From Actinomycetes bacterium (GTDB taxonomy: Bacteria > Planctomycetota > Phycisphaerae > JAACET01), in contig JAUXAG010000008.1 of the NCBI GenBank assembly GCA_030614915.1, forward strand, positions 1-64,000: a stretch of DNA of 64,000 nt, written 5' to 3'. Positions 1 through 64,000 of this stretch are shown piece after piece. Under the pieces are notes generated by a model, which was given only the letters and a program-made list of their open reading frames with translations, had not been told where the DNA came from and made no database searches. How positions within the stretch are numbered: position 1 is the first letter of the stretch; each line of letters begins with the position of its first letter. Position numbers and translations under genes: made by a program.

Positions 1-98
1 CGATATAGCTCGTTGTCGCAACCCGATACGCCCTGGTCGCGTGGAACCACGTCGAATCAGACGTCATACAGAGGTTTACCCATATCTAACCATGCCAC

Positions 99-818
99 GT
101 GATCTTGCACGAAAGAAATGCTTATCCTAATGCCATTGGGGACCTGATTGTGGCGGTGTATCTGCTGATTCTGCCGGCGTTGGCGATGATTTTCGGGGGC
201 TTGGCGTCGGCTAATCCTCTGGCCAGCGTGGGAGCGAGCCGGGAGATGAAGCTGGTCCTAGCCTACGAGCTGCCGTTTATTCTGATGATCGTGGTAGTGC
301 TGATCAAGAGCGGCGGCGAGTTGGGATTAGGTGCTCTGATAGCAGATCAGCAGGCCAATGGGGTGTATGTGGGGAGTATATCGGGGGTGTTGGCTTTGAT
401 TGTGGCGATTCTGTGTACGCAGGCCAAGCTGGGCCAGGTGCCCTTCGATGCGGCCGAGGCAGAGACGGAACTGACCGGGGGAATAATGGTGGAATACTCG
501 GGGACGCCGTTGGCGGTGTTCAAGCTGACCAGGGCGATGCTGTACGTTGTGGTGCCGATGTTCGTGGTGGTGCTGCTGTGCGGCGGCATTGACGTTGTCC
601 GCGAGAACGAGGCCCTAGGCCCGTTTATTTTGGGTATCATCCTGGGCGTCCTGAAATACGTCGGCCTGCTGGTTCTGGTGGTGTTGATTCGCAATACGAA
701 CCCGCGGCTGCAAATTAAGAATGCGATAAAGTTTTTCTGGGGCCATGTAACCCTGCTGGCGGTTATTGCGGTGATCCTGGCGTTTATAGGAGAACAGTTG
801 AAAATCGGCTGGCTCTAG
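99..818 (+). CDS. NuoH/EchB/MbhM-like membrane subunit of group 4 hydrogenase, 5'-truncated
   Basis: Complex I subunit 1-like motif 'ASREMKLVLAYELPF...FDAAEAETELTGGIMVEYSGTPLAVFKL'. The N-terminal helix and conserved segment are missing, and there is an in-frame stop at 87-89. Confidence 0.85.
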   Translation: MILHERNAYPNAIGDLIVAVYLLILPALAMIFGGLASANPLASVGASREMKLVLAYELPFILMIVVVLIKSGGELGLGALIADQQANGVYVGSISGVLALIVAILCTQAKLGQVPFDAAEAETELTGGIMVEYSGTPLAVFKLTRAMLYVVVPMFVVVLLCGGIDVVRENEALGPFILGIILGVLKYVGLLVLVVLIRNTNPRLQIKNAIKFFWGHVTLLAVIAVILAFIGEQLKIGWL

Positions 819-839
819 AGAACCGGCAAGAGGACGAAG

Positions 840-1268
840 ATGAGTCTAAAAATCAAAGCTCTGACCAAATCGCCGTGGGTGTATCACCTTTGTGCAGGGG
901 GCTCGTGCAACAATTGTGATATCGAGATTCTGGATCTGTTGACGCCCCGGTTCGACGTGGAACGTTTCGGGGCGGTGCTGGTCGGCTCTATCAGACATGC
1001 CGACGCTCTGCTGGTAACGGGTATCGTGACCAAGAAGACGGCCCCACTTGTAAAAAAACTATGGGAGCAGGCTCCCAAGCCGTGTCTGGTGTTCGCCATT
1101 GGAGGCTGTGCGTGCAGCCAAGGGTTGTTCAAGGACTGCTACACAGCCAATCCGGTGCCGCTGGATGAGCTTATTCCGGTGCACGCCTATGTACCGGGGT
1201 GTCCGCCCAAGCCGGAAACTATGATTGCAGGGATCGTCAAGGCCTTGGGGTCGCTGGTAGCGAAATAA
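840..1268 (+). CDS. NuoB-like hydrogenase small subunit (EchC/MbhJ-like)
   Basis: CxxC...C...C pattern: 'GGSCNNCDIEILDLLTP', 'GGCACSQG', 'VPGCPPKPE'. Confidence 0.9.
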   Translation: MSLKIKALTKSPWVYHLCAGGSCNNCDIEILDLLTPRFDVERFGAVLVGSIRHADALLVTGIVTKKTAPLVKKLWEQAPKPCLVFAIGGCACSQGLFKDCYTANPVPLDELIPVHAYVPGCPPKPETMIAGIVKALGSLVAK

Positions 1269-1292
1269 AAGAAGCCAAACGAGTAGAAAACC

Positions 1293-1739
1293 ATGACCGA
1301 AAAGATCGTTCAAGAAATTCAGCAAGCCCTGGGTAAGAAGATCAAGAGTGTTGTCATAAAGAATTCCCAAAGGGTGTACATAGATATTGACCCGAAAGCT
1401 ATCCGCGAGGTTGGCCGTTACCTCTGGAAGGATCGCGGGGCCCGCTACGCGATAGCGACGACGGTTGATAATCGTACCAGCTTCGAGGTAATCCATCACT
1501 TCAGTCTCGACCGGGAGGGCGGAGTTATGGTGTCGATACGCAGCGTGTTGAGCCGAGAAAAGCCCAGCATGCCATCCTTGGCCACTGTAATCAAGGCTGC
1601 CAGCTGGATCGAGCGGGAGATGAACGAATTGATGGGCGTGGAGTTTGAAGGTCATCCGGACATGCGAAGGTTGATCTTATCCTCCGAACATTGGCCCGAA
1701 GGCGTGTATCCGCTGCGAAAGGATTTTAGTCACCGGTAA
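1293..1739 (+). CDS. NuoC-like subunit (MbhK/EchD-like)
   Basis: 'ERE(M)NELMGVEFEGHPDMRRLILSSEHWPEGVYPLRKDF' is typical of 30-kDa subunits. Confidence 0.88.
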   Translation: MTEKIVQEIQQALGKKIKSVVIKNSQRVYIDIDPKAIREVGRYLWKDRGARYAIATTVDNRTSFEVIHHFSLDREGGVMVSIRSVLSREKPSMPSLATVIKAASWIEREMNELMGVEFEGHPDMRRLILSSEHWPEGVYPLRKDFSHR

Positions 1740-1775
1740 CGTCTGTCCCGAGTGCTGAGTGAAGGACAAGAAATC

Positions 1776-2969
1776 ATGAATGATCGGCGAATCATACCGA
1801 TAGGCCCGTATCATCCTCTGCAGGAGGAGCCGGAGCTGTTTCGGCTGGAGGTTGACGGTGAAACGGTAGTGGACCTGGACGTAGAGGTCGGCTGGAACCA
1901 CCGGGGTATCGAGAAGCTCTGCGAAACGAAGACCTACGATCAAGTACCTTTCGTGGTCGAGAGAATCTGCGGTATATGCTCGACCTCGCACCCGTTGGCC
2001 TATGTGCAGGCGGTGGAGGAAGCGGGGGATATCGAAGTCCCCGAGCGGGCTTTGTATATCCGAACGATTATCGCCGAACTGGAGCGAATCCACTCGCATC
2101 TGCTGTGGGTGGGCTTGGCGGGCCACTTTCTGGGTTACAATACGGTGTGGATGTGGAGCTGGAAATACCGCGAACCGGTATTGGACATCTGTGAAACGGT
2201 TACGGGCAATCGTAATCACTATGCGATGATGAAAGTGGGCGGTGTACGGCGGGATATTCTGCCCGAACACGTCGATTACATCCTGGAGCGAATACCCGAG
2301 CTAGTGAAATTCACGGACCTGATCAAAGGGGCAGTGCTTGATGACCCGGTCTTACACGCTCGGCTAAAGGGCGTCGGCGTAATGACCACCGAAGATATGC
2401 ACGAGTACGGGGGGGTTGGTCCGACATCGAGAGCCTCCGGCGTGCCGGGCGACGTCCGGCGGGATGATCCATACGCAGCCTATGGGCTGGTGGACTGGGA
2501 TGTAATTACTGCACCTTGGGGCGACGTATTCGCCAAGGCCGTAGTCCGGGTACTGGAGATGTACGAGTCGATAAGAATCGTCAAAGAGTGTCTGACGAAG
2601 ATGCCCGAGGGTGAAATCGACTCCAACCCCAAGACCGTACCCGCAGGAGAGGGGATCGGCCATCACGAGGCACCACGGGGCGAGGTCTTCCACTACGTGC
2701 GCTCGGACGGGACGAATCGGCCGATTCGGCACAAGATACGGGCCCCGACGTATATGAATCTGCCTACCTACAAGGCCTCGGTGGTGGGGGCGTCGATAAC
2801 CGATGCGACGATTATCCTGGCGGCTATCGATCCGTGCTACTGCTGCACGGAACGGATGGCAGTGTATAAACATAAGGGAGATCCCAGAGAGCCGATTATG
2901 ACCGGCGAGGACCTGGTAAGGCTCTCGCAAGAAAAGACGGCCAGACTGCGAAAGGAATTCGGCTTATGA
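1776..2969 (+). CDS. Group 4 [NiFe]-hydrogenase large subunit (MbhL/EchE-like)
   Basis: Both Ni-ligand motifs are intact: 'RICGICSTSHPLAYVQAVE' and C-terminal 'DPCYCCTERM'. ATG at 1776 preferred over the GTG at 1752 in the ORF track. Confidence 0.92.
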   Translation: MNDRRIIPIGPYHPLQEEPELFRLEVDGETVVDLDVEVGWNHRGIEKLCETKTYDQVPFVVERICGICSTSHPLAYVQAVEEAGDIEVPERALYIRTIIAELERIHSHLLWVGLAGHFLGYNTVWMWSWKYREPVLDICETVTGNRNHYAMMKVGGVRRDILPEHVDYILERIPELVKFTDLIKGAVLDDPVLHARLKGVGVMTTEDMHEYGGVGPTSRASGVPGDVRRDDPYAAYGLVDWDVITAPWGDVFAKAVVRVLEMYESIRIVKECLTKMPEGEIDSNPKTVPAGEGIGHHEAPRGEVFHYVRSDGTNRPIRHKIRAPTYMNLPTYKASVVGASITDATIILAAIDPCYCCTERMAVYKHKGDPREPIMTGEDLVRLSQEKTARLRKEFGL

Positions 2970-4843
2970 GCAATGAGCTACTACACGTGGTAGCTGTGCC
3001 GCTGGTGCTGGCGGGAATCGCCCATTTGCTGGGACGGCGGCTGAGTATATTGGCTCGACTGGTGGGCTTGGCCGGTACCGCTTTGACGCTGTGGCTTGGC
3101 GTTCGAGTCTGGTGGCTGGCGGCTGGAACGGCTGAGAAGGCGTCGTGGACCCTGCCCAATTGGCAATGGCTGGGAACTCTGCGCGACACGCCGGTGCTCC
3201 ACGTTGATGCCCTGAGCGGGTTTATGCTGGCGGCGGCGTGCTTGTTCGCTCTGTTGATAGTCATATACTCGCTGAGTTCGGTTAGGGGTAAGGAGCTGGC
3301 CAACGGGTATTTTTATGGGCATATACTTGCAGCATTGGCGGCGGCGGCCGGGGCATTGTTGGCCAATGATTTCGTAACCCTGGCTATCTTCTGGGGGTTC
3401 ATGGGTCTGCCGTTCTATTTGCTGATCAATATGGGCAAAGAGAACTGCGAGGCCGCGGGCAAGAAGATGTTCATCATCACCGGGGCGTCGGACTCGCTGC
3501 TGCTCTTGGGTATTGGTTTACTGCTGGCCAGCGGCCACAAGCTCGGATTGTATGGCGAGATTGCCACCTCGAATGCCGCAATGGCCGGTGCGTTTTTGTG
3601 CTTCTCGGCCGCGGCCTTCGCTAAGGCCGGTGGTATGCCGCTGCATTCGTGGATACCGGACGTGGCCGAGACGGCACCGGTTCCGGTGGTCGCATTTTTG
3701 CCGGCCTCGGTGGATAAACTGCTGGGCATCTACCTGTTGGCCCGAATCTCTCTGCATAGTTTTTCAATAACACCGGGCGGCTGGTTGAGCAGCCTGTTGA
3801 TGATCTTAGGAGCGATCACCATCGTCGCAGCAGTGACAATGGCCCTGATCCAGCATAATTTGCGGAGGCTGCTGGGCTTTCACGCGGTGAGCCAGGTGGG
3901 TTACATGATCCTGGGCATCGGCACCGGCAGCATCCTGGGTATAGCCGGTGGTGTGTTCCACATGCTCAACCACGCCATTTATAAGTCGTGTCTGTTTCTG
4001 ACGGCTGGGTCGGCTGAGCGTCGGGCGGGCACGGGGGAGTTGGACAAGATGGGCGGGTTATATAAGGCCTTGCCGGTAACTTTCCTGGCTGCGGTGATCG
4101 CGGCCTTGGCTATTTCGGGGATACCGCCGCTGAACGGTTTCTTCAGCAAATGGATGGTGTATCAGGCAGTCATCGAAATGGGGCAGACGACTGGCGGTTG
4201 GCTGTGGATAGTCTTGCTGGTGGCGGCGGTGTTCGGCAGTGCCTTGACGCTGGCCAGCTTCGTGAAGGTAATACATTCGGTTTTTCTGGGTCAGGAATAT
4301 AAAGGGCCGGAGAAGGCACCGGTCGGTCCCAAGGCTGGGCTGGGGATGCGGATAAGCATGGTGGTTCTGGCTGGGGCGTGCGTGGTCTTCGGTATCTGGG
4401 CGATGCAGCTTCCGCTGGGCAGGATGATCTTCCCGGCGACGGGGATCCCGACACAGTTGAGCATTTGGGAGCCGCAACTGGCTACAGGGCTGATCCTGTT
4501 GGCAATCGCGGCGGGTCTGGTTATCTATCTGCTGGGCACTGCGGTGAAGGTACGGCGGGACGACAGCTACGTAGGAGGGGCCGACGTAAGCGCCGAGCCG
4601 GATATGCGTTTCAGTGCCGCGGATTTCTACCAGACGATCTCCAAGGAGATGCCCGTACTGCGGCGGTTATACGTGCAGGCCGAGAAGAGCTGGTATGACT
4701 TCTACGCCCTGGGGCGAAGATTGATATTCTACGTCGGCGGCGGGCTGCGGGCCCTGCACTCGGGGCTGCTGCTGACCTACGTGGCCTGGTGCGTGCTGGG
4801 CCTGGTGGTGCTGCTGTGGTTATTCGTCTCGGCGAGTAAATAG
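2966..4843 (+). CDS. NuoL/MrpA/D-like antiporter subunit (complex I subunit 5 family)
   Basis: 'AETAPVPVVAFLPASVDKLLGIYLLARI', 'FHMLNHAIYKSCLFLTAGSAERRAGTGELDKMGGL'. Confidence 0.9.
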   Translation: MSNELLHVVAVPLVLAGIAHLLGRRLSILARLVGLAGTALTLWLGVRVWWLAAGTAEKASWTLPNWQWLGTLRDTPVLHVDALSGFMLAAACLFALLIVIYSLSSVRGKELANGYFYGHILAALAAAAGALLANDFVTLAIFWGFMGLPFYLLINMGKENCEAAGKKMFIITGASDSLLLLGIGLLLASGHKLGLYGEIATSNAAMAGAFLCFSAAAFAKAGGMPLHSWIPDVAETAPVPVVAFLPASVDKLLGIYLLARISLHSFSITPGGWLSSLLMILGAITIVAAVTMALIQHNLRRLLGFHAVSQVGYMILGIGTGSILGIAGGVFHMLNHAIYKSCLFLTAGSAERRAGTGELDKMGGLYKALPVTFLAAVIAALAISGIPPLNGFFSKWMVYQAVIEMGQTTGGWLWIVLLVAAVFGSALTLASFVKVIHSVFLGQEYKGPEKAPVGPKAGLGMRISMVVLAGACVVFGIWAMQLPLGRMIFPATGIPTQLSIWEPQLATGLILLAIAAGLVIYLLGTAVKVRRDDSYVGGADVSAEPDMRFSAADFYQTISKEMPVLRRLYVQAEKSWYDFYALGRRLIFYVGGGLRALHSGLLLTYVAWCVLGLVVLLWLFVSASK

Positions 4844-4866
4844 CAATACGATGGAGTAGGACGATA

Positions 4867-5403
4867 ATGGTTACAAACCTGCTGATTTTCCTGCTGCTGT
4901 TTATGATTATTGCGGCGGTGGCGGCTCTGCAGACCAAGAATCTGCTCTCGGCGGTGATATCCGTCGGAGCGGTGGGCTTCGGGGTGAGCGTGGCCTTTCT
5001 GCTGCTTCGAGCCCCGGACGTGGCTATCACCCAGATAGCGGTGGAGGTGCTGACCCTGCTGCTGCTGATCCGGGCGACCATCTGGCGGGGCGTACGAACG
5101 GTTTCGGGCCAACGAGAGGTCTTCGGCTCGGCGGTGGCGGTGGTACTGGTACTGCTGATTCTGCTGCTGGTCTTGCCCGTGTTCTCGGGGCTGTCGTTTG
5201 GCGTCGGGCCACAGATGGAGTTGGCGTCCAGCCATTACCTGCAACAGGGATTGAGCGAGACGGGCTCGGCGAATATCGTCACTGCGGTGCTGCTGGACTA
5301 CCGGGCTTACGACACCTTGGGTGAGGCTACAGTCTTGTTTACAGCCATTATCGGGGCCCTGGTGCTGATGCGTCAGCAGGCCCGCAAGCCCTTGGAGGAA
5401 TAA
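4867..5403 (+). CDS. MbhD/MbhE-like (DUF4040/MrpB-related) subunit
   Basis: 'LQTKNLLSAVISVGAVGFGVSVAFLLLRAPDVAITQIAVEVLTLLLLIRA'. Confidence 0.82.
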   Translation: MVTNLLIFLLLFMIIAAVAALQTKNLLSAVISVGAVGFGVSVAFLLLRAPDVAITQIAVEVLTLLLLIRATIWRGVRTVSGQREVFGSAVAVVLVLLILLLVLPVFSGLSFGVGPQMELASSHYLQQGLSETGSANIVTAVLLDYRAYDTLGEATVLFTAIIGALVLMRQQARKPLEE

Positions 5404-5405
5404 AG

Positions 5406-5882
5406 ATGACCGGTATGACGGTTATAGTCAAAACGGTAACCCGCTGGACGGCGGCCCTGATCTTTCTCTACGGGGCTTATGTGGTAGCCTACGGGCATCT
5501 GGGCCCCGGTGGAGGTTTTGCGGGGGGAGTGATCTTGGCCTGTGCTTACATCCTGATAACCCTGGCGTACGGTGGCGAACATGCCTTGCGTGTGCTGCCG
5601 CGGGCAGTGGCGTCTCGCCTGGACAGTTTTGGGGCCTTGGCCTTTTTGGCCTTGGCATTGGTGGGTATGGTCGGGGGCGGATTGTTCTTTACCAATTGGC
5701 TGCAGCAGAAGTGGGCAGGTAAGGCTTTCCACGTTTTCAATGGGGGGATTATTCCGCTGGCCAACGTGGCTATAGCCATAAAAGTATGCATGTCGTTGTT
5801 TTTGGTATTCTTTATTCTGTCCAGCGTGCGAATGTTCGGCAAAGATGAGCAAATAGACTTCCGCTCTAAAGAGGTGGACTGA
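5406..5882 (+). CDS. MnhB/MrpB-like subunit (MbhF)
   Basis: 'YGAYVVAYGHLGPGGGFAGGVILACAYILITLAYG' is the MnhB signature. Confidence 0.85.
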   Translation: MTGMTVIVKTVTRWTAALIFLYGAYVVAYGHLGPGGGFAGGVILACAYILITLAYGGEHALRVLPRAVASRLDSFGALAFLALALVGMVGGGLFFTNWLQQKWAGKAFHVFNGGIIPLANVAIAIKVCMSLFLVFFILSSVRMFGKDEQIDFRSKEVD

Positions 5883-6229
5883 TGATTTACGTATTGTGCC
5901 TGATCCTATTCCTGGTGGGGCTGTACGGCGTATTGAGCCAAAAGAACCTGATCAAGCTGATCATTGGTCTGGGGATCATGGAGTATGCGGTCAACATGTT
6001 TCTGATTATGGTGGGCTACCGCAAAGATGGCAAGGCGCCGATCATGGAAAGCGGGACGGGTCTGGATAAATTTCTCTCGGGGGCGGTGGATCCGCTGCCG
6101 CAGGCGATGGTACTGACAGCCATCGTGATCAACCTTGCCGTGCTGGCGTTGGCGATTGCCATAGCCATGCGGCTGTACCAGAAGTACGGGACGTATGACA
6201 TAACCGAGATCCGACGGCTGAGAGGATAA
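5882..6229 (+). CDS. NuoK/MrpC-like subunit (MbhG)
   Basis: Small 3-TM protein, '...DPLPQAMVLTAIVINLAVLALAIAIAMRLYQ'. Confidence 0.88.
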   Translation: MIYVLCLILFLVGLYGVLSQKNLIKLIIGLGIMEYAVNMFLIMVGYRKDGKAPIMESGTGLDKFLSGAVDPLPQAMVLTAIVINLAVLALAIAIAMRLYQKYGTYDITEIRRLRG

Positions 6230-6301
6230 AAGAAGGCTTGAGGCTGGAGGCTTGAGGCTGGAGGCAAGAAGAAGAAAGGCACAAAGGGGTAAATAAGAAA
6301 A

Positions 6302-6370
6302 GAAACCCCCGGTGGGCCCCCCAATCGCGAAATATCGCGATTGGGGACCCCTAAATCCGGGGGCTAAATA
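6302..6370. repeat. Nested palindromic repeat (GAAACCCCCGG ... CCGGGGGCTAAATA) inside the hydrogenase operon
   Basis: Outer arms CCCCCGG/CCGGGGG, inner hairpin CCCCAATCGCGA/TCGCGATTGGGG. Ends match the repeats near 53.1 and 56.15 kb. Confidence 0.8.
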
Positions 6371-6405
6371 AGGCAAAAGACGAGAAGAACAGGAAGCTTG
6401 AGCCA

Positions 6406-7944
6406 ATGAAAATCGATATTCAAACAATTCTGCCGCTGGCAATAGCCATACCGCTGGGGATGGGTTTTATTCTGCCTCTCTTGGGCAAGAAACTGACGCG
6501 GCTGGCGGACGTAGCGGCTAATCTGGCGACGGCGTCGCTGGTGTGCCTGTCGATAATCCTGCTGGTGGGGCGTCTGCAGGGTGGCGGAGCGGAAGTCTAT
6601 TGGATGGGCGGTTGGCGCATAACCGCCGGCGGAACGGTATTCGGTATCAATCTGGTGTTGGATGGGCTCAGCGCCCTTATGCTGGTGCTGGTGTCGGTGG
6701 TGAGCTTCGCGTCGACATTGTTCAGCAGCCGCTACATGGATCAATACACGGGGCGATCCAAGTATTACGGGCTGTTCATGCTGATGATAGCGGGAATGAA
6801 CGGCTGTGTGCTGACCGGGGATATGTTCAACCTGTTCGTATTCCTGGAGATTGCGGCGGTATCGAGCTATGCCTTGGTGGCCTTCGGCTGCGAGAGCGAC
6901 GAGCTGGAGGCTTCGTTCAAGTACCTGATTCTGGGCTGCGTGGCTTCGAGCTTTATCCTGCTGAGTATTGCCCTGCTGTACGCACAATTCGGGGCTCTAA
7001 ACATGGCCCAATTGGGCGAGCGGATGGCAGAGCTAGGGGTCAACAAGGGATCGCTGCTGGCCTTGATGATGCTGCTGGCGGGTCTGGGAGTAAAGGCGGC
7101 GCTGGTACCCTTTCACGCCTGGCTTCCTGATGCTCACCCGTCGGCGCCGGCGCCGATCTCGGCGATGCTCAGCGGGGTGCTGATCAAGGCCATCGGGGTT
7201 TACGCGATTATCAGAGTGGTCTTCAACGTTTATGGTTGGACCCCTGAGCTGGGGATGGCCCTGATGGTCCTGGGCACCTTATCGATGATCGTCGGCGGAG
7301 TGCTGGCCATGAGGCAGGGAGATTTCAAGCGGCTGTTGGCATACTCGAGTATCAGCCAGATCGGCTACGTGGTGCTGGCTATCGGGCTGGGGACGCCGCT
7401 GGGGATTCTGGCGGGTCTGTTCCACCTGGCGAACCACGCGATCTTCAAATCTTTGCTGTTCTTGACCTCCGGAGCGGTGCAGTACCGGACGGGGACGAGG
7501 CAGTTGGACGAGATGGGCGGGCTGGCTCAGAAAATGCCCATCACGGGCCGAACGTGTCTTGTGGGCTCGATGAGCATTGCCGGGATCCCGCCATTCAACG
7601 GATTCTTCAGCAAGCTGCTGATTATCATAGCCTGCGTGGCAGCGGGGCGCTGGGGATTTGCCCTGTGTGCGGTGATAATCAGTATCGTGACCTTGGCTTA
7701 CTTCCTGAAGGTGCAGAAGAACGCGTTCTACGGCAAGCTGAAAGACAAGTGGGCCCAGGTGCGCGAAGTGCCCCTGACTATGCAGTGCAGCATGGTGCTG
7801 CTGGCGGTTCTGTGCGTGGCGATGGGTCTGCTGTTGGTGCCTGGTCTGAGGGAGGCGGTTCTGGAACCAGCTCGAGACGCTTTGTATCAGGGAGTAAAAG
7901 GCTATCAAGAGGTGGTCATGACGTTGCTCGGTTCGGGCGGCTAA
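6406..7944 (+). CDS. NuoN/MrpD-like proton-translocating antiporter subunit (MbhH)
   Basis: 'LVPFHAWLPDAHPSAPAPISAMLSGVLIKAIGVYAIIRV', 'LLAYSSISQIGYVVLAIGLG'. Confidence 0.92.
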   Translation: MKIDIQTILPLAIAIPLGMGFILPLLGKKLTRLADVAANLATASLVCLSIILLVGRLQGGGAEVYWMGGWRITAGGTVFGINLVLDGLSALMLVLVSVVSFASTLFSSRYMDQYTGRSKYYGLFMLMIAGMNGCVLTGDMFNLFVFLEIAAVSSYALVAFGCESDELEASFKYLILGCVASSFILLSIALLYAQFGALNMAQLGERMAELGVNKGSLLALMMLLAGLGVKAALVPFHAWLPDAHPSAPAPISAMLSGVLIKAIGVYAIIRVVFNVYGWTPELGMALMVLGTLSMIVGGVLAMRQGDFKRLLAYSSISQIGYVVLAIGLGTPLGILAGLFHLANHAIFKSLLFLTSGAVQYRTGTRQLDEMGGLAQKMPITGRTCLVGSMSIAGIPPFNGFFSKLLIIIACVAAGRWGFALCAVIISIVTLAYFLKVQKNAFYGKLKDKWAQVREVPLTMQCSMVLLAVLCVAMGLLLVPGLREAVLEPARDALYQGVKGYQEVVMTLLGSGG

Positions 7945-7996
7945 AACAACTCGGCCGGAAGTGGCCGAGCAAGGCCCTAAATAGAGTGGAGCAATC

Positions 7997-8521
7997 ATGC
8001 GGCGAATAGTAATTTTCATAGTGAGCTATCTATTATGGTGTGGACTGGTCTGGCCTTACGACCAGAATCGTATAGGCACAGACGGGACGGCCTGGGACAC
8101 GGGGAGTTTGCTGCTGGGTTTGGGGGTGGCCCTGCTGGTGGCGATTCTGTTCGGGGGGGCGTTGACCAATAAGCCGAAGAATCTTTTCAACCCCCTGCAC
8201 ATTTTCTGGGTGATCGTCTATTTGCCGGTCTTTTTCTATTATTGCATCAAGGCCAATCTGCAGGTGATGTACCTGGTACTGCACCCGGATATGCCCATCA
8301 AGCCGGGAATCGTCAAGGTCAAAACCAAGCTCACCAGCGAGAGCGGGGTAACCGCCCTGGCAAACTCCATTACTCTTACGCCGGGAACGCTGACTGTCGA
8401 CGTGATAAATGACAATGAGCTCTACGTTCACTGGCTGGTGGTCGAAAGCGCCGAAGAGGATAAGGCTACCGAGATCATTGTCAACCGCTTCGAGTATTTC
8501 TTGGAAAAAATATTCGACTAA
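7997..8521 (+). CDS. MrpE/MnhE-like subunit (MbhA)
   Basis: '...IKPGIVKVKTKLTSESGVTALANSITLTPGTLTVDVINDNELYVHWL' is the MnhE core. Confidence 0.88.
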   Translation: MRRIVIFIVSYLLWCGLVWPYDQNRIGTDGTAWDTGSLLLGLGVALLVAILFGGALTNKPKNLFNPLHIFWVIVYLPVFFYYCIKANLQVMYLVLHPDMPIKPGIVKVKTKLTSESGVTALANSITLTPGTLTVDVINDNELYVHWLVVESAEEDKATEIIVNRFEYFLEKIFD

Positions 8522-8539
8522 TCCGGAGAGGACAGGCTA

Positions 8540-8815
8540 ATGAGCGGCTTTGAAGTGTTTCTGTATGTGGCCATAGTCGTGCTGATGATTTGTATTTACC
8601 TGTGCATGTATCGGATCAGCCGAGGACCTACCGCGCCGGACAGGACCGTGGCTATCGATATCCTGGGCGTAATCCTGGTGAGCTTCTGTGCGATCATGGC
8701 AATAATTACCAAACGGGACTTTTACATCACCCTGGCTATAGCCTGGGCTTTGCTGGCCTTTATCGGTACGGTGGGTTTGAGTAAGTACCTGGAAGGACGG
8801 GGCTTTGATGAGTGA
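8540..8815 (+). CDS. MrpF/MnhF-like subunit (MbhB)
   Basis: 'RISRGPTAPDRTVAIDILGV' is the MnhF core. Confidence 0.88.
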   Translation: MSGFEVFLYVAIVVLMICIYLCMYRISRGPTAPDRTVAIDILGVILVSFCAIMAIITKRDFYITLAIAWALLAFIGTVGLSKYLEGRGFDE

Positions 8816-9182
8816 AATTATAGCAGCGATTCTTATTGGCATTGGTGTGCTGTTCAACCTTTTCGGCTGTATAGGTCTGGTGCGTTTCCCGGACGTGTAC
8901 ACGCGTCTGCAGGCGGCAACCAAATGCGTAACCCTGGGGACGTGCCTGACGCTGGGTGGAGTAGCGATTTACGGCTTTGCGGGCGGTTTTGGGGCCATGG
9001 GGATGAAATCTCTGTTGTGTATCGGCTTTTTGGCGATTACAGCTCCGACGGCGGCCCACGCTCTGGCCCGGGGAGCATACAAATACGGCGTGAAACTCAA
9101 GGAACCTACGGTAGTGGACCTGTACCAGGAGGTCGAGCCGCAACCAACGAGTATCGAAGATGAAGAAACCGAAACTACGTGA
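8805..9182 (+). CDS. MrpG/MnhG-like subunit (MbhC)
   Basis: 'IGLVRFPDVYTRLQAATKCVTLGTCL' and '...LCIGFLAITAPTAAHALARGAYK'. Confidence 0.9.
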   Translation: MMSEIIAAILIGIGVLFNLFGCIGLVRFPDVYTRLQAATKCVTLGTCLTLGGVAIYGFAGGFGAMGMKSLLCIGFLAITAPTAAHALARGAYKYGVKLKEPTVVDLYQEVEPQPTSIEDEETETT

Positions 9183-9762
9183 ACTAGCCGAAGCGATCAA
9201 GGCGGTAATTGTCGGGCCTTATACGAGCAAGTTCCCTGCCGAAATGCCGGAGGTGCCGGAACGCTATCGGGGCAAGCCCTACTTCGACGAGAATGAATGT
9301 GTGGGCTGTGGGACCTGTGCCCTGGTGTGTCCGGCCAAGGCCATTACTATGGAAGAATCGGCCCAGACCAAGCTGCGCCGCATGATTTGCCGCTACGACA
9401 TGTGCATTTTCTGCGGGACCTGCCAGGTAAACTGCATTACGGAAAAGGGTATTACCCTGAGCCATGAGTTCGAGCTCTCGGCCTTGGATCGGGGGGATAT
9501 GCAAGAAGAGGTGGAAAAGGAAGTGCTCCTCTGCGAAGCCTGCGACGAGATCATCGGGGCTGTGGATCATATTAAGTGGGTAGCCAAGCGGCTGGGACCG
9601 CGGGCCTTCGGCAACCCGCTGCTGATGCTGACGAGCTTACAGTCGTTGGGGGCTGCAGACGAAATGCCGCGTATCGATAGGGAGCAGATTCCGCTACGGC
9701 GCGGCGACCGTATTCGAATTCTCTGCCCTAAATGTAGACAAGAGACCGCCCTGGTGGTATAA
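9160..9762 (+). CDS. 4Fe-4S ferredoxin-like hydrogenase subunit (MbhN/NuoI-like)
   Basis: Two CxxCxxCxxxC motifs (CVGCGTCALVCP, CIFCGTCQVNC) and overlap with the previous ORF. Confidence 0.9.
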   Translation: MKKPKLRELAEAIKAVIVGPYTSKFPAEMPEVPERYRGKPYFDENECVGCGTCALVCPAKAITMEESAQTKLRRMICRYDMCIFCGTCQVNCITEKGITLSHEFELSALDRGDMQEEVEKEVLLCEACDEIIGAVDHIKWVAKRLGPRAFGNPLLMLTSLQSLGAADEMPRIDREQIPLRRGDRIRILCPKCRQETALVV

Positions 9763-9808
9763 GGCGCTGCAATAGTTCAGAAGCCACAGTGTTGGGCGAA
9801 GGGAGGGG

Positions 9809-10309
9809 TTGTACCTTTTGTCTGCAGAAGATCTAAAGTCAAAATTACAAGCAAGACTCACGGGTAAGGTGGCGATCCTGTGCGTGGGCAGCCGGTCGCG
9901 GGGGGACGATATGTTCGGGCCATTAGTAGCCAGACGCATAGCCGGCAAGGTGGACGCTGAGGTAATCGATGCTGAGAATGTGCCGGAGAACTACCTGGGC
10001 AAGATTGCCAAGCTGGCCCCGGACGTGGTGCTGCTGATAGATTCGGCCCACTTCGGCGGCCAGGCCGGTGAGATCAGATTGCTGGACCCCCAGGAGCTGA
10101 ACGAGTCGAGCTTCAGCACACACAGCGCGTCGCTGAAACTCATCGAGGAGTATCTCCAGGCCCAGTGTCAGAGTAAGGTGATGCTGCTGGGGGCCCAGCC
10201 AAAGCACGTGCGCTTTGGGGAGCCGCCTTCGAAAGAGATGATTGGGGCGGTTGATCAGGTGTCGGGATTGCTGATGGATATACTTGGGGACCATCCGGTC
10301 CGTTCCTAA
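9809..10309 (+). CDS. Hydrogenase maturation endopeptidase, HycI-like
   Basis: 'VAILCVGSRSRGDDMFGPLVARRI...VIDAENVPENYLGKI...LIDSAHFGG'. TTG start preceded by GGGAGGGG. Confidence 0.88.
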   Translation: MYLLSAEDLKSKLQARLTGKVAILCVGSRSRGDDMFGPLVARRIAGKVDAEVIDAENVPENYLGKIAKLAPDVVLLIDSAHFGGQAGEIRLLDPQELNESSFSTHSASLKLIEEYLQAQCQSKVMLLGAQPKHVRFGEPPSKEMIGAVDQVSGLLMDILGDHPVRS

Positions 10310-10470
10310 TCGGTCTAGCCCGGATATTTCATGAGGTTTTGGGCGGGTTTTTGTAAGCCTAGCAGATCAAATGACTTAGTCATAGTCTGTGGGAGTGATT
10401 AGACTAACAGACTGTTTTGGCCGCAGGCGGTGTCCTGTAAACAACCTGAGGCGATGACCTGGAGAATAAA

Positions 10471-10500
10471 AAGGGGCAGGACCCTAAGAGCCTGCCCCTT
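10471..10500. terminator. Bidirectional intrinsic terminator between the hydrogenase operon and a convergent gene
   Basis: AAGGGGCAGG/CCTGCCCCTT stem with a T-rich tail on either strand. Confidence 0.85.
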
Positions 10501-10519
10501 TCTTACTTGCAAAAGCAGA

Positions 10520-11527
10520 TTACTTCCTGCGTGGGCACAGCATCGCCAACCCGCCTAAAACCAATAACACCATCGTAGCGGGCTCAGGAATCTCGGAGAC
10601 ACGGAACCCGACACTGACGTACTCGTACGACGGGTAGGAGCTGTGGCGGTACGACGCGTGCAGGTAGCTGTCGTTGAGGAAGAACGACCCGCCCCGCATG
10701 CCGCGATAGGATTCTTGGATGATCGCCTCGTTCCACTCCCAGAGGTTCCCGCCCTGGTCGAACGTATCGTACGGGCTCTCGGAGTTCTCGTGGGCGCCGA
10801 CCTCCGTCCGGTAGTACGGACTGCCGATCGTGTAGTCGTTGTCGTAGAAAGTTGCGTTGTTGCCGGGGTCGCTCGGCTCTACAAGATCGTTGCTCGGCGT
10901 CGTGTCGCTGCTCGTCGGGTAATCGAAGTAGTTGCCCGTGACGCCGTCGTTTTTGTGATAGGCCGCCTTGTACCACTCATCCTCGGTGGGGATCACCCAG
11001 GTAGCGTCCAGCTCGCGGCTGACGGCCAGCAGGGCCGCGTTGCCCGTCGCGCCGTTCAGGTAATACGCCCCGTCCTCGGTGGTGCTGTTACCTTGTACGC
11101 CGGTCGGTTGGCCGTTGTGCAGCCAGTTGGTAAAGCGGGCAGCATCGCCCCAGTCGACGTAGTTCACCGGCCGGTTGGCCCAGTCGGAAGCCACACTGTA
11201 CGTGTAGGTGCCCGACGAGCCGTTGCGCTTGATGTTGCAGCCCCAATCTTCAGGGTTGGCATCGTAGTCCATCATTGGGTAGTACAGCCCGTAGGTGTCC
11301 GTGTCTGCCACGGCGTTGAGGAACTCGCAGTACTGCCCGGCCGTCACCTCGTACTTGCCGATGTTGTAGGTGTAGCCCACACCGCCGTAGCCGTCGCCGT
11401 GCGTGTCGTCGGCGTTGCCCGCGTTGCCCACGGGGACGGTCTCAATGATAACCGCCGCCTGCAACGACGAGACGCACGCCAGCAGTGCACAAACTGCACC
11501 AATCAATACAAATCTTGCTTTCGTCAT
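10520..11527 (-). CDS. FGE/SUMF1-fold protein with C-terminal PEP-CTERM sorting signal
   Basis: 'YNIGKYEVTAGQYCEFLNAV...RPVNYVDWGDAARFTNWL...WVIPTEDEWYKAAYH...GGNLWEWNE...MRGGSF...VGFRV', tail 'IPEPATMVLLVLGGLAMLCPRRK'. Confidence 0.9.
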   Translation of the reverse strand: MTKARFVLIGAVCALLACVSSLQAAVIIETVPVGNAGNADDTHGDGYGGVGYTYNIGKYEVTAGQYCEFLNAVADTDTYGLYYPMMDYDANPEDWGCNIKRNGSSGTYTYSVASDWANRPVNYVDWGDAARFTNWLHNGQPTGVQGNSTTEDGAYYLNGATGNAALLAVSRELDATWVIPTEDEWYKAAYHKNDGVTGNYFDYPTSSDTTPSNDLVEPSDPGNNATFYDNDYTIGSPYYRTEVGAHENSESPYDTFDQGGNLWEWNEAIIQESYRGMRGGSFFLNDSYLHASYRHSSYPSYEYVSVGFRVSEIPEPATMVLLVLGGLAMLCPRRK

Positions 11528-11648
11528 TTTCTCCTTTTCTCTTCTGTCCGACCATTAAAAAACGACACACAGGCTCTCTCTGCCGCACGTGCCGATAGTT
11601 TTGGTCCCAACAAAAAGATGTGAGAAAAGCTCTCTCACACCACCTAGT

Positions 11649-11677
11649 AGTATACCATAAGCGGCCCAGCTAGCCAA
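11649..11677 (-). promoter_or_regulatory. Sigma70-like promoter for the FGE/PEP-CTERM gene
   Basis: On the minus strand TTGGCT (11677-11672), 17-bp spacer, TATACT (11654-11649). Confidence 0.55.
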
Positions 11678-11881
11678 TCAAAATCTGCCAATTTTTCAGT
11701 TTTTTTCTGGTCAACCACAGAGGCGTACGCGCCATCAGAAGCTGATGTTACAGAGGCCAAACACTCCGGCCAGCTGATGAAGCTAACACGGATATTGCAT
11801 GGCTCTTGGGTTCTGATGGCCCAATGGCCTTGTTTTCTGTAGTATTCCCCCCCAAGCTCGAGCGTTCATGCAATATGCGGT

Positions 11882-14494
11882 TTAGTCCTCGGAATCCTGG
11901 ATCATACTGGCCAGGACGGCTAGGCGAACGGCCTTAACCTTACGATAGACCTGCTCGAATGGCCGTCGGACGCCGTAAACGGTGAGCAAATCCTCTATGC
12001 GGATGCCGAAAAGGTGTTCGTTTTCCTGTAAATAAGGCAGGATGAGATTCCAATCCTCCTCGGTGACGTTAGCGAACTCGCCGCCGTTGAGCTGCTCGTT
12101 GACCAGGCGGGCATGGGGGTCGCGTACATAAATGGCCCCGCCGGAAGCCATGCTGAAGAGGTTTGAGCCGGGGTAGGGGGTGGGCAGTTCCTCAAGGTTT
12201 CCACTCTGGTCAAGGCAGATGCCATTGAGGACCACGAAGCCGCCGCCGTTGAGGGGGTCGCCGGCCATGAAGGACTCGGCCAAGAAGTCGAGGCAGGTAC
12301 CGTTGATGACCACACGTGGTCGTCCGACGGCATTGATGAGCGGCCGGCCGGCAGCATTGCCCAGGACGTAGACTTCGCCGCCCTTGGCCCCGTACATGAA
12401 GGTCTGGCCGACGTCGCCGTGGACGACCAATTTGCCGGATTTGAGTATCTGGCCGAGTTGGTCCTGGGCGTTGCCGTGGACGTGAAGCTCCAGGCCGTCC
12501 ATGCCGCTGCCTAAATAGTCGCCGACGGAGCCGTAGGCGTCGATCCTGATGCCAGCCGTATCCGGGCCAAGGCCGCAGCCGAGGAAACGCTGGCCGGCAT
12601 AGTTGAAAGCAATAAAGCGCTTCCAGCCCAGTTCGGCAGCCCCGACCAACAAGCTGGCATCGCTTTGCGGACCCTCCGGCGGAAAATCATGGGCATCAAT
12701 GACCAGGACCTGCTCGCCATCGGCCGGTGGTCGCAGGCCCGAGGCGGTCCGGCAGTCAATAAGCTGAAAACGGCTGGTGCTCTGGTCGCTGATTTTAGGG
12801 GTAGCAAGCAAAATGTTGCGCAGCGTTTGGCGGATCCATTCCAGAACCGAGGCGGGCTTCTTGTTACCTACAGGGTACTTTCGATCGTTGAGCAGAGTCA
12901 GCAGCTCAAGGGCGGTTTGCTTGTGGTCGTCGCTGTTGGCCCGGTAGCCTTGGAGGGCCTGACAAAAGGCGGCCAGATTTTCAAAGGTCCAATCGGCAGT
13001 GCGCTCAACGGCCAATTCGAAGAGCTGGATGGCGGTATCGTCGCCAGGGGGTTCTGCGAGCAGTCGTTCGAGATGCTCATGGTCAATTGAGGTGGGCTTG
13101 GCCTTGCCGAAGCGGCACTGCTGGGCGGAAGGGATTTCTATGGGCCGAGCAAACTTGTCGGTGCAAATGAGTGTGGGCCCGGAGGCGTCGTTCTTGAGGG
13201 TGAAGATAAAGGCGCCTCCGTCGGTGTGGGAACCGCCGCGGGCGTTCCAGTAGCGGTCGGCAATGGGACTGAAACGCTCATCTTCGGCAGCTAAAGACTC
13301 TAGCGTGGCGTCGATGGCCTGCTTTTCGCTGGCAACCAGGCCGATCTGAACATCCCCATCCTGCAAGGCGAAGACCTGGGGGCGGAGCATGGCAGTATCG
13401 GTAATGCCGATCAGCTGGAATTGATTGTTGGCCGGATCGTTGCGGGCAATGATGAAGAACCATGGGCCGTCGGGTGAGCCGGCGATGTGGCTGGCCTGAA
13501 TGCGGCGATAAATCTTCTGCTTGGCCTGGGGCAGCAGGTCGAAATCCAACTCGGTGGTGGGGGCCAGGGCCTCGATGACATATTCGAGCGGATAGCCGTA
13601 AACTCGGGCAAGCAGATCGAAAAGCTGGACGCTGACCTCGGTGTCGGTCAGAAAGAGGGGCTCAATGTTGCGCTGGCGGAGGTAGTCGGTTACAGAGCGG
13701 TAGTTGGCAAAGTCGCCGTTGTGGACCAGAGCTTCGTTCAGTCCGATGAAAGGATGGGCGCCACCCGGGTGCCAGACGCGTCCCTTGGTGGGGTAACGCT
13801 GATGAGCGATCCAGAGATGGGCACGGAAGTCTTCGAGCTTGTAATACTGGGCGAGTTGCTCGGCATAGCCCACGATCTTGAGGATGAACATGTTTCGTCC
13901 GTGGCTGAGGACGAAGGCAGCCTTATCACCAAGGGAAGCGTAATAGCGCTTATTGAGCCGATAGCTGGTTTGATAAACAAACTCATCCTCCAGAGCTCGA
14001 TCGGATAGACCTTCCAGGCCGCGATCTTTGGCAAAACCTTCCAGAGCCTCCGGAGCCGGTCGAACAAAATAACGATAAACGGCGGGCGGCTCGGCATCTA
14101 AGCCAATATCGCGATAGTCATCGATCGTTGCTGCCCAGGCTTGATGGTCAATAGTATAACTGGGCTTAATAATCTCTCGTTCAACTTTCCGGCGCACCTG
14201 AGGCTGTAGATAAGCAACTTGTAGCAGATAATCGTTATCCAGGACTTCGCGCGACACGCCCAGCTTATCCGGATCGAAGCCGACGGCGGCGATGCCACCA
14301 CCTTTGCCGTTGCCCCGGTTGTGCATCTGCATGGACGGCGCGAAGATGTGGCGGCCGGATACGGGTACATTGCAGGCAAAGCCCACCACACCACAGCCGC
14401 CCTCCTCGGCTTGTTTAGCCGATGGGATTTGCCCGCTGCATAACCAGCGGCGGGAAGCGATGATCTGCTTGGCGTAATCAGTCATCGTGGGCAA
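11882..14494 (-). CDS. Glutamate-synthase-like protein: class II glutamine amidotransferase plus GXGXG domain
   Basis: 'GGCGVVGFACN', 'MQMHNRGNGKGGGIAAVGF', 'RYPTKGRVWHPGGAHPFIGLNEALVHNGDFANY'. C-terminal beta-helix 'LELHVHGNAQDQLGQILKSGKLVVHGDVGQTFMYGAKGGEVYVLGNAAGRPLIN'. Confidence 0.85.
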   Translation of the reverse strand: MPTMTDYAKQIIASRRWLCSGQIPSAKQAEEGGCGVVGFACNVPVSGRHIFAPSMQMHNRGNGKGGGIAAVGFDPDKLGVSREVLDNDYLLQVAYLQPQVRRKVEREIIKPSYTIDHQAWAATIDDYRDIGLDAEPPAVYRYFVRPAPEALEGFAKDRGLEGLSDRALEDEFVYQTSYRLNKRYYASLGDKAAFVLSHGRNMFILKIVGYAEQLAQYYKLEDFRAHLWIAHQRYPTKGRVWHPGGAHPFIGLNEALVHNGDFANYRSVTDYLRQRNIEPLFLTDTEVSVQLFDLLARVYGYPLEYVIEALAPTTELDFDLLPQAKQKIYRRIQASHIAGSPDGPWFFIIARNDPANNQFQLIGITDTAMLRPQVFALQDGDVQIGLVASEKQAIDATLESLAAEDERFSPIADRYWNARGGSHTDGGAFIFTLKNDASGPTLICTDKFARPIEIPSAQQCRFGKAKPTSIDHEHLERLLAEPPGDDTAIQLFELAVERTADWTFENLAAFCQALQGYRANSDDHKQTALELLTLLNDRKYPVGNKKPASVLEWIRQTLRNILLATPKISDQSTSRFQLIDCRTASGLRPPADGEQVLVIDAHDFPPEGPQSDASLLVGAAELGWKRFIAFNYAGQRFLGCGLGPDTAGIRIDAYGSVGDYLGSGMDGLELHVHGNAQDQLGQILKSGKLVVHGDVGQTFMYGAKGGEVYVLGNAAGRPLINAVGRPRVVINGTCLDFLAESFMAGDPLNGGGFVVLNGICLDQSGNLEELPTPYPGSNLFSMASGGAIYVRDPHARLVNEQLNGGEFANVTEEDWNLILPYLQENEHLFGIRIEDLLTVYGVRRPFEQVYRKVKAVRLAVLASMIQDSED

Positions 14495-15959
14495 GCTCCG
14501 AGGACTCGTAATCGAGGTGAGTGAGCAAGTCAGTTCGACCGACGAGTTCGGTGATGCTGGTCAAACCAAAACGAGCGAGTATCTGGCGCAACTGGCTGTT
14601 CCAGGCGTTGAATAGATTGAAAATCCTCTGGGCGCCCCATTCGGGGTCGAACTGCTGGGCCAATTCATCGTCGGTGGTAGCGATGCCGCGGGCACAGCCG
14701 CGGCCGGACTCGCAGGCCCCGCAGCGAATACAGCCCAGGGCCATCATGTCGGCGGTGCCGGTTACCACCCCATCGGCGCCCAAGGCAATGGCCTTGATAA
14801 TGTCGTGAGCGGAACGAATACCGCCGGAGGCGATGAAGGTCATCTTCTCGCGTACGCCCTCGTCCCGGAGAAAGCCGTGGACCTTGGGGATGGCGTACTC
14901 GATGGGCATGGCGATGTTCTTCTTAGCAATGTCGGGCGCCGCCCCGGTACCGCCATAGGAGCCGTCGAGGTGGATTACGTGGGCCCCGGCGTAATAGGAG
15001 CCGACGGCCACCATGTCCACGTCGGTGGGAGTGGAGACCTTGACACTGACCACGGCATCGGGGTTTATGGCCAGGATCCAATCGACGTGCTTTTTGTGGT
15101 CCTCGACGGAGTAGACACTGTGGAAAGGGAAGGGACTAAACAGGGCGCTGCCCTGGACGGCTTCGCGCATGCGGGCGACCGAGGCGGTAACTTTGTCGCC
15201 GAGGAGGTGTCCGCCCAGGCCGGGCTTGGCTCCCTGGGCATATTTGAACTCGACCATGCGGACTCGCTGGATGGTTTCTTCGCTGACGCCGAATAGGCCA
15301 GTAGCTACTTGGGTAATAACGTGATGATCGTAAGGATAGAGAACAGTGGGGTATCCGCCCTCACCGGTGCAGACCAAGGAGTTGAGGCTCGCAAAGGCGC
15401 GGGCCCGGGAAATCATGGTGGAGCTGCTGACCGAGCCGAAACTCATGCCGCCACCGTAGTATGGTACGCCGATGGTCAAGGGTTGGCCGTGCTGGCGGCG
15501 GTTCAGTGCAATGGACAGATCGACCTTGGCAGGATCGACCTTCTTGGCGGGTTTGTCTGGAAAACGCAGTCGCATGCGGTCAAAGCCGCCACCGGAATTT
15601 CCCAGATTGTAGCGGAGCTCGTCGGCGGCAGGGGTCCTTCCGCTGCGGGCCATTTCCCAGGTGTCGAGTATTAGTTCGGCGGGCCAACGGAAATCGCCGA
15701 GGGTGTTGAGCAAGGGATTGGCTCGAACGGTAATAGCGCCGGCAGGACAGGCCTGGACACATGCGAATTGGCCGGACTCGCAGGGGCCGGGGCAGAGCCA
15801 GTCGCGGGGGCGCAGGGCAAGTTTGTCAGTTACAGAGAATACGCCAGCAGGGCAGGTGCGCATGCAAGTGCCGCAGCGCGTACACAGGTCCGGGTCGCGG
15901 AGGATGATGTAGCGACCAATGGGGTTGCGAAAACGTTCTGGAGCTTCTTTGGCCTTCAT
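14478..15959 (-). CDS. GltB2-like FMN/Fe-S glutamate synthase domain protein with N-terminal ferredoxin domain
   Basis: 'LCTRCGTCMRTCPAG', 'YGGGMSFGSVSSSTMISRARAFASLNSLVCTGEGGYP', 'KPGLGGHLLGDKVTASVA', 'GGTGAAPDIAKKNIAMPIEYAI', 'GCIRCGACESGRGCARGIATTD'. Confidence 0.92.
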   Translation of the reverse strand: MKAKEAPERFRNPIGRYIILRDPDLCTRCGTCMRTCPAGVFSVTDKLALRPRDWLCPGPCESGQFACVQACPAGAITVRANPLLNTLGDFRWPAELILDTWEMARSGRTPAADELRYNLGNSGGGFDRMRLRFPDKPAKKVDPAKVDLSIALNRRQHGQPLTIGVPYYGGGMSFGSVSSSTMISRARAFASLNSLVCTGEGGYPTVLYPYDHHVITQVATGLFGVSEETIQRVRMVEFKYAQGAKPGLGGHLLGDKVTASVARMREAVQGSALFSPFPFHSVYSVEDHKKHVDWILAINPDAVVSVKVSTPTDVDMVAVGSYYAGAHVIHLDGSYGGTGAAPDIAKKNIAMPIEYAIPKVHGFLRDEGVREKMTFIASGGIRSAHDIIKAIALGADGVVTGTADMMALGCIRCGACESGRGCARGIATTDDELAQQFDPEWGAQRIFNLFNAWNSQLRQILARFGLTSITELVGRTDLLTHLDYESSELAHDD

Positions 15960-17428
15960 GGGGACTTTGCCTTTTCCTTTTCGTCTAGTCGTCGGCCAAA
16001 GATGGGCGCGAAACTTTCGCGTTCGAGGTCGCGGAAGAACATAGCCCGGCCGGACTCACCGCGGAGGCGACGGGCCTCGCGAAGGCCCATGGCCCCGAGG
16101 ACCTCAATAATCTGGGCGTGCCAGGAACCAAACAAGTTGATGATTCGCTGGCGGCTCCAGTCGAGCTCGACTGTGTCAATCCGGACGGGACAAGGCTGTC
16201 CGCGGCGACAATTCAGACAGACGCGGCACTGATTGGCCAACAATATCGGTATGTCCACGCCGGCTACATCGGCGCCGCAAATGATGATTTTGGCTACGTG
16301 CTCGGCCAGAGCAATTCCACCGGAGACGATGAGGCTGAGGGTATCGCGCAGGCCGGCACGGATGAGGGCCTCATGGACCTCGGCGACGGCATCGGTAACA
16401 AAGCGAGAGTCCCCAGGCGAGGCAACCTCGGGGCAAGAGTCGCCCCCGGCGGAACTCTGCAACTCTCGGCCCTGATAATCGGCATACAAGTGCAGGGCTT
16501 CGACGTCGGCCCGGGTAAGTTCGACGGCACGCTCGGCAATGCCGGGGGTAAGAGGCAGACGAACTATGACCACCGGTTCGCCGTTGGAACGAGCGGATAT
16601 TTTTTTGATCCGGGTGATGCGCTCGCACAGATCGACTGCGTCGTCTATCTCGACGGCCCGAACCTGACTGAGTAGCTCGGCGTAGGGCTCGAGGGATTCA
16701 CCCGCCCGGATATAGGGGACCATGTGGGCGGCAGTATCGCTGGGCCAGCCGTGCTCAGTGAGTTCACAGGCCAAGCGGACTGCTAATATGTCGAGCTGTT
16801 TGGCGGCCAAGGCGATGGCCTCGCTCAGAGACTCACCAACGGCACCGAAAGGAAGCAAATTGATGACGATGGGCAGCGACATATTAACGAGGGGATAATC
16901 GGGGCAGCTCAGATTGCCGGTCCGGTCGAAGGTGAGCCGGCTGGGCCTGCGCCCGATATCGACGGAGGCGTTTATGTACTCGCGTCCATGAATGCCGTCG
17001 CGGGTCGGCCGAACGATCTCGGACATATCGGTCCAGATCTGGTCGAATCCGGGGCCTGTGAATGGGCCGGTATATCCGGACCCGCTGACGGGAACTCTGC
17101 CGTCCTTGGCCTGGGACCAGATGGCGTCGATAATTCGCGGTCTCCAGTAGGCATCGCCCATAGTCTCGAACTCGGGGTTGGTCTGGCGGGAGAACAGAAC
17201 CCTCTTGCACTGTTGAACGCACCAGAGGCAGTTGCGGCAAAGAGAGTCCGCAGAGTCGCGAAGCTGCTCGGGGCTGTAACCGCCAAGTTTGAAGACGTCG
17301 TAGATACACTGGCGCTTGACGCAGTCCAGGCAGCCCAGGCAACCGTCTCGCTCTATAGCAATACGAGGTCCGGGTGAAATAAACCGATCGGCGACCGGCT
17401 CGACAATTATGTGATACCTAGCGGGCAT
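15956..17428 (-). CDS. Divergent GltB2-like paralog with two N-terminal Fe-S motifs
   Basis: 'CLGCLDCVKRQCIYDVF', 'CRNCLWCVQQCKRVLFSRQTNPEFETMGDAYWRPRIIDAIWSQAKDGRVPVSG' parallels the GltB2 architecture, and C-terminal 'CRVCLNCRRGQPCPVRIDTVE' keeps the Cys cluster. Start refined to the ATG at 17428. Confidence 0.75.
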   Translation of the reverse strand: MPARYHIIVEPVADRFISPGPRIAIERDGCLGCLDCVKRQCIYDVFKLGGYSPEQLRDSADSLCRNCLWCVQQCKRVLFSRQTNPEFETMGDAYWRPRIIDAIWSQAKDGRVPVSGSGYTGPFTGPGFDQIWTDMSEIVRPTRDGIHGREYINASVDIGRRPSRLTFDRTGNLSCPDYPLVNMSLPIVINLLPFGAVGESLSEAIALAAKQLDILAVRLACELTEHGWPSDTAAHMVPYIRAGESLEPYAELLSQVRAVEIDDAVDLCERITRIKKISARSNGEPVVIVRLPLTPGIAERAVELTRADVEALHLYADYQGRELQSSAGGDSCPEVASPGDSRFVTDAVAEVHEALIRAGLRDTLSLIVSGGIALAEHVAKIIICGADVAGVDIPILLANQCRVCLNCRRGQPCPVRIDTVELDWSRQRIINLFGSWHAQIIEVLGAMGLREARRLRGESGRAMFFRDLERESFAPIFGRRLDEKEKAKSP

Positions 17429-17429
17429 A

Positions 17430-18377
17430 CTAGCTGGCCTCTCCGCTGGCAGGACGCGGCAAGAGATCAGCCCGCTTGACGATCTCGGGAATAAGGTGCT
17501 CGGCCTCGATGGCCTGGATGTGCACGCCGCGGACACCCTCGATAGCCTTAACCTGCTCTATGAGCTCGACGGTAACCTTCAAACCTTCCTCTTTGCGATC
17601 GGATGCCTGGTCCATTCTTTCGATAAGTTCGTCGGGCACGGTTACGCCGGCGACATTCTTATTCATGTATCTGAGCATCCCGGCGGACTTGGGCACGATA
17701 ATTCCAGCCAAGATGGCGACTTTTTCGTGTAGGCCTTCGTTGCGGACGAGTTTCATCTGCTCGGCAAAACGGGACACCTCGAAGATGGACTGGGTCTGGA
17801 TGAACTGGGCACCGGCAGCGACCTTCTTGGCCAGGCGGATTACGCGGAAGTCGATCGGATCACCCAGCGGGGTCCAGGCGGCGCCGATCAGCATGTCGGG
17901 AGCTACGGTAACGGAATCGCCGCCCTGCTGGAGCGACTTATCCCGCAGGTCGCGGATGATGCTCAGCAGTTGGACCGAATCAATATCGTAAACGTTCTTG
18001 GCCCCGGGATGGCCGTGGAGCTTACCGGCCGCGCCGAAAGATTGATGGTCTCCGGAGAGGCAGAGGCAGTTACGAATGCCCAGAGCGGCAGCTCCGAGGA
18101 TGTCGGACTGGATGGCGATGCGGTTGCGGTCGCGACAAACCATCTGCATGACCGGCTCTAGACCCTCGGCCAAAAGGATGGCACTGGCAGCAATGCTGCT
18201 CATGCGGACCACGGCGGTCTGGTTGTCGGTAACGTTGTAGGCGTCGCAACATCCGCGAAGGATGTCGGCCTTGGCCTTTAGGGCCTGGGCATCGGCGCCG
18301 GTGGGTGGGCCGACCTCGCCGGTCACGGCAAAATGGCCAGCGGAGAGGACTCGTTGTAAATTGCTGGTAGAACTCAT
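17430..18377 (-). CDS. metF: Methylenetetrahydrofolate reductase (MetF family)
   Basis: 'FAVTGEVGPPTGADAQAL...AYNVTDNQTAVVRMSSIAASAILL...QMVCRDRNRIAIQSDILGAAALGIRNCLCLSGDH'. Confidence 0.92.
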   Translation of the reverse strand: MSSTSNLQRVLSAGHFAVTGEVGPPTGADAQALKAKADILRGCCDAYNVTDNQTAVVRMSSIAASAILLAEGLEPVMQMVCRDRNRIAIQSDILGAAALGIRNCLCLSGDHQSFGAAGKLHGHPGAKNVYDIDSVQLLSIIRDLRDKSLQQGGDSVTVAPDMLIGAAWTPLGDPIDFRVIRLAKKVAAGAQFIQTQSIFEVSRFAEQMKLVRNEGLHEKVAILAGIIVPKSAGMLRYMNKNVAGVTVPDELIERMDQASDRKEEGLKVTVELIEQVKAIEGVRGVHIQAIEAEHLIPEIVKRADLLPRPASGEAS

Positions 18378-19042
18378 TCCTCAACGTCCTCCACAACAAC
18401 GCGACGTGGGCCGCCATCCCGGCTGGTTGACCAGTCCCTGGGGGGGGTGTTTTCCCTAAGGGTGTCCAGCTGGTTCATGGCCTTGAGCCGTTCGATAATC
18501 AGGTGCCAGGCACAATCGAGCTCGGGGTCGATCTCGCATTTGCCGTCGGTTGAGCCGCCGCAGGGGCCATTCTGGAGGCTCTTGGCGCAGCGGGCTATGG
18601 GACAGATTCCAGCGGTGCGATCGATAGTGCAATCACCACAGGCAGCACATCGCTCGAGCCACAGGCCGGGCTTTTCCCGATGGCCCAGGAAGACCGTGTT
18701 GACGCCGGGGATGATGGGCTTGGGCTCGAAGCGGTCCCACATGCAGGCAACGCCCACGCCGCAAGCCAGGGAAACGACGACGTCGGCAGCCTCGACCTGC
18801 GGGGCGATTTCCTCGATGAGTTCCCACTCGCACTGGCGGTCGGCGGTAACTTCGGCGACTTGAGCTTGACAGCCTCGCAGGCGCAGGGCCATGCGCAGAG
18901 CGCTGGCGGTGATGGCGACCTCTTTCTCACCGCCGGCCATGCACTCGGCTACACAGGTGGCGCAGCCGGCTACGAGAATTTTCTCGTAGTTGGTGAGCTT
19001 GTCGGCAATTTCGTTTATGTCTTTGGCTTGGGCAACAATCAT
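18374..19042 (-). CDS. metV: MTHFR C-terminal domain / MetV-like zinc/Fe-S protein
   Basis: Cys-rich 'GCATCVAECMAGGEKEV...WLERCAACGDCTIDRTAGICPIARCAKSLQNGPCGG'. 4-bp overlap with metF. Confidence 0.87.
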   Translation of the reverse strand: MIVAQAKDINEIADKLTNYEKILVAGCATCVAECMAGGEKEVAITASALRMALRLRGCQAQVAEVTADRQCEWELIEEIAPQVEAADVVVSLACGVGVACMWDRFEPKPIIPGVNTVFLGHREKPGLWLERCAACGDCTIDRTAGICPIARCAKSLQNGPCGGSTDGKCEIDPELDCAWHLIIERLKAMNQLDTLRENTPPRDWSTSRDGGPRRVVVEDVEE

Positions 19043-19488
19043 TTTACACCTACGGTTTTCAAAGGACTTTTTCCAAGTTCGACGAGCCGGCCGGTGGCCT
19101 CCCTCAGGGCCTTGTCCAGGGCATCAGGGTCGTTGGGGTCCAAGGATTGCAGGAAGACCCGCTGGCCGCCTACAGCGATCTGCTCGAGGATTCGTCGGGC
19201 CCGCTCGATGCGTTTGGCAGCCCGGATGCAGCCGCGCCCGAAGCGACAGGAATCTTGGGGACAGGTCCAGAGGGCCACCCCATCGGCGCCGGTCTCCAGG
19301 GCCCGGAGGACATGAAGGACCTCAATCTTACTGGAGCAGGCCAACTGGGCCAGGCGGACTCTAACCCTATCCACCTCGAAAGGGGCTTTGGACAGCTCTG
19401 CGGCCTTGGCAGAACTGTTGGCACAACAAAAGGCAACGAGATGTAACCCGTTGCCCTGGCCGACGGGGGCAATTTTATTGACCGACAT
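19039..19488 (-). CDS. MvhD-like hydrogenase/heterodisulfide reductase-associated Fe-S subunit
   Basis: 'LVAFCCANSSAKAAEL...VRLAQLACSSKIEVLHVLRALETGADGVALWTCPQDSCRFGRGCIRAAKRI'. Confidence 0.85.
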   Translation of the reverse strand: MSVNKIAPVGQGNGLHLVAFCCANSSAKAAELSKAPFEVDRVRVRLAQLACSSKIEVLHVLRALETGADGVALWTCPQDSCRFGRGCIRAAKRIERARRILEQIAVGGQRVFLQSLDPNDPDALDKALREATGRLVELGKSPLKTVGVK

Positions 19489-19599
19489 CGAACAGAAACT
19501 CCCGGTTAGCACAGCGGGTTATCAGGAGACGTTTTTTTACCCCTTCGGGTGTTGATTGTCAATAAGAAGCCTCCAACGGGTGCAGGCAAGGCAGGCAAC

Positions 19600-20541
19600 T
19601 TAGTAGTGCAATTTGCCGATCTTGAGGCGTAATAGCCGCTGGGCAGTAACCATCATGACGGCGGCGGCCATGGAGAGCATCTTCGATTCGGCTGAATCCG
19701 CTCGGCTGGTCAAGACCACGGGGGTAGCGGCGCCGACCAGGACGCCGGCCAAGCGATAATGACCTAAGTAAACCAAGGACTTGGCCAGCATGTTGCCAGC
19801 CTCGATGTTGGGGACCATGAGGATGTCGGCCAAGCCGGCAACCGGCCCGGTAATGCCCTTGTGCTTGGCGGCAATCTGGGAGATAGCATTATCGAGGGCG
19901 AAGGGGCCGCCAATTACGACCTCGGGGCGAAATTGGCTGCGCTGACTCATTTTGGCCAAGACGGCGGCATCGAGGGTGGCGGGCATGTTGGGATTGACCA
20001 ACTCGACGGCGCCCAAGACGGCGACCTTGGGCTTTGTGATGCCAAAAAGATTGGCCAAGTGAACGGCGTTGAGAATTATCTCGGCCTTTTGCTGAAGATC
20101 GGGGGCGATGTTCATAGCCCCATCGGTAATGAAAAGGAACCTGTCAAACTCAGGGACCTCAATGACAAAAACGTGACTCATGACCACGCCGGTGCGCAGG
20201 CCGCCTTCGCGCTGGAGGACGGCCCGGAGATAATCGTCGGTGTGTAGGTAGCCCTTCATGACGATGTCGGCCTTTCCGCTGGCGGTGAGGGAAACGGCCC
20301 GAGAGGCGGCCCGGATATCGTCGGGCTCGTCAATGACGTCCTTGGCCTCGAGGGGGAAATTGATTTCGGCGGCCTTTTGCAAAATGCCCTCCTTGCGGCC
20401 GATAAGGATGGTTCGGGCGATGTTGGCCTGGCGGGCTAAGTGGGCGGCTTCGATGACACTATGGTCGTCAGCGGCGGCGACGGCGATGGTGCAAACCGGC
20501 TTGTCCTTGATGAGATCGAGCAACTGGTCGAAGTTCTTCAT
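19600..20541 (-). CDS. Phosphate butyryl/acetyltransferase (Ptb-like)
   Basis: 'MKGYLHTDDYLRAVLQREGGLRTGVVMSHVFVIEV...FLFITDGAMNIAPDLQQKAEIILNAV'. Start refined to the ATG at 20541; the upstream extension of the ORF is not protein-like. Confidence 0.9.
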   Translation of the reverse strand: MKNFDQLLDLIKDKPVCTIAVAAADDHSVIEAAHLARQANIARTILIGRKEGILQKAAEINFPLEAKDVIDEPDDIRAASRAVSLTASGKADIVMKGYLHTDDYLRAVLQREGGLRTGVVMSHVFVIEVPEFDRFLFITDGAMNIAPDLQQKAEIILNAVHLANLFGITKPKVAVLGAVELVNPNMPATLDAAVLAKMSQRSQFRPEVVIGGPFALDNAISQIAAKHKGITGPVAGLADILMVPNIEAGNMLAKSLVYLGHYRLAGVLVGAATPVVLTSRADSAESKMLSMAAAVMMVTAQRLLRLKIGKLHY

Positions 20542-20813
20542 GGCATCGGCCTCCAAAAGTAGAGGGCAGCAGAGGATAAAAGGCGACTGTGAGTGAAACA
20601 GTATAGCGAATGGCCGGGGGACTGTCCCAGAGATTTCCGGAGCGCAAAAACGGAGGATTATCTTCTTTATTGCCGGCTGCTTACTGCTGGCGGGGGGATT
20701 GGCTGTGTTGAGAAGGCGGGGGCGGAAAGAGGCCTGAGACGGGGCAGAAAAGGGGGATTTGTGAAAAAAAAGCGGATTTGTGGAAAAACTGTGGCCTGTA
20801 CGGGAAAAAAGAC

Positions 20814-20842
20814 TTGACAAGGCAGGTCATTTGTGCTAATAT
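20814..20842 (+). promoter_or_regulatory. Sigma70-like promoter for the PEP-CTERM gene at 21203
   Basis: TTGACA (20814-20819), 17-bp spacer, TAATAT (20837-20842); leader of about 350 nt. Confidence 0.65.
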
Positions 20843-21202
20843 TTTGGTCGGTGAGAGAGGCCCTCAGAGAGAGAGTGTCTCCCCCATATTTGTCAGTGGG
20901 TCGCTTTTGGCGCCCTAAGTGCGAAACAATCACTAGCTCCAGCGGGCAAGGTGCACAGAAGAGTAAAGTCCGCCCAGCATGATGAGGAGCTTAAGTGCTG
21001 GTAGGAGTGGGCCGATAAAAATACCCGGCGGCGAGCAATTAAGGGCTGACGAGATTGGCGGCTCGACAAGAAAGAAGTTAGGGTACCAAATAATCGGCAG
21101 TTTTTTGGCTACAGGAGAAAACGGAGGTAAACTTAACCCATAGGAGTGAGAGAGTCCTGGACCCGATTCGCTCGGGTCCTCGGGGAAAGAGAGGATACTA
21201 AA

Positions 21203-21850
21203 ATGACAAGCAGATGGGGCCTGGTGCCGATTCTATTGTTCGGCTTGGCTGTCGGTTTGCCGGCTGAGAATTCTCAAGCGTTACCTATCTACCTGGATAT
21301 TTTCACGGATAACGGGATCTATGCGGACGATCTCGGGATGAATTTGTTCGTGGAAGTCAGCGGAGGGGCCGTGGATCAAGTTCGCTTTGAGTTTCACAAC
21401 GACAGCAGCGTGGACTCTTCCATAGCCCGGATCTATTTTGATGATGACCTCGATTTGCTGTTGGGGATTGCTGATAACGGTATAGTCAATGGGCCGGGAA
21501 CTTCCTTTAGCGAAGGAGGCAGCCCGCTCGATTTACCGGCCGGTCACGATCTTGTTCCCGTGTTTGAGAAGACTCTGGATTTCATGGCCAGTGCCGATGA
21601 GCCGCCACCGACGAATGGCGTCAACAATGATCCAAATGAGTGGGTGGCCATTATTTTCGATCTGGTCGGCGGGAGCAGCGTAAGCGAGGTGGTCGAGGGC
21701 CTGGAGTACGGGACACTGCGCATCGGCGTACATGTGATAGCTTTTCCGGATGGTTCGAGTGAGGCTGCGGTTACTCCGGAGCCGGCTACGGTTGGGCTGG
21801 TGCTGGTGGGTGGCTTGATGTTGCTGGTAGGCAGAGGCAAGCGGCACTAA
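21203..21850 (+). CDS. PEP-CTERM sorting-domain protein
   Basis: N-terminal signal peptide, tail 'TPEPATVGLVLVGGLMLLVGRGKRH'. Confidence 0.88.
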   Translation: MTSRWGLVPILLFGLAVGLPAENSQALPIYLDIFTDNGIYADDLGMNLFVEVSGGAVDQVRFEFHNDSSVDSSIARIYFDDDLDLLLGIADNGIVNGPGTSFSEGGSPLDLPAGHDLVPVFEKTLDFMASADEPPPTNGVNNDPNEWVAIIFDLVGGSSVSEVVEGLEYGTLRIGVHVIAFPDGSSEAAVTPEPATVGLVLVGGLMLLVGRGKRH

Positions 21851-21888
21851 AGGGGGCTGACAACAATCACCAGGGGGGATCAGAGAAT

Positions 21889-22410
21889 CTAATCTTCATT
21901 AGAAGGCAGGTGTGGGAAGTAGTCGTCTATATGGGCTAAGCGTTCGGCTATGCGCTTCCAGTGTGTACCGCGCCAGAGGACCGTGCCGCAGCGCTGACAA
22001 CGAAAGAACGTCTGGTGAAATTGCCAGGCCTTGGGTGGCACATGGGGCTGGGCGAGCTCGCGGGAGATGACTTTGAGAGAACCGCCGCAACTCATGCAGC
22101 GGGCTTCGGCCAGGGGAAGATTCAGACGGCGCAGGACAAAGGCCAACTGCTGGTAACGGTCGAGCTGGTGAGGGATGAAAAGAGCGCGGACGGTCCCATC
22201 GCGGATGATGTTGCGCTGCATGATGCCGCCGTCGCTGGTCAAGAGGACCCCCTGGCGGCTTTGGGCAAGCTGGATGAGCTGGCGGTCGTGTTGGCCATAC
22301 TGCCAATAGGCGTCGTAGCCGGCAGCCCGGAGCCAGCGGGCCAGGCCGCCAAGCATGGCATCGCAGATGAAGCTGGGCCCAGCAGGCGGTGGCGGCAAGT
22401 CAGCAGACAT
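21889..22410 (-). CDS. Mut7-C RNase-domain protein with zinc ribbon
   Basis: 'FICDAMLGGLARWLRAAGYDA...LLTSDGGI...RCMSCGGSL...FFRCQRCGTVLWRGTHWKRI'. Confidence 0.9.
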   Translation of the reverse strand: MSADLPPPPAGPSFICDAMLGGLARWLRAAGYDAYWQYGQHDRQLIQLAQSRQGVLLTSDGGIMQRNIIRDGTVRALFIPHQLDRYQQLAFVLRRLNLPLAEARCMSCGGSLKVISRELAQPHVPPKAWQFHQTFFRCQRCGTVLWRGTHWKRIAERLAHIDDYFPHLPSNED

Positions 22411-22487
22411 GCAAATCAGTATAACAGGCAGAGCAGATATGCCAAGGCAGCGCTGTAATGTTTGATAAGCGGCCCAAAGGTGCTACA

Positions 22488-23846
22488 ATGCCGAGGATGA
22501 AAAGAAGTAAACAAATATTTGTGGCCTTGGTCCTGGCTGCGGGGATGAGTTTTGCAGGCCAAGCGGTGGACAAAGCAAAGGTCTATCCGCGTCGGACGCC
22601 TGTCGTGGAGGTTTACGAGAAGGTTCAGGGTTCGGTGGTGAACATATCCTCGAGCCGAGTAGTGCCGGGCGGGCTGGACATTTTCGGGGATATATTCCGA
22701 CTGCCCGGACCTTTCGGAGCTAAAAAGCGGCTGACGAACCTGGGCTCCGGATTCGTGATCCACACTGATGGCTACGTGGTGACCAACTACCACGTGGTGG
22801 CCAGGGCGACGGATATCCTGGTGAGCACATCGGATGGGCGGGAGTTTGCGGCCAAGCTGCTGCGGGCGGATGCCGGGCACGACTTGGCGGTGCTGAAAGT
22901 GGAAACGGCAGAGGCTTTGACGGCGATATGTCTGGGGACGGCCAGGGACCTGATGGTGGGCGAGACAGTCATAGCAGTGGGCAATCCGCTGGGTTATCAC
23001 CATACGGTGACGACGGGGGTGGCCAGCGCGGTGGGTAGAAGGCTGGAATTCGGCGAGGGGCTGGAATACAGGAACCTAATCCAGACCAGCGCGCCGATCA
23101 ATCCGGGCTCGAGCGGTGGGCCGCTGCTGAATATCAACGGCGAAGTGGTGGGGATAAACACGGCTATCCGGTTCGATGCTCAGAACATCGGCTTTGCCAT
23201 GAGCATAGACGAACTGACGCAGCGGCTGGGTAAGCTGCTTCGGCCCAAGGGGGTCCCGCAAATGTGGGCAGGGATGACGGTCAGGCTCGCCAGGAAAACA
23301 GGCCAGGCTGGGCTCGAGGTGCAAGTTGAGAAGGTGGCGGCTGGCTCGAGCGCCGCACGGGCCCGAATCCGCGGCGGAGATATTATCGTGGCAGTGGCGG
23401 ACAAAAGAATAACCGGCCTCGCCGATTATCATCTGGCCTGGCAAGACCTGAGGGAAGGTGAAAAGGTGGCCGTGGAATTGCTACGTCCCGAGCCCAGCGG
23501 GCCAGTTGCCAAAGGAGTGGAACTTCGGGCCCAACATAGACCCCTGGCGGATGTGGGAAAGTTGGCCTGGGACAAGCTGGGCATGCGGCTGGACACCTCG
23601 GACGAGCCCTCGGCGGAGACGGCCGGCTACCGGGTAACGGCTGTCCAGAACGGTGGCCCAGCTCGGCGGGCGGGGGTGCGTGTAGGGGACCTGGTCTTCG
23701 CTATCGGGCAGCAGCAGTTGGAAGACAGCGAAGTTTTGGCTGAGGCCCTGGAAGAAATTACAACCGGGCAAGACGTTATGCTGGGCTGGTCCCGCAGGGA
23801 ATTACTGGGAATATCAATACAGCGCAGAGCGGCACAGGCACGATAA
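22488..23846 (+). CDS. HtrA/DegP-like trypsin-fold serine protease with PDZ domains
   Basis: 'GSGFVIHTDGYVVTNYHVV...AGHDLAVLKVE...QTSAPINPGSSGGPLLNINGEVVGINTAI'. Confidence 0.93.
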   Translation: MPRMKRSKQIFVALVLAAGMSFAGQAVDKAKVYPRRTPVVEVYEKVQGSVVNISSSRVVPGGLDIFGDIFRLPGPFGAKKRLTNLGSGFVIHTDGYVVTNYHVVARATDILVSTSDGREFAAKLLRADAGHDLAVLKVETAEALTAICLGTARDLMVGETVIAVGNPLGYHHTVTTGVASAVGRRLEFGEGLEYRNLIQTSAPINPGSSGGPLLNINGEVVGINTAIRFDAQNIGFAMSIDELTQRLGKLLRPKGVPQMWAGMTVRLARKTGQAGLEVQVEKVAAGSSAARARIRGGDIIVAVADKRITGLADYHLAWQDLREGEKVAVELLRPEPSGPVAKGVELRAQHRPLADVGKLAWDKLGMRLDTSDEPSAETAGYRVTAVQNGGPARRAGVRVGDLVFAIGQQQLEDSEVLAEALEEITTGQDVMLGWSRRELLGISIQRRAAQAR

Positions 23847-23983
23847 GGCGGAGATTTTGAAAGTAGTGCTGGCACCAGCTATCTTTGCCGGAATTGCTTC
23901 GTTGTGCTATAATGCTCTGTGCTGGTCCACAGCGATTGTGGGCCAAAGAGTAGCTGGGAGATTTCAGATGAAGGAGAATCGTC

Positions 23984-24895
23984 GTGAGTAAACTTGGTTT
24001 TAATATAACTTATTCAGTGATTCTTTTGTTGTTATCAAATAATACATTTTCTCAGCTAACTCAATACTCTCAGGCCGATAGTTCATTATTGGCAAGGCAG
24101 GCACAATTGAATCAGGAAAATAACGATTCAAAGCCTTTAGCGGAAACGGCAAAAGAAGACAAAGGTTACGAGATCACGTTTGAATCGCTCTACCAGTATG
24201 GTAATATCCGAGGGTTTCTGCAAACACCAGCGGGAGGGACGCCCGGTTCTTCCAGCGCGGAGAGACCTACTTTTAAAGAACTTGGCATTGATTCGATAGG
24301 AACGGTTACCGGCAAGCTGAGCTTTATAAATGCTGATTATAATATATACCTGGGCATGAATTACATTAGCATATCCGATTCAGCTTTACTTTCGCGGGAT
24401 CTAATAAGTAGAACTATGCTTTTCGCAGCAGGCTCTCGAGTCAACTCAGATTTGGAACTTAGCTTCTATTCTCTGGGGTGTCAATTTCGGAACTTAATTA
24501 ATATTCCCTCGGACTCATTTTCAATTGATCCGATAGCGGAAATTGCTTTGTTTGATTTTGGTTACCGTCTAGCCGGAGTTGGCGGCCCCGAGGTTTCGCG
24601 TTATTATTCAAAAGTAGGCGGGCGTCTGGGTTTAGCACTAAATTGGGACATATCAGAGAAACTGTTTGTTTCCGCCCAAGCATTGGCTCCGATACCTATT
24701 TCTAATACTCCATATATCTGGAGCGTGGACCTTATGGGGAAGTATCTGCTTTACAGCAAGGACGATTTGAGGTTGTTTTTTAACATGGGATTGATTTACG
24801 AAATAATTGATTATGAAGACAACCAGGAGCTTCCTAATCATATCAGGGCCGAAATGGGACCGATGGCTACAATGGGCCTTGCAATCCATTTCTGA
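23984..24895 (+). CDS. Hypothetical secreted / beta-barrel-like protein, AT-rich
   Basis: Signal-peptide-like N-terminus; alternating aromatic/hydrophobic strands; ends in HF ('...MATMGLAIHF'). Confidence 0.6.
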   Translation: MSKLGFNITYSVILLLLSNNTFSQLTQYSQADSSLLARQAQLNQENNDSKPLAETAKEDKGYEITFESLYQYGNIRGFLQTPAGGTPGSSSAERPTFKELGIDSIGTVTGKLSFINADYNIYLGMNYISISDSALLSRDLISRTMLFAAGSRVNSDLELSFYSLGCQFRNLINIPSDSFSIDPIAEIALFDFGYRLAGVGGPEVSRYYSKVGGRLGLALNWDISEKLFVSAQALAPIPISNTPYIWSVDLMGKYLLYSKDDLRLFFNMGLIYEIIDYEDNQELPNHIRAEMGPMATMGLAIHF

Positions 24896-25042
24896 CACAG
24901 TGAAATCTGACTGATATATCCAGGTTTAGAATATCGACATGAAAACAAGGAAAGTGCTTTGTGCAAAAGTGGTGCAGCCAATTGGAGCGGGGCTGAGTGT
25001 GAACCTGAGCAGGAAATCCGGCGAGGCTGGGCGGTGGCAACG

Positions 25043-26200
25043 TTGAAAGTAGTACTGGCACCAGACTCGTTCAAGGAAAGCCTCTCGAGCGTGGAGGTGG
25101 CCCGGGCGATGGCCCGAGGGGTCAGGCGGGCTTGCCCGGATGCCCAAATAGACTCTGTGCCCATGGCTGACGGCGGAGAGGGTACGGTTGAGGCCCTGGT
25201 GTCCGCGACGGGAGGGGTTTATTGCCGCCGGATGGTGCACGACCCGCTGGGTCGAGAGGTGCAGGCGAGCTTCGCTCTGCTGGGCAAAGGCCAGTGGGCG
25301 GTCATAGAGATGGCCGAGGCCAGCGGGCTGGGACTTCTCAAGCCGAAGGAACGAAATCCGCTTCTGACCAGTACGCGGGGCACCGGAGAGCTGATACTGG
25401 CGGCGCTGGAGGCGGGCGTACAACGGATAATCGTAGGAATAGGCGGCTCGGCCACAGTGGACGGGGGCACAGGAATGGCCCGGGCGCTGGGAGTGCGGTT
25501 TCTGGACGGAGCAGGAAATGAATTGCCCGAAGGCGGAGGCAGCTTGGGGAAATTGGAAACAATAGATGCCAGCGAGTTGGACAAACGAGTCAAAGATGTG
25601 CGAATCGAGGTGGCATCCGATGTGAATAATCCGTTGGTGGGGCAGCGTGGTGCGTCGCGGATATTCGGTCCTCAAAAAGGAGCTACGCCAGCGATGGTGG
25701 AGCAGTTGGAAGCGGGGTTGGCTCGACTAGCTGAAAAAATGGCCGAGCAACTGGGCCAGGATATAAAGGGTGTACCCGGAGCAGGTGCGGCCGGCGGTCT
25801 GGGAGCGGGGCTGGTAGGGTTTCTAGCCGGACGACTAAGAAGCGGGGTGGAACTGGTAATCGAGGCAGTGGGCTTGGCGGACAGATTGGCCGGGGCCCAG
25901 CTGTGCATAACCGGAGAAGGTAAATTGGACTCCCAGACGGCCCATGGCAAAACGGTGGCAGGAGTAGGCAGATTGGCCAGGCGCCTGAAGGTGCCGGCGG
26001 TGGCCTTGGCGGGGCAGATCGGTCCGGGAGCCCAGCAAGTGCTCAGCGAAGGAATCGTGGAGTATCTCGCGATCAAGCCCGAATCGATGTCGGTCCAGGA
26101 GTCGATGGCCCGGGCGCCGGAGCTGCTGGCCGATGCGGCTGAAGAAGTAGTGAGAAGATTTATTGCGAATTCCGAATCAGGCGAAAAACGCCTACTCTAA
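25043..26200 (+). CDS. Glycerate 2-kinase (GarK/GlxK family)
   Basis: 'LKVVLAPDSFKESLSSVEVARAMARGVRRACPDAQIDSVPMADGGEGTVEALV...GIGGSATVDGGTGMARALG'. Probable TTG start. Confidence 0.92.
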   Translation: MKVVLAPDSFKESLSSVEVARAMARGVRRACPDAQIDSVPMADGGEGTVEALVSATGGVYCRRMVHDPLGREVQASFALLGKGQWAVIEMAEASGLGLLKPKERNPLLTSTRGTGELILAALEAGVQRIIVGIGGSATVDGGTGMARALGVRFLDGAGNELPEGGGSLGKLETIDASELDKRVKDVRIEVASDVNNPLVGQRGASRIFGPQKGATPAMVEQLEAGLARLAEKMAEQLGQDIKGVPGAGAAGGLGAGLVGFLAGRLRSGVELVIEAVGLADRLAGAQLCITGEGKLDSQTAHGKTVAGVGRLARRLKVPAVALAGQIGPGAQQVLSEGIVEYLAIKPESMSVQESMARAPELLADAAEEVVRRFIANSESGEKRLL

Positions 26201-26328
26201 ATTGTTGACTTTTGGACTCTAAGTGCTATTGTTAGTATAGATGTGCTGATCCCGGCCCTTGCCGGGCAATAATGGACCTACCGACTGAGACATAACCACA
26301 ATACTCAGCCAACGAAAGGACGTAAACC

Positions 26329-27165
26329 ATGGCAGGTAAAGACAACATTTTCAGCCCTTCCTCGGAGAAGGAGATCACCCGGGCTATTCTGGGGGCATTT
26401 TCAGCCGAGCTGGATAGCTACGTGGAAAGCGACGTGACGATCATCGGGGCCGGCCCTAGCGGGCTGTGCTGCGGAAGGGCCTTGGCGCAAAAGGGAATCA
26501 AGGTCCTGATCGTTGAGCGGAATAATTACTGCGGGGGTGGATTCTGGATCGGAGGCTACCTCATGAACAAGCTGACGATTCGGGCCCCGGCCCAAAAGAT
26601 GCTCGACGAACTCGGCGTTCCCTACACTGAGCATTCTCCGGGCTTGTTCGTGGCGGATGGGCCTCATGCCTGCGCGAAATTGATCGGGGCGGCCTGCGAT
26701 GCAGGAGCTAAGATCTTGAATATGACCAGCTTCGAGGATTTGGTACTGGCCCAAGACGGGCGGGTCAACGGGGCGGTCATCAACTGGTCGGCGGTGCAGG
26801 CTCTGCCGCGGCAGATATCCTGCGTGGACCCGGTGGCTATCGAGTGTAAGGTGCTGGTGGACGCCAGCGGCCACGATGCGGTGGCGGCCTCGCGTCTGAA
26901 GGAATTGGGTAAGCTGGAGGTACCGGGGTGCGGCCCGATGGCGGTCGAACGCAGCGAAGATGCGGTAGTAGCGAAGACCGGCTTTGTCTATCCGGGGCTG
27001 ATTGTCATAGGCATGGCCGTATCCAGCACTTACGGTTTGCCGCGGATGGGACCTACATTCGGATCGATGCTCTTGAGCGGTGTTCGCGGTGCGGAGCTGA
27101 TCGCAGAGCAGTTAAGTTCCTCCCAGCCGGGCAAAAGCGAACAAAGAACACCGGCCACGGTTTAG
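26329..27165 (+). CDS. Thi4-family thiazole synthase
   Basis: 'DVTIIGAGPSGLCCGRALAQKGIKVLIVERNNYCGGGFWIGGYLMNKLTIRAPA...LPRMGPTFGSMLLSG'. Confidence 0.9.
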   Translation: MAGKDNIFSPSSEKEITRAILGAFSAELDSYVESDVTIIGAGPSGLCCGRALAQKGIKVLIVERNNYCGGGFWIGGYLMNKLTIRAPAQKMLDELGVPYTEHSPGLFVADGPHACAKLIGAACDAGAKILNMTSFEDLVLAQDGRVNGAVINWSAVQALPRQISCVDPVAIECKVLVDASGHDAVAASRLKELGKLEVPGCGPMAVERSEDAVVAKTGFVYPGLIVIGMAVSSTYGLPRMGPTFGSMLLSGVRGAELIAEQLSSSQPGKSEQRTPATV

Positions 27166-27181
27166 GAAAGACTCAAAAAAT

Positions 27182-27212
27182 CGCGGCGTTCCGTCGAAGA
27201 CGCCGCGTTTTC
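27182..27212 (+). terminator. Intrinsic terminator after the Thi4 gene
   Basis: CGCGGCGT (27182-27189) / ACGCCGCG (27200-27207) followed by TTTTC; upstream A-tract could serve the other strand. Confidence 0.8.
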
Positions 27213-27237
27213 TTTGCGCCACTTAGCGCTGGGCGGG

Positions 27238-28200
27238 CTACCTGATCCTGAGGAGCCGGTGCATGGGGGTTTTGAGCCTTTTGCACTGCTGGGCAATGTC
27301 GGCGAGAAAACGACGCCCGTCCTTATAATAGCCGGCGGTGGGGCGCAAGCCAGCTGCCTCACGACACCAGTACCGATTCAGAAGCTCTATGAATAGCTCG
27401 CGAACGTACTTGGCATATATGCTAGCTAAAGCAACGGGCAAATGGCTCGCTTCGGCCTTGGCTTGAAAGTGGACCTGCCAGCTGAGGGAGTTCTTGCTGA
27501 ACTGATAGCCGCTGGTCTGGCGCGTTTCCTGGAGTATCCGCAGGTCCCAATCGGGGAACAATTGCTGCAGAAGCCGGCGGTAGCGTACCCGGCCTCCAAG
27601 TTTGTCGGCATAAATAACCAAGTCGTCCCGGGCGTAGGTCTTGACCAGGGCAGTAATATACTTTCCGACGAGACTGAATAATACCGCGGACTTGTTTCGG
27701 GTTTTTTCGGCCAAGTCGTTGTATCGACCAACCAGAAGGACCTGGCTTCGGGCAGCGAGAAAGGCAATACCGTTGCGCTCAGTGTCGACGCGCAGGGCGT
27801 TCAGGCAGGTAGCCAAGTCCATAGGGTCGGCAGCAAGGGGCAACCGGACCGATTGGCCCTCATACCAAGGGTAATTATTCATCTGCTGCTGACAATCGGC
27901 GCCCAGAGACCTGAGCAACTGGCTCAAATGGTCAGCCGGTTGGGCGAGTAAATGCATGAAAGTCAGGGCGGATCGCTCCAGGCGAACCAAACCGTCACGA
28001 CGGGTGAAGAGTTTTTTGCTGTCAGCCACGGCGAGTCTGCCGGAGCTTCTGGCGGGGTGGAGGGCGATACTGGCAGCCAGAACATTCCATAAGGATTTGT
28101 TAGATAAGGCTTTAGGAACAGAAAAGACCGTAGCCGCCGAGACCAACGGTCCCAGAAGTGGGCCGTAACCAGCTTCATCTATACCAGCTAGAACCGCCAT
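27238..28200 (-). CDS. RNase HII-like protein
   Basis: 'AGIDEAGYGPLLGPLV', 'VADSKKLF', 'ALASIYAKYVRELFIE'. The middle region is longer than in canonical RNase HII. Confidence 0.75.
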   Translation of the reverse strand: MAVLAGIDEAGYGPLLGPLVSAATVFSVPKALSNKSLWNVLAASIALHPARSSGRLAVADSKKLFTRRDGLVRLERSALTFMHLLAQPADHLSQLLRSLGADCQQQMNNYPWYEGQSVRLPLAADPMDLATCLNALRVDTERNGIAFLAARSQVLLVGRYNDLAEKTRNKSAVLFSLVGKYITALVKTYARDDLVIYADKLGGRVRYRRLLQQLFPDWDLRILQETRQTSGYQFSKNSLSWQVHFQAKAEASHLPVALASIYAKYVRELFIELLNRYWCREAAGLRPTAGYYKDGRRFLADIAQQCKRLKTPMHRLLRIR

Positions 28201-28373
28201 TTGGCCTCCCAAAAGGACCGAAGGGGACGGCAACTAGAAAATGGTGAGCGTAAAACGGTCAGATCGCCGCTTTTCCCTTGCCTAGGCCTGTGGGGCTAGT
28301 ATAACATCCGTGGAGATTGGGCGAAGGCCCAAGGCCGGGATTTCGCAAAATAGACGCTTTTTTGGAGCTTGCG

Positions 28374-28694
28374 GTGTACGCAATTATAGAAAATGGCGGA
28401 AAACAGTACTTTCTTTGCCAGGGCGACGTTGTTGATATCGAAAGGTGTGAGCTCGCCGAGGGGCAGGATACTGTAGAATTCGAGCAAGTTCTGCTGATCA
28501 AAGATGACAAGGGAACCCATGTTGGCACGCCGATCCTGACGGGCGCGAAGGTCGTGGCCAAGGTAAATGGGCCTGTCAAGGGAACCAAGCTCAAGATGCT
28601 CAAATTCCGGCGGCGGAAAAACTCTCGTACGCACAAAGGACATCGGCAAGAATACCTACGGGTGAGGATTGTCGAAATCCATAGCGGCGCATAA
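28374..28694 (+). CDS. rplU: 50S ribosomal protein L21
   Basis: 'YAIIENGGKQYFLCQGDVVDIE...VGTPILTGAKVVAKVNGPVKGTKLKMLKFRRRKNSRTHKGHRQEYLRVRIVEI'. GTG start. Confidence 0.95.
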   Translation: MYAIIENGGKQYFLCQGDVVDIERCELAEGQDTVEFEQVLLIKDDKGTHVGTPILTGAKVVAKVNGPVKGTKLKMLKFRRRKNSRTHKGHRQEYLRVRIVEIHSGA

Positions 28695-29290
28695 CTACTT
28701 GCCGTAGTGGAACTTGTGCTGTTTTTCTCTCTAAAGAGAGTTTCTCGTACTCCTAGCTGGCGACCGTCATTGAGAGTGCCAGCGGACGCGCTCGAGCTAG
28801 GCCATTGGGCCCAAGAGTGTCTATCTGGCAGTTTTCTGCTGTGGGGTCCACTCTCAGATGATTTTCACCGAACCGTCAAGAGCCCAAAACGGTAGTAGTT
28901 CTGGCAGTCGCACGGGTGAAAGAGCTCGGATACATGCGGGGAGCGCGGATAAGATTTCGGAGGAGAAAACTGCCCTGGCAGTACTGATAATGACCTTGAG
29001 GTCGGACCAAAAGTCCAGAGGCAGAGAAAGGCAACATCCGGCAGGAAGTGCATATCGGTAAATATTTATGGTTTTGTCGGTTATGGCGCTTTTTTATCAA
29101 GGTCTTATAAACGGCAAACCGATATATTTGTGCAGGAGGAGCAGTGCCTGGGACAATGAGCTGGTTTTATCGGCGAGATAGGTACTGGCCTTTGGAGCTC
29201 CGCTGGGAGCAGATTCGGTTTTCCTAAGCCCGGCAAGCGTGTAAAGCTCTTTGGAACAAACAGATACGAGGGTATGTACTAACTGTATAG

Positions 29291-29309
29291 TGCCCGAGAT
29301 GATCGGGCA
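29291..29309 (+). promoter_or_regulatory. Hairpin just upstream of the EPS export gene
   Basis: TGCCCGA-GATGA-TCGGGCA, 18 nt before the GTG start. Confidence 0.5.
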
Positions 29310-29327
29310 GTGAGAGGTACCTGAGCC

Positions 29328-30794
29328 GTGTTTTATAGCCCATTTCGACTTATTGGAAGTGTCCGCCGACTAAGAAGCGCCGCTGGCGTGCGACAGGGGG
29401 TAATAAGGCTATGGTGGGCATTGCTTTGTTTGGCCCTGAGCGGCTGCGCTGGCTGGAGTGTTACTGACCCAACCGGGTCTCTGGGCCGATGGAAGGCCAA
29501 GCCCGTCCAGCAGCGGATCCTGCAGACACTCTCGGCGGCGGAAGAAACCACAGACCAAGAATTCGCCAATGCCGAAGACCCTACACCTGAGGATCTGCAG
29601 GTAATAACCGAAGATTATACCATAGGCCCCGGGGATGTGATTAACGTGCAGGTATTCGAGTTGCTGCAACCTGATATTCCATACGTAGAACAGCTCGTGG
29701 TTGACGACCTTGGCTTTATCATCATCCAGCACGTGGGGCAAATCAGAGCCGAGGGGCTAACCTCAGTGGAACTGAGCGAGCGGATCAAGGAAGTACTTTA
29801 CCCGAACATTCTCAAAGATCCGCGGGTTGCGGTAATGGTGCTTACCCGGAGGCATCGGACGTTCGCCATTATCGGGGCGGTGCGTGAACCGCAGCGATAC
29901 GCCTTGGACAAGGCTGACTATCGACTGCTTCACGCCCTGGCTCAGGCTCAGGATATCTATGATGTCAACATCCCTTATGTCTATGTGATCCGCCGACCGC
30001 CAAGAGCAGAAGTGGTTGAAGGTGTGGAAACACCAGAAGCAGAGCCGGGCCGCGCAGTCCCATCCCCGGTGGTGCCGGCCAAAGTAGGCCCACCACAACT
30101 CTCGCCGGAGGAAGAGCTGGAAGAATTGCTGAAAGCTATTCCCGGTAAGTCTGCAGGCAATGATAACGCGAATATGTCGAACGTCCTGCATTTTTCAGAT
30201 GTGTCCGCGGGGAGCAAGTCAAGCAGGCAGGCGGGGCGAGGCGAGCATAAAGATTTTGACTGGTCGGCAGCAACCAGCGGCAAGAAACTGCCCTTCGCCG
30301 GACGGGTAATCAGGATACCACTGAAGGAGCTGCGAGCCGGCAACGCCAACTACAATATCGTAATTCGTAAGGATGATGTGATCCACGTACCTCTGGCGGG
30401 GCTCGGGTTTTACTACATGATGGGCAACGTGAACCGGCCGGGAGCCTACCAACTTGGTGCAATTCCGGTAACCCTGACGCGGGCTATCGCCGGGGCGGGC
30501 AGTTTGAATGTACTGGCCGAGCCGACCAAAGTAGATATTACCCGGCGGATTGGCGAGCATAAACAGCAGATAGTGCAAGTAGACCTGGCCAAGATCTTTG
30601 CGGGCGTGCAGCCGGATTACTATATCAAACGTGATGATACAATCAACGTGGGAACGTCTCCTGTATCACCCTGGCTGGCTGTTCTGCGGAACGGCTTCCG
30701 GGCGACCTATGGATTCGGATTCGTTTACGATCGCAACTACGCGGACCGGGATCAGTTCCGGCCGTTCGAGTTGCCCAATTTGTTGTTCTGGTAA
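29328..30794 (+). CDS. Polysaccharide biosynthesis/export protein (Wza/GumB-like)
   Basis: 'DYTIGPGDVINVQVFELLQPD...VDDLGFIIIQHVGQIRAEGLTSVELSERI...DPRVAVMVL', SLBB-like repeats. Confidence 0.9.
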   Translation: MFYSPFRLIGSVRRLRSAAGVRQGVIRLWWALLCLALSGCAGWSVTDPTGSLGRWKAKPVQQRILQTLSAAEETTDQEFANAEDPTPEDLQVITEDYTIGPGDVINVQVFELLQPDIPYVEQLVVDDLGFIIIQHVGQIRAEGLTSVELSERIKEVLYPNILKDPRVAVMVLTRRHRTFAIIGAVREPQRYALDKADYRLLHALAQAQDIYDVNIPYVYVIRRPPRAEVVEGVETPEAEPGRAVPSPVVPAKVGPPQLSPEEELEELLKAIPGKSAGNDNANMSNVLHFSDVSAGSKSSRQAGRGEHKDFDWSAATSGKKLPFAGRVIRIPLKELRAGNANYNIVIRKDDVIHVPLAGLGFYYMMGNVNRPGAYQLGAIPVTLTRAIAGAGSLNVLAEPTKVDITRRIGEHKQQIVQVDLAKIFAGVQPDYYIKRDDTINVGTSPVSPWLAVLRNGFRATYGFGFVYDRNYADRDQFRPFELPNLLFW

Positions 30795-30857
30795 AACCGC
30801 TTCCGGGCAAATCTGATAACCGGGAGAGGCCCCACTATACGGAAGTGTGTTTATCCA

Positions 30858-32738
30858 ATGACTTCCAGCAAAGCAGAGCAAATTAGCGCCCTGCCGGATT
30901 ACCTGTGTAAGCGAGGGCTGATTCGGGCCACCATCTTCAGTCCGGCGAACAGCTGGAAGATGTTGCTTCTGGCTGGGGCGTTCCTATTGTTAAACCATAA
31001 GTATCTAGCCAAATTGGTGAAGGTATGGTACAACGAGCCGGATTGGTCACACGGATTTATCATTCCGCTGTTCTGCCTGTACTTTCTGGCCAGCAACTAC
31101 CAAAAGCTTCTGAAGGTGAAAGTCAAACCGGCTTACAGCGGATTGCTGCTAGTGCTGATGGGGCTAGCGATGCAGGCTCTGGCCTTCTGGCTGCGGAACA
31201 GCTACGGGGTGTACCTGGGAATGATCGGGCTGCTGTTCGGCATGGTTCTGTGGCTGGGCGGCTGGCAGGTGATAAAAATTGTGTGGGTGCCAATTCTGTT
31301 CCTGATTTTTGCGGTTAACGTTCCGGAAATGATCTACAGGAACGTGGCCTATGAATTTCAACAGTTCGCGGCCAAGGCGTCGGTGGTAGTACTGCAAGTG
31401 TTGGGGATTCAGGCGGACATGGCCGGTGAACTGGGGCAGGCGGAGACGGTAATCAGCATGTGGGACGCGAGGGGAAACATGCGTCAGTTGAACGTGGAAG
31501 AGGCCTGCTCGGGTATGCGTTTGCTGATGGCTTTCGGGGCACTGGCGGTGGCGATTTCCTATCTGTCGGACAGGCCGACGTGGGAGCGAATTGTTTTGAT
31601 AGTCTCCGCTCTGCCGGTAGCAATCCTGTGCAACCTTCTTCGAGTGGTTATTACGGGCATTCTTTATTATCTAGGGCATCCTAGATACGCCCAGGGCCTG
31701 TTTCACACCTTTACGGGCTTGTTAATGCTGATCCCGGCGGGGCTAATATACCTGGGCCTGGCTAAGCTGATGAACATGCTGGTCATAGAAGAGTACTCAG
31801 AAGTACAAGCAAGCGGGCAAAGTCAGGCCAACGCTCTAAAACCATCTGAATCTGAGAGTTCGCAGGGATATGGGTCTTCTGGCTTAAAAGTGGGCCAGTC
31901 AGCTGCGGTTCTCAGCGAGCAAAAGGAACAAGCTGGCCGACGTCCCGGCAGCGGTGGGACCTGGCGGCAGATCATAGGGGATAAACATTTCCTGGCCTGC
32001 CTGGTAATTGTGCTGCTGGCGGCGGGCGTGTTGCAGGGATCGATCAAGGCGTTGAAGGTTCATCTGCTGAAAAGGCCGGCGTGGCCGAGGGCGCCGTTGA
32101 CGTCGCTGCCCAGCAAATTGGGAAGCTTTGAAGCTGTAAGTTTTAAGAATTCCAAGACAGGCGAGATGGAAATAGACAGGGTATTACCCGAGGACTTCGT
32201 AGATGTCCTGAACACGGATATATATCTGGATCGCAACTACAAAGATTCTGACATAGCAGAAGGGCTGTCCTCCGTGGTGGTGTCGGTATTTTCGACCTAC
32301 TACACGGACAAGGCTGAGCTGGTGCCGCACGTTCCGGAGCGTTGCCAGGCAGCGGCGGGCTACACGCAGACAGGGTCGGAAACCTTTGAAGTAAAGGTAG
32401 CTGGGCTGGGACTGCCCGGAGATAAGCTGACGGTGCGGGCCAGCACTTTCGCCGGGACCGATACCAGAACCGGGCAATCCAGGTCCTTTCCCATCATCTA
32501 TTTCTTCGTAGCCAATGGCGAATACTTTGACGACTGGAAGCGGGTCCGCTGGCACTTAGGCGCACCGCAGGCTTACTTCTGGGACAAGTACAGCTACTAC
32601 GGCTTTTTCCGGTTGACTTTCCCTCAATCCAACGACAAGGCCGAGTGCATTGCGACGGCCAAGAAGTTTTTGAAATTAGCTTTGCCGGAGATGATTCGAA
32701 TTTGGCCAGACTGGGAAGAACTGAGCAAAGGACCGTAA
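30858..32738 (+). CDS. Exosortase fused to C-terminal EpsI-like domain
   Basis: Exosortase triad: 'VEEACSGMRLLMAF' (Cys), 'LCNLLRVVITG' (Arg), 'LFHTFTGLL' (His). C-terminal region resembles EpsI. Confidence 0.92.
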   Translation: MTSSKAEQISALPDYLCKRGLIRATIFSPANSWKMLLLAGAFLLLNHKYLAKLVKVWYNEPDWSHGFIIPLFCLYFLASNYQKLLKVKVKPAYSGLLLVLMGLAMQALAFWLRNSYGVYLGMIGLLFGMVLWLGGWQVIKIVWVPILFLIFAVNVPEMIYRNVAYEFQQFAAKASVVVLQVLGIQADMAGELGQAETVISMWDARGNMRQLNVEEACSGMRLLMAFGALAVAISYLSDRPTWERIVLIVSALPVAILCNLLRVVITGILYYLGHPRYAQGLFHTFTGLLMLIPAGLIYLGLAKLMNMLVIEEYSEVQASGQSQANALKPSESESSQGYGSSGLKVGQSAAVLSEQKEQAGRRPGSGGTWRQIIGDKHFLACLVIVLLAAGVLQGSIKALKVHLLKRPAWPRAPLTSLPSKLGSFEAVSFKNSKTGEMEIDRVLPEDFVDVLNTDIYLDRNYKDSDIAEGLSSVVVSVFSTYYTDKAELVPHVPERCQAAAGYTQTGSETFEVKVAGLGLPGDKLTVRASTFAGTDTRTGQSRSFPIIYFFVANGEYFDDWKRVRWHLGAPQAYFWDKYSYYGFFRLTFPQSNDKAECIATAKKFLKLALPEMIRIWPDWEELSKGP

Positions 32739-32816
32739 AGTAGGTCCGGGCATCGTGGGCGCCCCTGGAAACAAGGGTTTCTTTGAACCATTAGTGGAGT
32801 GGACGGATAAGGTTTT

Positions 32817-35800
32817 ATGGCTAGACATCGGGTCAACAAAAGACTTTTGGTGATGTTAGTGGGTGGACTTATTCTGCTGGTGGGGTTTGGCTGGGGATGG
32901 TGGCAAGGGAGAATGCGGCAACGCGACCCTCGACCGTACCTGGTTATGGGAGACGAGCTATTTGCCCAAGGGCAATACAAAGAGGCGACAGTCCAATACA
33001 GTCAAGCCAGCAGATGGGCAGCGACAAAGGGAGATACGGCCACGCAGGTCACAGCCCTGGTGAAGATTAGCCGAGCGCTTCCCCACATAGAAACCGAACA
33101 CGCCGTGCTGCAGGCGGTGAGCGTATTGGAGCAAGCGGTCACCAAAGACCCACAGAGTATCGAGGCTCGGAAGGCCCGGCTGGAAATGCAGTACGAAAGG
33201 ACCCGGGACATACGGGACCCCCAGTGGCTGGGAGCCTGGCAAGACCTGCAACAATACGCCGACGATCTAATCGAACTAATCAGCTTGTCTGCGGAAAAGA
33301 AGCTGGATGAGGACAACGCCCGGGCTCATTACCTGCGTGGATTGGCCACGTTAACAGTAATTGAAATGCAGCGAGACACGACGCCTTTGGAGGTGCTGAA
33401 AACCAGACAAGAAGCGTTAGAGTTCGTTGCAAAGGCCTACAAATACCACCCGAGTTCGGTGGATTACTGCAAGGCACTGATGCAAACGCATATGCGTATA
33501 GCCGATCAGATTTCGATCATACATACACCGTTGCCGAAAGAAGATCGCACCTCGGCCGTGAAGCACTTGTATGAGGCCCAAAACATTGCCAAACGATTCT
33601 GTGAACAAAACCCCAACTCCGGAGCAGCTTTAGCGCTTCTGACCGACGAGCTATACCAAGTGAAAGCCTGGAGCGAACGTGACCAGCGGGATGAAGTTGC
33701 TGAAGATCCGCAGATCAGCAGCGGATTAGATGACCGGGCACTGCTGGAGGCTTATCTGAAGGCATGGGCAGATAATTCAGCACGGCCAGCGTTGAGTGAG
33801 GTGAACAGTGCGGCAGATCGGCTGATAGAAGAGTATCTCCAGGAGGCTGAAAAGCTGGGCACGGACATCGTATCGGTGCAACTGACTAAAGCAATCTGGT
33901 GGCAGCACCCAAGTAGAAGAGACCTGGATAAAGTCAGGGTCAGTCTGGAAAAGGCCGCGGATCACGAGTCGGATATTATCAGCAAGCTAGGGCTCTATTT
34001 GCAAATCGCCGACGCGTACAAACAGGATGGTCAAAGGAGAAAAGCTCTGAAGATATGTGAGCAAGCCGTGACCATACCTCTGGATCTGGGAATAGTCAGA
34101 GCCAGGGCCTTGCGGTGGAGGATCCGCCTGCTGCACCAATCCGCTGCCCAGATCCTGGTGGAGCTGAACAGTGAAATCACAGGTACAGACGCCAGTGCCG
34201 TTGAAGAGGTGAATACCTTGCTGGACCGAGCTGAGGAGCACCTCGAAGCCAGCCTGGCCATAATAGAAGGGAGGCTTAGGTACCAATACCCAACTCTGAT
34301 TGTTCGCGGGCAAATAGCTCAACTTCGGCGTCCTAAAACCCGGCAGAATAACCGGCAAGCTATCCAATTGTATGAACAGGCGCGGGATGAGATGGAGAAC
34401 ATGAGCGCAGTAGCGCTGAGACAAAATATTCTGCAATACAGCCGGCTGTTGGTTAGGCTGGCCCAGGCCTATAACGTTGACGGCCAGAGCGGGGCGGCTG
34501 AAGAATCGCTCAGCAAAGCTGTCAAAACGGTTCGGCTGATGCTTTCGAGCAGCAAGATACGTTTGACCATCGGCCCACCAACCATGCTGTTTTTGGCGGA
34601 TTTGCAGCTAAAGAACCGGCATGTAGACAAGGCCGAGCAGACCCTGGATGAAGCAATTGAGCAGATTTCCCAGAGCCCGGGGGAATCCGATGAAAAACAG
34701 GCAAAGCTGCTGGGGGAGGCACTTAGACGACGAATACGGCAGTTCGAACTTCAGGACAAGACCCAAGACGCCCTGGCAACGGCCCAATACATCGAGGAAC
34801 ACTACCCGGAGATGGCCGAGTGGGCCATCGCTCGGCAAGTTGAAATCTTGGGCCAGGAGCAGCAGACTGACAGCGTGGAAATGGAGGCCGTTCTGAAACG
34901 ATGGATGGCCTTGCGTCCGGATAGTTCGGCCCCAGTGAGGCGATTGACTGCGTTGTACCTGCGTCTAGAGCAGTACGACAAAGCGGAAGCTCTAGTGCAA
35001 AAGACTATCGCCGAGAATCCAGAATTGGGGCAAGTTCTATCGCAGATGACTGCGATAATCCGGAAAACGGATCGCGAAGAACGCCAGCAAATGCTGAGAA
35101 AACTTCTGAAAGATACCAGCGATCCCCTGCAACGGCACATGAGTCTATTCCGACTGTATCGCCAAGATTACTCATACTATAACGCCCAAGCCATCAAGCA
35201 CGCCCAGGAAGGGAAAACTGAGTTAGCCGAAGAAGCCCGCAAACAAGCCACCCAGAACAGTGAACTGGCTATGCAGTCGCTGGAGCAAGTGTACGAGATT
35301 CGAGCGGGTGATCCTAGTGTTCACCAAACTCTCCTGTCCTACTATCTAGCGGGTAGGGATTGGGAGAAAGCGGAGAAGATCGTGGCCAGGGCCGAAGAAG
35401 AGAATTGGGATGGGGTGGAAGGGTTATACTCCAGGGGCCGACTGCATAACGCAAAGGGGGAGAGCCTGGCGAGCGAAGATGAGCAGGCTGCCAACAAGGA
35501 GTATCAAAAAGCGCTGAAATGCCTGGAAGAAGCAGTACAGAGGCGCAAGAAGTTCTACCAAGGCTGGCTGGAAAAGGCCCGGGCCGAGCACCACCTAGAA
35601 CGACACGAAGCAGCATTGGAGAGTGCCCGGATAGCGATAGGACAGAATCCAACAGACCATACGGGCGTGCGCATGCTGCTGGTGCTGACGGCTGGTGAAT
35701 GGAATCGAGCCAAAACCGCGGAGAATCCGGCGGAGGCTAGACGGTTCGCTGAAGAAACATACGAACTGGCTCAACAGGCCCTAAAACTCGACCCAAATTA

Positions 35801-38054
35801 CCATAAAGCAGAACTTTTCAAGAGGGCCTACTTGGATGAGTATGACACCGATAGAGCCATAAAGGAGCGTTTAGCCTTACTGGAAAAGGACCCAAGCGAC
35901 CGTGCCAATCTGCAACACCTGCTTGGAATCTACCAGAGGGAAAAGAAGATAGAAGAGCTAAGACAGGTGCTTGTAGCTCTTATCGCCAAGCAGCCTGACT
36001 CACCCGAGCTGGTGTTGCTTCTGGCCAAGTACTATAACCAGATCAGGCAATACGACGAAGCTCTAGGAGTGCTACAGTCTGCCCAGCAGCAATGGCCGGA
36101 ACGGCTAAGTGTGGCGGTGACATTGGCAGAGACCTACCGTTTGAACAACGAACCGGACAAAGCTACGGCCTGCCTGCAGAGCTTCCTGAGCAGGACTAAG
36201 GAGGAAGAAAAAGGCCGGGCCTACCAACTCCTGGGTTTGCTGGAAGCACGGCTGGGACGCCAAGAGAATGCACTCAGGGCATTTCAGCAGGCCATTGCCA
36301 ACGCCAAACAATACCGACCTGAAGACCTGAAGGCGGTCTGCAATCTTTCGCGGCTGATGTTCAACAGCGGTGCCCGGCAGGCAGCGATAGCTACGGTTCT
36401 GCCGCTGGCTGAGAATGACAACAAATATGCGATCCAGATGTTGGTACACTTTTATCGTCACAACGCCGAGCCGGAGGAAAGCATCAAGTGGGCCCGCCGA
36501 GGTCTGAGCTTATTCCCAGAATCCCTAGACCAAAAGATAATTTTGGCGGCAGCGCTGCTGGCGGGGAACAAACCGGCCGAAGCCCAGGAATTGCTGGAAA
36601 ATGTGGTAGAACAAGTTGGAGGCGGGGCCGGAGCCACCGACGCTTATGTCATGTTGGCCAGGGCCCATACCGCCCAGCGGCAATACCAAGCCGCCATCCG
36701 AATGCTCGAGCAGGCCATCAACTCCGGAGTTAATCAGCCCAAGGTACGGCTCGAACTGGCAATTCTCTACCGGTTCGAGGGGAAAATCGGCGGGGCAGCG
36801 AGACAGTACCAACTAGTCCTTGAAAAACACCCGGGTAACAGGGTAGTCAGGCAAGTATTGGCGGACCTATGGATAAGCCAAGGCAGATACGCTCAAGCAG
36901 AAATAGTACTGGAGAAAGGAAGGGAAGTTGAAACGGACGAATACTTTTGGCCTAGCCAGCTATCGAGGCTGTGGCTGAGCCGCACGGACAAGCCGGCCGA
37001 ACAACGCGGTGACAAAGCCCTGGATTACGCCCTGGAAGCCGCGACCAAGTCGGGTAATGATTCGTCGAGGGTGGCGGAGGTGATGGCGGTTCTGAACCTT
37101 CGAGGTCAATACAATAGGTGCGTGGCTTTCTACGAGGCCACAGTTCCAGAGGCCCACAAACATAACTACCGAATTCTAATGAACCTGGCCAGGGCAGAGC
37201 GGGGCAGATGGGGGCAGGGTAAATCCGCGTCCAGTCCGACGATGAGTACGCAGGAGCTGGAACAACTGAAACGTCGAACGGTGGCGTTGTACCGCCAAGC
37301 ACTGGATAAGGCTGAAGGCGATTGGACCACCTACAACATGGTGACAAGAGAGCTGGAGGCGATGCTGGGGCTGGATGAGGTTATCGAATCGAGTGAAATT
37401 TGGGCGAGCAAGAATCCTGGGGATACTCATAACCGCACTTTGCTGGCTATGCTGCTTAGCCGCCGGGCCCAGAAACGGCTAGGTAGCGACCAAGAGGCAC
37501 AGGCCAACGCAGATCTGAACCGAGCAGTTGGCCTACTGCAATCTCTGGTTCAGCAAGGCAATCTCAGTGTAAGTATACGACTGACGGCAGAACGGCAATT
37601 GGCTGAGATTTACTTCAAGCTTGAAATGTACGAACAGGCCAGGAGCATGTATACCAAAGTGCTGAGAGTGCTTCCCAACGACATTGCGTCATTGAACAAC
37701 TTGGCATATATTCTCACAGACATGCTAAACAAGCCGGAAGAGGCCCTGGAGTATATCGAAAAGGCCTTACAGCAGAATCCCCAGGAGCCCAACCTGCTCG
37801 ATACATATGGCTGGGCACTGTTGAAAGCGGGGCAGACCAACCGGGCGATCGAGAAGCTCAGCCGATCCGTCAGTGCTGGGGCCTCCGGTATAAACAACTA
37901 CCACCTGGGGCTGGCTCTCAAAGAGGCCGGGGAGCATCGCCGAGCATTGAAAGCACTGCGGGAAGCAGAGAAATTGCTGGAGAACGATGCCACCTACAAA
38001 GAGCAGATCGGGGCGGAGGTTAGGGCCCTAATTGAGGAACTGGAGCAAGAATGA
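32817..38054 (+). CDS. Giant TPR-repeat protein of the exosortase/EPS locus (PrsT-like)
   Basis: 1745 aa, N-terminal TM helix, many TPRs ('NNLAYILTDMLNKPEEALEYIEKALQQNPQEPNLLDTYGWALLKAGQ'). Confidence 0.88.
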   Translation: MARHRVNKRLLVMLVGGLILLVGFGWGWWQGRMRQRDPRPYLVMGDELFAQGQYKEATVQYSQASRWAATKGDTATQVTALVKISRALPHIETEHAVLQAVSVLEQAVTKDPQSIEARKARLEMQYERTRDIRDPQWLGAWQDLQQYADDLIELISLSAEKKLDEDNARAHYLRGLATLTVIEMQRDTTPLEVLKTRQEALEFVAKAYKYHPSSVDYCKALMQTHMRIADQISIIHTPLPKEDRTSAVKHLYEAQNIAKRFCEQNPNSGAALALLTDELYQVKAWSERDQRDEVAEDPQISSGLDDRALLEAYLKAWADNSARPALSEVNSAADRLIEEYLQEAEKLGTDIVSVQLTKAIWWQHPSRRDLDKVRVSLEKAADHESDIISKLGLYLQIADAYKQDGQRRKALKICEQAVTIPLDLGIVRARALRWRIRLLHQSAAQILVELNSEITGTDASAVEEVNTLLDRAEEHLEASLAIIEGRLRYQYPTLIVRGQIAQLRRPKTRQNNRQAIQLYEQARDEMENMSAVALRQNILQYSRLLVRLAQAYNVDGQSGAAEESLSKAVKTVRLMLSSSKIRLTIGPPTMLFLADLQLKNRHVDKAEQTLDEAIEQISQSPGESDEKQAKLLGEALRRRIRQFELQDKTQDALATAQYIEEHYPEMAEWAIARQVEILGQEQQTDSVEMEAVLKRWMALRPDSSAPVRRLTALYLRLEQYDKAEALVQKTIAENPELGQVLSQMTAIIRKTDREERQQMLRKLLKDTSDPLQRHMSLFRLYRQDYSYYNAQAIKHAQEGKTELAEEARKQATQNSELAMQSLEQVYEIRAGDPSVHQTLLSYYLAGRDWEKAEKIVARAEEENWDGVEGLYSRGRLHNAKGESLASEDEQAANKEYQKALKCLEEAVQRRKKFYQGWLEKARAEHHLERHEAALESARIAIGQNPTDHTGVRMLLVLTAGEWNRAKTAENPAEARRFAEETYELAQQALKLDPNYHKAELFKRAYLDEYDTDRAIKERLALLEKDPSDRANLQHLLGIYQREKKIEELRQVLVALIAKQPDSPELVLLLAKYYNQIRQYDEALGVLQSAQQQWPERLSVAVTLAETYRLNNEPDKATACLQSFLSRTKEEEKGRAYQLLGLLEARLGRQENALRAFQQAIANAKQYRPEDLKAVCNLSRLMFNSGARQAAIATVLPLAENDNKYAIQMLVHFYRHNAEPEESIKWARRGLSLFPESLDQKIILAAALLAGNKPAEAQELLENVVEQVGGGAGATDAYVMLARAHTAQRQYQAAIRMLEQAINSGVNQPKVRLELAILYRFEGKIGGAARQYQLVLEKHPGNRVVRQVLADLWISQGRYAQAEIVLEKGREVETDEYFWPSQLSRLWLSRTDKPAEQRGDKALDYALEAATKSGNDSSRVAEVMAVLNLRGQYNRCVAFYEATVPEAHKHNYRILMNLARAERGRWGQGKSASSPTMSTQELEQLKRRTVALYRQALDKAEGDWTTYNMVTRELEAMLGLDEVIESSEIWASKNPGDTHNRTLLAMLLSRRAQKRLGSDQEAQANADLNRAVGLLQSLVQQGNLSVSIRLTAERQLAEIYFKLEMYEQARSMYTKVLRVLPNDIASLNNLAYILTDMLNKPEEALEYIEKALQQNPQEPNLLDTYGWALLKAGQTNRAIEKLSRSVSAGASGINNYHLGLALKEAGEHRRALKALREAEKLLENDATYKEQIGAEVRALIEELEQE

Positions 38055-38148
38055 GCCTGCAACAGGAAAGCCATAATAGTAGCGAAGTCCGTTGGTGTTC
38101 AGCGGATCTGATTTTTAGATTGTTTTGCTGTTCTTTTAATCGAGGTCA

Positions 38149-40389
38149 ATGATGAACGTTCCTAACAACCCTTTGGGAGCCGGTGCCGGGGCCATGCCGA
38201 CCAGTGGCGTTGTGGCGGCTCGTCCACGGCCAACCGGAGCAACTGGAGCCGCTGGGATTACCCCAAGCGACGTTTGGCGAATCATCAGAAGACGAGTGTG
38301 GGTGGTAGTTATTACCTCGGTGATTCTTATAGTTCTGGGCATTGGCATTAACCTTGCCTGGTTGTTGTGGTGGCCGAGTTGGCCGGGCGTCGCCATACTG
38401 CAGGTGGAATCACCGATGATCCAACAAGCCCTGGTGGTACAAAGACAAGTGCCGGCGGCTAATTTGCTGGAGATGTTCGCACGGGCAGAAGCCAACCGCA
38501 TCAGGGCGCGGAAATACGCTGATGCTGTGCTGCGGGATCTAAAGGTCCTAGATACAGATTGGTACGCTAAGCACAAAGACACTGCCTTGGCTGACTTTGA
38601 GGAAGAACTTTCGGTCGGCCCAATCCGGGATACACCGCTGGTCCGGGTAAGCTTTCACAGCAGGAACCCAGAGGATGCTCCGCGTATAGTCAACACCCTG
38701 ACACGACTGTACCTAGCTGACCGCCTGCGCTTGGCCGAAGCTGATCTGCGCAGCAGGCTGGACAGTCTATCGGGGCAGGAAGCGAGCTTGGCGCAGGAAC
38801 TTATCCTTCAGAGTGCGGAGATCGACAGGTTCGTCAAGGCGGAGAAGATTCCCTTGCTCGAGCGGCAGACAGAGGTGGAAACAGAATTGGCCAGTTGGGC
38901 AAGGGCATACAGTGACACTCAAATGATGCAAGGCTCTGTCATAACTGCTCTGCAGAATATGGAGGGGCAAAGCCCAGCGAGCTGGATTCCCGACGCCAGG
39001 AGCCAGGCGCGTATCGACGGAGATCCGAACGTCCAAACTCTTAGAGCATATCTGCTGAACCTGGAGCAAGAACGAGAGACCCAAAGCAAAAGACTCGGCC
39101 ATGATCATCTGTATATCAAACGACTTGAGGAGCGGATCCGTATCAGCGAGCGAGATCTGCTGACCGAGCGGGCGAAACTCAAGCAACAGCTTTTTGGAGA
39201 AACTTTGAACGGTTTACGGCAGGCCGAGTTGAGCAGTGAAGCAACACTTGCCCAGATCAAAAACCGGCTAACCGAGATCGGCAACGAACAAGACGTTCTT
39301 GCCGTGAAGATTCTAACTTACCGGAACATGGTGGTTAGCAAAACGGGACTGGAGGAGTTCCTCGCAACAGTTAGAAACATGATCAATAATACCAGGGCCA
39401 CTCTCGAGGAAGCCAAGGGCAGAGGTACGCAGGTGACTCTGGTGTCTCGAGCCATGCCGGCGCCGGAACGCTCAAGCCCCAAACTAATGGTGAACCTGAT
39501 TGCGACCTTCTTTCTGAGCATTATGGCGGGCTGTGGCTTGGCCTTTCTGCTGGAATTTTTGGACAAGTCGGTACGGAGCTCTCAGGACATTCGCCGTCAT
39601 ACCAACCTGAGCTTGCTGGGTTCGATACCGGCCCTGGAGGAAGACGAAGCCAATCCAGAGGATATGTATTCGGTGGTCACTCATGCGCCACGGTCTCTGC
39701 TGGCAGAGGCCTTTCGCCAAATCCGCACGAATATCATGTTCTCCTGCGACACGGAGAAATCCCGGTCAATGCTGATAACCAGTGCGGCACCCGATGACGG
39801 GCGGACCTGCATCGCTGTGAACCTGGCGGCTTCGATTGCCCTGAGCGGAAAAAAAGTCTTACTGATCGATGCCAATTTTCGCAAACCAGCCCTGAAGCGA
39901 CTGTTCCCAAATCTGCCAGATGCGGGTTTTGCCCAGCTACTGTCGGGCAAGGCATCAACTGAACAGACTATCGCCCAATCGGATACGCCGGGGTTGTGGG
40001 TTATGGGTAACGGTCAGATATCAGGCCACCATTCTGGGCTGCTGGGAGGTTCAAGGCCGGCAGCGGTAATTGAGCAACTCAGCAACCAATTCGACCAAGT
40101 TATCCTGGACGGTCCGCCGGCTCTGCTGAGCGCCGATGCCTTGACCTTGTCGGGACAAGTGGCGGGAATTGTCTTCGTGGCCCGAGCGGGGAAGAATTTA
40201 CGGGGAGAACTTAACCGCATGCGCGAGGAAATCAGCAGGCTGAACAGCCACATCCACGGCGTGGTGCTCAATGCCGTCGAAGCGGTCGGCGGGGGATACT
40301 TACGAAAACGCTACCGTCTATTCTACGACTACGAGGAGTCCTTAGCCGAGGTCGCTGCCAAAACAGAGGCCCAAAACCAGGAAAAATAA
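38149..40389 (+). CDS. Wzz / BY-kinase-like polysaccharide chain-length protein
   Basis: Wzz N-terminus ('SDVWRIIRRRVWVVVITSVILIVLGIG'), coiled coil, ParA/BY-kinase-like C-terminus ('SAAPDDGRTCIAVNLAASIALSGKKVLLIDANFRKP', 'QVILDGPPAL') and Tyr-rich tail. Confidence 0.88.
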   Translation: MMNVPNNPLGAGAGAMPTSGVVAARPRPTGATGAAGITPSDVWRIIRRRVWVVVITSVILIVLGIGINLAWLLWWPSWPGVAILQVESPMIQQALVVQRQVPAANLLEMFARAEANRIRARKYADAVLRDLKVLDTDWYAKHKDTALADFEEELSVGPIRDTPLVRVSFHSRNPEDAPRIVNTLTRLYLADRLRLAEADLRSRLDSLSGQEASLAQELILQSAEIDRFVKAEKIPLLERQTEVETELASWARAYSDTQMMQGSVITALQNMEGQSPASWIPDARSQARIDGDPNVQTLRAYLLNLEQERETQSKRLGHDHLYIKRLEERIRISERDLLTERAKLKQQLFGETLNGLRQAELSSEATLAQIKNRLTEIGNEQDVLAVKILTYRNMVVSKTGLEEFLATVRNMINNTRATLEEAKGRGTQVTLVSRAMPAPERSSPKLMVNLIATFFLSIMAGCGLAFLLEFLDKSVRSSQDIRRHTNLSLLGSIPALEEDEANPEDMYSVVTHAPRSLLAEAFRQIRTNIMFSCDTEKSRSMLITSAAPDDGRTCIAVNLAASIALSGKKVLLIDANFRKPALKRLFPNLPDAGFAQLLSGKASTEQTIAQSDTPGLWVMGNGQISGHHSGLLGGSRPAAVIEQLSNQFDQVILDGPPALLSADALTLSGQVAGIVFVARAGKNLRGELNRMREEISRLNSHIHGVVLNAVEAVGGGYLRKRYRLFYDYEESLAEVAAKTEAQNQEK

Positions 40390-40523
40390 TCACAACCCAA
40401 GCAGCCTGAGCAGAGTTAAGGACAGAACACAAGTTCGGTGCTGGCAGCAAATCACCGCTAAAAAACTCGGAGAGTTCCGGCTGGACCGGGTGCTTTGAGC
40501 CGAGGACCAACGGTCTGGGCGAG

Positions 40524-41252
40524 CTATACTCCAAAGGCCGATGGGCACAGATCGTTGAGGAGGCAGTTGGGGCAGTCGGGTTTGCGGGCCAAGCAGATAC
40601 GGCGACCGTGGAAAACGAGCAGATGACTGAAGATAGTCCAGCGGTTCTGAGGAATCAGAGGCATGAGGTCCTGCTCAACTTTGTCGGGATCGCGCTGGTT
40701 GGAGAGCCCGAGCCGGCGTGAGAGCCGACCTAGGTGCGTATCGACCACGATTCCCGGAATACCGAAGGCGTTGCCCAGAATTACGTTGGCGGTTTTTCGG
40801 CCCACGCCGGGCAGGCTAAGTAACTCTTCCATGGTCTTGGGCACTTTGCCGGAATAACGCTCGAGCAGGACGCGTCCGCAGGCCAGTATCGATTTGGTCT
40901 TGTTGCGAAAAAAGCCCGCCGAGGTAATATCCTTCTCAAAGATGTCGGCCTCGGCCTGAGCATAGGCCTTGGCGCTACGGTATTTCCTGAATAGCTTGCG
41001 TGTGAGGCGGTTAACCCTTTCGTCGGTGCACTGGGCAGCCAGGATGGTAGCTACCAACAGCTCGAGGGGGTTCTTGAAATTCAAGGTACAGCGAGCATCG
41101 GGATAGGCTGCGGCGAGGCGTTTATCGATCTGCTTTGCCCGGGCACCTTTTTGGCGGAGCGTCTCCTTGGAAAAGGACGCGGCAGTACGACTTGTAGAGT
41201 GCGGGTTCTTTTTTCTAGGACCGGTGTGAGTTGTAGCTTTCTTTAGAGTCAT
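40524..41252 (-). CDS. nth: Endonuclease III
   Basis: 'LVATILAAQCTDERVNRLT...LPGVGRKTANVILGNAFGIPGIVVDTHLGRLSRRLGL', C-terminal Fe-S cysteines. Confidence 0.95.
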   Translation of the reverse strand: MTLKKATTHTGPRKKNPHSTSRTAASFSKETLRQKGARAKQIDKRLAAAYPDARCTLNFKNPLELLVATILAAQCTDERVNRLTRKLFRKYRSAKAYAQAEADIFEKDITSAGFFRNKTKSILACGRVLLERYSGKVPKTMEELLSLPGVGRKTANVILGNAFGIPGIVVDTHLGRLSRRLGLSNQRDPDKVEQDLMPLIPQNRWTIFSHLLVFHGRRICLARKPDCPNCLLNDLCPSAFGV

Positions 41253-41539
41253 TCGGATTTGCGCAAAGCAAGGATTACCTGGACCTCGCCGAGGGTTTTG
41301 CCGGTCTGCCGGGCAATCTCCAAAGACTGCAAGCCCTGCTCAGCCAGACTGTAAATTTCCTGATGCTTTTTGAGAGTGTCGGACATTGGTTGGCTCTGCT
41401 GGGCTGCCCGGTACCGCGTCTGTTCCGTGCGGGCCAACTCCCGGTCGACTTGGCAACGGATCTGCTCAGCGAGCTGCTGTAGCTGACAGACCAAAGCAGA
41501 AAGATCAAGTTCGTGATTATCCTTCCGGCCGGGAGTCAC
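41249..41539 (-). CDS. Small hypothetical protein with C-terminal HTH-like segment
   Basis: GTG start overlaps the larC stop; ATGA overlap with nth; '...LAEQGLQSLEIARQTGKTLGEVQVILALRK'. Confidence 0.7.
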   Translation of the reverse strand: MTPGRKDNHELDLSALVCQLQQLAEQIRCQVDRELARTEQTRYRAAQQSQPMSDTLKKHQEIYSLAEQGLQSLEIARQTGKTLGEVQVILALRKSE

Positions 41540-42765
41540 TTGTCCTGCACCTCTTTGTGGGCCTGGGCTGGGGGCTTGGCCATTTGCCGATAACAGACGA
41601 GGACTTCGTTGTAAACCTCTCGCGGGGACACACCGTGACGGGTGGCTGCGTCCTGGCAATCCTCAAACTCCGGGGAAACGGTGAGTTCTTTGGTGCCCCG
41701 GTATCCCACCTTGACGCGGAGCGTACCATAGCGTGTCTGCAGCTGCACGGTTTTACGGGCCAGCTTGGAACGCTGGCATAAATGCCTGCGCAGGCCGAAG
41801 GTGGGCGTGTACTCAAATAAGAGGTCCTCAATTTCGGCGAGCTTGTCCGGCTGCACTAGAACGCAGAGCACGATACCGGGACGATTCTTTTTCATCTGCA
41901 CTGGAGTAACATAGACGTCCAAAGCACCGCGGTCGAGTAGAAGGTCGTACAAAGGCCCGATGAGCTCCGGGGGGGCGTCGTCGAGATTGGTCTGGACGAG
42001 CCAAACCTGGTCGGTTTGAGCGGTCGCGTGGGCTGGTGAAGATTGCAAGCGTCCGATGGTGACTCGAAGTACGTTGGGATGGTCGAGCAGATCCGCCTGG
42101 CCGGCTCCATATCCGAGCTTTTCAGCGGACATATCGGGGGCGGGGCCGAAGTGCTCGGCCAAAGTGGTCAAAATGGCAGCGCCGGTAGGAGTGGTGAGCT
42201 CATAGCCGGGATAGCCGACTCTTGTGGGGATGCCCAAAAGGAGCTGGGCGGTGGCTGGGGCGGGTACGGGTAAGTCGCCGTGGGCGCAATGAACTGTTCC
42301 CGAACCGGTGGCAATCTGGGAGCAGTAAACCTTTTCTATGTCCAGCAGATTCAGGGCCAGGCAAGAGCCAACGATATCGACTATCGAGTCCACGGCCCCG
42401 ACCTCGTGGAAATGGACCTTTTGGGGGTCGCTGCCGTGGGCGGTGGCCTCAGCCTGGGCCAGGCGCTGGAAGATCTTGCCGGCCAGCGACTTGACGGAGT
42501 CGTCCAGCTCGCCCTCATCGAGGAGCTTGAGGATATCCGATAGGTTTCGGTGCGGCTGGTCGGTCGAAGAAATGACCACTTGCACTTGGCAGGCCCGCAG
42601 CAGGCCGCGCTTGACTTGGCTGGTGGTCAATTCAAAGTCGCCCAAGGGTAAGGAGTTCAGGGAATCGCGAATTCGGTCCAACTCAGCCCCGGCGTCCACC
42701 AGAGAAGCGAGGATCATGTCGCCACTGGCACCACTGAAACAATCGAAATAGGCTGCTGTGGTCAT
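41536..42765 (-). CDS. larC: Nickel-pincer cofactor biosynthesis protein LarC
   Basis: 'AYFDCFSGASGDMILASLVDAG', 'HFHEVGAVDSIVDIVG', 'LVQTNLDDAPPELIGPLYDLLLDRGALDVYVTPVQMKKNRPG'. Single uninterrupted ORF. Confidence 0.93.
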   Translation of the reverse strand: MTTAAYFDCFSGASGDMILASLVDAGAELDRIRDSLNSLPLGDFELTTSQVKRGLLRACQVQVVISSTDQPHRNLSDILKLLDEGELDDSVKSLAGKIFQRLAQAEATAHGSDPQKVHFHEVGAVDSIVDIVGSCLALNLLDIEKVYCSQIATGSGTVHCAHGDLPVPAPATAQLLLGIPTRVGYPGYELTTPTGAAILTTLAEHFGPAPDMSAEKLGYGAGQADLLDHPNVLRVTIGRLQSSPAHATAQTDQVWLVQTNLDDAPPELIGPLYDLLLDRGALDVYVTPVQMKKNRPGIVLCVLVQPDKLAEIEDLLFEYTPTFGLRRHLCQRSKLARKTVQLQTRYGTLRVKVGYRGTKELTVSPEFEDCQDAATRHGVSPREVYNEVLVCYRQMAKPPAQAHKEVQDK

Positions 42766-42934
42766 CGTCAGTCCTGCTTAGGCGGGGTTGGGGGAGGGGT
42801 AACGTCCGCCCGCTGCCATTGTAACCAACTGCTGGCAGATTAGGCAAGTAGAAGCCTGGGAGTTTCGTAAAAGTTGCAAGGGCAGCCGTGTGGTTGGGAA
42901 TAGGTATCTTCAGCGGCATCCCCTCGTAACCCCA

Positions 42935-43492
42935 CTAGAGTTGTGCTCCGCTCTGCGTGTCTGGTGTTGATAGGTTCTCCGACTCCTCTTTTCTTTTAGG
43001 AGGCCTGATAGCCCAGAAGAAAAACCCTAGAACAATAATATATCCACCGAGTCCAACAACCATTCCCCCAGGGCCACTGCCCGCAGCATCCATCCATTTA
43101 ATCGACCAGCAAAATGGCACGGTGACTATGCAGATCAGTAACAGGCACAGGATCACCGTGGGGATCACGAATGTCCAGTATTCTAACCGAGTCCTTCTGG
43201 CACATATTTTCCGCACCAACGCCACATAAGGAAGCACTATCACAGCTATCACCGCAAAGAGGGCGTACCCTCTACCGGGGTTCGGCAGATCAAGGTAGTA
43301 TCCCGGGGACGTGGTATCCCATTGCTCGGCAAACACGGCAAACAACCGACCACTAACCACATGATAAAGCATATTACGCATATTCTCACCACTAAACATC
43401 CAGGCCATCAAGGCCAGCAGCAGTGCCATTAGAACGGCAGTTCCCACTACGCCTAGCTTTCGCTTCCGTAGATTGTGCCACATCGTTTTCAT
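42935..43492 (-). CDS. Hypothetical multi-TM membrane protein
   Basis: Four predicted TM segments; ATG at 43492. Confidence 0.55.
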   Translation of the reverse strand: MKTMWHNLRKRKLGVVGTAVLMALLLALMAWMFSGENMRNMLYHVVSGRLFAVFAEQWDTTSPGYYLDLPNPGRGYALFAVIAVIVLPYVALVRKICARRTRLEYWTFVIPTVILCLLLICIVTVPFCWSIKWMDAAGSGPGGMVVGLGGYIIVLGFFFWAIRPPKRKEESENLSTPDTQSGAQL

Positions 43493-43552
43493 TTTAGTCC
43501 TCCAAGCAAGTATCTTCCGATTTATCTGCAGCCTTAATTTGGAATGCCCCAG

Positions 43553-43583
43553 CACCGTCGCCGGCCAGGGGGCCGAGACGGTG
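43553..43583. repeat. CACCGTCGCCGG palindromic element, copy 1
   Basis: caccgtcgccggccagggggccgagacggtg; outer arms CACCGTC/GACGGTG. Confidence 0.65.
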
Positions 43584-43598
43584 TACGGGTGTTTGAAA

Positions 43599-44072
43599 TT
43601 ACTCAGCTTGAGGGACATCTGTTTCACTTGCCCAACTCTGGTCGACTTCTGTAATTCTTTTGAAATAAACGTCATGAGATTCTTCAGTAAGCACATAATA
43701 ACCGCGTTGACCGGATATCATGAAATACCCATTGTAACGACCTATTGCCATTCGTTTTTCCCTACCATCTCTAAGCTTTGCAACAGCCAGCCGAGGAACT
43801 TTCCACACTCTTCTGGTACGACGATGATACTCTGCATTGCTGAAGATTTCGTGGGTTGATTTCTCATCCCAAACCACGTTAGGTATCTTGGCAAGCGATT
43901 CCGAATCTAAATCTCTAGAATCAAGATAGTCTGTACGATAGATTGTCACAGTTGAAAACATCGAAGGCGTCACCTTTTCTTCTCCCTCATCGTTCTTCAT
44001 ATACGCATAAACAAGTAAAACTACTACAAATAAAAGTATAAAGATAATCGAGTATTTTATATATCTAAGCAT
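43599..44072 (-). CDS. Hypothetical membrane-anchored protein, AT-rich
   Basis: N-terminal TM 'YIKYSIIFILLFVVVLLVYAYM', soluble remainder. Confidence 0.55.
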   Translation of the reverse strand: MLRYIKYSIIFILLFVVVLLVYAYMKNDEGEEKVTPSMFSTVTIYRTDYLDSRDLDSESLAKIPNVVWDEKSTHEIFSNAEYHRRTRRVWKVPRLAVAKLRDGREKRMAIGRYNGYFMISGQRGYYVLTEESHDVYFKRITEVDQSWASETDVPQAE

Positions 44073-44190
44073 TAATCTTCTCCTCTAAAGTAATGTCCGC
44101 TTGCTTTCTAGCCCTCTCATTAATTAGACGCAGAACTGTGCCCTTTGTTCGCCATAAATACCCGGAAACACCACAAATTCTACCCCCCGC

Positions 44191-44220
44191 CACCGTCGCC
44201 GGACGAGGGCGGGCACGGTG
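44191..44220. repeat. CACCGTCGCCGG palindromic element, copy 2
   Basis: caccgtcgccggacgagggcgggcacggtg; shares its first 12 nt and the CACCGT/ACGGTG arms with copy 1. Confidence 0.65.
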
Positions 44221-44456
44221 ACTGACATTGCTGAGGATATTGTACATTCAGATGCTCTAGCTGTACATCTCTCCCCAGCCGCTGGTACGTCTCGCCATCA
44301 TGCCCCACTTTTCCTCATTCCCATCCTGTCCGCACAGCCAGTGGTTCGGCAGGGTAACGGCGGGCTCAATGGTGTGGACAAGGGCAGCAGGGGGCATTAG
44401 TATCGTATATCTGCTGGTTTGTGGAGAAAGAGCGACTCTATCGCGGAAGAATCCCT

Positions 44457-45890
44457 ATGCACAGCCTGGTCGAAAAAGTTGAGCAATACGTCCAAGAGCA
44501 TCAACTGCTGCAGGCGGCTGAGCGAGTGCTGGTGGGGGTGTCCGGAGGGGCGGATTCAGTGGGGTTGCTACTGGTGCTAGTGGAACTTAGCCGTGAAAGA
44601 GGGTTGGGGCTGGAGCTTAGCGTTGGGCATGTGGATCATTGCATAAGGGGCGCAGAGGGGCGGGCGGACGCTCAATTCGTAGCCGAGCTGGCCCAAAAGC
44701 TGGATTTGCCCGTCTGCAGTGAGTCGGTCGATGTGCCGGCTCTGGCAGCAGAGCTAAAGGTGTCGTTGGAAACGGCAGCTCGGCGGGCCCGCTACGAGTT
44801 TTTCAGCCGGACGGCTAAGCAGCGGCATTGCTCGGTGGTGGCCCTGGCCCATCAGGCCCTCGACCAAGTGGAGACAGTTCTGCACCGGATCGCCCGTGGC
44901 ACGGGGTTGGGGGGACTCTCAGGGATGCGGCCGAGCCGAGTGCTGAGCCGAGAAGGCGAGATTCGAGTTGTTCGGCCCATGCTGAGCTGCCGACGAGCGG
45001 AGATAGAACAATTCCTGCTCGAAAAGTCGCAGAGTTGGCGAGTCGATCATACCAACCTGGAACTAAAGGCGACCCGCAACAAGATACGCCATGAACTGTT
45101 GGGGTTGTTGCGAGAGAAGTTCAATCCCCGGGTCGAGCAGGCTGTGCTGCGGTTGGCGGGGCTGGCTGAACAGGTGAACGATTTTCTGGCTGAGCAGACG
45201 GCCAAGGTGTTCGAGAAGGTGGCTCGGGATTTCGATTGGCTGGTCTGCATTGACTTGGTGAAACTGGGCAAAGAACACCCGGCGGTGCAAGGGCAACTCC
45301 TGCGGCTGGGCTGGGAACGACTGGAATTACCGCAGCGAGATATGAGCCTGGCGATGATTGAAAAGATCCTGGCGGCCGGACGCGAACACCTCCAGACTAA
45401 ACGCCTCGGACGGCTGGCACTGCCGGGGGGTGGCGAGGCAGTCTATCAGTTCGGCAAGCTTCTGTTGAAGGCCAAGGGACGGGGACCGAAAGGCTTTGAG
45501 GCGGTGGAACTGTGTGTGCCCGGACAGGCGAAGGTAAAGCTTCTGGGGCTAAAGGTGCAGGCGAAGGTGTTGACAGAGCAGAGCGATCCGTCGAGCCGGC
45601 GGCGAGCAGAGGATGCAAACCTCGAAGTGATCGACGCCGACAGCGTGCGAGGGCAACTGCTGATCAGGCCGGCAAGGCCCGCTGAAATCTTTGAGCCCCT
45701 GGGCGGCAAGGCCTGTACAATGAAAGAATTCCTGCTGAGCTGCAAGATACCCAAGCTGCTGCAAGGGCTGACGGCTATCTTGGCTGACGAGCAGGGACCG
45801 ATATGGGTGGTGGGCTATCGGCTGGCCCAGCGGGGACGATTGGGGCCCCAGAGCCGCAGGATAATTGAATTGTCCTGCCGGTGGAAATGA
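44457..45890 (+). CDS. tilS: tRNA(Ile)-lysidine synthetase
   Basis: 'VLVGVSGGADSVGLLLVLVEL', 'VGHVDHCIRGAEGRADAQFV', 'VALAHQALDQVETVLHRIARGTGLGGLSGM'. Confidence 0.93.
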   Translation: MHSLVEKVEQYVQEHQLLQAAERVLVGVSGGADSVGLLLVLVELSRERGLGLELSVGHVDHCIRGAEGRADAQFVAELAQKLDLPVCSESVDVPALAAELKVSLETAARRARYEFFSRTAKQRHCSVVALAHQALDQVETVLHRIARGTGLGGLSGMRPSRVLSREGEIRVVRPMLSCRRAEIEQFLLEKSQSWRVDHTNLELKATRNKIRHELLGLLREKFNPRVEQAVLRLAGLAEQVNDFLAEQTAKVFEKVARDFDWLVCIDLVKLGKEHPAVQGQLLRLGWERLELPQRDMSLAMIEKILAAGREHLQTKRLGRLALPGGGEAVYQFGKLLLKAKGRGPKGFEAVELCVPGQAKVKLLGLKVQAKVLTEQSDPSSRRRAEDANLEVIDADSVRGQLLIRPARPAEIFEPLGGKACTMKEFLLSCKIPKLLQGLTAILADEQGPIWVVGYRLAQRGRLGPQSRRIIELSCRWK

Positions 45891-45983
45891 CTCTGCCAGC
45901 AGGGGGAGCAGTTAGGAGGTAAAGGTATTAGAGTATGGTAAGTCCTGTTGTAGTAGCAAGTTAGCCAAGCGAGTGGGATTGTG

Positions 45984-48900
45984 ATGGGCCAGCGAGAAAA
46001 ACAGTCTATTCAGTTGATCAAAGCTCCGTTGCAAAGTTTGCGGCGACGGCTGGGGCGCAAGGGAGGCTGGCGGCGACAGTGGGGCTTTGTGCTGCTGGGG
46101 GTGCTGGCGGTGCTGATCGGGACGTTCTTCTACCTGAGTAACCCGAGGAACGTGCGAAGGTCGGCAGAGCGTTACCTCAAACGCCTGGTCAATGGGGAGG
46201 TTGAAGTGGAGCGGGCTTCGTTTAGCTTTACGCAGGGGATCAAGCTGTCGAATATCCGTATTCTGACGAAAGAGGGAGAAGCTCCGGGCAACCTGGTGTT
46301 CAAAGCCGAGGCCGTTAATCTGCATCTGAGTTGGATGACGCTGCTGCAAAGGCGCTTGATAGCTACGGAGATTTCGGCGTTTCGCCCGGAGGTTTTCTTG
46401 GTGGAGAGCAGTAGCGGTGCTTGGAATTTCGAGCCGTTGTTCATCGACCGGGACTTCAAGCTTATCCGACCACTGCCCAGGATTATCTTGCGAGAAGGGC
46501 GAATTCACTATTACGAAGATGTGGCAGGCAAGCCCATCCTGGGAGGAAGCTTTGGGCTTACGGCAAACTTCGAACCAAGAGGGCCACAAGAGAAAGACTA
46601 TTTCGGGCGAGTGGAAACCACTGTGGGTGAACAGACGGTAGTCCGGCTGAAAGGTCGCTTCGACACGGTCTCGGGGACGTTCAGCGAGATTGCCGCCCAG
46701 ATCAGCTTGAGCGAGATGGTTCGTCAGAGCCTGCCGCGTCAGACCCGGGCCTGGATGGATAAATACAACATCAGTGGCCAACTGTCGGTGAGTGGACATT
46801 ACGGCCCGCGAGCTCGGACACGGATCACAGCCGAACTGGAGGGGATCGACTTTCGTTTACCACTAAACGAGCAAAACTCCGTAACAATAAGCAATGCCCG
46901 GGGACAACTGCAGTTTACTGATGAGGCCATATTGCTTGGGGCGTGGGAGTCGGGTGAGTCGGGCAGGAAAGAACCGCTGCGGTTCGGGGCCTTGGGGGCC
47001 CAATGGGCGATTGGGGGGAAATTTCTGGGTTACCAGAGCCGGGCGGATTTCGACCTGGAGATAAGCTGTGAGAAGCTGTCACTGCCTCGCGATCCGGAGC
47101 TGATCAAGAGCCTGCCGAAGATACTGCGGATGATTCTTGAGGATTGGGATGCGAGTGGGCTGATCGCCATAGACAGCAATATCAAAAGGATTTCCGGGGT
47201 CAAGCCGGAGATTCAGGTCAGCGGCCAAGTGAGGTGCATAGATGCGGCGGGCACCTTCCGGCATTTCCCCTATCCGGTGCAGAACGTGAGCGGATTAATA
47301 CGATTCGATCCGAAAGAGACTTTGCTGGAAGATTTCCGGGCCAGACATCAAAACACGAACGATCCGAGCAAATTCGCCCAACTCAGCGGGAGCGGGCATG
47401 TGCTGGCGCCCTACGAAAAGCCTCGGGCAGATTTTAACATGACCATCACGGGGTTGATTTTGGATGATGAATTACGGGCAGCCCTGCGGGATGAAGACAA
47501 AGCCAAATGGGATATGTTCAGCCCATCTGGGACTACAGAGGTGCGCTGCCGAGTGGTTTACGAGCCCGAAGATGAGGCGAAGTGGAAAGCGTACATCGAG
47601 GCGGAACTGACGGGGGTCAGTGCCACGGCCAGGGAGTTTCCCTATCCGCTGCGGGACCTTCGGGGCAGGGTGTACATCGGCCCGGATAAGGTCAAGATGG
47701 GGCGGGGGATGGGCGAAGGAACCGGGCCAAACGATGAACGCCGCGGCCAGGGAGAGTTCGTCAGCGGACGGGCAGGAAAGGCCAACATACAACTTCGCGG
47801 CGTGGTGGACAATCTGGGAGGCCCAGATGAGTTGATGAACCTGGAAGTGAACGCTCAGGGGCTGGAGTTTGACGAGGTATTGGTCAAGGCCCTGCCGCCG
47901 GAAGCACGGAAGTTATACCAGATACTGAATCCTTCGGGCTCGGCGGACATTTCCGGAAAAATAATCCGCTCGAAGGCCAAGAGCGAAGAGCCGGATTTCC
48001 TGATTGACGTTTGGCCCAAAGGTGCAACGTGCCGCCATAAGGATTTTCCCTATCCGCTGGAGCAAGTGAAGGGCCATGTGCGGCTTTCGCCGGGGAAATT
48101 TGAACTGCTGGATTTTGGTGCCCGCCAAGGCCCGGCGTCTTTTACCGGCAGCGGGGTGGTGGCCACCAAAGATAACGAACACTACGAGGCGGACCTGACT
48201 ATCAACGGCCGGGACGTGCAACTGGACGATCTGGTTTATGAGAGCCTCAAACCCCAACAACAGCAGCTATGGGACCAGCTGCAGCCGGAGGGAAAATGCG
48301 ACGTGAGGCTCAAGATTATTAATGATCCGGGAGGGCGGTTGAACTACCAGTTGAAGGTCGAGCCTCGGGGGGTCCAAATTACCTACAAACCGTTGCCCTA
48401 CACCCTGGGGAATTTGTCGGGGGAGCTAATCATAGAATCGGAACAGGTTAGCGTGGATATCTGGGGGAGCGATCCGGCAGTCAAGATTGCAGGGCATATC
48501 AGACAGCACAAAGAAGAACGGTTGGTGAAACTGGCTGTGTTTGCTGAAGATGTTGTTCTGGATGAGAAATTGAAAATTGTATTGCCGGAAAAGGTGCGGG
48601 GATTGTGGGAGGTATTTGAGCCGGCAGGCAGCGTAGACGTGAAGATTGATTCTCTAAATCATGTTCAGGATGCCTCGGGGGCGGGATGGTTGGGTCTGGA
48701 GGGCAGCCTGGTGCTGAAGGAGCTAAGCTTGAATAAACCGCTAGCCTGCCGGGATCTGTCGGGCAAGATCAGCGGCACGATGCAATCCGGGGACCAGGGA
48801 TTGCAAGTAGTGCTCCTGGGGGAGCTGGAATTGCCGGAATTGAAGGTGGGGCCGCTTCGGCTGGGAAAGCTGAGCGGGACATTAACGAAGGGCTCCAAAG

Positions 48901-49574
48901 ACAGCGATCAATGGAGTATCCACAACATCCGGGCGGACCTGGCTGGGGGGCAGGCAGTGGGGTATATCAAGGGCAGCAAGGGGGCCCAGGGGAGCTACTC
49001 GGCCCTGCTGCAGGTTGAGAATGTGGACTTGGCGGAACTTATAAGGCAGATCAAGTCGGCTGAACCCGAAAGGTTTACCAAGAACGGCCAGAGCGATCCG
49101 CAAGTAGAAGGGAGATTGAAGGGCTCGGTGAGGCTGGAGGGCCAATTCAATGAGCCGGACAGTACGGGTGGGCGGGGACGAGTTTATATCGACCAGGCTC
49201 AATTGTATAAGCTGCCGTTGATGATCCGGATAATGCGGACGCTGAGCCTGCAGCCGGCCAAGGCCAATGCCTTTGAAACGGTGGAAGTGGATTTTTATCT
49301 GCAGGGGCAGAACGTCGTCTTTACGAAGATTATTCTGGACGGCCCCGCTTTGCGAATGGGGGGGATGGGGGTGTACGACAGGAAGAAGGATTGGCTGGCG
49401 GTGGTGGTCAAGCGTGATCCGCCGGATAATATCTGGTCGAAGCTGCCGTCCTTTCCGCAAGCCGTGGTCGCCGAGATCAATGGCCCCCTGGCTGAGCTGC
49501 AAGTCCAGGCCAAGCCCTTCAGGGACGTCTCCGAGGAATTGAAGAAACTGTTTCGCAAACGGAAGAAGGAGTAA
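45984..49574 (+). CDS. AsmA-like large periplasmic protein with repeated modules
   Basis: N-terminal TM; repeated motif 'FPYP(V/L)..(V/L).G....' near residues 425, 551, 686 and 807; C-terminal 'IRIMRTLSLQPAKANAFETVEVDFYLQGQNVVFTKIILDGPALRMGGMGVYD'. Confidence 0.78.
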   Translation: MGQREKQSIQLIKAPLQSLRRRLGRKGGWRRQWGFVLLGVLAVLIGTFFYLSNPRNVRRSAERYLKRLVNGEVEVERASFSFTQGIKLSNIRILTKEGEAPGNLVFKAEAVNLHLSWMTLLQRRLIATEISAFRPEVFLVESSSGAWNFEPLFIDRDFKLIRPLPRIILREGRIHYYEDVAGKPILGGSFGLTANFEPRGPQEKDYFGRVETTVGEQTVVRLKGRFDTVSGTFSEIAAQISLSEMVRQSLPRQTRAWMDKYNISGQLSVSGHYGPRARTRITAELEGIDFRLPLNEQNSVTISNARGQLQFTDEAILLGAWESGESGRKEPLRFGALGAQWAIGGKFLGYQSRADFDLEISCEKLSLPRDPELIKSLPKILRMILEDWDASGLIAIDSNIKRISGVKPEIQVSGQVRCIDAAGTFRHFPYPVQNVSGLIRFDPKETLLEDFRARHQNTNDPSKFAQLSGSGHVLAPYEKPRADFNMTITGLILDDELRAALRDEDKAKWDMFSPSGTTEVRCRVVYEPEDEAKWKAYIEAELTGVSATAREFPYPLRDLRGRVYIGPDKVKMGRGMGEGTGPNDERRGQGEFVSGRAGKANIQLRGVVDNLGGPDELMNLEVNAQGLEFDEVLVKALPPEARKLYQILNPSGSADISGKIIRSKAKSEEPDFLIDVWPKGATCRHKDFPYPLEQVKGHVRLSPGKFELLDFGARQGPASFTGSGVVATKDNEHYEADLTINGRDVQLDDLVYESLKPQQQQLWDQLQPEGKCDVRLKIINDPGGRLNYQLKVEPRGVQITYKPLPYTLGNLSGELIIESEQVSVDIWGSDPAVKIAGHIRQHKEERLVKLAVFAEDVVLDEKLKIVLPEKVRGLWEVFEPAGSVDVKIDSLNHVQDASGAGWLGLEGSLVLKELSLNKPLACRDLSGKISGTMQSGDQGLQVVLLGELELPELKVGPLRLGKLSGTLTKGSKDSDQWSIHNIRADLAGGQAVGYIKGSKGAQGSYSALLQVENVDLAELIRQIKSAEPERFTKNGQSDPQVEGRLKGSVRLEGQFNEPDSTGGRGRVYIDQAQLYKLPLMIRIMRTLSLQPAKANAFETVEVDFYLQGQNVVFTKIILDGPALRMGGMGVYDRKKDWLAVVVKRDPPDNIWSKLPSFPQAVVAEINGPLAELQVQAKPFRDVSEELKKLFRKRKKE

Positions 49575-49724
49575 TAGAACGCTATAGCCAGGGGAAAGGA
49601 GTAGTAACGTGAGCCAGGTAAGAACCGCTGGGAATTAACTTCTGTCAATTATGCCGGTTGGCTGATAGTATTCTGATTGGCTAAGAGTAGTGCTGGATTT
49701 GTTGATCAAGACTGAGGAGTTTAA

Positions 49725-50723
49725 GTGATGCAAGGATGTATTCGGGCAGACGGAGCGGACAGGAGAGTTTCGATTGATTTGATTTTGGTTGCTGTATTGG
49801 TAGCGGGGCTATTGTTTGGGGCGGGCTGTCAAACGGACTCGGCTAGGATATCGGATGATGCGGCTATCCGTTACGCTGGGCCAGGTAATGGCGGGCATGA
49901 TAAGGTTGGGCAGTCAAAGCAGAACGGCCGGATGGTGCGCCTGGCGGGCTTTGAATCTTTGGAAAGCATGGGCTATGACTCGGCCGGCACAGCGGCTGCG
50001 ACTGAAGGGGTCAGTGAGCCAGGAGGGGTGAGTAAATGGGATACGGCGATGTCGGATCTGTGGGGTCTGCCGGGGGTGGCCTGGGATGATGCCCAAACGG
50101 TGGTGCAGAACCCAACCAATCTGGTGATACTGGGCGTGGCGGGTGGCTTGTCGATCTGGGGAGAATTCGACTTCGACAACCACGTGGATGAGCAACTGCG
50201 GGGGCGAAAGATAATCAATAAAGATTGGACCATTGCGGTGGGCACGGCAGGTAATCCGGGGACGCACTTTACGGTGGCCCTGGCCATTTATACGCATGGG
50301 CTGCTCACGGAGAACTCGGGGAGTTACGACTTCGGTAAGACGCTGACGCAGGCCCTGGTGCTCAACGGGCTGGCTACGGTGGGACTGAAGCTGGTGGCCT
50401 GGAACCACTCGCCAAACGGAGAGTTCTTCGGCTGGCCGAGCGGGCATACCTCCTCAACGATAACGGTGGCTTCGGTGGTGCATGAGTATTATGGTATTTG
50501 GCCGGCTGCTCCGCTGTATGCCCTGACCGGGCTGGTGATGTATGAGCGGATGATTACCGGGGAGCATTGGGCTTCAGATGTGATCTTCGGAGCAGCCATG
50601 GGCTACGTGATTGGTCACAGCGTCGCTGGTGAACGCCAGTTGCAGATTCTGGGAATGGATGTAGTGCCATACATCGACCCGTATAGCGGGGCGAGCGGGA
50701 TTGGACTGGTCAAGGTTTGGTGA
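49725..50723 (+). CDS. PAP2-family phosphatase, probably secreted
   Basis: 'EFFGWPSGHTSSTITVASVV...ALTGLVMYERMITGEHWASDVIFGAAMGYVIG'. Confidence 0.9.
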   Translation: MMQGCIRADGADRRVSIDLILVAVLVAGLLFGAGCQTDSARISDDAAIRYAGPGNGGHDKVGQSKQNGRMVRLAGFESLESMGYDSAGTAAATEGVSEPGGVSKWDTAMSDLWGLPGVAWDDAQTVVQNPTNLVILGVAGGLSIWGEFDFDNHVDEQLRGRKIINKDWTIAVGTAGNPGTHFTVALAIYTHGLLTENSGSYDFGKTLTQALVLNGLATVGLKLVAWNHSPNGEFFGWPSGHTSSTITVASVVHEYYGIWPAAPLYALTGLVMYERMITGEHWASDVIFGAAMGYVIGHSVAGERQLQILGMDVVPYIDPYSGASGIGLVKVW

Positions 50724-50730
50724 GGCGGTG

Positions 50731-52032
50731 CTAATAGAGGGGATTAATGACCAGGCCGGTGGGGACCTTCGGATAAAAGAACGTACTTTTTGGCGGCATG
50801 AGTTCACCGGCTTCAACGACGGCTAGTAGCTGGGCCATGGTGGTGCTTTGCAGCAAGAAGGCTGCTTGATATCGGCCTTGCCTAGTCAGGTCCACAACCT
50901 CAAGTAGGTCTTTAGAATAGCTGATCTCGGGCCCAGAGCTGGGAGATATTTGGCTGAGCATCTTTTGACCCAACAAATATTCGTGCAGAATCACTACCGA
51001 TAGACTGCGCAAGGCTGGCGAGATATCGGCAGCACAATCGGCTAAAGGATCTTCAGACTTCGGTACCAAAACGAAAAACTGATCTTGGCGGGGATCGTAC
51101 AAGCCGATGGCTCGGTGGTGGGCGCGGGCCAGGGCAGATTCAAATTGGTCGGCTTTGGATGCGTCCAGGCCGGAGTCGATCCAGCTGAATTGTTGGGAAG
51201 TCATGTTCCGAAGGGCTGGGAGAAAATTATCGCCCAGACCTCGCACGAGCCGATGGGTGGGCAGAATCACCAAGCCAGGGTCGGTGGTGCAAACCAGGAC
51301 CATGTTCAAGAAATTGGCCCGGTGATCATCGGGAATCGATTGGCCCGCTTGCCGTAGGAATTGGAGATAGTTCAGGCTGGTGCTGTAACGATGGTGGCCA
51401 TCGGCGATGTAGATTTTCTTATCGGCAAATAACTTGGTGGTGTGATTAATGGCTTCGGGGTCGCGGACGACCCAAAGCTCGTTGCGAACGCCGTCCAAAT
51501 CCCCAAAGCAGTCGGGCTCGGCTGTGCCGGGCTCAAGAGCGGCCAAGACCTGATTGTCCTGGTCCGGGTAGAGGGCAAAGACGGGGGAAAGATTGCAGCG
51601 GGTGGCCTTGGTCAGGGCCAGGCGGTCCTCCTTGGGCCCCGAGAGGGTCTGCTCGTGGGGCCTGATGGCGCCTTGGCCGAGGGGCTCGAGCTTTACGCGG
51701 CAAAAGAAGGCCCTTCTGGTGTGAGAGGCTGAGCCGATTTTGAAGGTCTGCTGATAATAGTAGAATGCGGGCTGGGGTTCTGTGACCAGGACTTTGCGTT
51801 CGAGCCAGTCCTTGAGGAGGCCGGCAGAGCGGGCGTAGGCTGCGGGTGGTCCGAGGCTGGCTGGGGGCATGTGCGGCAGATCAATATGAACGATATTGTG
51901 CTGATCACGAGCGGCCAAAAGATCGCGACGGTCCTGATCAATGACGTCGTAGGGCGGGGCCAAGACGGAAGAGAGGTCTCGCTGTTGCTGGGTGTTGTAT
52001 CTTATGGCTTTGAAGGGGCTGATCTGGGCCAT
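50731..52032 (-). CDS. DUF1015 family protein
   Basis: 'FKAIRYNTQQQRDLSSVLAPPYDVIDQDRRDLLAARDQHNIVHIDLP...IYIADGHHRYSTSLNY'. ATG at 52032. Confidence 0.9.
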   Translation of the reverse strand: MAQISPFKAIRYNTQQQRDLSSVLAPPYDVIDQDRRDLLAARDQHNIVHIDLPHMPPASLGPPAAYARSAGLLKDWLERKVLVTEPQPAFYYYQQTFKIGSASHTRRAFFCRVKLEPLGQGAIRPHEQTLSGPKEDRLALTKATRCNLSPVFALYPDQDNQVLAALEPGTAEPDCFGDLDGVRNELWVVRDPEAINHTTKLFADKKIYIADGHHRYSTSLNYLQFLRQAGQSIPDDHRANFLNMVLVCTTDPGLVILPTHRLVRGLGDNFLPALRNMTSQQFSWIDSGLDASKADQFESALARAHHRAIGLYDPRQDQFFVLVPKSEDPLADCAADISPALRSLSVVILHEYLLGQKMLSQISPSSGPEISYSKDLLEVVDLTRQGRYQAAFLLQSTTMAQLLAVVEAGELMPPKSTFFYPKVPTGLVINPLY

Positions 52033-52052
52033 GGTTACTGCTTCCTGACTTG

Positions 52053-52889
52053 CTACTTGGGAGGTTGGAGCAACTCTTCGCGGCGAGCCTGCAAGAGGAG
52101 CTTCTTGTCGGAGGGCATATCTTTCTCGGCCAAGAGCTGGTCGATGCCCTCGACGAAAAACTCCCGACAAAAATCGCTATGAAAGTAACGCTGCTCAGGA
52201 GAGCGGTCCTGGATGGTCTTCAGAAAGGCGGAAAACTCCTGGAAGTAGGAGCCATAGATGTGAAAGGAGTCGGCTATGTGGATATACTCGCCCGGCTGGA
52301 GGTCCAGCTGCCCGGCTATTTCGGCCTGCAACTCGGTGAAGGCGTACATGTTCATGAAGGCAGCCTTGTAAGCATCGTTTGATCGCATATGAGCGACCAT
52401 ATTTAGGCGGTCATTTTCGACCCTGAACCAGAGGCGCTGCAAACACGGCGGATCGTAGACCTGGTGGTCTTCCCAGGCTTTCCAGGTGACGGCCTGGGCC
52501 CGGCGGGTAAAGCTGACCTGGCGGAGCTTGTCCACGACGGCGGCTATCTGGTCGACAAGCTGCCCGTCCGGCAAGCTGTATTCAAAGAGCCGCTGATGAT
52601 AAGTGTACTCCCATTTGTTGAGCTTGGGGTCCACCCAATGGTCATGCACTCCGTAGAGTATTTCAGCCCGATATTTCTCCAGATCGTCGAGTCCGCCGGG
52701 AAAGGCCCGGTGGACGCGGGGTTCGGCAAAAGGTTCCTGGGCCCAAATAGTGGCCAGGACGTCCCGAGAGCTGGGCTCTTCGGGTTTGTCGTATTCGGTG
52801 CGGAACTCGCTGCCGTTGTGCCAACATTCGATGACCGCCTTCTCCCAGGCCGCCGGCAGGGTCTTGGCGATGATATGAATGGATTTCAT
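52053..52889 (-). CDS. Thymidylate-synthase-fold protein, divergent
   Basis: 'YDPPCLQRLWFRVENDRLNMVAHMRSNDAYKAAFMNMYAFTELQAEIAGQLDLQPGEYIHIADSFHIY' matches the ThyA PPCH/RSxD/N/HxY layout. Confidence 0.75.
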   Translation of the reverse strand: MKSIHIIAKTLPAAWEKAVIECWHNGSEFRTEYDKPEEPSSRDVLATIWAQEPFAEPRVHRAFPGGLDDLEKYRAEILYGVHDHWVDPKLNKWEYTYHQRLFEYSLPDGQLVDQIAAVVDKLRQVSFTRRAQAVTWKAWEDHQVYDPPCLQRLWFRVENDRLNMVAHMRSNDAYKAAFMNMYAFTELQAEIAGQLDLQPGEYIHIADSFHIYGSYFQEFSAFLKTIQDRSPEQRYFHSDFCREFFVEGIDQLLAEKDMPSDKKLLLQARREELLQPPK

Positions 52890-53042
52890 CTTCTCTCCGC
52901 AAGCATAAATAATCGACCAGTTTTAGACCTACAGGATAACCGCGTGGCCGGGTAGTTTCACGATTAAAATTGCAGATGAGCCGGAAGGAGAGGTTATGCG
53001 GGAGCCGAGGGAGCGGGCCCCAAATTCGCGGCTTCGAAGCCC

Positions 53043-53200
53043 CCCCCAGGACGCAGCCGGGGGCTAAATATAAGAAACCCCCAGGGTAAACCTGGGGGCT
53101 AAACAAAGAAACCCCCAGGACGCTCGTGCTTCGCAGCGCTTCGCAGAGTAGTACAGCCTGGGGGCGTTGGGACCCCCGGCGTAAAGCCGGGGGCTAAATA
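53043..53200. repeat. Cluster of about four CCCCCRG...CYGGGGGCTAAA palindromic repeats
   Basis: Units near 53043-53070, 53074-53104, 53108-53165 and 53172-53200. Typical unit gaaacccccagggtaaacctgggggctaaac. Confidence 0.85.
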
Positions 53201-53386
53201 TAGCATGATCCACAACACGAAGTGTCCTTCCCGTAGGGACCTTGCGTAACATCACCACGTGAGTGGTCGGAAACCTTAGGCACCCCGCGCTTAGGCTACT
53301 GTTGAAATGCCCGCCGATTCTGATATCATGGCTGCCTGGCGGGCCTGCTCTGGGGGACAGCCGCAATCGTATCTTCGAGGTCGCCC

Positions 53387-54664
53387 ATGCGCATAAAGAT
53401 ACAGCCATCCAGCCTCAGCGGCAGCGTCCAGATTCCGGGCTCAAAGTCCCACACCATCCGGGCGGTGGCCATCGCCTGCCTGGCCCATGGTGAGTCGGTC
53501 ATCGAGCAGCCCTTGGATTCCCTTGACACCCAGGCTGCGGTCAATACCTATCGAGCCCTCGGAGCCCTGGTCGACACCACGGGCCTCCACTGGCACATCG
53601 ATGGTACTGCCGGACGGCTTCAAGCCCCCAAGGAGACAATCGACGTCGGAAACTCCGGGACCGCCTTGCGCATCGCCATGGGCTCAGCCGCCTTACTGCC
53701 GGCCTCCGCCAAGGTAACCTTCACCGGCGACGAGCAGATTCGCCGCCGACCCCATGGACCTCTCCTGCAATCTCTAAACGACCTTGGGGCCAAGGCCCGC
53801 TCCATCGCTGGTGACGGCACTGCCCCTTTGGAAATCTCCGGGCAACTCACCGGCGGCAAAACCACCGTCGACGGCACCAGCAGTCAATATCTCAGCAGCC
53901 TGCTCTTGGCCTGCCCGCTGGCCAAAGACGATTCGGAGATCCGAGTCAACAATCTTAACGAATGGCCCTACGTTCAGATTACCCTCAACTGGCTAAACAG
54001 CCAGGGTATCAAATACCAGCAGGAGGATTGGAACCGCTTCCTGGTTCAAGGCGGACAAACGTATGGCGGCTTCCGCAGAGCCATTCCCGCCGATTTTTCC
54101 TCAGCTACTTTTTTCCTCGTTGCTGCTGCGGTCACCGGCTCCACGCTCACTCTTGACGGGCTGGAAATGTCCGACTCCCAGGGCGACAAGGCCGTGGTCC
54201 ATTATCTTGAGCTCATGGGGGCCATCGTCGAACGTCAACACGACCGGATAAAGATTACCGGCGGCCAACTGGAAGCCGTGGATATTGATATGAACGCTAT
54301 GCCCGATGCCTTACCGGCCATGGCCGTCGCCGCCGCCGTGGCCAAGGGACAATCTCGCCTTTTCAACGTGGCCCAGGCACGGATCAAAGAGACCGACCGC
54401 ATTGCCGGCATGGCCAAGGAACTGGCCAAGATGGGCATCCGCTGTGAGGAACTGCCCGACGGTCTGATTATTCACGGCGGCTCACTCAAGGGGGCCGAGC
54501 TATGCGGTTACGGAGACCATCGAATCGTGATGGCCCTGGTGGTCGCCGGTCTGGCTGCCAAGGGAACCAGCACTGTCGACACCGCCGAGGCGGCTGCCGT
54601 TACCTTCCCCAATTTTGTCGAATTGATGACTAGCATTGGAGCTAATATAAGGACGTGTGAATAG
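53387..54664 (+). CDS. aroA: 3-phosphoshikimate 1-carboxyvinyltransferase (EPSP synthase)
   Basis: 'PGSKSHTIRAVAIA', 'VGNSGTALRI', 'GDEQIRRRPHGPLLQSL', 'QARIKETDRI', 'YGDHRIVMAL'. Confidence 0.93.
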   Translation: MRIKIQPSSLSGSVQIPGSKSHTIRAVAIACLAHGESVIEQPLDSLDTQAAVNTYRALGALVDTTGLHWHIDGTAGRLQAPKETIDVGNSGTALRIAMGSAALLPASAKVTFTGDEQIRRRPHGPLLQSLNDLGAKARSIAGDGTAPLEISGQLTGGKTTVDGTSSQYLSSLLLACPLAKDDSEIRVNNLNEWPYVQITLNWLNSQGIKYQQEDWNRFLVQGGQTYGGFRRAIPADFSSATFFLVAAAVTGSTLTLDGLEMSDSQGDKAVVHYLELMGAIVERQHDRIKITGGQLEAVDIDMNAMPDALPAMAVAAAVAKGQSRLFNVAQARIKETDRIAGMAKELAKMGIRCEELPDGLIIHGGSLKGAELCGYGDHRIVMALVVAGLAAKGTSTVDTAEAAAVTFPNFVELMTSIGANIRTCE

Positions 54665-54665
54665 G

Positions 54666-56003
54666 CTATTTAGCCGGCGCGACCCGCTCTTTCAACGCCT
54701 GGTAGCCGTAATGGGCCATCAGGTGGTCGAGCAGAACCAGGGCCGTGTAATTCTCAGCTACCGGCCAAATACGCCCCACAATGGTCGGGTCCCGCCGAGT
54801 GATGGCCGCCAAATCCTTGTTTTCCAACGTGTACTTGTCGATGGTCTTCTGCGGTTTGTCGATGGTCGGCGTCGGCTTTACGGTCAGCCTTACGACAATG
54901 GGCTGAGAGGTAGTGAGTCCGCCGGTAATGCCGCCGGCGTTGTTGGACTCGAAGACCACCTTGCCATCCTCGGCGCGCATAGCATCGTTGGATTGGATGC
55001 CGGTCATGTCTTTGACGGCGAATCCAGCACCGACTTCCACGCCCTTGACAGCACCGATGCCCAACATGCGGCCCAACTCAGCGTCGAGTTTTGCGAATAC
55101 CGGTTCTCCCAGACCCACGGGAACACCCCTGGCTATAACTTCCACAACCCCTCCAGAAGAATCACCGGTAGCCGCGATCTTGTTGCAGGCGTCCACCATG
55201 GCCTGGGCAGCGGCCAAGTCGGGAGAGTTGACTATGTGATGCACACCGTATTTTTCCCTTATCGAGGCTGCGTCGATCTTCGGGGCCTTAGCCCGGATGG
55301 CGTCAATTTCCTGCTCTACCTCAGCCAGTATCTTGGTCTTTTCCAAAAAACGCATCTCAGGTGTAATCCGCCCCTTTACATAGATCTCCTGGTAGAAGGG
55401 ATCACAGTCGCGCCGCATACGTTTGTAGGCCTCGGTGTATTTCAAGGCATCGCCATGACAAACGTGATCGCAGCGAACACCGGCCATCTCTTTGATGTAG
55501 GAAAATACGTCGATACCGCATAGCTTGAGGATCTTTTTGGCTACGGAACCGGCGGCAACTATCGTGCAGGTATAACGCCCGCTGAAAATCCCAGCCCCAA
55601 TAGCATCGTCATCCGGCCCGTACTTCTGAAACGATGCGTAAGACGCGTGCCCCGGACGAGGCGTACGGTTGGTGTCCTGGTACTGTTTGATATGAATGAA
55701 ATGGCGATCAAGGTTCGCAATCAAAATCGAAACCGGAGTTCCATTGGTATGATTCCTGTTGGCCGCGCCGGCGATAGTGTCAGCCGCGTTCAGGCCGGTG
55801 TAAATGATCGGCAGATCCGGCTCTTTTCTCGGCGAAGAAAGTTCATCAGCTCCGGGTTTTCTCAGCAGCAGGTCGCCGTAAATCTCCTGTTCGGTCAACA
55901 ACATACCCGGAGGCACACCTTGCAGAATAGCCGTCAGCCCGTCCTGGTAGGATCCGCCGGCGACCGTAACCTGGAAACACCTTCCCAAATGGCAACCCAT
56001 CAT
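54666..56003 (-). CDS. Chorismate synthase-like protein, atypical active site
   Basis: AroC-like overall ('GVPPGMLLTEQEIYGDLLLRKPGADELSSPRKEPD', 'RPGHASYASFQKYG', 'DSSGGVVEVIARGVPVGLGEPVFAKLDAELGRMLGIGAVKGVEVGAGF', 'NNAGGITGGLTTSQPI') with key motifs altered. Confidence 0.85.
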   Translation of the reverse strand: MMGCHLGRCFQVTVAGGSYQDGLTAILQGVPPGMLLTEQEIYGDLLLRKPGADELSSPRKEPDLPIIYTGLNAADTIAGAANRNHTNGTPVSILIANLDRHFIHIKQYQDTNRTPRPGHASYASFQKYGPDDDAIGAGIFSGRYTCTIVAAGSVAKKILKLCGIDVFSYIKEMAGVRCDHVCHGDALKYTEAYKRMRRDCDPFYQEIYVKGRITPEMRFLEKTKILAEVEQEIDAIRAKAPKIDAASIREKYGVHHIVNSPDLAAAQAMVDACNKIAATGDSSGGVVEVIARGVPVGLGEPVFAKLDAELGRMLGIGAVKGVEVGAGFAVKDMTGIQSNDAMRAEDGKVVFESNNAGGITGGLTTSQPIVVRLTVKPTPTIDKPQKTIDKYTLENKDLAAITRRDPTIVGRIWPVAENYTALVLLDHLMAHYGYQALKERVAPAK

Positions 56004-56147
56004 TTTTGGGCACTCCTTATATCCGAAGAATCTTTGGGCGCTTCTGTCCTTAACTGTTGGTATTCTAAGCTGCTTTTCTCTGCCAAGTCAAGCCTGGACA
56101 ATTCCAGGGGTGCATTAAGGTTCTGTGGAAATCATGGTCTAAGCAAA

Positions 56148-56178
56148 GAAACCCCCAGGATAAACCTGGGGGCTAAAC
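56148..56178. repeat. GAAACCCCCAGGATAAACCTGGGGGCTAAAC palindromic repeat
   Basis: Same unit as the 53.1-kb cluster. Confidence 0.85.
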
Positions 56179-56231
56179 AAAGAACTCGTGAATTTTGGCT
56201 AATTATTCTTTTGTGTGATCTGTGGCTAAAT

Positions 56232-56582
56232 TCAGCTTACCGCAGAGAGCAGCGGAACGGGAATCGGCGACTTGAACTCCAGCCCCATTTCGACCTGCCC
56301 GCTCTGGGATTCTGCAAAAGGACGCATCCAGGCTACCTTGGCCGGGCTGTCCACTGAGCAGAAGCTCTCTGTCTGTTCGAAGGTGTCCGGCAGTACCATG
56401 CGCACCCGGATATTATCCCCCACGCTCATCAGCGAAGCGTCCTCCAAGAGCAGATGTGCCCCGCCATAAGAAAGGTTATCGGTCTGTGCCCGCACCACCA
56501 ATTGCCGCTCGTCTCGTATTACCCAGATCGGTGCGCTAAGCGGTTCCCGCGTAAATCGCCGTTTTTCAGGCATAAATCCCAT
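56232..56582 (-). CDS. PilZ-domain protein
   Basis: 'RRFTREPLSAPIWV...TDNLSYGGAHLLLED...VRMVLPD...KVAWMRP...MGLEF'. Confidence 0.8.
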   Translation of the reverse strand: MGFMPEKRRFTREPLSAPIWVIRDERQLVVRAQTDNLSYGGAHLLLEDASLMSVGDNIRVRMVLPDTFEQTESFCSVDSPAKVAWMRPFAESQSGQVEMGLEFKSPIPVPLLSAVS

Positions 56583-56749
56583 ACTCAAGCTCCTGCTGTC
56601 GTGCTTAGTTACTACACCGGGGCCCTAGCCCTGCTCAAACTGCTCCGACTTGGGCATCGGTTACATTTGAGAGCCTACTGAGTTATCTGCTTTTTATTTG
56701 CCCAGAATTAATTGGCCCCCTCTTCTGCTGGGCCCCAGACCTTGGCCGG

Positions 56750-57928
56750 CTAATTCCCCCGCTCGAACTGCCGCTGGGCCAGGTCCACCGCCAGCCTCAT
56801 CGCCAACGGTGAAGATGTGATTACCGCTCGCTGGCGAAGCTCCGTCAGCCGCTCGTCTTCCAGCCGCTTGTATTGCTTGTTCCACAGCGTCTGCTTGATA
56901 TCCTTCTGAACCTCTTCCAGGGGCGTCTGACTGGCCGGAATAATCTTAGCTATACCGACGATGCAGTATCCCAGGGCGTTTTCCAAAACGCCCGAGTACT
57001 CTCCTTTTTTGAGCCTTTCGATCGCCTGCCGCTCCTTGGCCTCCATCAGGCTGGCTGGATTAACCTGGCCCCAGTTGCCCCCCTGCTCTTTGCGAACGTC
57101 CGAGTACTTCCTGGCTACTTCCCCAAACTCAACTCCCTCAGACAGTTCATTCCAGGCCTCCTGGGCGATTTGCCGAGCCCGCTCTTGGGCTTCGGAGAGC
57201 CCTTCGCTGCTCTGGGAGTGCTTGGCCGTTATGATCTGAATCTTCAGCAGTTCAACTTTCATCGGGCTGCTGTACTGCTCGTGATGCTGCTTGTAGTAAT
57301 GCACTATATCTTGCCGGGTAATGTTGATCCGGCTGGTGAACTGGCCTCTCAGATACGTCACTAGCACCAGCTCACGCCTGAAATCTTTCAGCTTCTCTTC
57401 GAGAGTCGTCCCTTCCGCGCGCAGCTTATTCCCAAGCCGCGTCCGAGAATTGTTGCAGTCTCGCAGCAACTTCTGCTCGTAGGCCTCTGTCTGCCTTTGG
57501 ACCAGGGTCCTTCGGCCCTCGTCCAACCTCTCTTCCGCTTCGTTACGTAGCACGATGTCCGCCATCCGACCCCGCAGATACTGCACAATCAGTTGCCCAG
57601 CCTGGACCCTGAACTGCTGGCCCCGGGTTCTCTTACCCAATTCTTCCAGCGGCTCAGCCAGGGCGCTCAAGGCGTCCGAGGTGGTAATCACCTCCTGTTG
57701 GACCTCTAGCAACACCCCCGCCACCAGTTGGCCTTCCATCAGCAAAGGCCCCGGGTCTTGCTCGTCAATCGCTTGGGGCTCGATCGTTTCGGCTGGATCG
57801 GCTGCTTCCTCTTTCGCCTTGCTCCAACAGCCCCCACTCCAGCCGACCAGCATCCCCACACACAACCCCATAGCTAGGTATCTTGCCCAGTTGCGATTGA
57901 TCCGGCGTCCAAACATTCTTTTTCTCAC
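56750..57928 (-). CDS. Parvulin-type peptidyl-prolyl isomerase, exported (SurA/PrsA-like)
   Basis: 'EVQQEVITTSDAL', 'ARQIAQEAWNELSEGVEFGEVARKYSDVRKEQGGNWGQVNPASL...AIERLKKGEYSGVLENALGYCIVGIAKIIPA'. N-terminal signal sequence with a possible weak lipobox. Confidence 0.87.
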   Translation of the reverse strand: MRKRMFGRRINRNWARYLAMGLCVGMLVGWSGGCWSKAKEEAADPAETIEPQAIDEQDPGPLLMEGQLVAGVLLEVQQEVITTSDALSALAEPLEELGKRTRGQQFRVQAGQLIVQYLRGRMADIVLRNEAEERLDEGRRTLVQRQTEAYEQKLLRDCNNSRTRLGNKLRAEGTTLEEKLKDFRRELVLVTYLRGQFTSRINITRQDIVHYYKQHHEQYSSPMKVELLKIQIITAKHSQSSEGLSEAQERARQIAQEAWNELSEGVEFGEVARKYSDVRKEQGGNWGQVNPASLMEAKERQAIERLKKGEYSGVLENALGYCIVGIAKIIPASQTPLEEVQKDIKQTLWNKQYKRLEDERLTELRQRAVITSSPLAMRLAVDLAQRQFERGN

Positions 57929-57933
57929 TATTT
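57867..57933. repeat. 67-bp exact direct repeat, copy A (5' end of the PPIase gene)
   Basis: cccatagctaggtatcttgcccagttgcgattgatccggcgtccaaacattctttttctcactattt, identical to 59045-59111. Confidence 0.95.
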
Positions 57934-57960
57934 GGAGGTTCCTATTTTAATTTAAATTGG

Positions 57961-59106
57961 TTATTTTGTGTAGAACTTTTCTTTAGCAGTGGGCGAACGA
58001 CGCTGGTAGGCTGGGCCGGCGCCGGCTAATCCGTATTTATCAATTGTTCGGGCAATACTGTCGTATTGAGTCTTCCAGGCTTGGGGTCCGTAGCCGCCAC
58101 CCAGGGTCATAACTACAGGAATTCCACGCGACACGCAGGCATCTATCACCAGGGCATCGCGCTGGACGATCCCGGATGGGGTCATTGCCAGGCTAGCCAA
58201 TGGGTCGCTTTGGAGCGTATCGCAGCCGGCCTGCAGGAACACGATATCAGGCTTGGCCTGTGCGAGCACCTCCGGCAGAGCGTCTTGGAGTAATCTCAAA
58301 TAAACCTCGTCCGTAGTTCCAGCGGTCAGTTCAATATCCCAGTCGCTGGTCTCTTTGGGTATGGGATATATATCATGTTGGTGCATGGAGAAAGTGAATA
58401 CATTGTCGTCACCGGCAAAGATAACAGCTGTGCCGTTGCCCTGATGTACGTCCAGATCCACCAGGCAAGCCCGCTGAATCAGCCCGTCTTTCTGCAAGGA
58501 GCGGATGGCAATGGCTAGATCGTTGTATACACAAAAACCTTCCCCGGCGTCGGGCTTGGCATGGTGATAGCCACCAGCGAGATTGATAGCTATTCCATAT
58601 TTGAGGGTTTCTCGCCCAGCCATGATGGTGCCCCCGCTTGCCCAGCGAAAACTGCTCAGAAAGCCGGCATCGACCATTTTGGTCGGGACCTTTCCGACAA
58701 TTTCTACTTCCAGGTATTGGGCCACACGTTGTGGATCTTTCAGCGAGCGGCAAAACTCATCCGTATGAACCAACAGAATTTGTTCCTTACTCAGTGGCTC
58801 AGGCACGAACACGTCATCGGGACGAAGGTAACCGTCCGTCTGCAGTTGCAGGTAAATCTTGGCGTACTTGTGAATGTCGAAGGGGTGGAGTTTTTCCAGC
58901 CCCGCCATATTGATCTCGTAGTTTGTCGAATAGACGATAGCCACTTTTTGCAAGGCTCGGCCCATCCTCGGCTCCTTGGTACTGCGGAAAGATGCGGGGC
59001 GAATGCAACTCCCGGCCCAGACCCCTAGCACTCCCGCGCACACACCCATAGCTAGGTATCTTGCCCAGTTGCGATTGATCCGGCGTCCAAACATTCTTTT
59101 TCTCAC
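57961..59106 (-). CDS. Histone deacetylase/AcuC-family deacetylase with N-terminal signal-like extension
   Basis: 'NLAGGYHHAKPDAGEGFCVYNDLAIAI', 'CLVDLDVHQGNGTAVIF', 'FLQAGCDTLQSDPL', 'TLGGGYG'. Alternative internal start at 58965 with SD AAGGAG. Confidence 0.9.
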   Translation of the reverse strand: MRKRMFGRRINRNWARYLAMGVCAGVLGVWAGSCIRPASFRSTKEPRMGRALQKVAIVYSTNYEINMAGLEKLHPFDIHKYAKIYLQLQTDGYLRPDDVFVPEPLSKEQILLVHTDEFCRSLKDPQRVAQYLEVEIVGKVPTKMVDAGFLSSFRWASGGTIMAGRETLKYGIAINLAGGYHHAKPDAGEGFCVYNDLAIAIRSLQKDGLIQRACLVDLDVHQGNGTAVIFAGDDNVFTFSMHQHDIYPIPKETSDWDIELTAGTTDEVYLRLLQDALPEVLAQAKPDIVFLQAGCDTLQSDPLASLAMTPSGIVQRDALVIDACVSRGIPVVMTLGGGYGPQAWKTQYDSIARTIDKYGLAGAGPAYQRRSPTAKEKFYTK

Positions 59107-59111
59107 TATTT
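59045..59111. repeat. 67-bp exact direct repeat, copy B (5' end of the HDAC-family gene)
   Basis: Identical to 57867-57933. Confidence 0.95.
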
Positions 59112-59491
59112 TTCGCCATCCCGTCCTAAAGCTGTTCTATTACTCCTCCGCAGATCACTTCCGCGTCAACGGGCTAGTAAAGTTTGCTTTACTGATTTTT
59201 TTGTATGCCCGGCGGCTATTTTATCACGCATTTGGCCCAAAGTCCACCCCAACCTCTCGAAGCGGCCCCGAGCGGCAATTATTAGCTGATACAAATATCA
59301 CCAGATACTGCAACCACCGAGCCGTTGCCCAGCCCACGGGCCGCGAAAAGATGTGACCCCAACCCGGCAAAAAAAGTAGTCGAAGAGTTAGACGGCAGGC
59401 TCAAAGGACTCTCAAAGTCGATGCTCCTGCCATTGACACAAAGGTGAATGAGGTACGAGCGTTCATCCCTCAATTCAGAAACTCGTTCCGC

Positions 59492-60406
59492 TTAGAACTC
59501 GTACTTCAGTTGAATTCCCCATGCACCATTCTCTTGACTGTTGGCAAGATTGCCGAGGTTGGCATAGCCGCCGGAAATAGTCATGTTGTCGTTGATTACA
59601 TAGGCCAGACACAGACTCCACCAGTCGTTTTCTGCTTTAACCAGGTGGTAACCACCTGCGCTGAGCTCAGTGAGTAAGTCCGATTTTTGACGATATTCCG
59701 CGGCAAAGGCCAGCCTGTCTGTCAGGAAAGCAATGATACTGCCTTCAAAAGTCGTGCGCCTTTGGCCTGCAAATCCAAAAAGCCCTGTGTGTATCGCATC
59801 GCCGTTGCGAATCCCGGCAGATATGATGATCGGCTGAGGCAGCAACTCCGTTATGGTTTTACTGGCCACAAGAGTGAACTCCGTTCCACTGTTATGGTCT
59901 GAGCCAAGAGTGTTTAAGAGCCCACCAAGGTCGCGGTCAAGTTCGGATGTACTCTCATTCCATTTAAAATGGGTACCAAAAGTGATTGCCGGCATCCAGG
60001 GGCAATCAAAATCTCCTTCCTGAATGAACATCGCCCTCAGATTGAGATTGTGCATGCCTATATGGTCATGTACTTTTGCACCGACCGCCGCCATAACGTC
60101 GGTGGGCCAATCGCCTAATCCAAAACGCTCAAATGCATAGCCGATTTCGAATTGGCCGTAAATGTTTTCGGTGACTGCAAAGGAATGCAGATCCTTGTTG
60201 CCCGCGAAAATTGCACTTGCCGACACGCTGGGTTTGCCGAGTATTTCACCTTCTTCAGGCGGATTTGCCAGATAGGCTGTGCTGGTGATCAACACACCGC
60301 TGTTGCCCTCAATCGTGTGTAACGGCAAAGGGGGACCAGCTACGCCTACAGCACATACAACAAGTATAGTCCCTAAAACAGCCAGAACAGTTGATTTGTT
60401 ACCCAT
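59492..60406 (-). CDS. DUF3034-like secreted/outer-membrane protein
   Basis: 'PPLPLHTIEGNSGVLITSTAYLANPPEEGEILGKPSVSASAIFAGNKDLHSFAVTENIYGQFEIGYAF', signal peptide, C-terminal 'LKYEF'. Confidence 0.75.
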   Translation of the reverse strand: MGNKSTVLAVLGTILVVCAVGVAGPPLPLHTIEGNSGVLITSTAYLANPPEEGEILGKPSVSASAIFAGNKDLHSFAVTENIYGQFEIGYAFERFGLGDWPTDVMAAVGAKVHDHIGMHNLNLRAMFIQEGDFDCPWMPAITFGTHFKWNESTSELDRDLGGLLNTLGSDHNSGTEFTLVASKTITELLPQPIIISAGIRNGDAIHTGLFGFAGQRRTTFEGSIIAFLTDRLAFAAEYRQKSDLLTELSAGGYHLVKAENDWWSLCLAYVINDNMTISGGYANLGNLANSQENGAWGIQLKYEF

Positions 60407-60728
60407 TTTTGTCTCCTGTCACTTGTTTGTCCTCAGCCGGGACGGTGCTGGTAAGGTCAGCCAACTCCGAACTGCTCAGGATCTGGCCGGCTCCAGTAGG
60501 CGGGAGACGCTTCCCGCCCTTTGAACCAACTCCACCAGGTTTGAAACTGCTGACATTGCGTACACTGCTGTAATGCAGTTAGACTCATTCTGCTGGTACC
60601 TTATCAGCCGAGGGGGGGATAATCAATTACTTTTTTTGGAAAATTGACAAAAAAAGCCTGACGCGATTGAGCCAAGCCTGTTACACGCTGGGGGACTCCT
60701 TCACAGGGCCTACGTCTATGCGTTGCCC

Positions 60729-63700
60729 CTATTTTTTCAACAGCTTTCTCAACACCGCCAAGAGCGTATCGGGAGCGAAATAGCTCTTCTCCAGCCGCAT
60801 ATACACCGTCTGGGCGTCCACTATCCGCACCGTACCCGGGGCATCCTTGAATAAGGGTTCGGCTAGGTCCATCTGGCGCACCGTAAAGACCAGATCAAAG
60901 TTATCCCTGATTATCGAGTTTATCTTCCATCTGCCGGCCAGTATTCGAAGCTGGGCCAAATCCACCGCTGCCCGCGTCCGGCTGCTCAGCGGGCCGAACA
61001 TGTCTTTCATATCCTGTTCCAACTGCTCCAGGTCCTGGAGCGTTTGGGCTCGGGCCAATCGCCGATACAATTCCACTCGCTGTCGATCGCTGGCCGCGTA
61101 GCTCTTGTCGATCAGGCCCACTATCCCCAGCTCCAGATGAACGTACGGCTTTTCCGGTGCTTCGGCACCTTTGAGTTTGGCGACCGCGGCCTTGAGCAGT
61201 TGGCAATACATCTCATAGCCCACAGCCTGGATATGCCCGCTCTGCTGGGCCCCCAGAATATTCCCTGCCCCTCGAATCTCCAAATCCCGCAGAGCGATCC
61301 GAAAGCCCGCCCCCAGTTCGCTGTATTCCTCGATGGCCTTGAGCCGTTTGGCCGCCGTCGGCATCAAAGGCCTCGACCGCGGCAAAACCATGTAGGCATA
61401 CGCCCGGTGCTTGTATCGACCCACCCTGCCCCGAAGCTGGTGCAGCTCGGCCAGCCCAAACCGGTCGGCGTCGGTGATAATAATCGTGTTCACCGTCGGT
61501 ATATCCAGCCCGCTTTCGATAATCGTCGTGCACACCAGGACGTCAATCCGCCTGCCCACAAAATCCAGCATCACCTTTTCCAACTGCCTCTTGGGCATCT
61601 GCCCGTGCCCGATCCCGATCCGAGCCTCGGGAACAATATCTCCCAGTTGCTCAGCCGCAGCCTGAATCGAGTGCACCCGGTTGTGCAGAAAGTAAATCTG
61701 TCCATCCCGGTTCAGTTCCCGCAAGATCGCCGAACGTACCTTCTGCCTGTCATAAGGGCAGAGCTCCGTTACGATGCTCCGCCGGTCTTGCGGCGGGCTC
61801 GTCAGTGACGAAATATCCCGCAAGCCCAGCAATCCCATATGCAGCGTCCGCGGGATCGGCGTGGCCGTCATCGTCAGCACGTCCACCGTCTCCCTCAGCC
61901 GTTTGAGCCGCTCCTTGTGTTCCACGCCGAAACGCTGCTCCTCGTCGATAATCACCAGACCCAGATTCGAAAAGCTCACGTCTTCACTGAGTAGCCTATG
62001 CGTCCCGATCACTATATCCACTCGCCCGGTCATTGCCCGCTCGATAATCTTCTTCTGCTCTGGGCCCGTACGGAATCGACTCAACACCTCCACCAGAAAC
62101 GGATAGTCCGCCAGTCGCTCACTGAAAGTCCTGTAATGCTGCTGAGCCAGCACCGTCGTCGGCACCAGTACCGCCACTTGGCGGCCCGCCTCAACCACCT
62201 TGAAGGCCGCCCGGATGGCCAGCTCCGTCTTGCCGTAACCCACGTCCCCGCACAGCAGCCGTTCCATGGGCTGGGCTTGGCACATGTCTGCTTTGATCTC
62301 TTCCAGGGCCGTCAATTGATCCGCCGTCTCCTGGTAAATAAACGAGGCCTCGAACTCCTTTTGCCACGGCGTGTCCTGCGGATATGCATCCCCCTGCTCT
62401 GCCTGGCGCCTGGCCTGCAGCTCCAGCAGCTCAGCGGCCAGGTCGGTTACTGCCCGCTGGGCCTTGTCCCGCTGTCTTCGCCAGGTGCCGGTACCCAGCT
62501 TCGATAGCGGCGGATGGCCCCCAAAGCCCCCGATGTACCGCTGAATCAGATCAACTCGGCTCGTCGGCACGTGCAGCAGGGCACCTTCGCCAAAACGCAC
62601 CGACAGAAACTCCTCGCGTCGGCCGTGTCTTTCCAGAATCTTCAACCCCTCGAATCTGCCTATCCCATGAGCCGCGTGCACCACGTAGTCACTGGAGTTC
62701 AGCTCGGCAAAACTGTCCACCGGACGGCTGCTGGGCAACCGCCGAATCCGACGCCGATGCTCGTAGCGGTGGAATATCTCATGATGGCCGGCCACCACTA
62801 TCTTCAACCCCGGCATCCGAAAGCCTTGGTGAATGAACCCCAGCGGACAGCTCAGCCGCGCCGGAAAGTCCAGCTTCTGGGCCGAGAACATCTCTTCCAG
62901 CCGCTGCCGCTGCGACGGATTATCACAGTAAACATAAACGTCGTTCTCCCCGGCCAGCTCGGCAAGCTCCTGCAGTGCCTGCCCCGGCGAGGTCTCGAAT
63001 CTCTGCATCGACCCGAATCGCAGCGAAAATTCTTCTTCGGCTCGCCCCGATCCGAATCGGCTCAGCTCCATCTGGTAAAAGGCATTGGCCGAGCTAAAAA
63101 TATCTTCCAGCCGGTAATACTTCTGGGGGTTGAGAACCCGGTTGAGAAAAACCCGAGCGATCTCACTGATCTCCAACGGCTCATTCCAGACGATGATCGT
63201 CTCTTTCGGTAAATAGTCGAACAGAGTCCCCCGCTCTTGGCCGGCCCCCGCCTCCGCGTAACCGGCCCCCGCCAATTCCACTTCATCCATCTGCCCGCTG
63301 GAGCGTTGGGTATCCAGATCGATCTTGCGGATCGATTCGACGGTATCGCCTGAAAACTCTACGCGGGCCGGTTCCCGCCAGCCCGGCACAAACACGTCCA
63401 CAATCCCCCCCCGCACTGCGAACTCACCAGGCACCTCCGCCATATCCACCCGTTCGTAGCCGCCCCGGACCAGCCAGGCCAACAGCTCGTCGCGATCCTG
63501 TTGGCTCGAACGCCTCAGCCGCAGACTATCGGATTTCAAGGCAGCTTTGCTGGGCAGCGGTTCCAGTAGGGCCAACACCGATGTGCTTATTATTAAATCC
63601 CCCGCCTCTTCGGCCAGCAGCCTTCTGCACAGACGCAGCCTTTGGCCCAATATCTCGTCTGTTGCCGTTATTTCCTTGGGGATTAGTTCCCAGGCCGGAA

Positions 63701-63947
63701 ATAGCTCGACGTCCTGCTGGGCAAAAACATCCAGATCGTCTTGGGCGTCGTCGGCATTGTCAATGTGAGCGGCCACCAGCAGGATAGGACGCTTCAGAAG
63801 CCGCCCCAGACACGCCACCACCAGCGGCGCAGACGATCCCCACACACCCTTGGCCCAGACCCACCCCCCTTGCTCTTTCGCTGAGCCGATCTGCTTAGCC
63901 AGGGCTTGAATTGTCGAGTCCCGACAAATCTGCTCGACCAGATTCAT
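60729..63947 (-). CDS. mfd: Transcription-repair coupling factor
   Basis: 'LLCGDVGYGKTELAIRAAFKVVEAGRQVAVLVPTTVLAQQHY', 'IDEEQRFGVEHKERLK', 'TATPIPRTLHMGLLGLRD', 'RGRVGR', UvrB-like N-terminus, TRCF C-terminus. Confidence 0.96.
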   Translation of the reverse strand: MNLVEQICRDSTIQALAKQIGSAKEQGGWVWAKGVWGSSAPLVVACLGRLLKRPILLVAAHIDNADDAQDDLDVFAQQDVELFPAWELIPKEITATDEILGQRLRLCRRLLAEEAGDLIISTSVLALLEPLPSKAALKSDSLRLRRSSQQDRDELLAWLVRGGYERVDMAEVPGEFAVRGGIVDVFVPGWREPARVEFSGDTVESIRKIDLDTQRSSGQMDEVELAGAGYAEAGAGQERGTLFDYLPKETIIVWNEPLEISEIARVFLNRVLNPQKYYRLEDIFSSANAFYQMELSRFGSGRAEEEFSLRFGSMQRFETSPGQALQELAELAGENDVYVYCDNPSQRQRLEEMFSAQKLDFPARLSCPLGFIHQGFRMPGLKIVVAGHHEIFHRYEHRRRIRRLPSSRPVDSFAELNSSDYVVHAAHGIGRFEGLKILERHGRREEFLSVRFGEGALLHVPTSRVDLIQRYIGGFGGHPPLSKLGTGTWRRQRDKAQRAVTDLAAELLELQARRQAEQGDAYPQDTPWQKEFEASFIYQETADQLTALEEIKADMCQAQPMERLLCGDVGYGKTELAIRAAFKVVEAGRQVAVLVPTTVLAQQHYRTFSERLADYPFLVEVLSRFRTGPEQKKIIERAMTGRVDIVIGTHRLLSEDVSFSNLGLVIIDEEQRFGVEHKERLKRLRETVDVLTMTATPIPRTLHMGLLGLRDISSLTSPPQDRRSIVTELCPYDRQKVRSAILRELNRDGQIYFLHNRVHSIQAAAEQLGDIVPEARIGIGHGQMPKRQLEKVMLDFVGRRIDVLVCTTIIESGLDIPTVNTIIITDADRFGLAELHQLRGRVGRYKHRAYAYMVLPRSRPLMPTAAKRLKAIEEYSELGAGFRIALRDLEIRGAGNILGAQQSGHIQAVGYEMYCQLLKAAVAKLKGAEAPEKPYVHLELGIVGLIDKSYAASDRQRVELYRRLARAQTLQDLEQLEQDMKDMFGPLSSRTRAAVDLAQLRILAGRWKINSIIRDNFDLVFTVRQMDLAEPLFKDAPGTVRIVDAQTVYMRLEKSYFAPDTLLAVLRKLLKK

Positions 63948-64000
63948 TCAACAATTCCGCCTACACACATCATATCCTTTGCCTTCATTATGTCAACAAC

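Follow-up and report, generated by a model that had tools for sequence, protein, structure and literature searches.

An operon of anaerobic bacteria joining MvhD, MetV and MetF to a predicted glutamate synthase

Introduction

Glutamate synthase (GOGAT), which with two electrons converts glutamine and 2-oxoglutarate to two glutamates, is one of the main routes by which ammonia enters biomass, with NAD(P)H or ferredoxin regarded as its electron donor. The enzymes GltBD of Azospirillum, which uses NADPH, and GlsF of Synechocystis, which uses ferredoxin, have in common a glutamine amidotransferase (GAT) domain with an N-terminal Cys, an FMN domain with the Lys and Arg residues that bind 2-oxoglutarate, and a GXGXG domain. 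Putative F420-dependent glutamate synthases with an unconventional electron-input subunit have been proposed from the FrhB10 gene clusters of ANME archaea (PMC9012536).

Methylene-THF reductases of the MetVF kind are classified by partner into types I to IV; in vitro, reduced ferredoxin can supply the purified protein with electrons (PMC8760232), and its physiological electron partner has been an open question in acetogenesis. In type III of Acetobacterium woodii, MetVF is co-encoded with an electron-transfer partner, the NADH-binding RnfC-like protein RnfC2 (PMC8760232). In type IV (HdrCBA-MvhD-MetVF of Moorella thermoacetica and Sporomusa ovata), MetVF functions with MvhD, which serves as electron mediator; pulldowns with the S. 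ovata proteins showed binding of MvhD to MetF, HdrA and HdrB, and of MetV and MetF to HdrA (PMC9430772). Elsewhere, HdrA is linked through MvhD to a hydrogenase or formate dehydrogenase (PMC12054007, PMC5736913), and MetVF genes cluster with other C1 genes (PMC9012536).

The locus described here encodes the same MvhD, MetV and MetF families as type IV, but instead of HdrABC, which is absent, it has a complete predicted glutamate synthase; a gene for a bifurcating flavoprotein is lacking, and MvhD belongs to a separate clade. Compared with GltBD and GlsF, the glutamate synthase genes are split, there is no GltD partner, and both MvhD and an extra, apparently dead copy of GltB2 are added; a CxxCxxCx5C motif replaces the three-Cys [3Fe-4S] site, and two N-terminal ferredoxin clusters are predicted. 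The ANME clusters likewise have an unusual electron-input subunit, theirs being FrhB (F420) where MvhD-MetVF is found here, and the association of MetVF with a co-encoded partner recalls type III, whose partner is of a different kind. The preliminary description of this DNA knew of no complex with this composition, and we likewise found no account of MvhD or MetVF with a glutamate synthase in the open-access literature. The operon suggests an undescribed direct electron link between carbon and nitrogen metabolism.

Operon layout and gene identities

Six open reading frames occupy positions 11882-19488, all on the minus strand, of the window, i.e. the whole 64-kb stretch of DNA that was analysed. 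DIV is the name given here to the divergent GltB2-like protein. In order of transcription the genes are:

mvhD, 19039..19488, minus strand: predicted [2Fe-2S] electron carrier of the FlpD family, glutamate-synthase-linked clade, with Cys22, Cys51, Cys76 and Cys81 (Pfam FlpD 1.8e-24; PDB matches are F420-non-reducing hydrogenase D subunits)
metV, 18374..19042, minus strand: Fe-S (by family also zinc) subunit of a MetVF-type methylene-THF reductase (Pfam DUF5981, the MetV C-terminus, 7e-38)
metF, 17430..18377, minus strand: flavin subunit of methylene-THF reductase with E21, D110 and Q196 intact (Pfam MTHFR 9e-36)
DIV, 15956..17428, minus strand: paralogue of GltB2 that carries two 4Fe-4S motifs of the ferredoxin type and a four-Cys site near its C-terminus, without the 2-oxoglutarate segment (Pfam Glu_synthase 3e-16, matching the C-terminal part only)
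GltB2, 14478..15959, minus strand: predicted FMN/Fe-S catalytic subunit of glutamate synthase (Pfam Glu_synthase 1.7e-90)
GAT+GXGXG, 11882..14485 (ATG start) or 11882..14494 (TTG start), minus strand: class II glutamine amidotransferase fused to a GXGXG beta-helix domain (Pfam GXGXG, PF01493, 9.2e-16; GATase_6 2.4e-5)

Overlaps of 4 nt occur at mvhD/metV, metV/metF and DIV/GltB2, metF and DIV are 1 nt apart, and the GltB2/GAT overlap is 17 nt if GAT begins at TTG 14494 and 8 nt if it begins at ATG 14485. These coordinates and the Pfam matches bear out the gene order, strand, spacing and family assignments of the preliminary description, as well as its remark that HdrA is missing from the operon: Pfam searches and inspection of the reading frames revealed no hdr gene among the six. 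No GltD small subunit is encoded in the operon, no hydrogenase or formate dehydrogenase gene lies inside it, and a domain search of the six proteins yielded no bifurcating flavoprotein of the HdrA, EtfAB, NfnB or NuoF/HydB type. An MBH hydrogenase operon is also present in the window.

The glutamate synthase core

The hallmarks of a glutamate synthase, namely the class II GAT Cys, an FMN domain with the 2-oxoglutarate Lys and Arg, and a GXGXG domain, are all found in the products of the GltB2 and GAT+GXGXG genes. The predicted N-terminal nucleophile of the GAT protein, Cys31, is present in 84 of 84 sequences, and the HNGDF and TDTE motifs are conserved; a 30-residue leader would be cleaved to expose this Cys. 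GltB2 aligns with the FMN domain of Azospirillum GltS (hhalign 2e-54), and its K245 and R265, invariant in 96/96, correspond by position to the 2-oxoglutarate ligands Lys972 and Arg992 of Synechocystis glutamate synthase. The canonical three-Cys [3Fe-4S] site of the FMN domain is found in variant form rather than being absent: four Cys of GltB2 (410, 413, 416 and 422, conserved in 94/96) form a CxxCxxCx5C site, which recurs in DIV, where GltS usually has the three-Cys site. In both proteins this site therefore probably holds a [4Fe-4S] cluster.

A search of the window genome returned a single true GltB2 and a single glutamine synthetase. Its Fer4_20 matches comprise a PyrK-like and GltD-like (Nfn-type) pair, the insert of an HdrA, two further large proteins (about 1050-1080 aa each), and one of 527 aa that is encoded next to a NuoF-like gene. 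The clearest GltD-like protein of the genome has a PyrK-like partner gene, an arrangement like that of NfnAB. By residue conservation the operon core is a complete, intact predicted glutamate synthase without GltD, and it is very probable that the operon encodes a GOGAT core linked to MvhD.

DIV, a degenerate copy of GltB2

Profile alignment places DIV with GltB2 (hhalign 1.4e-68). In this alignment DIV lacks 44 residues of GltB2, among them the Lys and Arg that bind 2-oxoglutarate. The GEGG and GGTG motifs have been lost as well, whereas the barrel GG is retained. DIV keeps 12 Fe-S cysteines, eight N-terminal and four C-terminal, each conserved in 94-105 of 105 sequences, and it has a near-invariant stretch of its own, WTDMSEIVRPTRDGIHGRE. 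These residues mark DIV as a CATALYTICALLY dead copy of GltB2, and since its 2-oxoglutarate site is lost and its Fe-S cysteines are kept, it is probably an electron relay. AlphaFold models were modest (pLDDT 72 for DIV, 66 for a DIV-GltB2 fusion); Foldseek searches with them returned FMN and related barrels and GltS.

Two other identities were considered for DIV. A role as stand-in for HdrA was rejected, DIV being a GltB2 paralogue without HdrA-type flavin domains. Equivalence to the canonical central domain of GltS, which came into consideration because the model of the fused protein matches the whole of GltS in Foldseek, is not claimed, as the profile match to that domain is weak at E 1e-4, the FMN domain scoring 1e-13.

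Conservation of the arrangement

A scan of GTDB genomes recovered 15 close DIV loci, 41-70% identical, in records that bear the labels Desulfobacterales, Syntrophaceae, Chloroflexi, Phycisphaerae and others. Among 398 genomes sampled from the phylum to which a Desulfobacteraceae MAG belongs, 103 have DIV at E <= 1e-60; in the phylum of the window itself 7 of 399 do, three of these having only distant homologues without MvhD. The record of a genus-mate of the window genome is labelled Actinomycetota.

The flanks of about 100 DIV loci were retrieved and scored with family profiles; 84 loci, the window included, had enough upstream sequence to serve as the base for upstream-gene counts, the loci being non-independent samples and many of them coming from MAGs. 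MvhD is encoded upstream of DIV in 71/84 loci, and the full mvhD-metV-metF series in 44; the others have mvhD alone (15), mvhD with metV (8), mvhD with metF (4) or no MvhD (13). Downstream of DIV, GltB2 follows in 86 of 86 loci and GAT in 84 of 86. With this gene order found again in dozens of genomes, and with the metV/metF overlap, present in 45 of 49 pairs, being exactly 4 nt in 40 of them, the association lies far beyond chance. The six-gene arrangement is a widespread conserved operon of anaerobic bacteria from several phyla; the survey of relatives that the preliminary description had called for thus came out in its favour.

The same survey indicates how the parts may work together. DIV and GltB2 form a single polypeptide in 22 loci, an argument for their acting next to each other. 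Eight of the MvhD-free loci carry an FAD-linked oxidase with Fer4_8 (one Pfam-checked) in the slot before DIV, a substitution which suggests that the gene slot ahead of DIV is an electron-input position.

MvhD as a probable dedicated subunit

The four cluster cysteines of MvhD are conserved in 88/88 GOGAT-linked copies. In a tree made by a quick maximum-likelihood method with a small Hdr-linked reference set, all 88 fall on one side of a single branch, separated from 12 others that are mostly Hdr-linked (support 59, or 96 with one row set aside). Linkage to the glutamate synthase locus changes 4 times on the MetF tree, for 55 linked rows, and 5 times on the MetV tree, for 59. This contrast suggests that MvhD probably joined GOGAT once, and that MetVF was probably gained or lost at the locus a few times. 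On this sequence evidence MvhD is best described as a dedicated subunit of the GOGAT system.

The MetV/MetF module

Both MetVF subunits appear intact in alignments, with the MetF active site and the Fe-S/Zn cysteines of MetV in place. Of the MetV cysteines, eleven occur in 98% or more of copies and Cys34 in 93%, and they are near-fully conserved even in loci without MetF. The counterparts of MetF E21, D110 and Q196, presumably Glu28, Asp120 and Gln183 of the E. coli enzyme, are kept in 54/55, 50/53 and 51/55 operon copies. A degenerate MetF with a structural or NADH-input role only is therefore unsupported, the folate residues being intact and purified type II MetVF enzymes making no use of NAD(P)H (PMC8760232).

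Fifteen loci have MvhD and GOGAT with neither MetV nor MetF, so the glutamate synthase does not appear to need MetVF, which by gene content is an optional add-on to MvhD-GOGAT. A MetF-family gene occurs elsewhere in the genome in 30/30 DIV genomes examined (mostly picked for having no operon metF), and MetV is present in 20/20. The window genome has acetyl-CoA synthase and, on contig C13, a separate folD-metV-metF-hdrA-mvhD cluster whose 1483-aa HdrA carries a GltD insert, as in Moorella. With this second cluster in the genome, the MetVF of the operon is unlikely to be the catabolic one.

These findings bear on the proposal, made in the preliminary description, of a bifurcating methylene-THF reductase in which GltB-like proteins take the place of HdrA and electrons are split between methylene-THF and a low-potential acceptor. 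The composition does parallel that of the hexaheteromeric Moorella enzyme, in which MvhD-MetVF is joined by three further subunits (PMC9430772, PMC8760232). However, much of the barrel segment of GltB2 is lost in DIV, and the Moorella-type HdrA is encoded separately in the window genome. We know of no GltB2 FMN domain that bifurcates. Electron bifurcation was rejected because the operon has no HdrA, Etf or Nfn-type bifurcating flavoprotein, and we consider it highly improbable. Nor do the GltB-like proteins merely replace HdrA, as the core is a full predicted GOGAT with its own MvhD and the genome has its separate HdrA-MetVF-MvhD cluster.

Another explanation is that the neighbourhood is regulatory only, an MvhD-dependent GOGAT and an ordinary MetVF being co-transcribed for amino-acid biosynthesis with no exchange of electrons. 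The loci that keep the MvhD-GOGAT core without MetVF are consistent with this, as is the location of MetVF beside other C1 genes elsewhere (PMC9012536). On the other hand, MetV or MetF occurs in 56/71 MvhD-bearing loci against 0/13 MvhD-free ones (Fisher p 6e-8, ignoring kinship), metV and metF are positioned between mvhD and DIV, the 4-nt metV/metF overlap is the rule, and type IV MetVF works with MvhD (PMC9430772). We regard mere co-regulation as quite improbable, and an exchange of electrons between MetVF and the GOGAT core as fairly likely.

Proposed electron flow

The reading we prefer is a glutamate synthase fed by MvhD, with MetVF as an extra redox module, and we lean towards it a shade less firmly than towards the exchange itself. 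Electrons would enter through MvhD, not via an NAD(P)H-oxidising GltD, and DIV would pass them from the [2Fe-2S] cluster of MvhD on to GltB2, with its Fe-S clusters and FMN. The GAT domain would free ammonia from glutamine, GltB2 would reduce 2-iminoglutarate on FMN, and the GXGXG domain would complete the fold. MetV and MetF would dock on MvhD, as in Moorella-type complexes. Complex formation, electron path and direction are what we infer from these likenesses.

In the likeliest direction, MetF would oxidise methyl-THF, and electrons would run from its flavin through the Fe-S clusters of MetV to MvhD, DIV and GltB2. By our own estimate, the reductive amination of 2-oxoglutarate with glutamine lies at about -50 to -120 mV. 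The methylene/methyl-THF couple is more negative, with an E0' of about -200 mV (PMC8760232), so that methyl-THF oxidation could drive glutamate formation without NADH or ferredoxin. Glutamate would then be made at the expense of a weak reductant, sparing NAD(P)H or ferredoxin. Methylene-THF accepts electrons in acetogens, and MetVF could thus equally be a sink; direction is the weakest step, and methyl-THF as net electron donor is a tentative proposal, somewhat short of an even chance. More doubtful still is the fullest version, a single six-subunit methyl-THF-driven glutamate synthase with DIV as its wire in Wood-Ljungdahl bacteria of several phyla.

The flow could also be the reverse at MetVF: ferredoxin, a hydrogenase, formate dehydrogenase or an Hdr complex would charge MvhD and DIV, with GltB2 and MetVF both as acceptors, yielding glutamate via GltB2 and, via MetVF, methyl-THF for methionine and biosynthesis. 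MvhD does join hydrogenase or formate dehydrogenase to HdrA in other systems (PMC12054007, PMC5736913), MetVF takes electrons from reduced ferredoxin in vitro (PMC8760232), and ferredoxin-type clusters are predicted in DIV and GltB2; HdrA homologues flank 13 DIV loci, and the window has its MBH hydrogenase operon. Yet the operon itself is devoid of hydrogenase, formate dehydrogenase and Hdr genes, and MvhD-free loci often have the FAD-linked oxidase, a likely donor, before DIV. We judge such a two-acceptor scheme unlikely.

If the preferred reading of an MvhD-fed GOGAT is true and widespread, nitrogen assimilation would need new costing in energy-limited anaerobes such as sulfate reducers and acetogens. 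Should MetVF be its electron source, C1 flux would be wired directly to nitrogen assimilation, with no diffusing cofactor, and MetVF would gain a new set of partners. The link between C1 flux and glutamate/ammonia metabolism, already raised in the preliminary description, fits the data, since glnA, amtB and glnK occur in the same operons: a same-strand glnA is located upstream in 27 loci, of which 8 have MetVF, and some DIV operons include amtB and glnK. In other loci hisHF, purF or a glutamate dehydrogenase gene (named from sequence) is located near DIV.

Variants of the putative electron-input genes in DIV operons

At eight of the loci compared, MvhD is replaced just upstream of the genes for the divergent GltB2-like protein (DIV), GltB2 and GAT by an FAD-linked oxidase of about 616 aa with C-terminal Fer4_8 motifs (Pfam-checked at one locus), possibly a second type of electron input. 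Other operons retain metV with metF missing; nearly all MetV cysteines are conserved in these, and MetV may serve as an electron adaptor in the absence of MetF.

L181-L185, L072, L076, L180: FAD-linked oxidase directly before DIV, MvhD absent
L128, L129, L131, L134, L144, L145, L150, L152, L155: glnA-mvhD-metV-DIV-GltB2, no metF

Further redox gene clusters

A glutamate synthase (GOGAT) operon abuts Nuo- and Hdr-type genes at one locus, where the whole possibly represents an NADH- and Hdr-linked superoperon. Another GltB-like family, with a KWGQGAK motif and only a weak Glu_synthase match, adjoins NuoF/NuoG-like genes in L056; two further genomes have a member near their DIV operon. The window's own genome (G000) carries a second MetVF cluster, separate from the GOGAT operon, whose 1483-aa HdrA contains a GltD insert; it resembles that of Moorella, where HdrA also has this insert.

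L059 1808-19000: GOGAT operon and NuoE/NuoF/2Fe-2S-MvhD-MetV-HdrA cluster
L056 5194-6783, L033 6628-8223, L037 9700-11283: KWGQGAK-motif GltB-like genes
L054 7998-18465 (contig C13): folD-metV-metF-hdrA-mvhD

Neighbouring genes in the window

The hydrogenase operon encodes NADHdh, 20/30/49 kDa homologues and MbhD/E, together with two antiporter subunits and MNHE; it also contains genes for a Fer4 protein and a HycI maturation protease.

99-10309, plus strand: MBH-type (Mrp-fused) [NiFe] hydrogenase operon
19600-20532, minus strand: phosphate butyryltransferase-like gene, immediately 5' of mvhD

The order of the latter gene and mvhD is identical in a genus-mate (L028).
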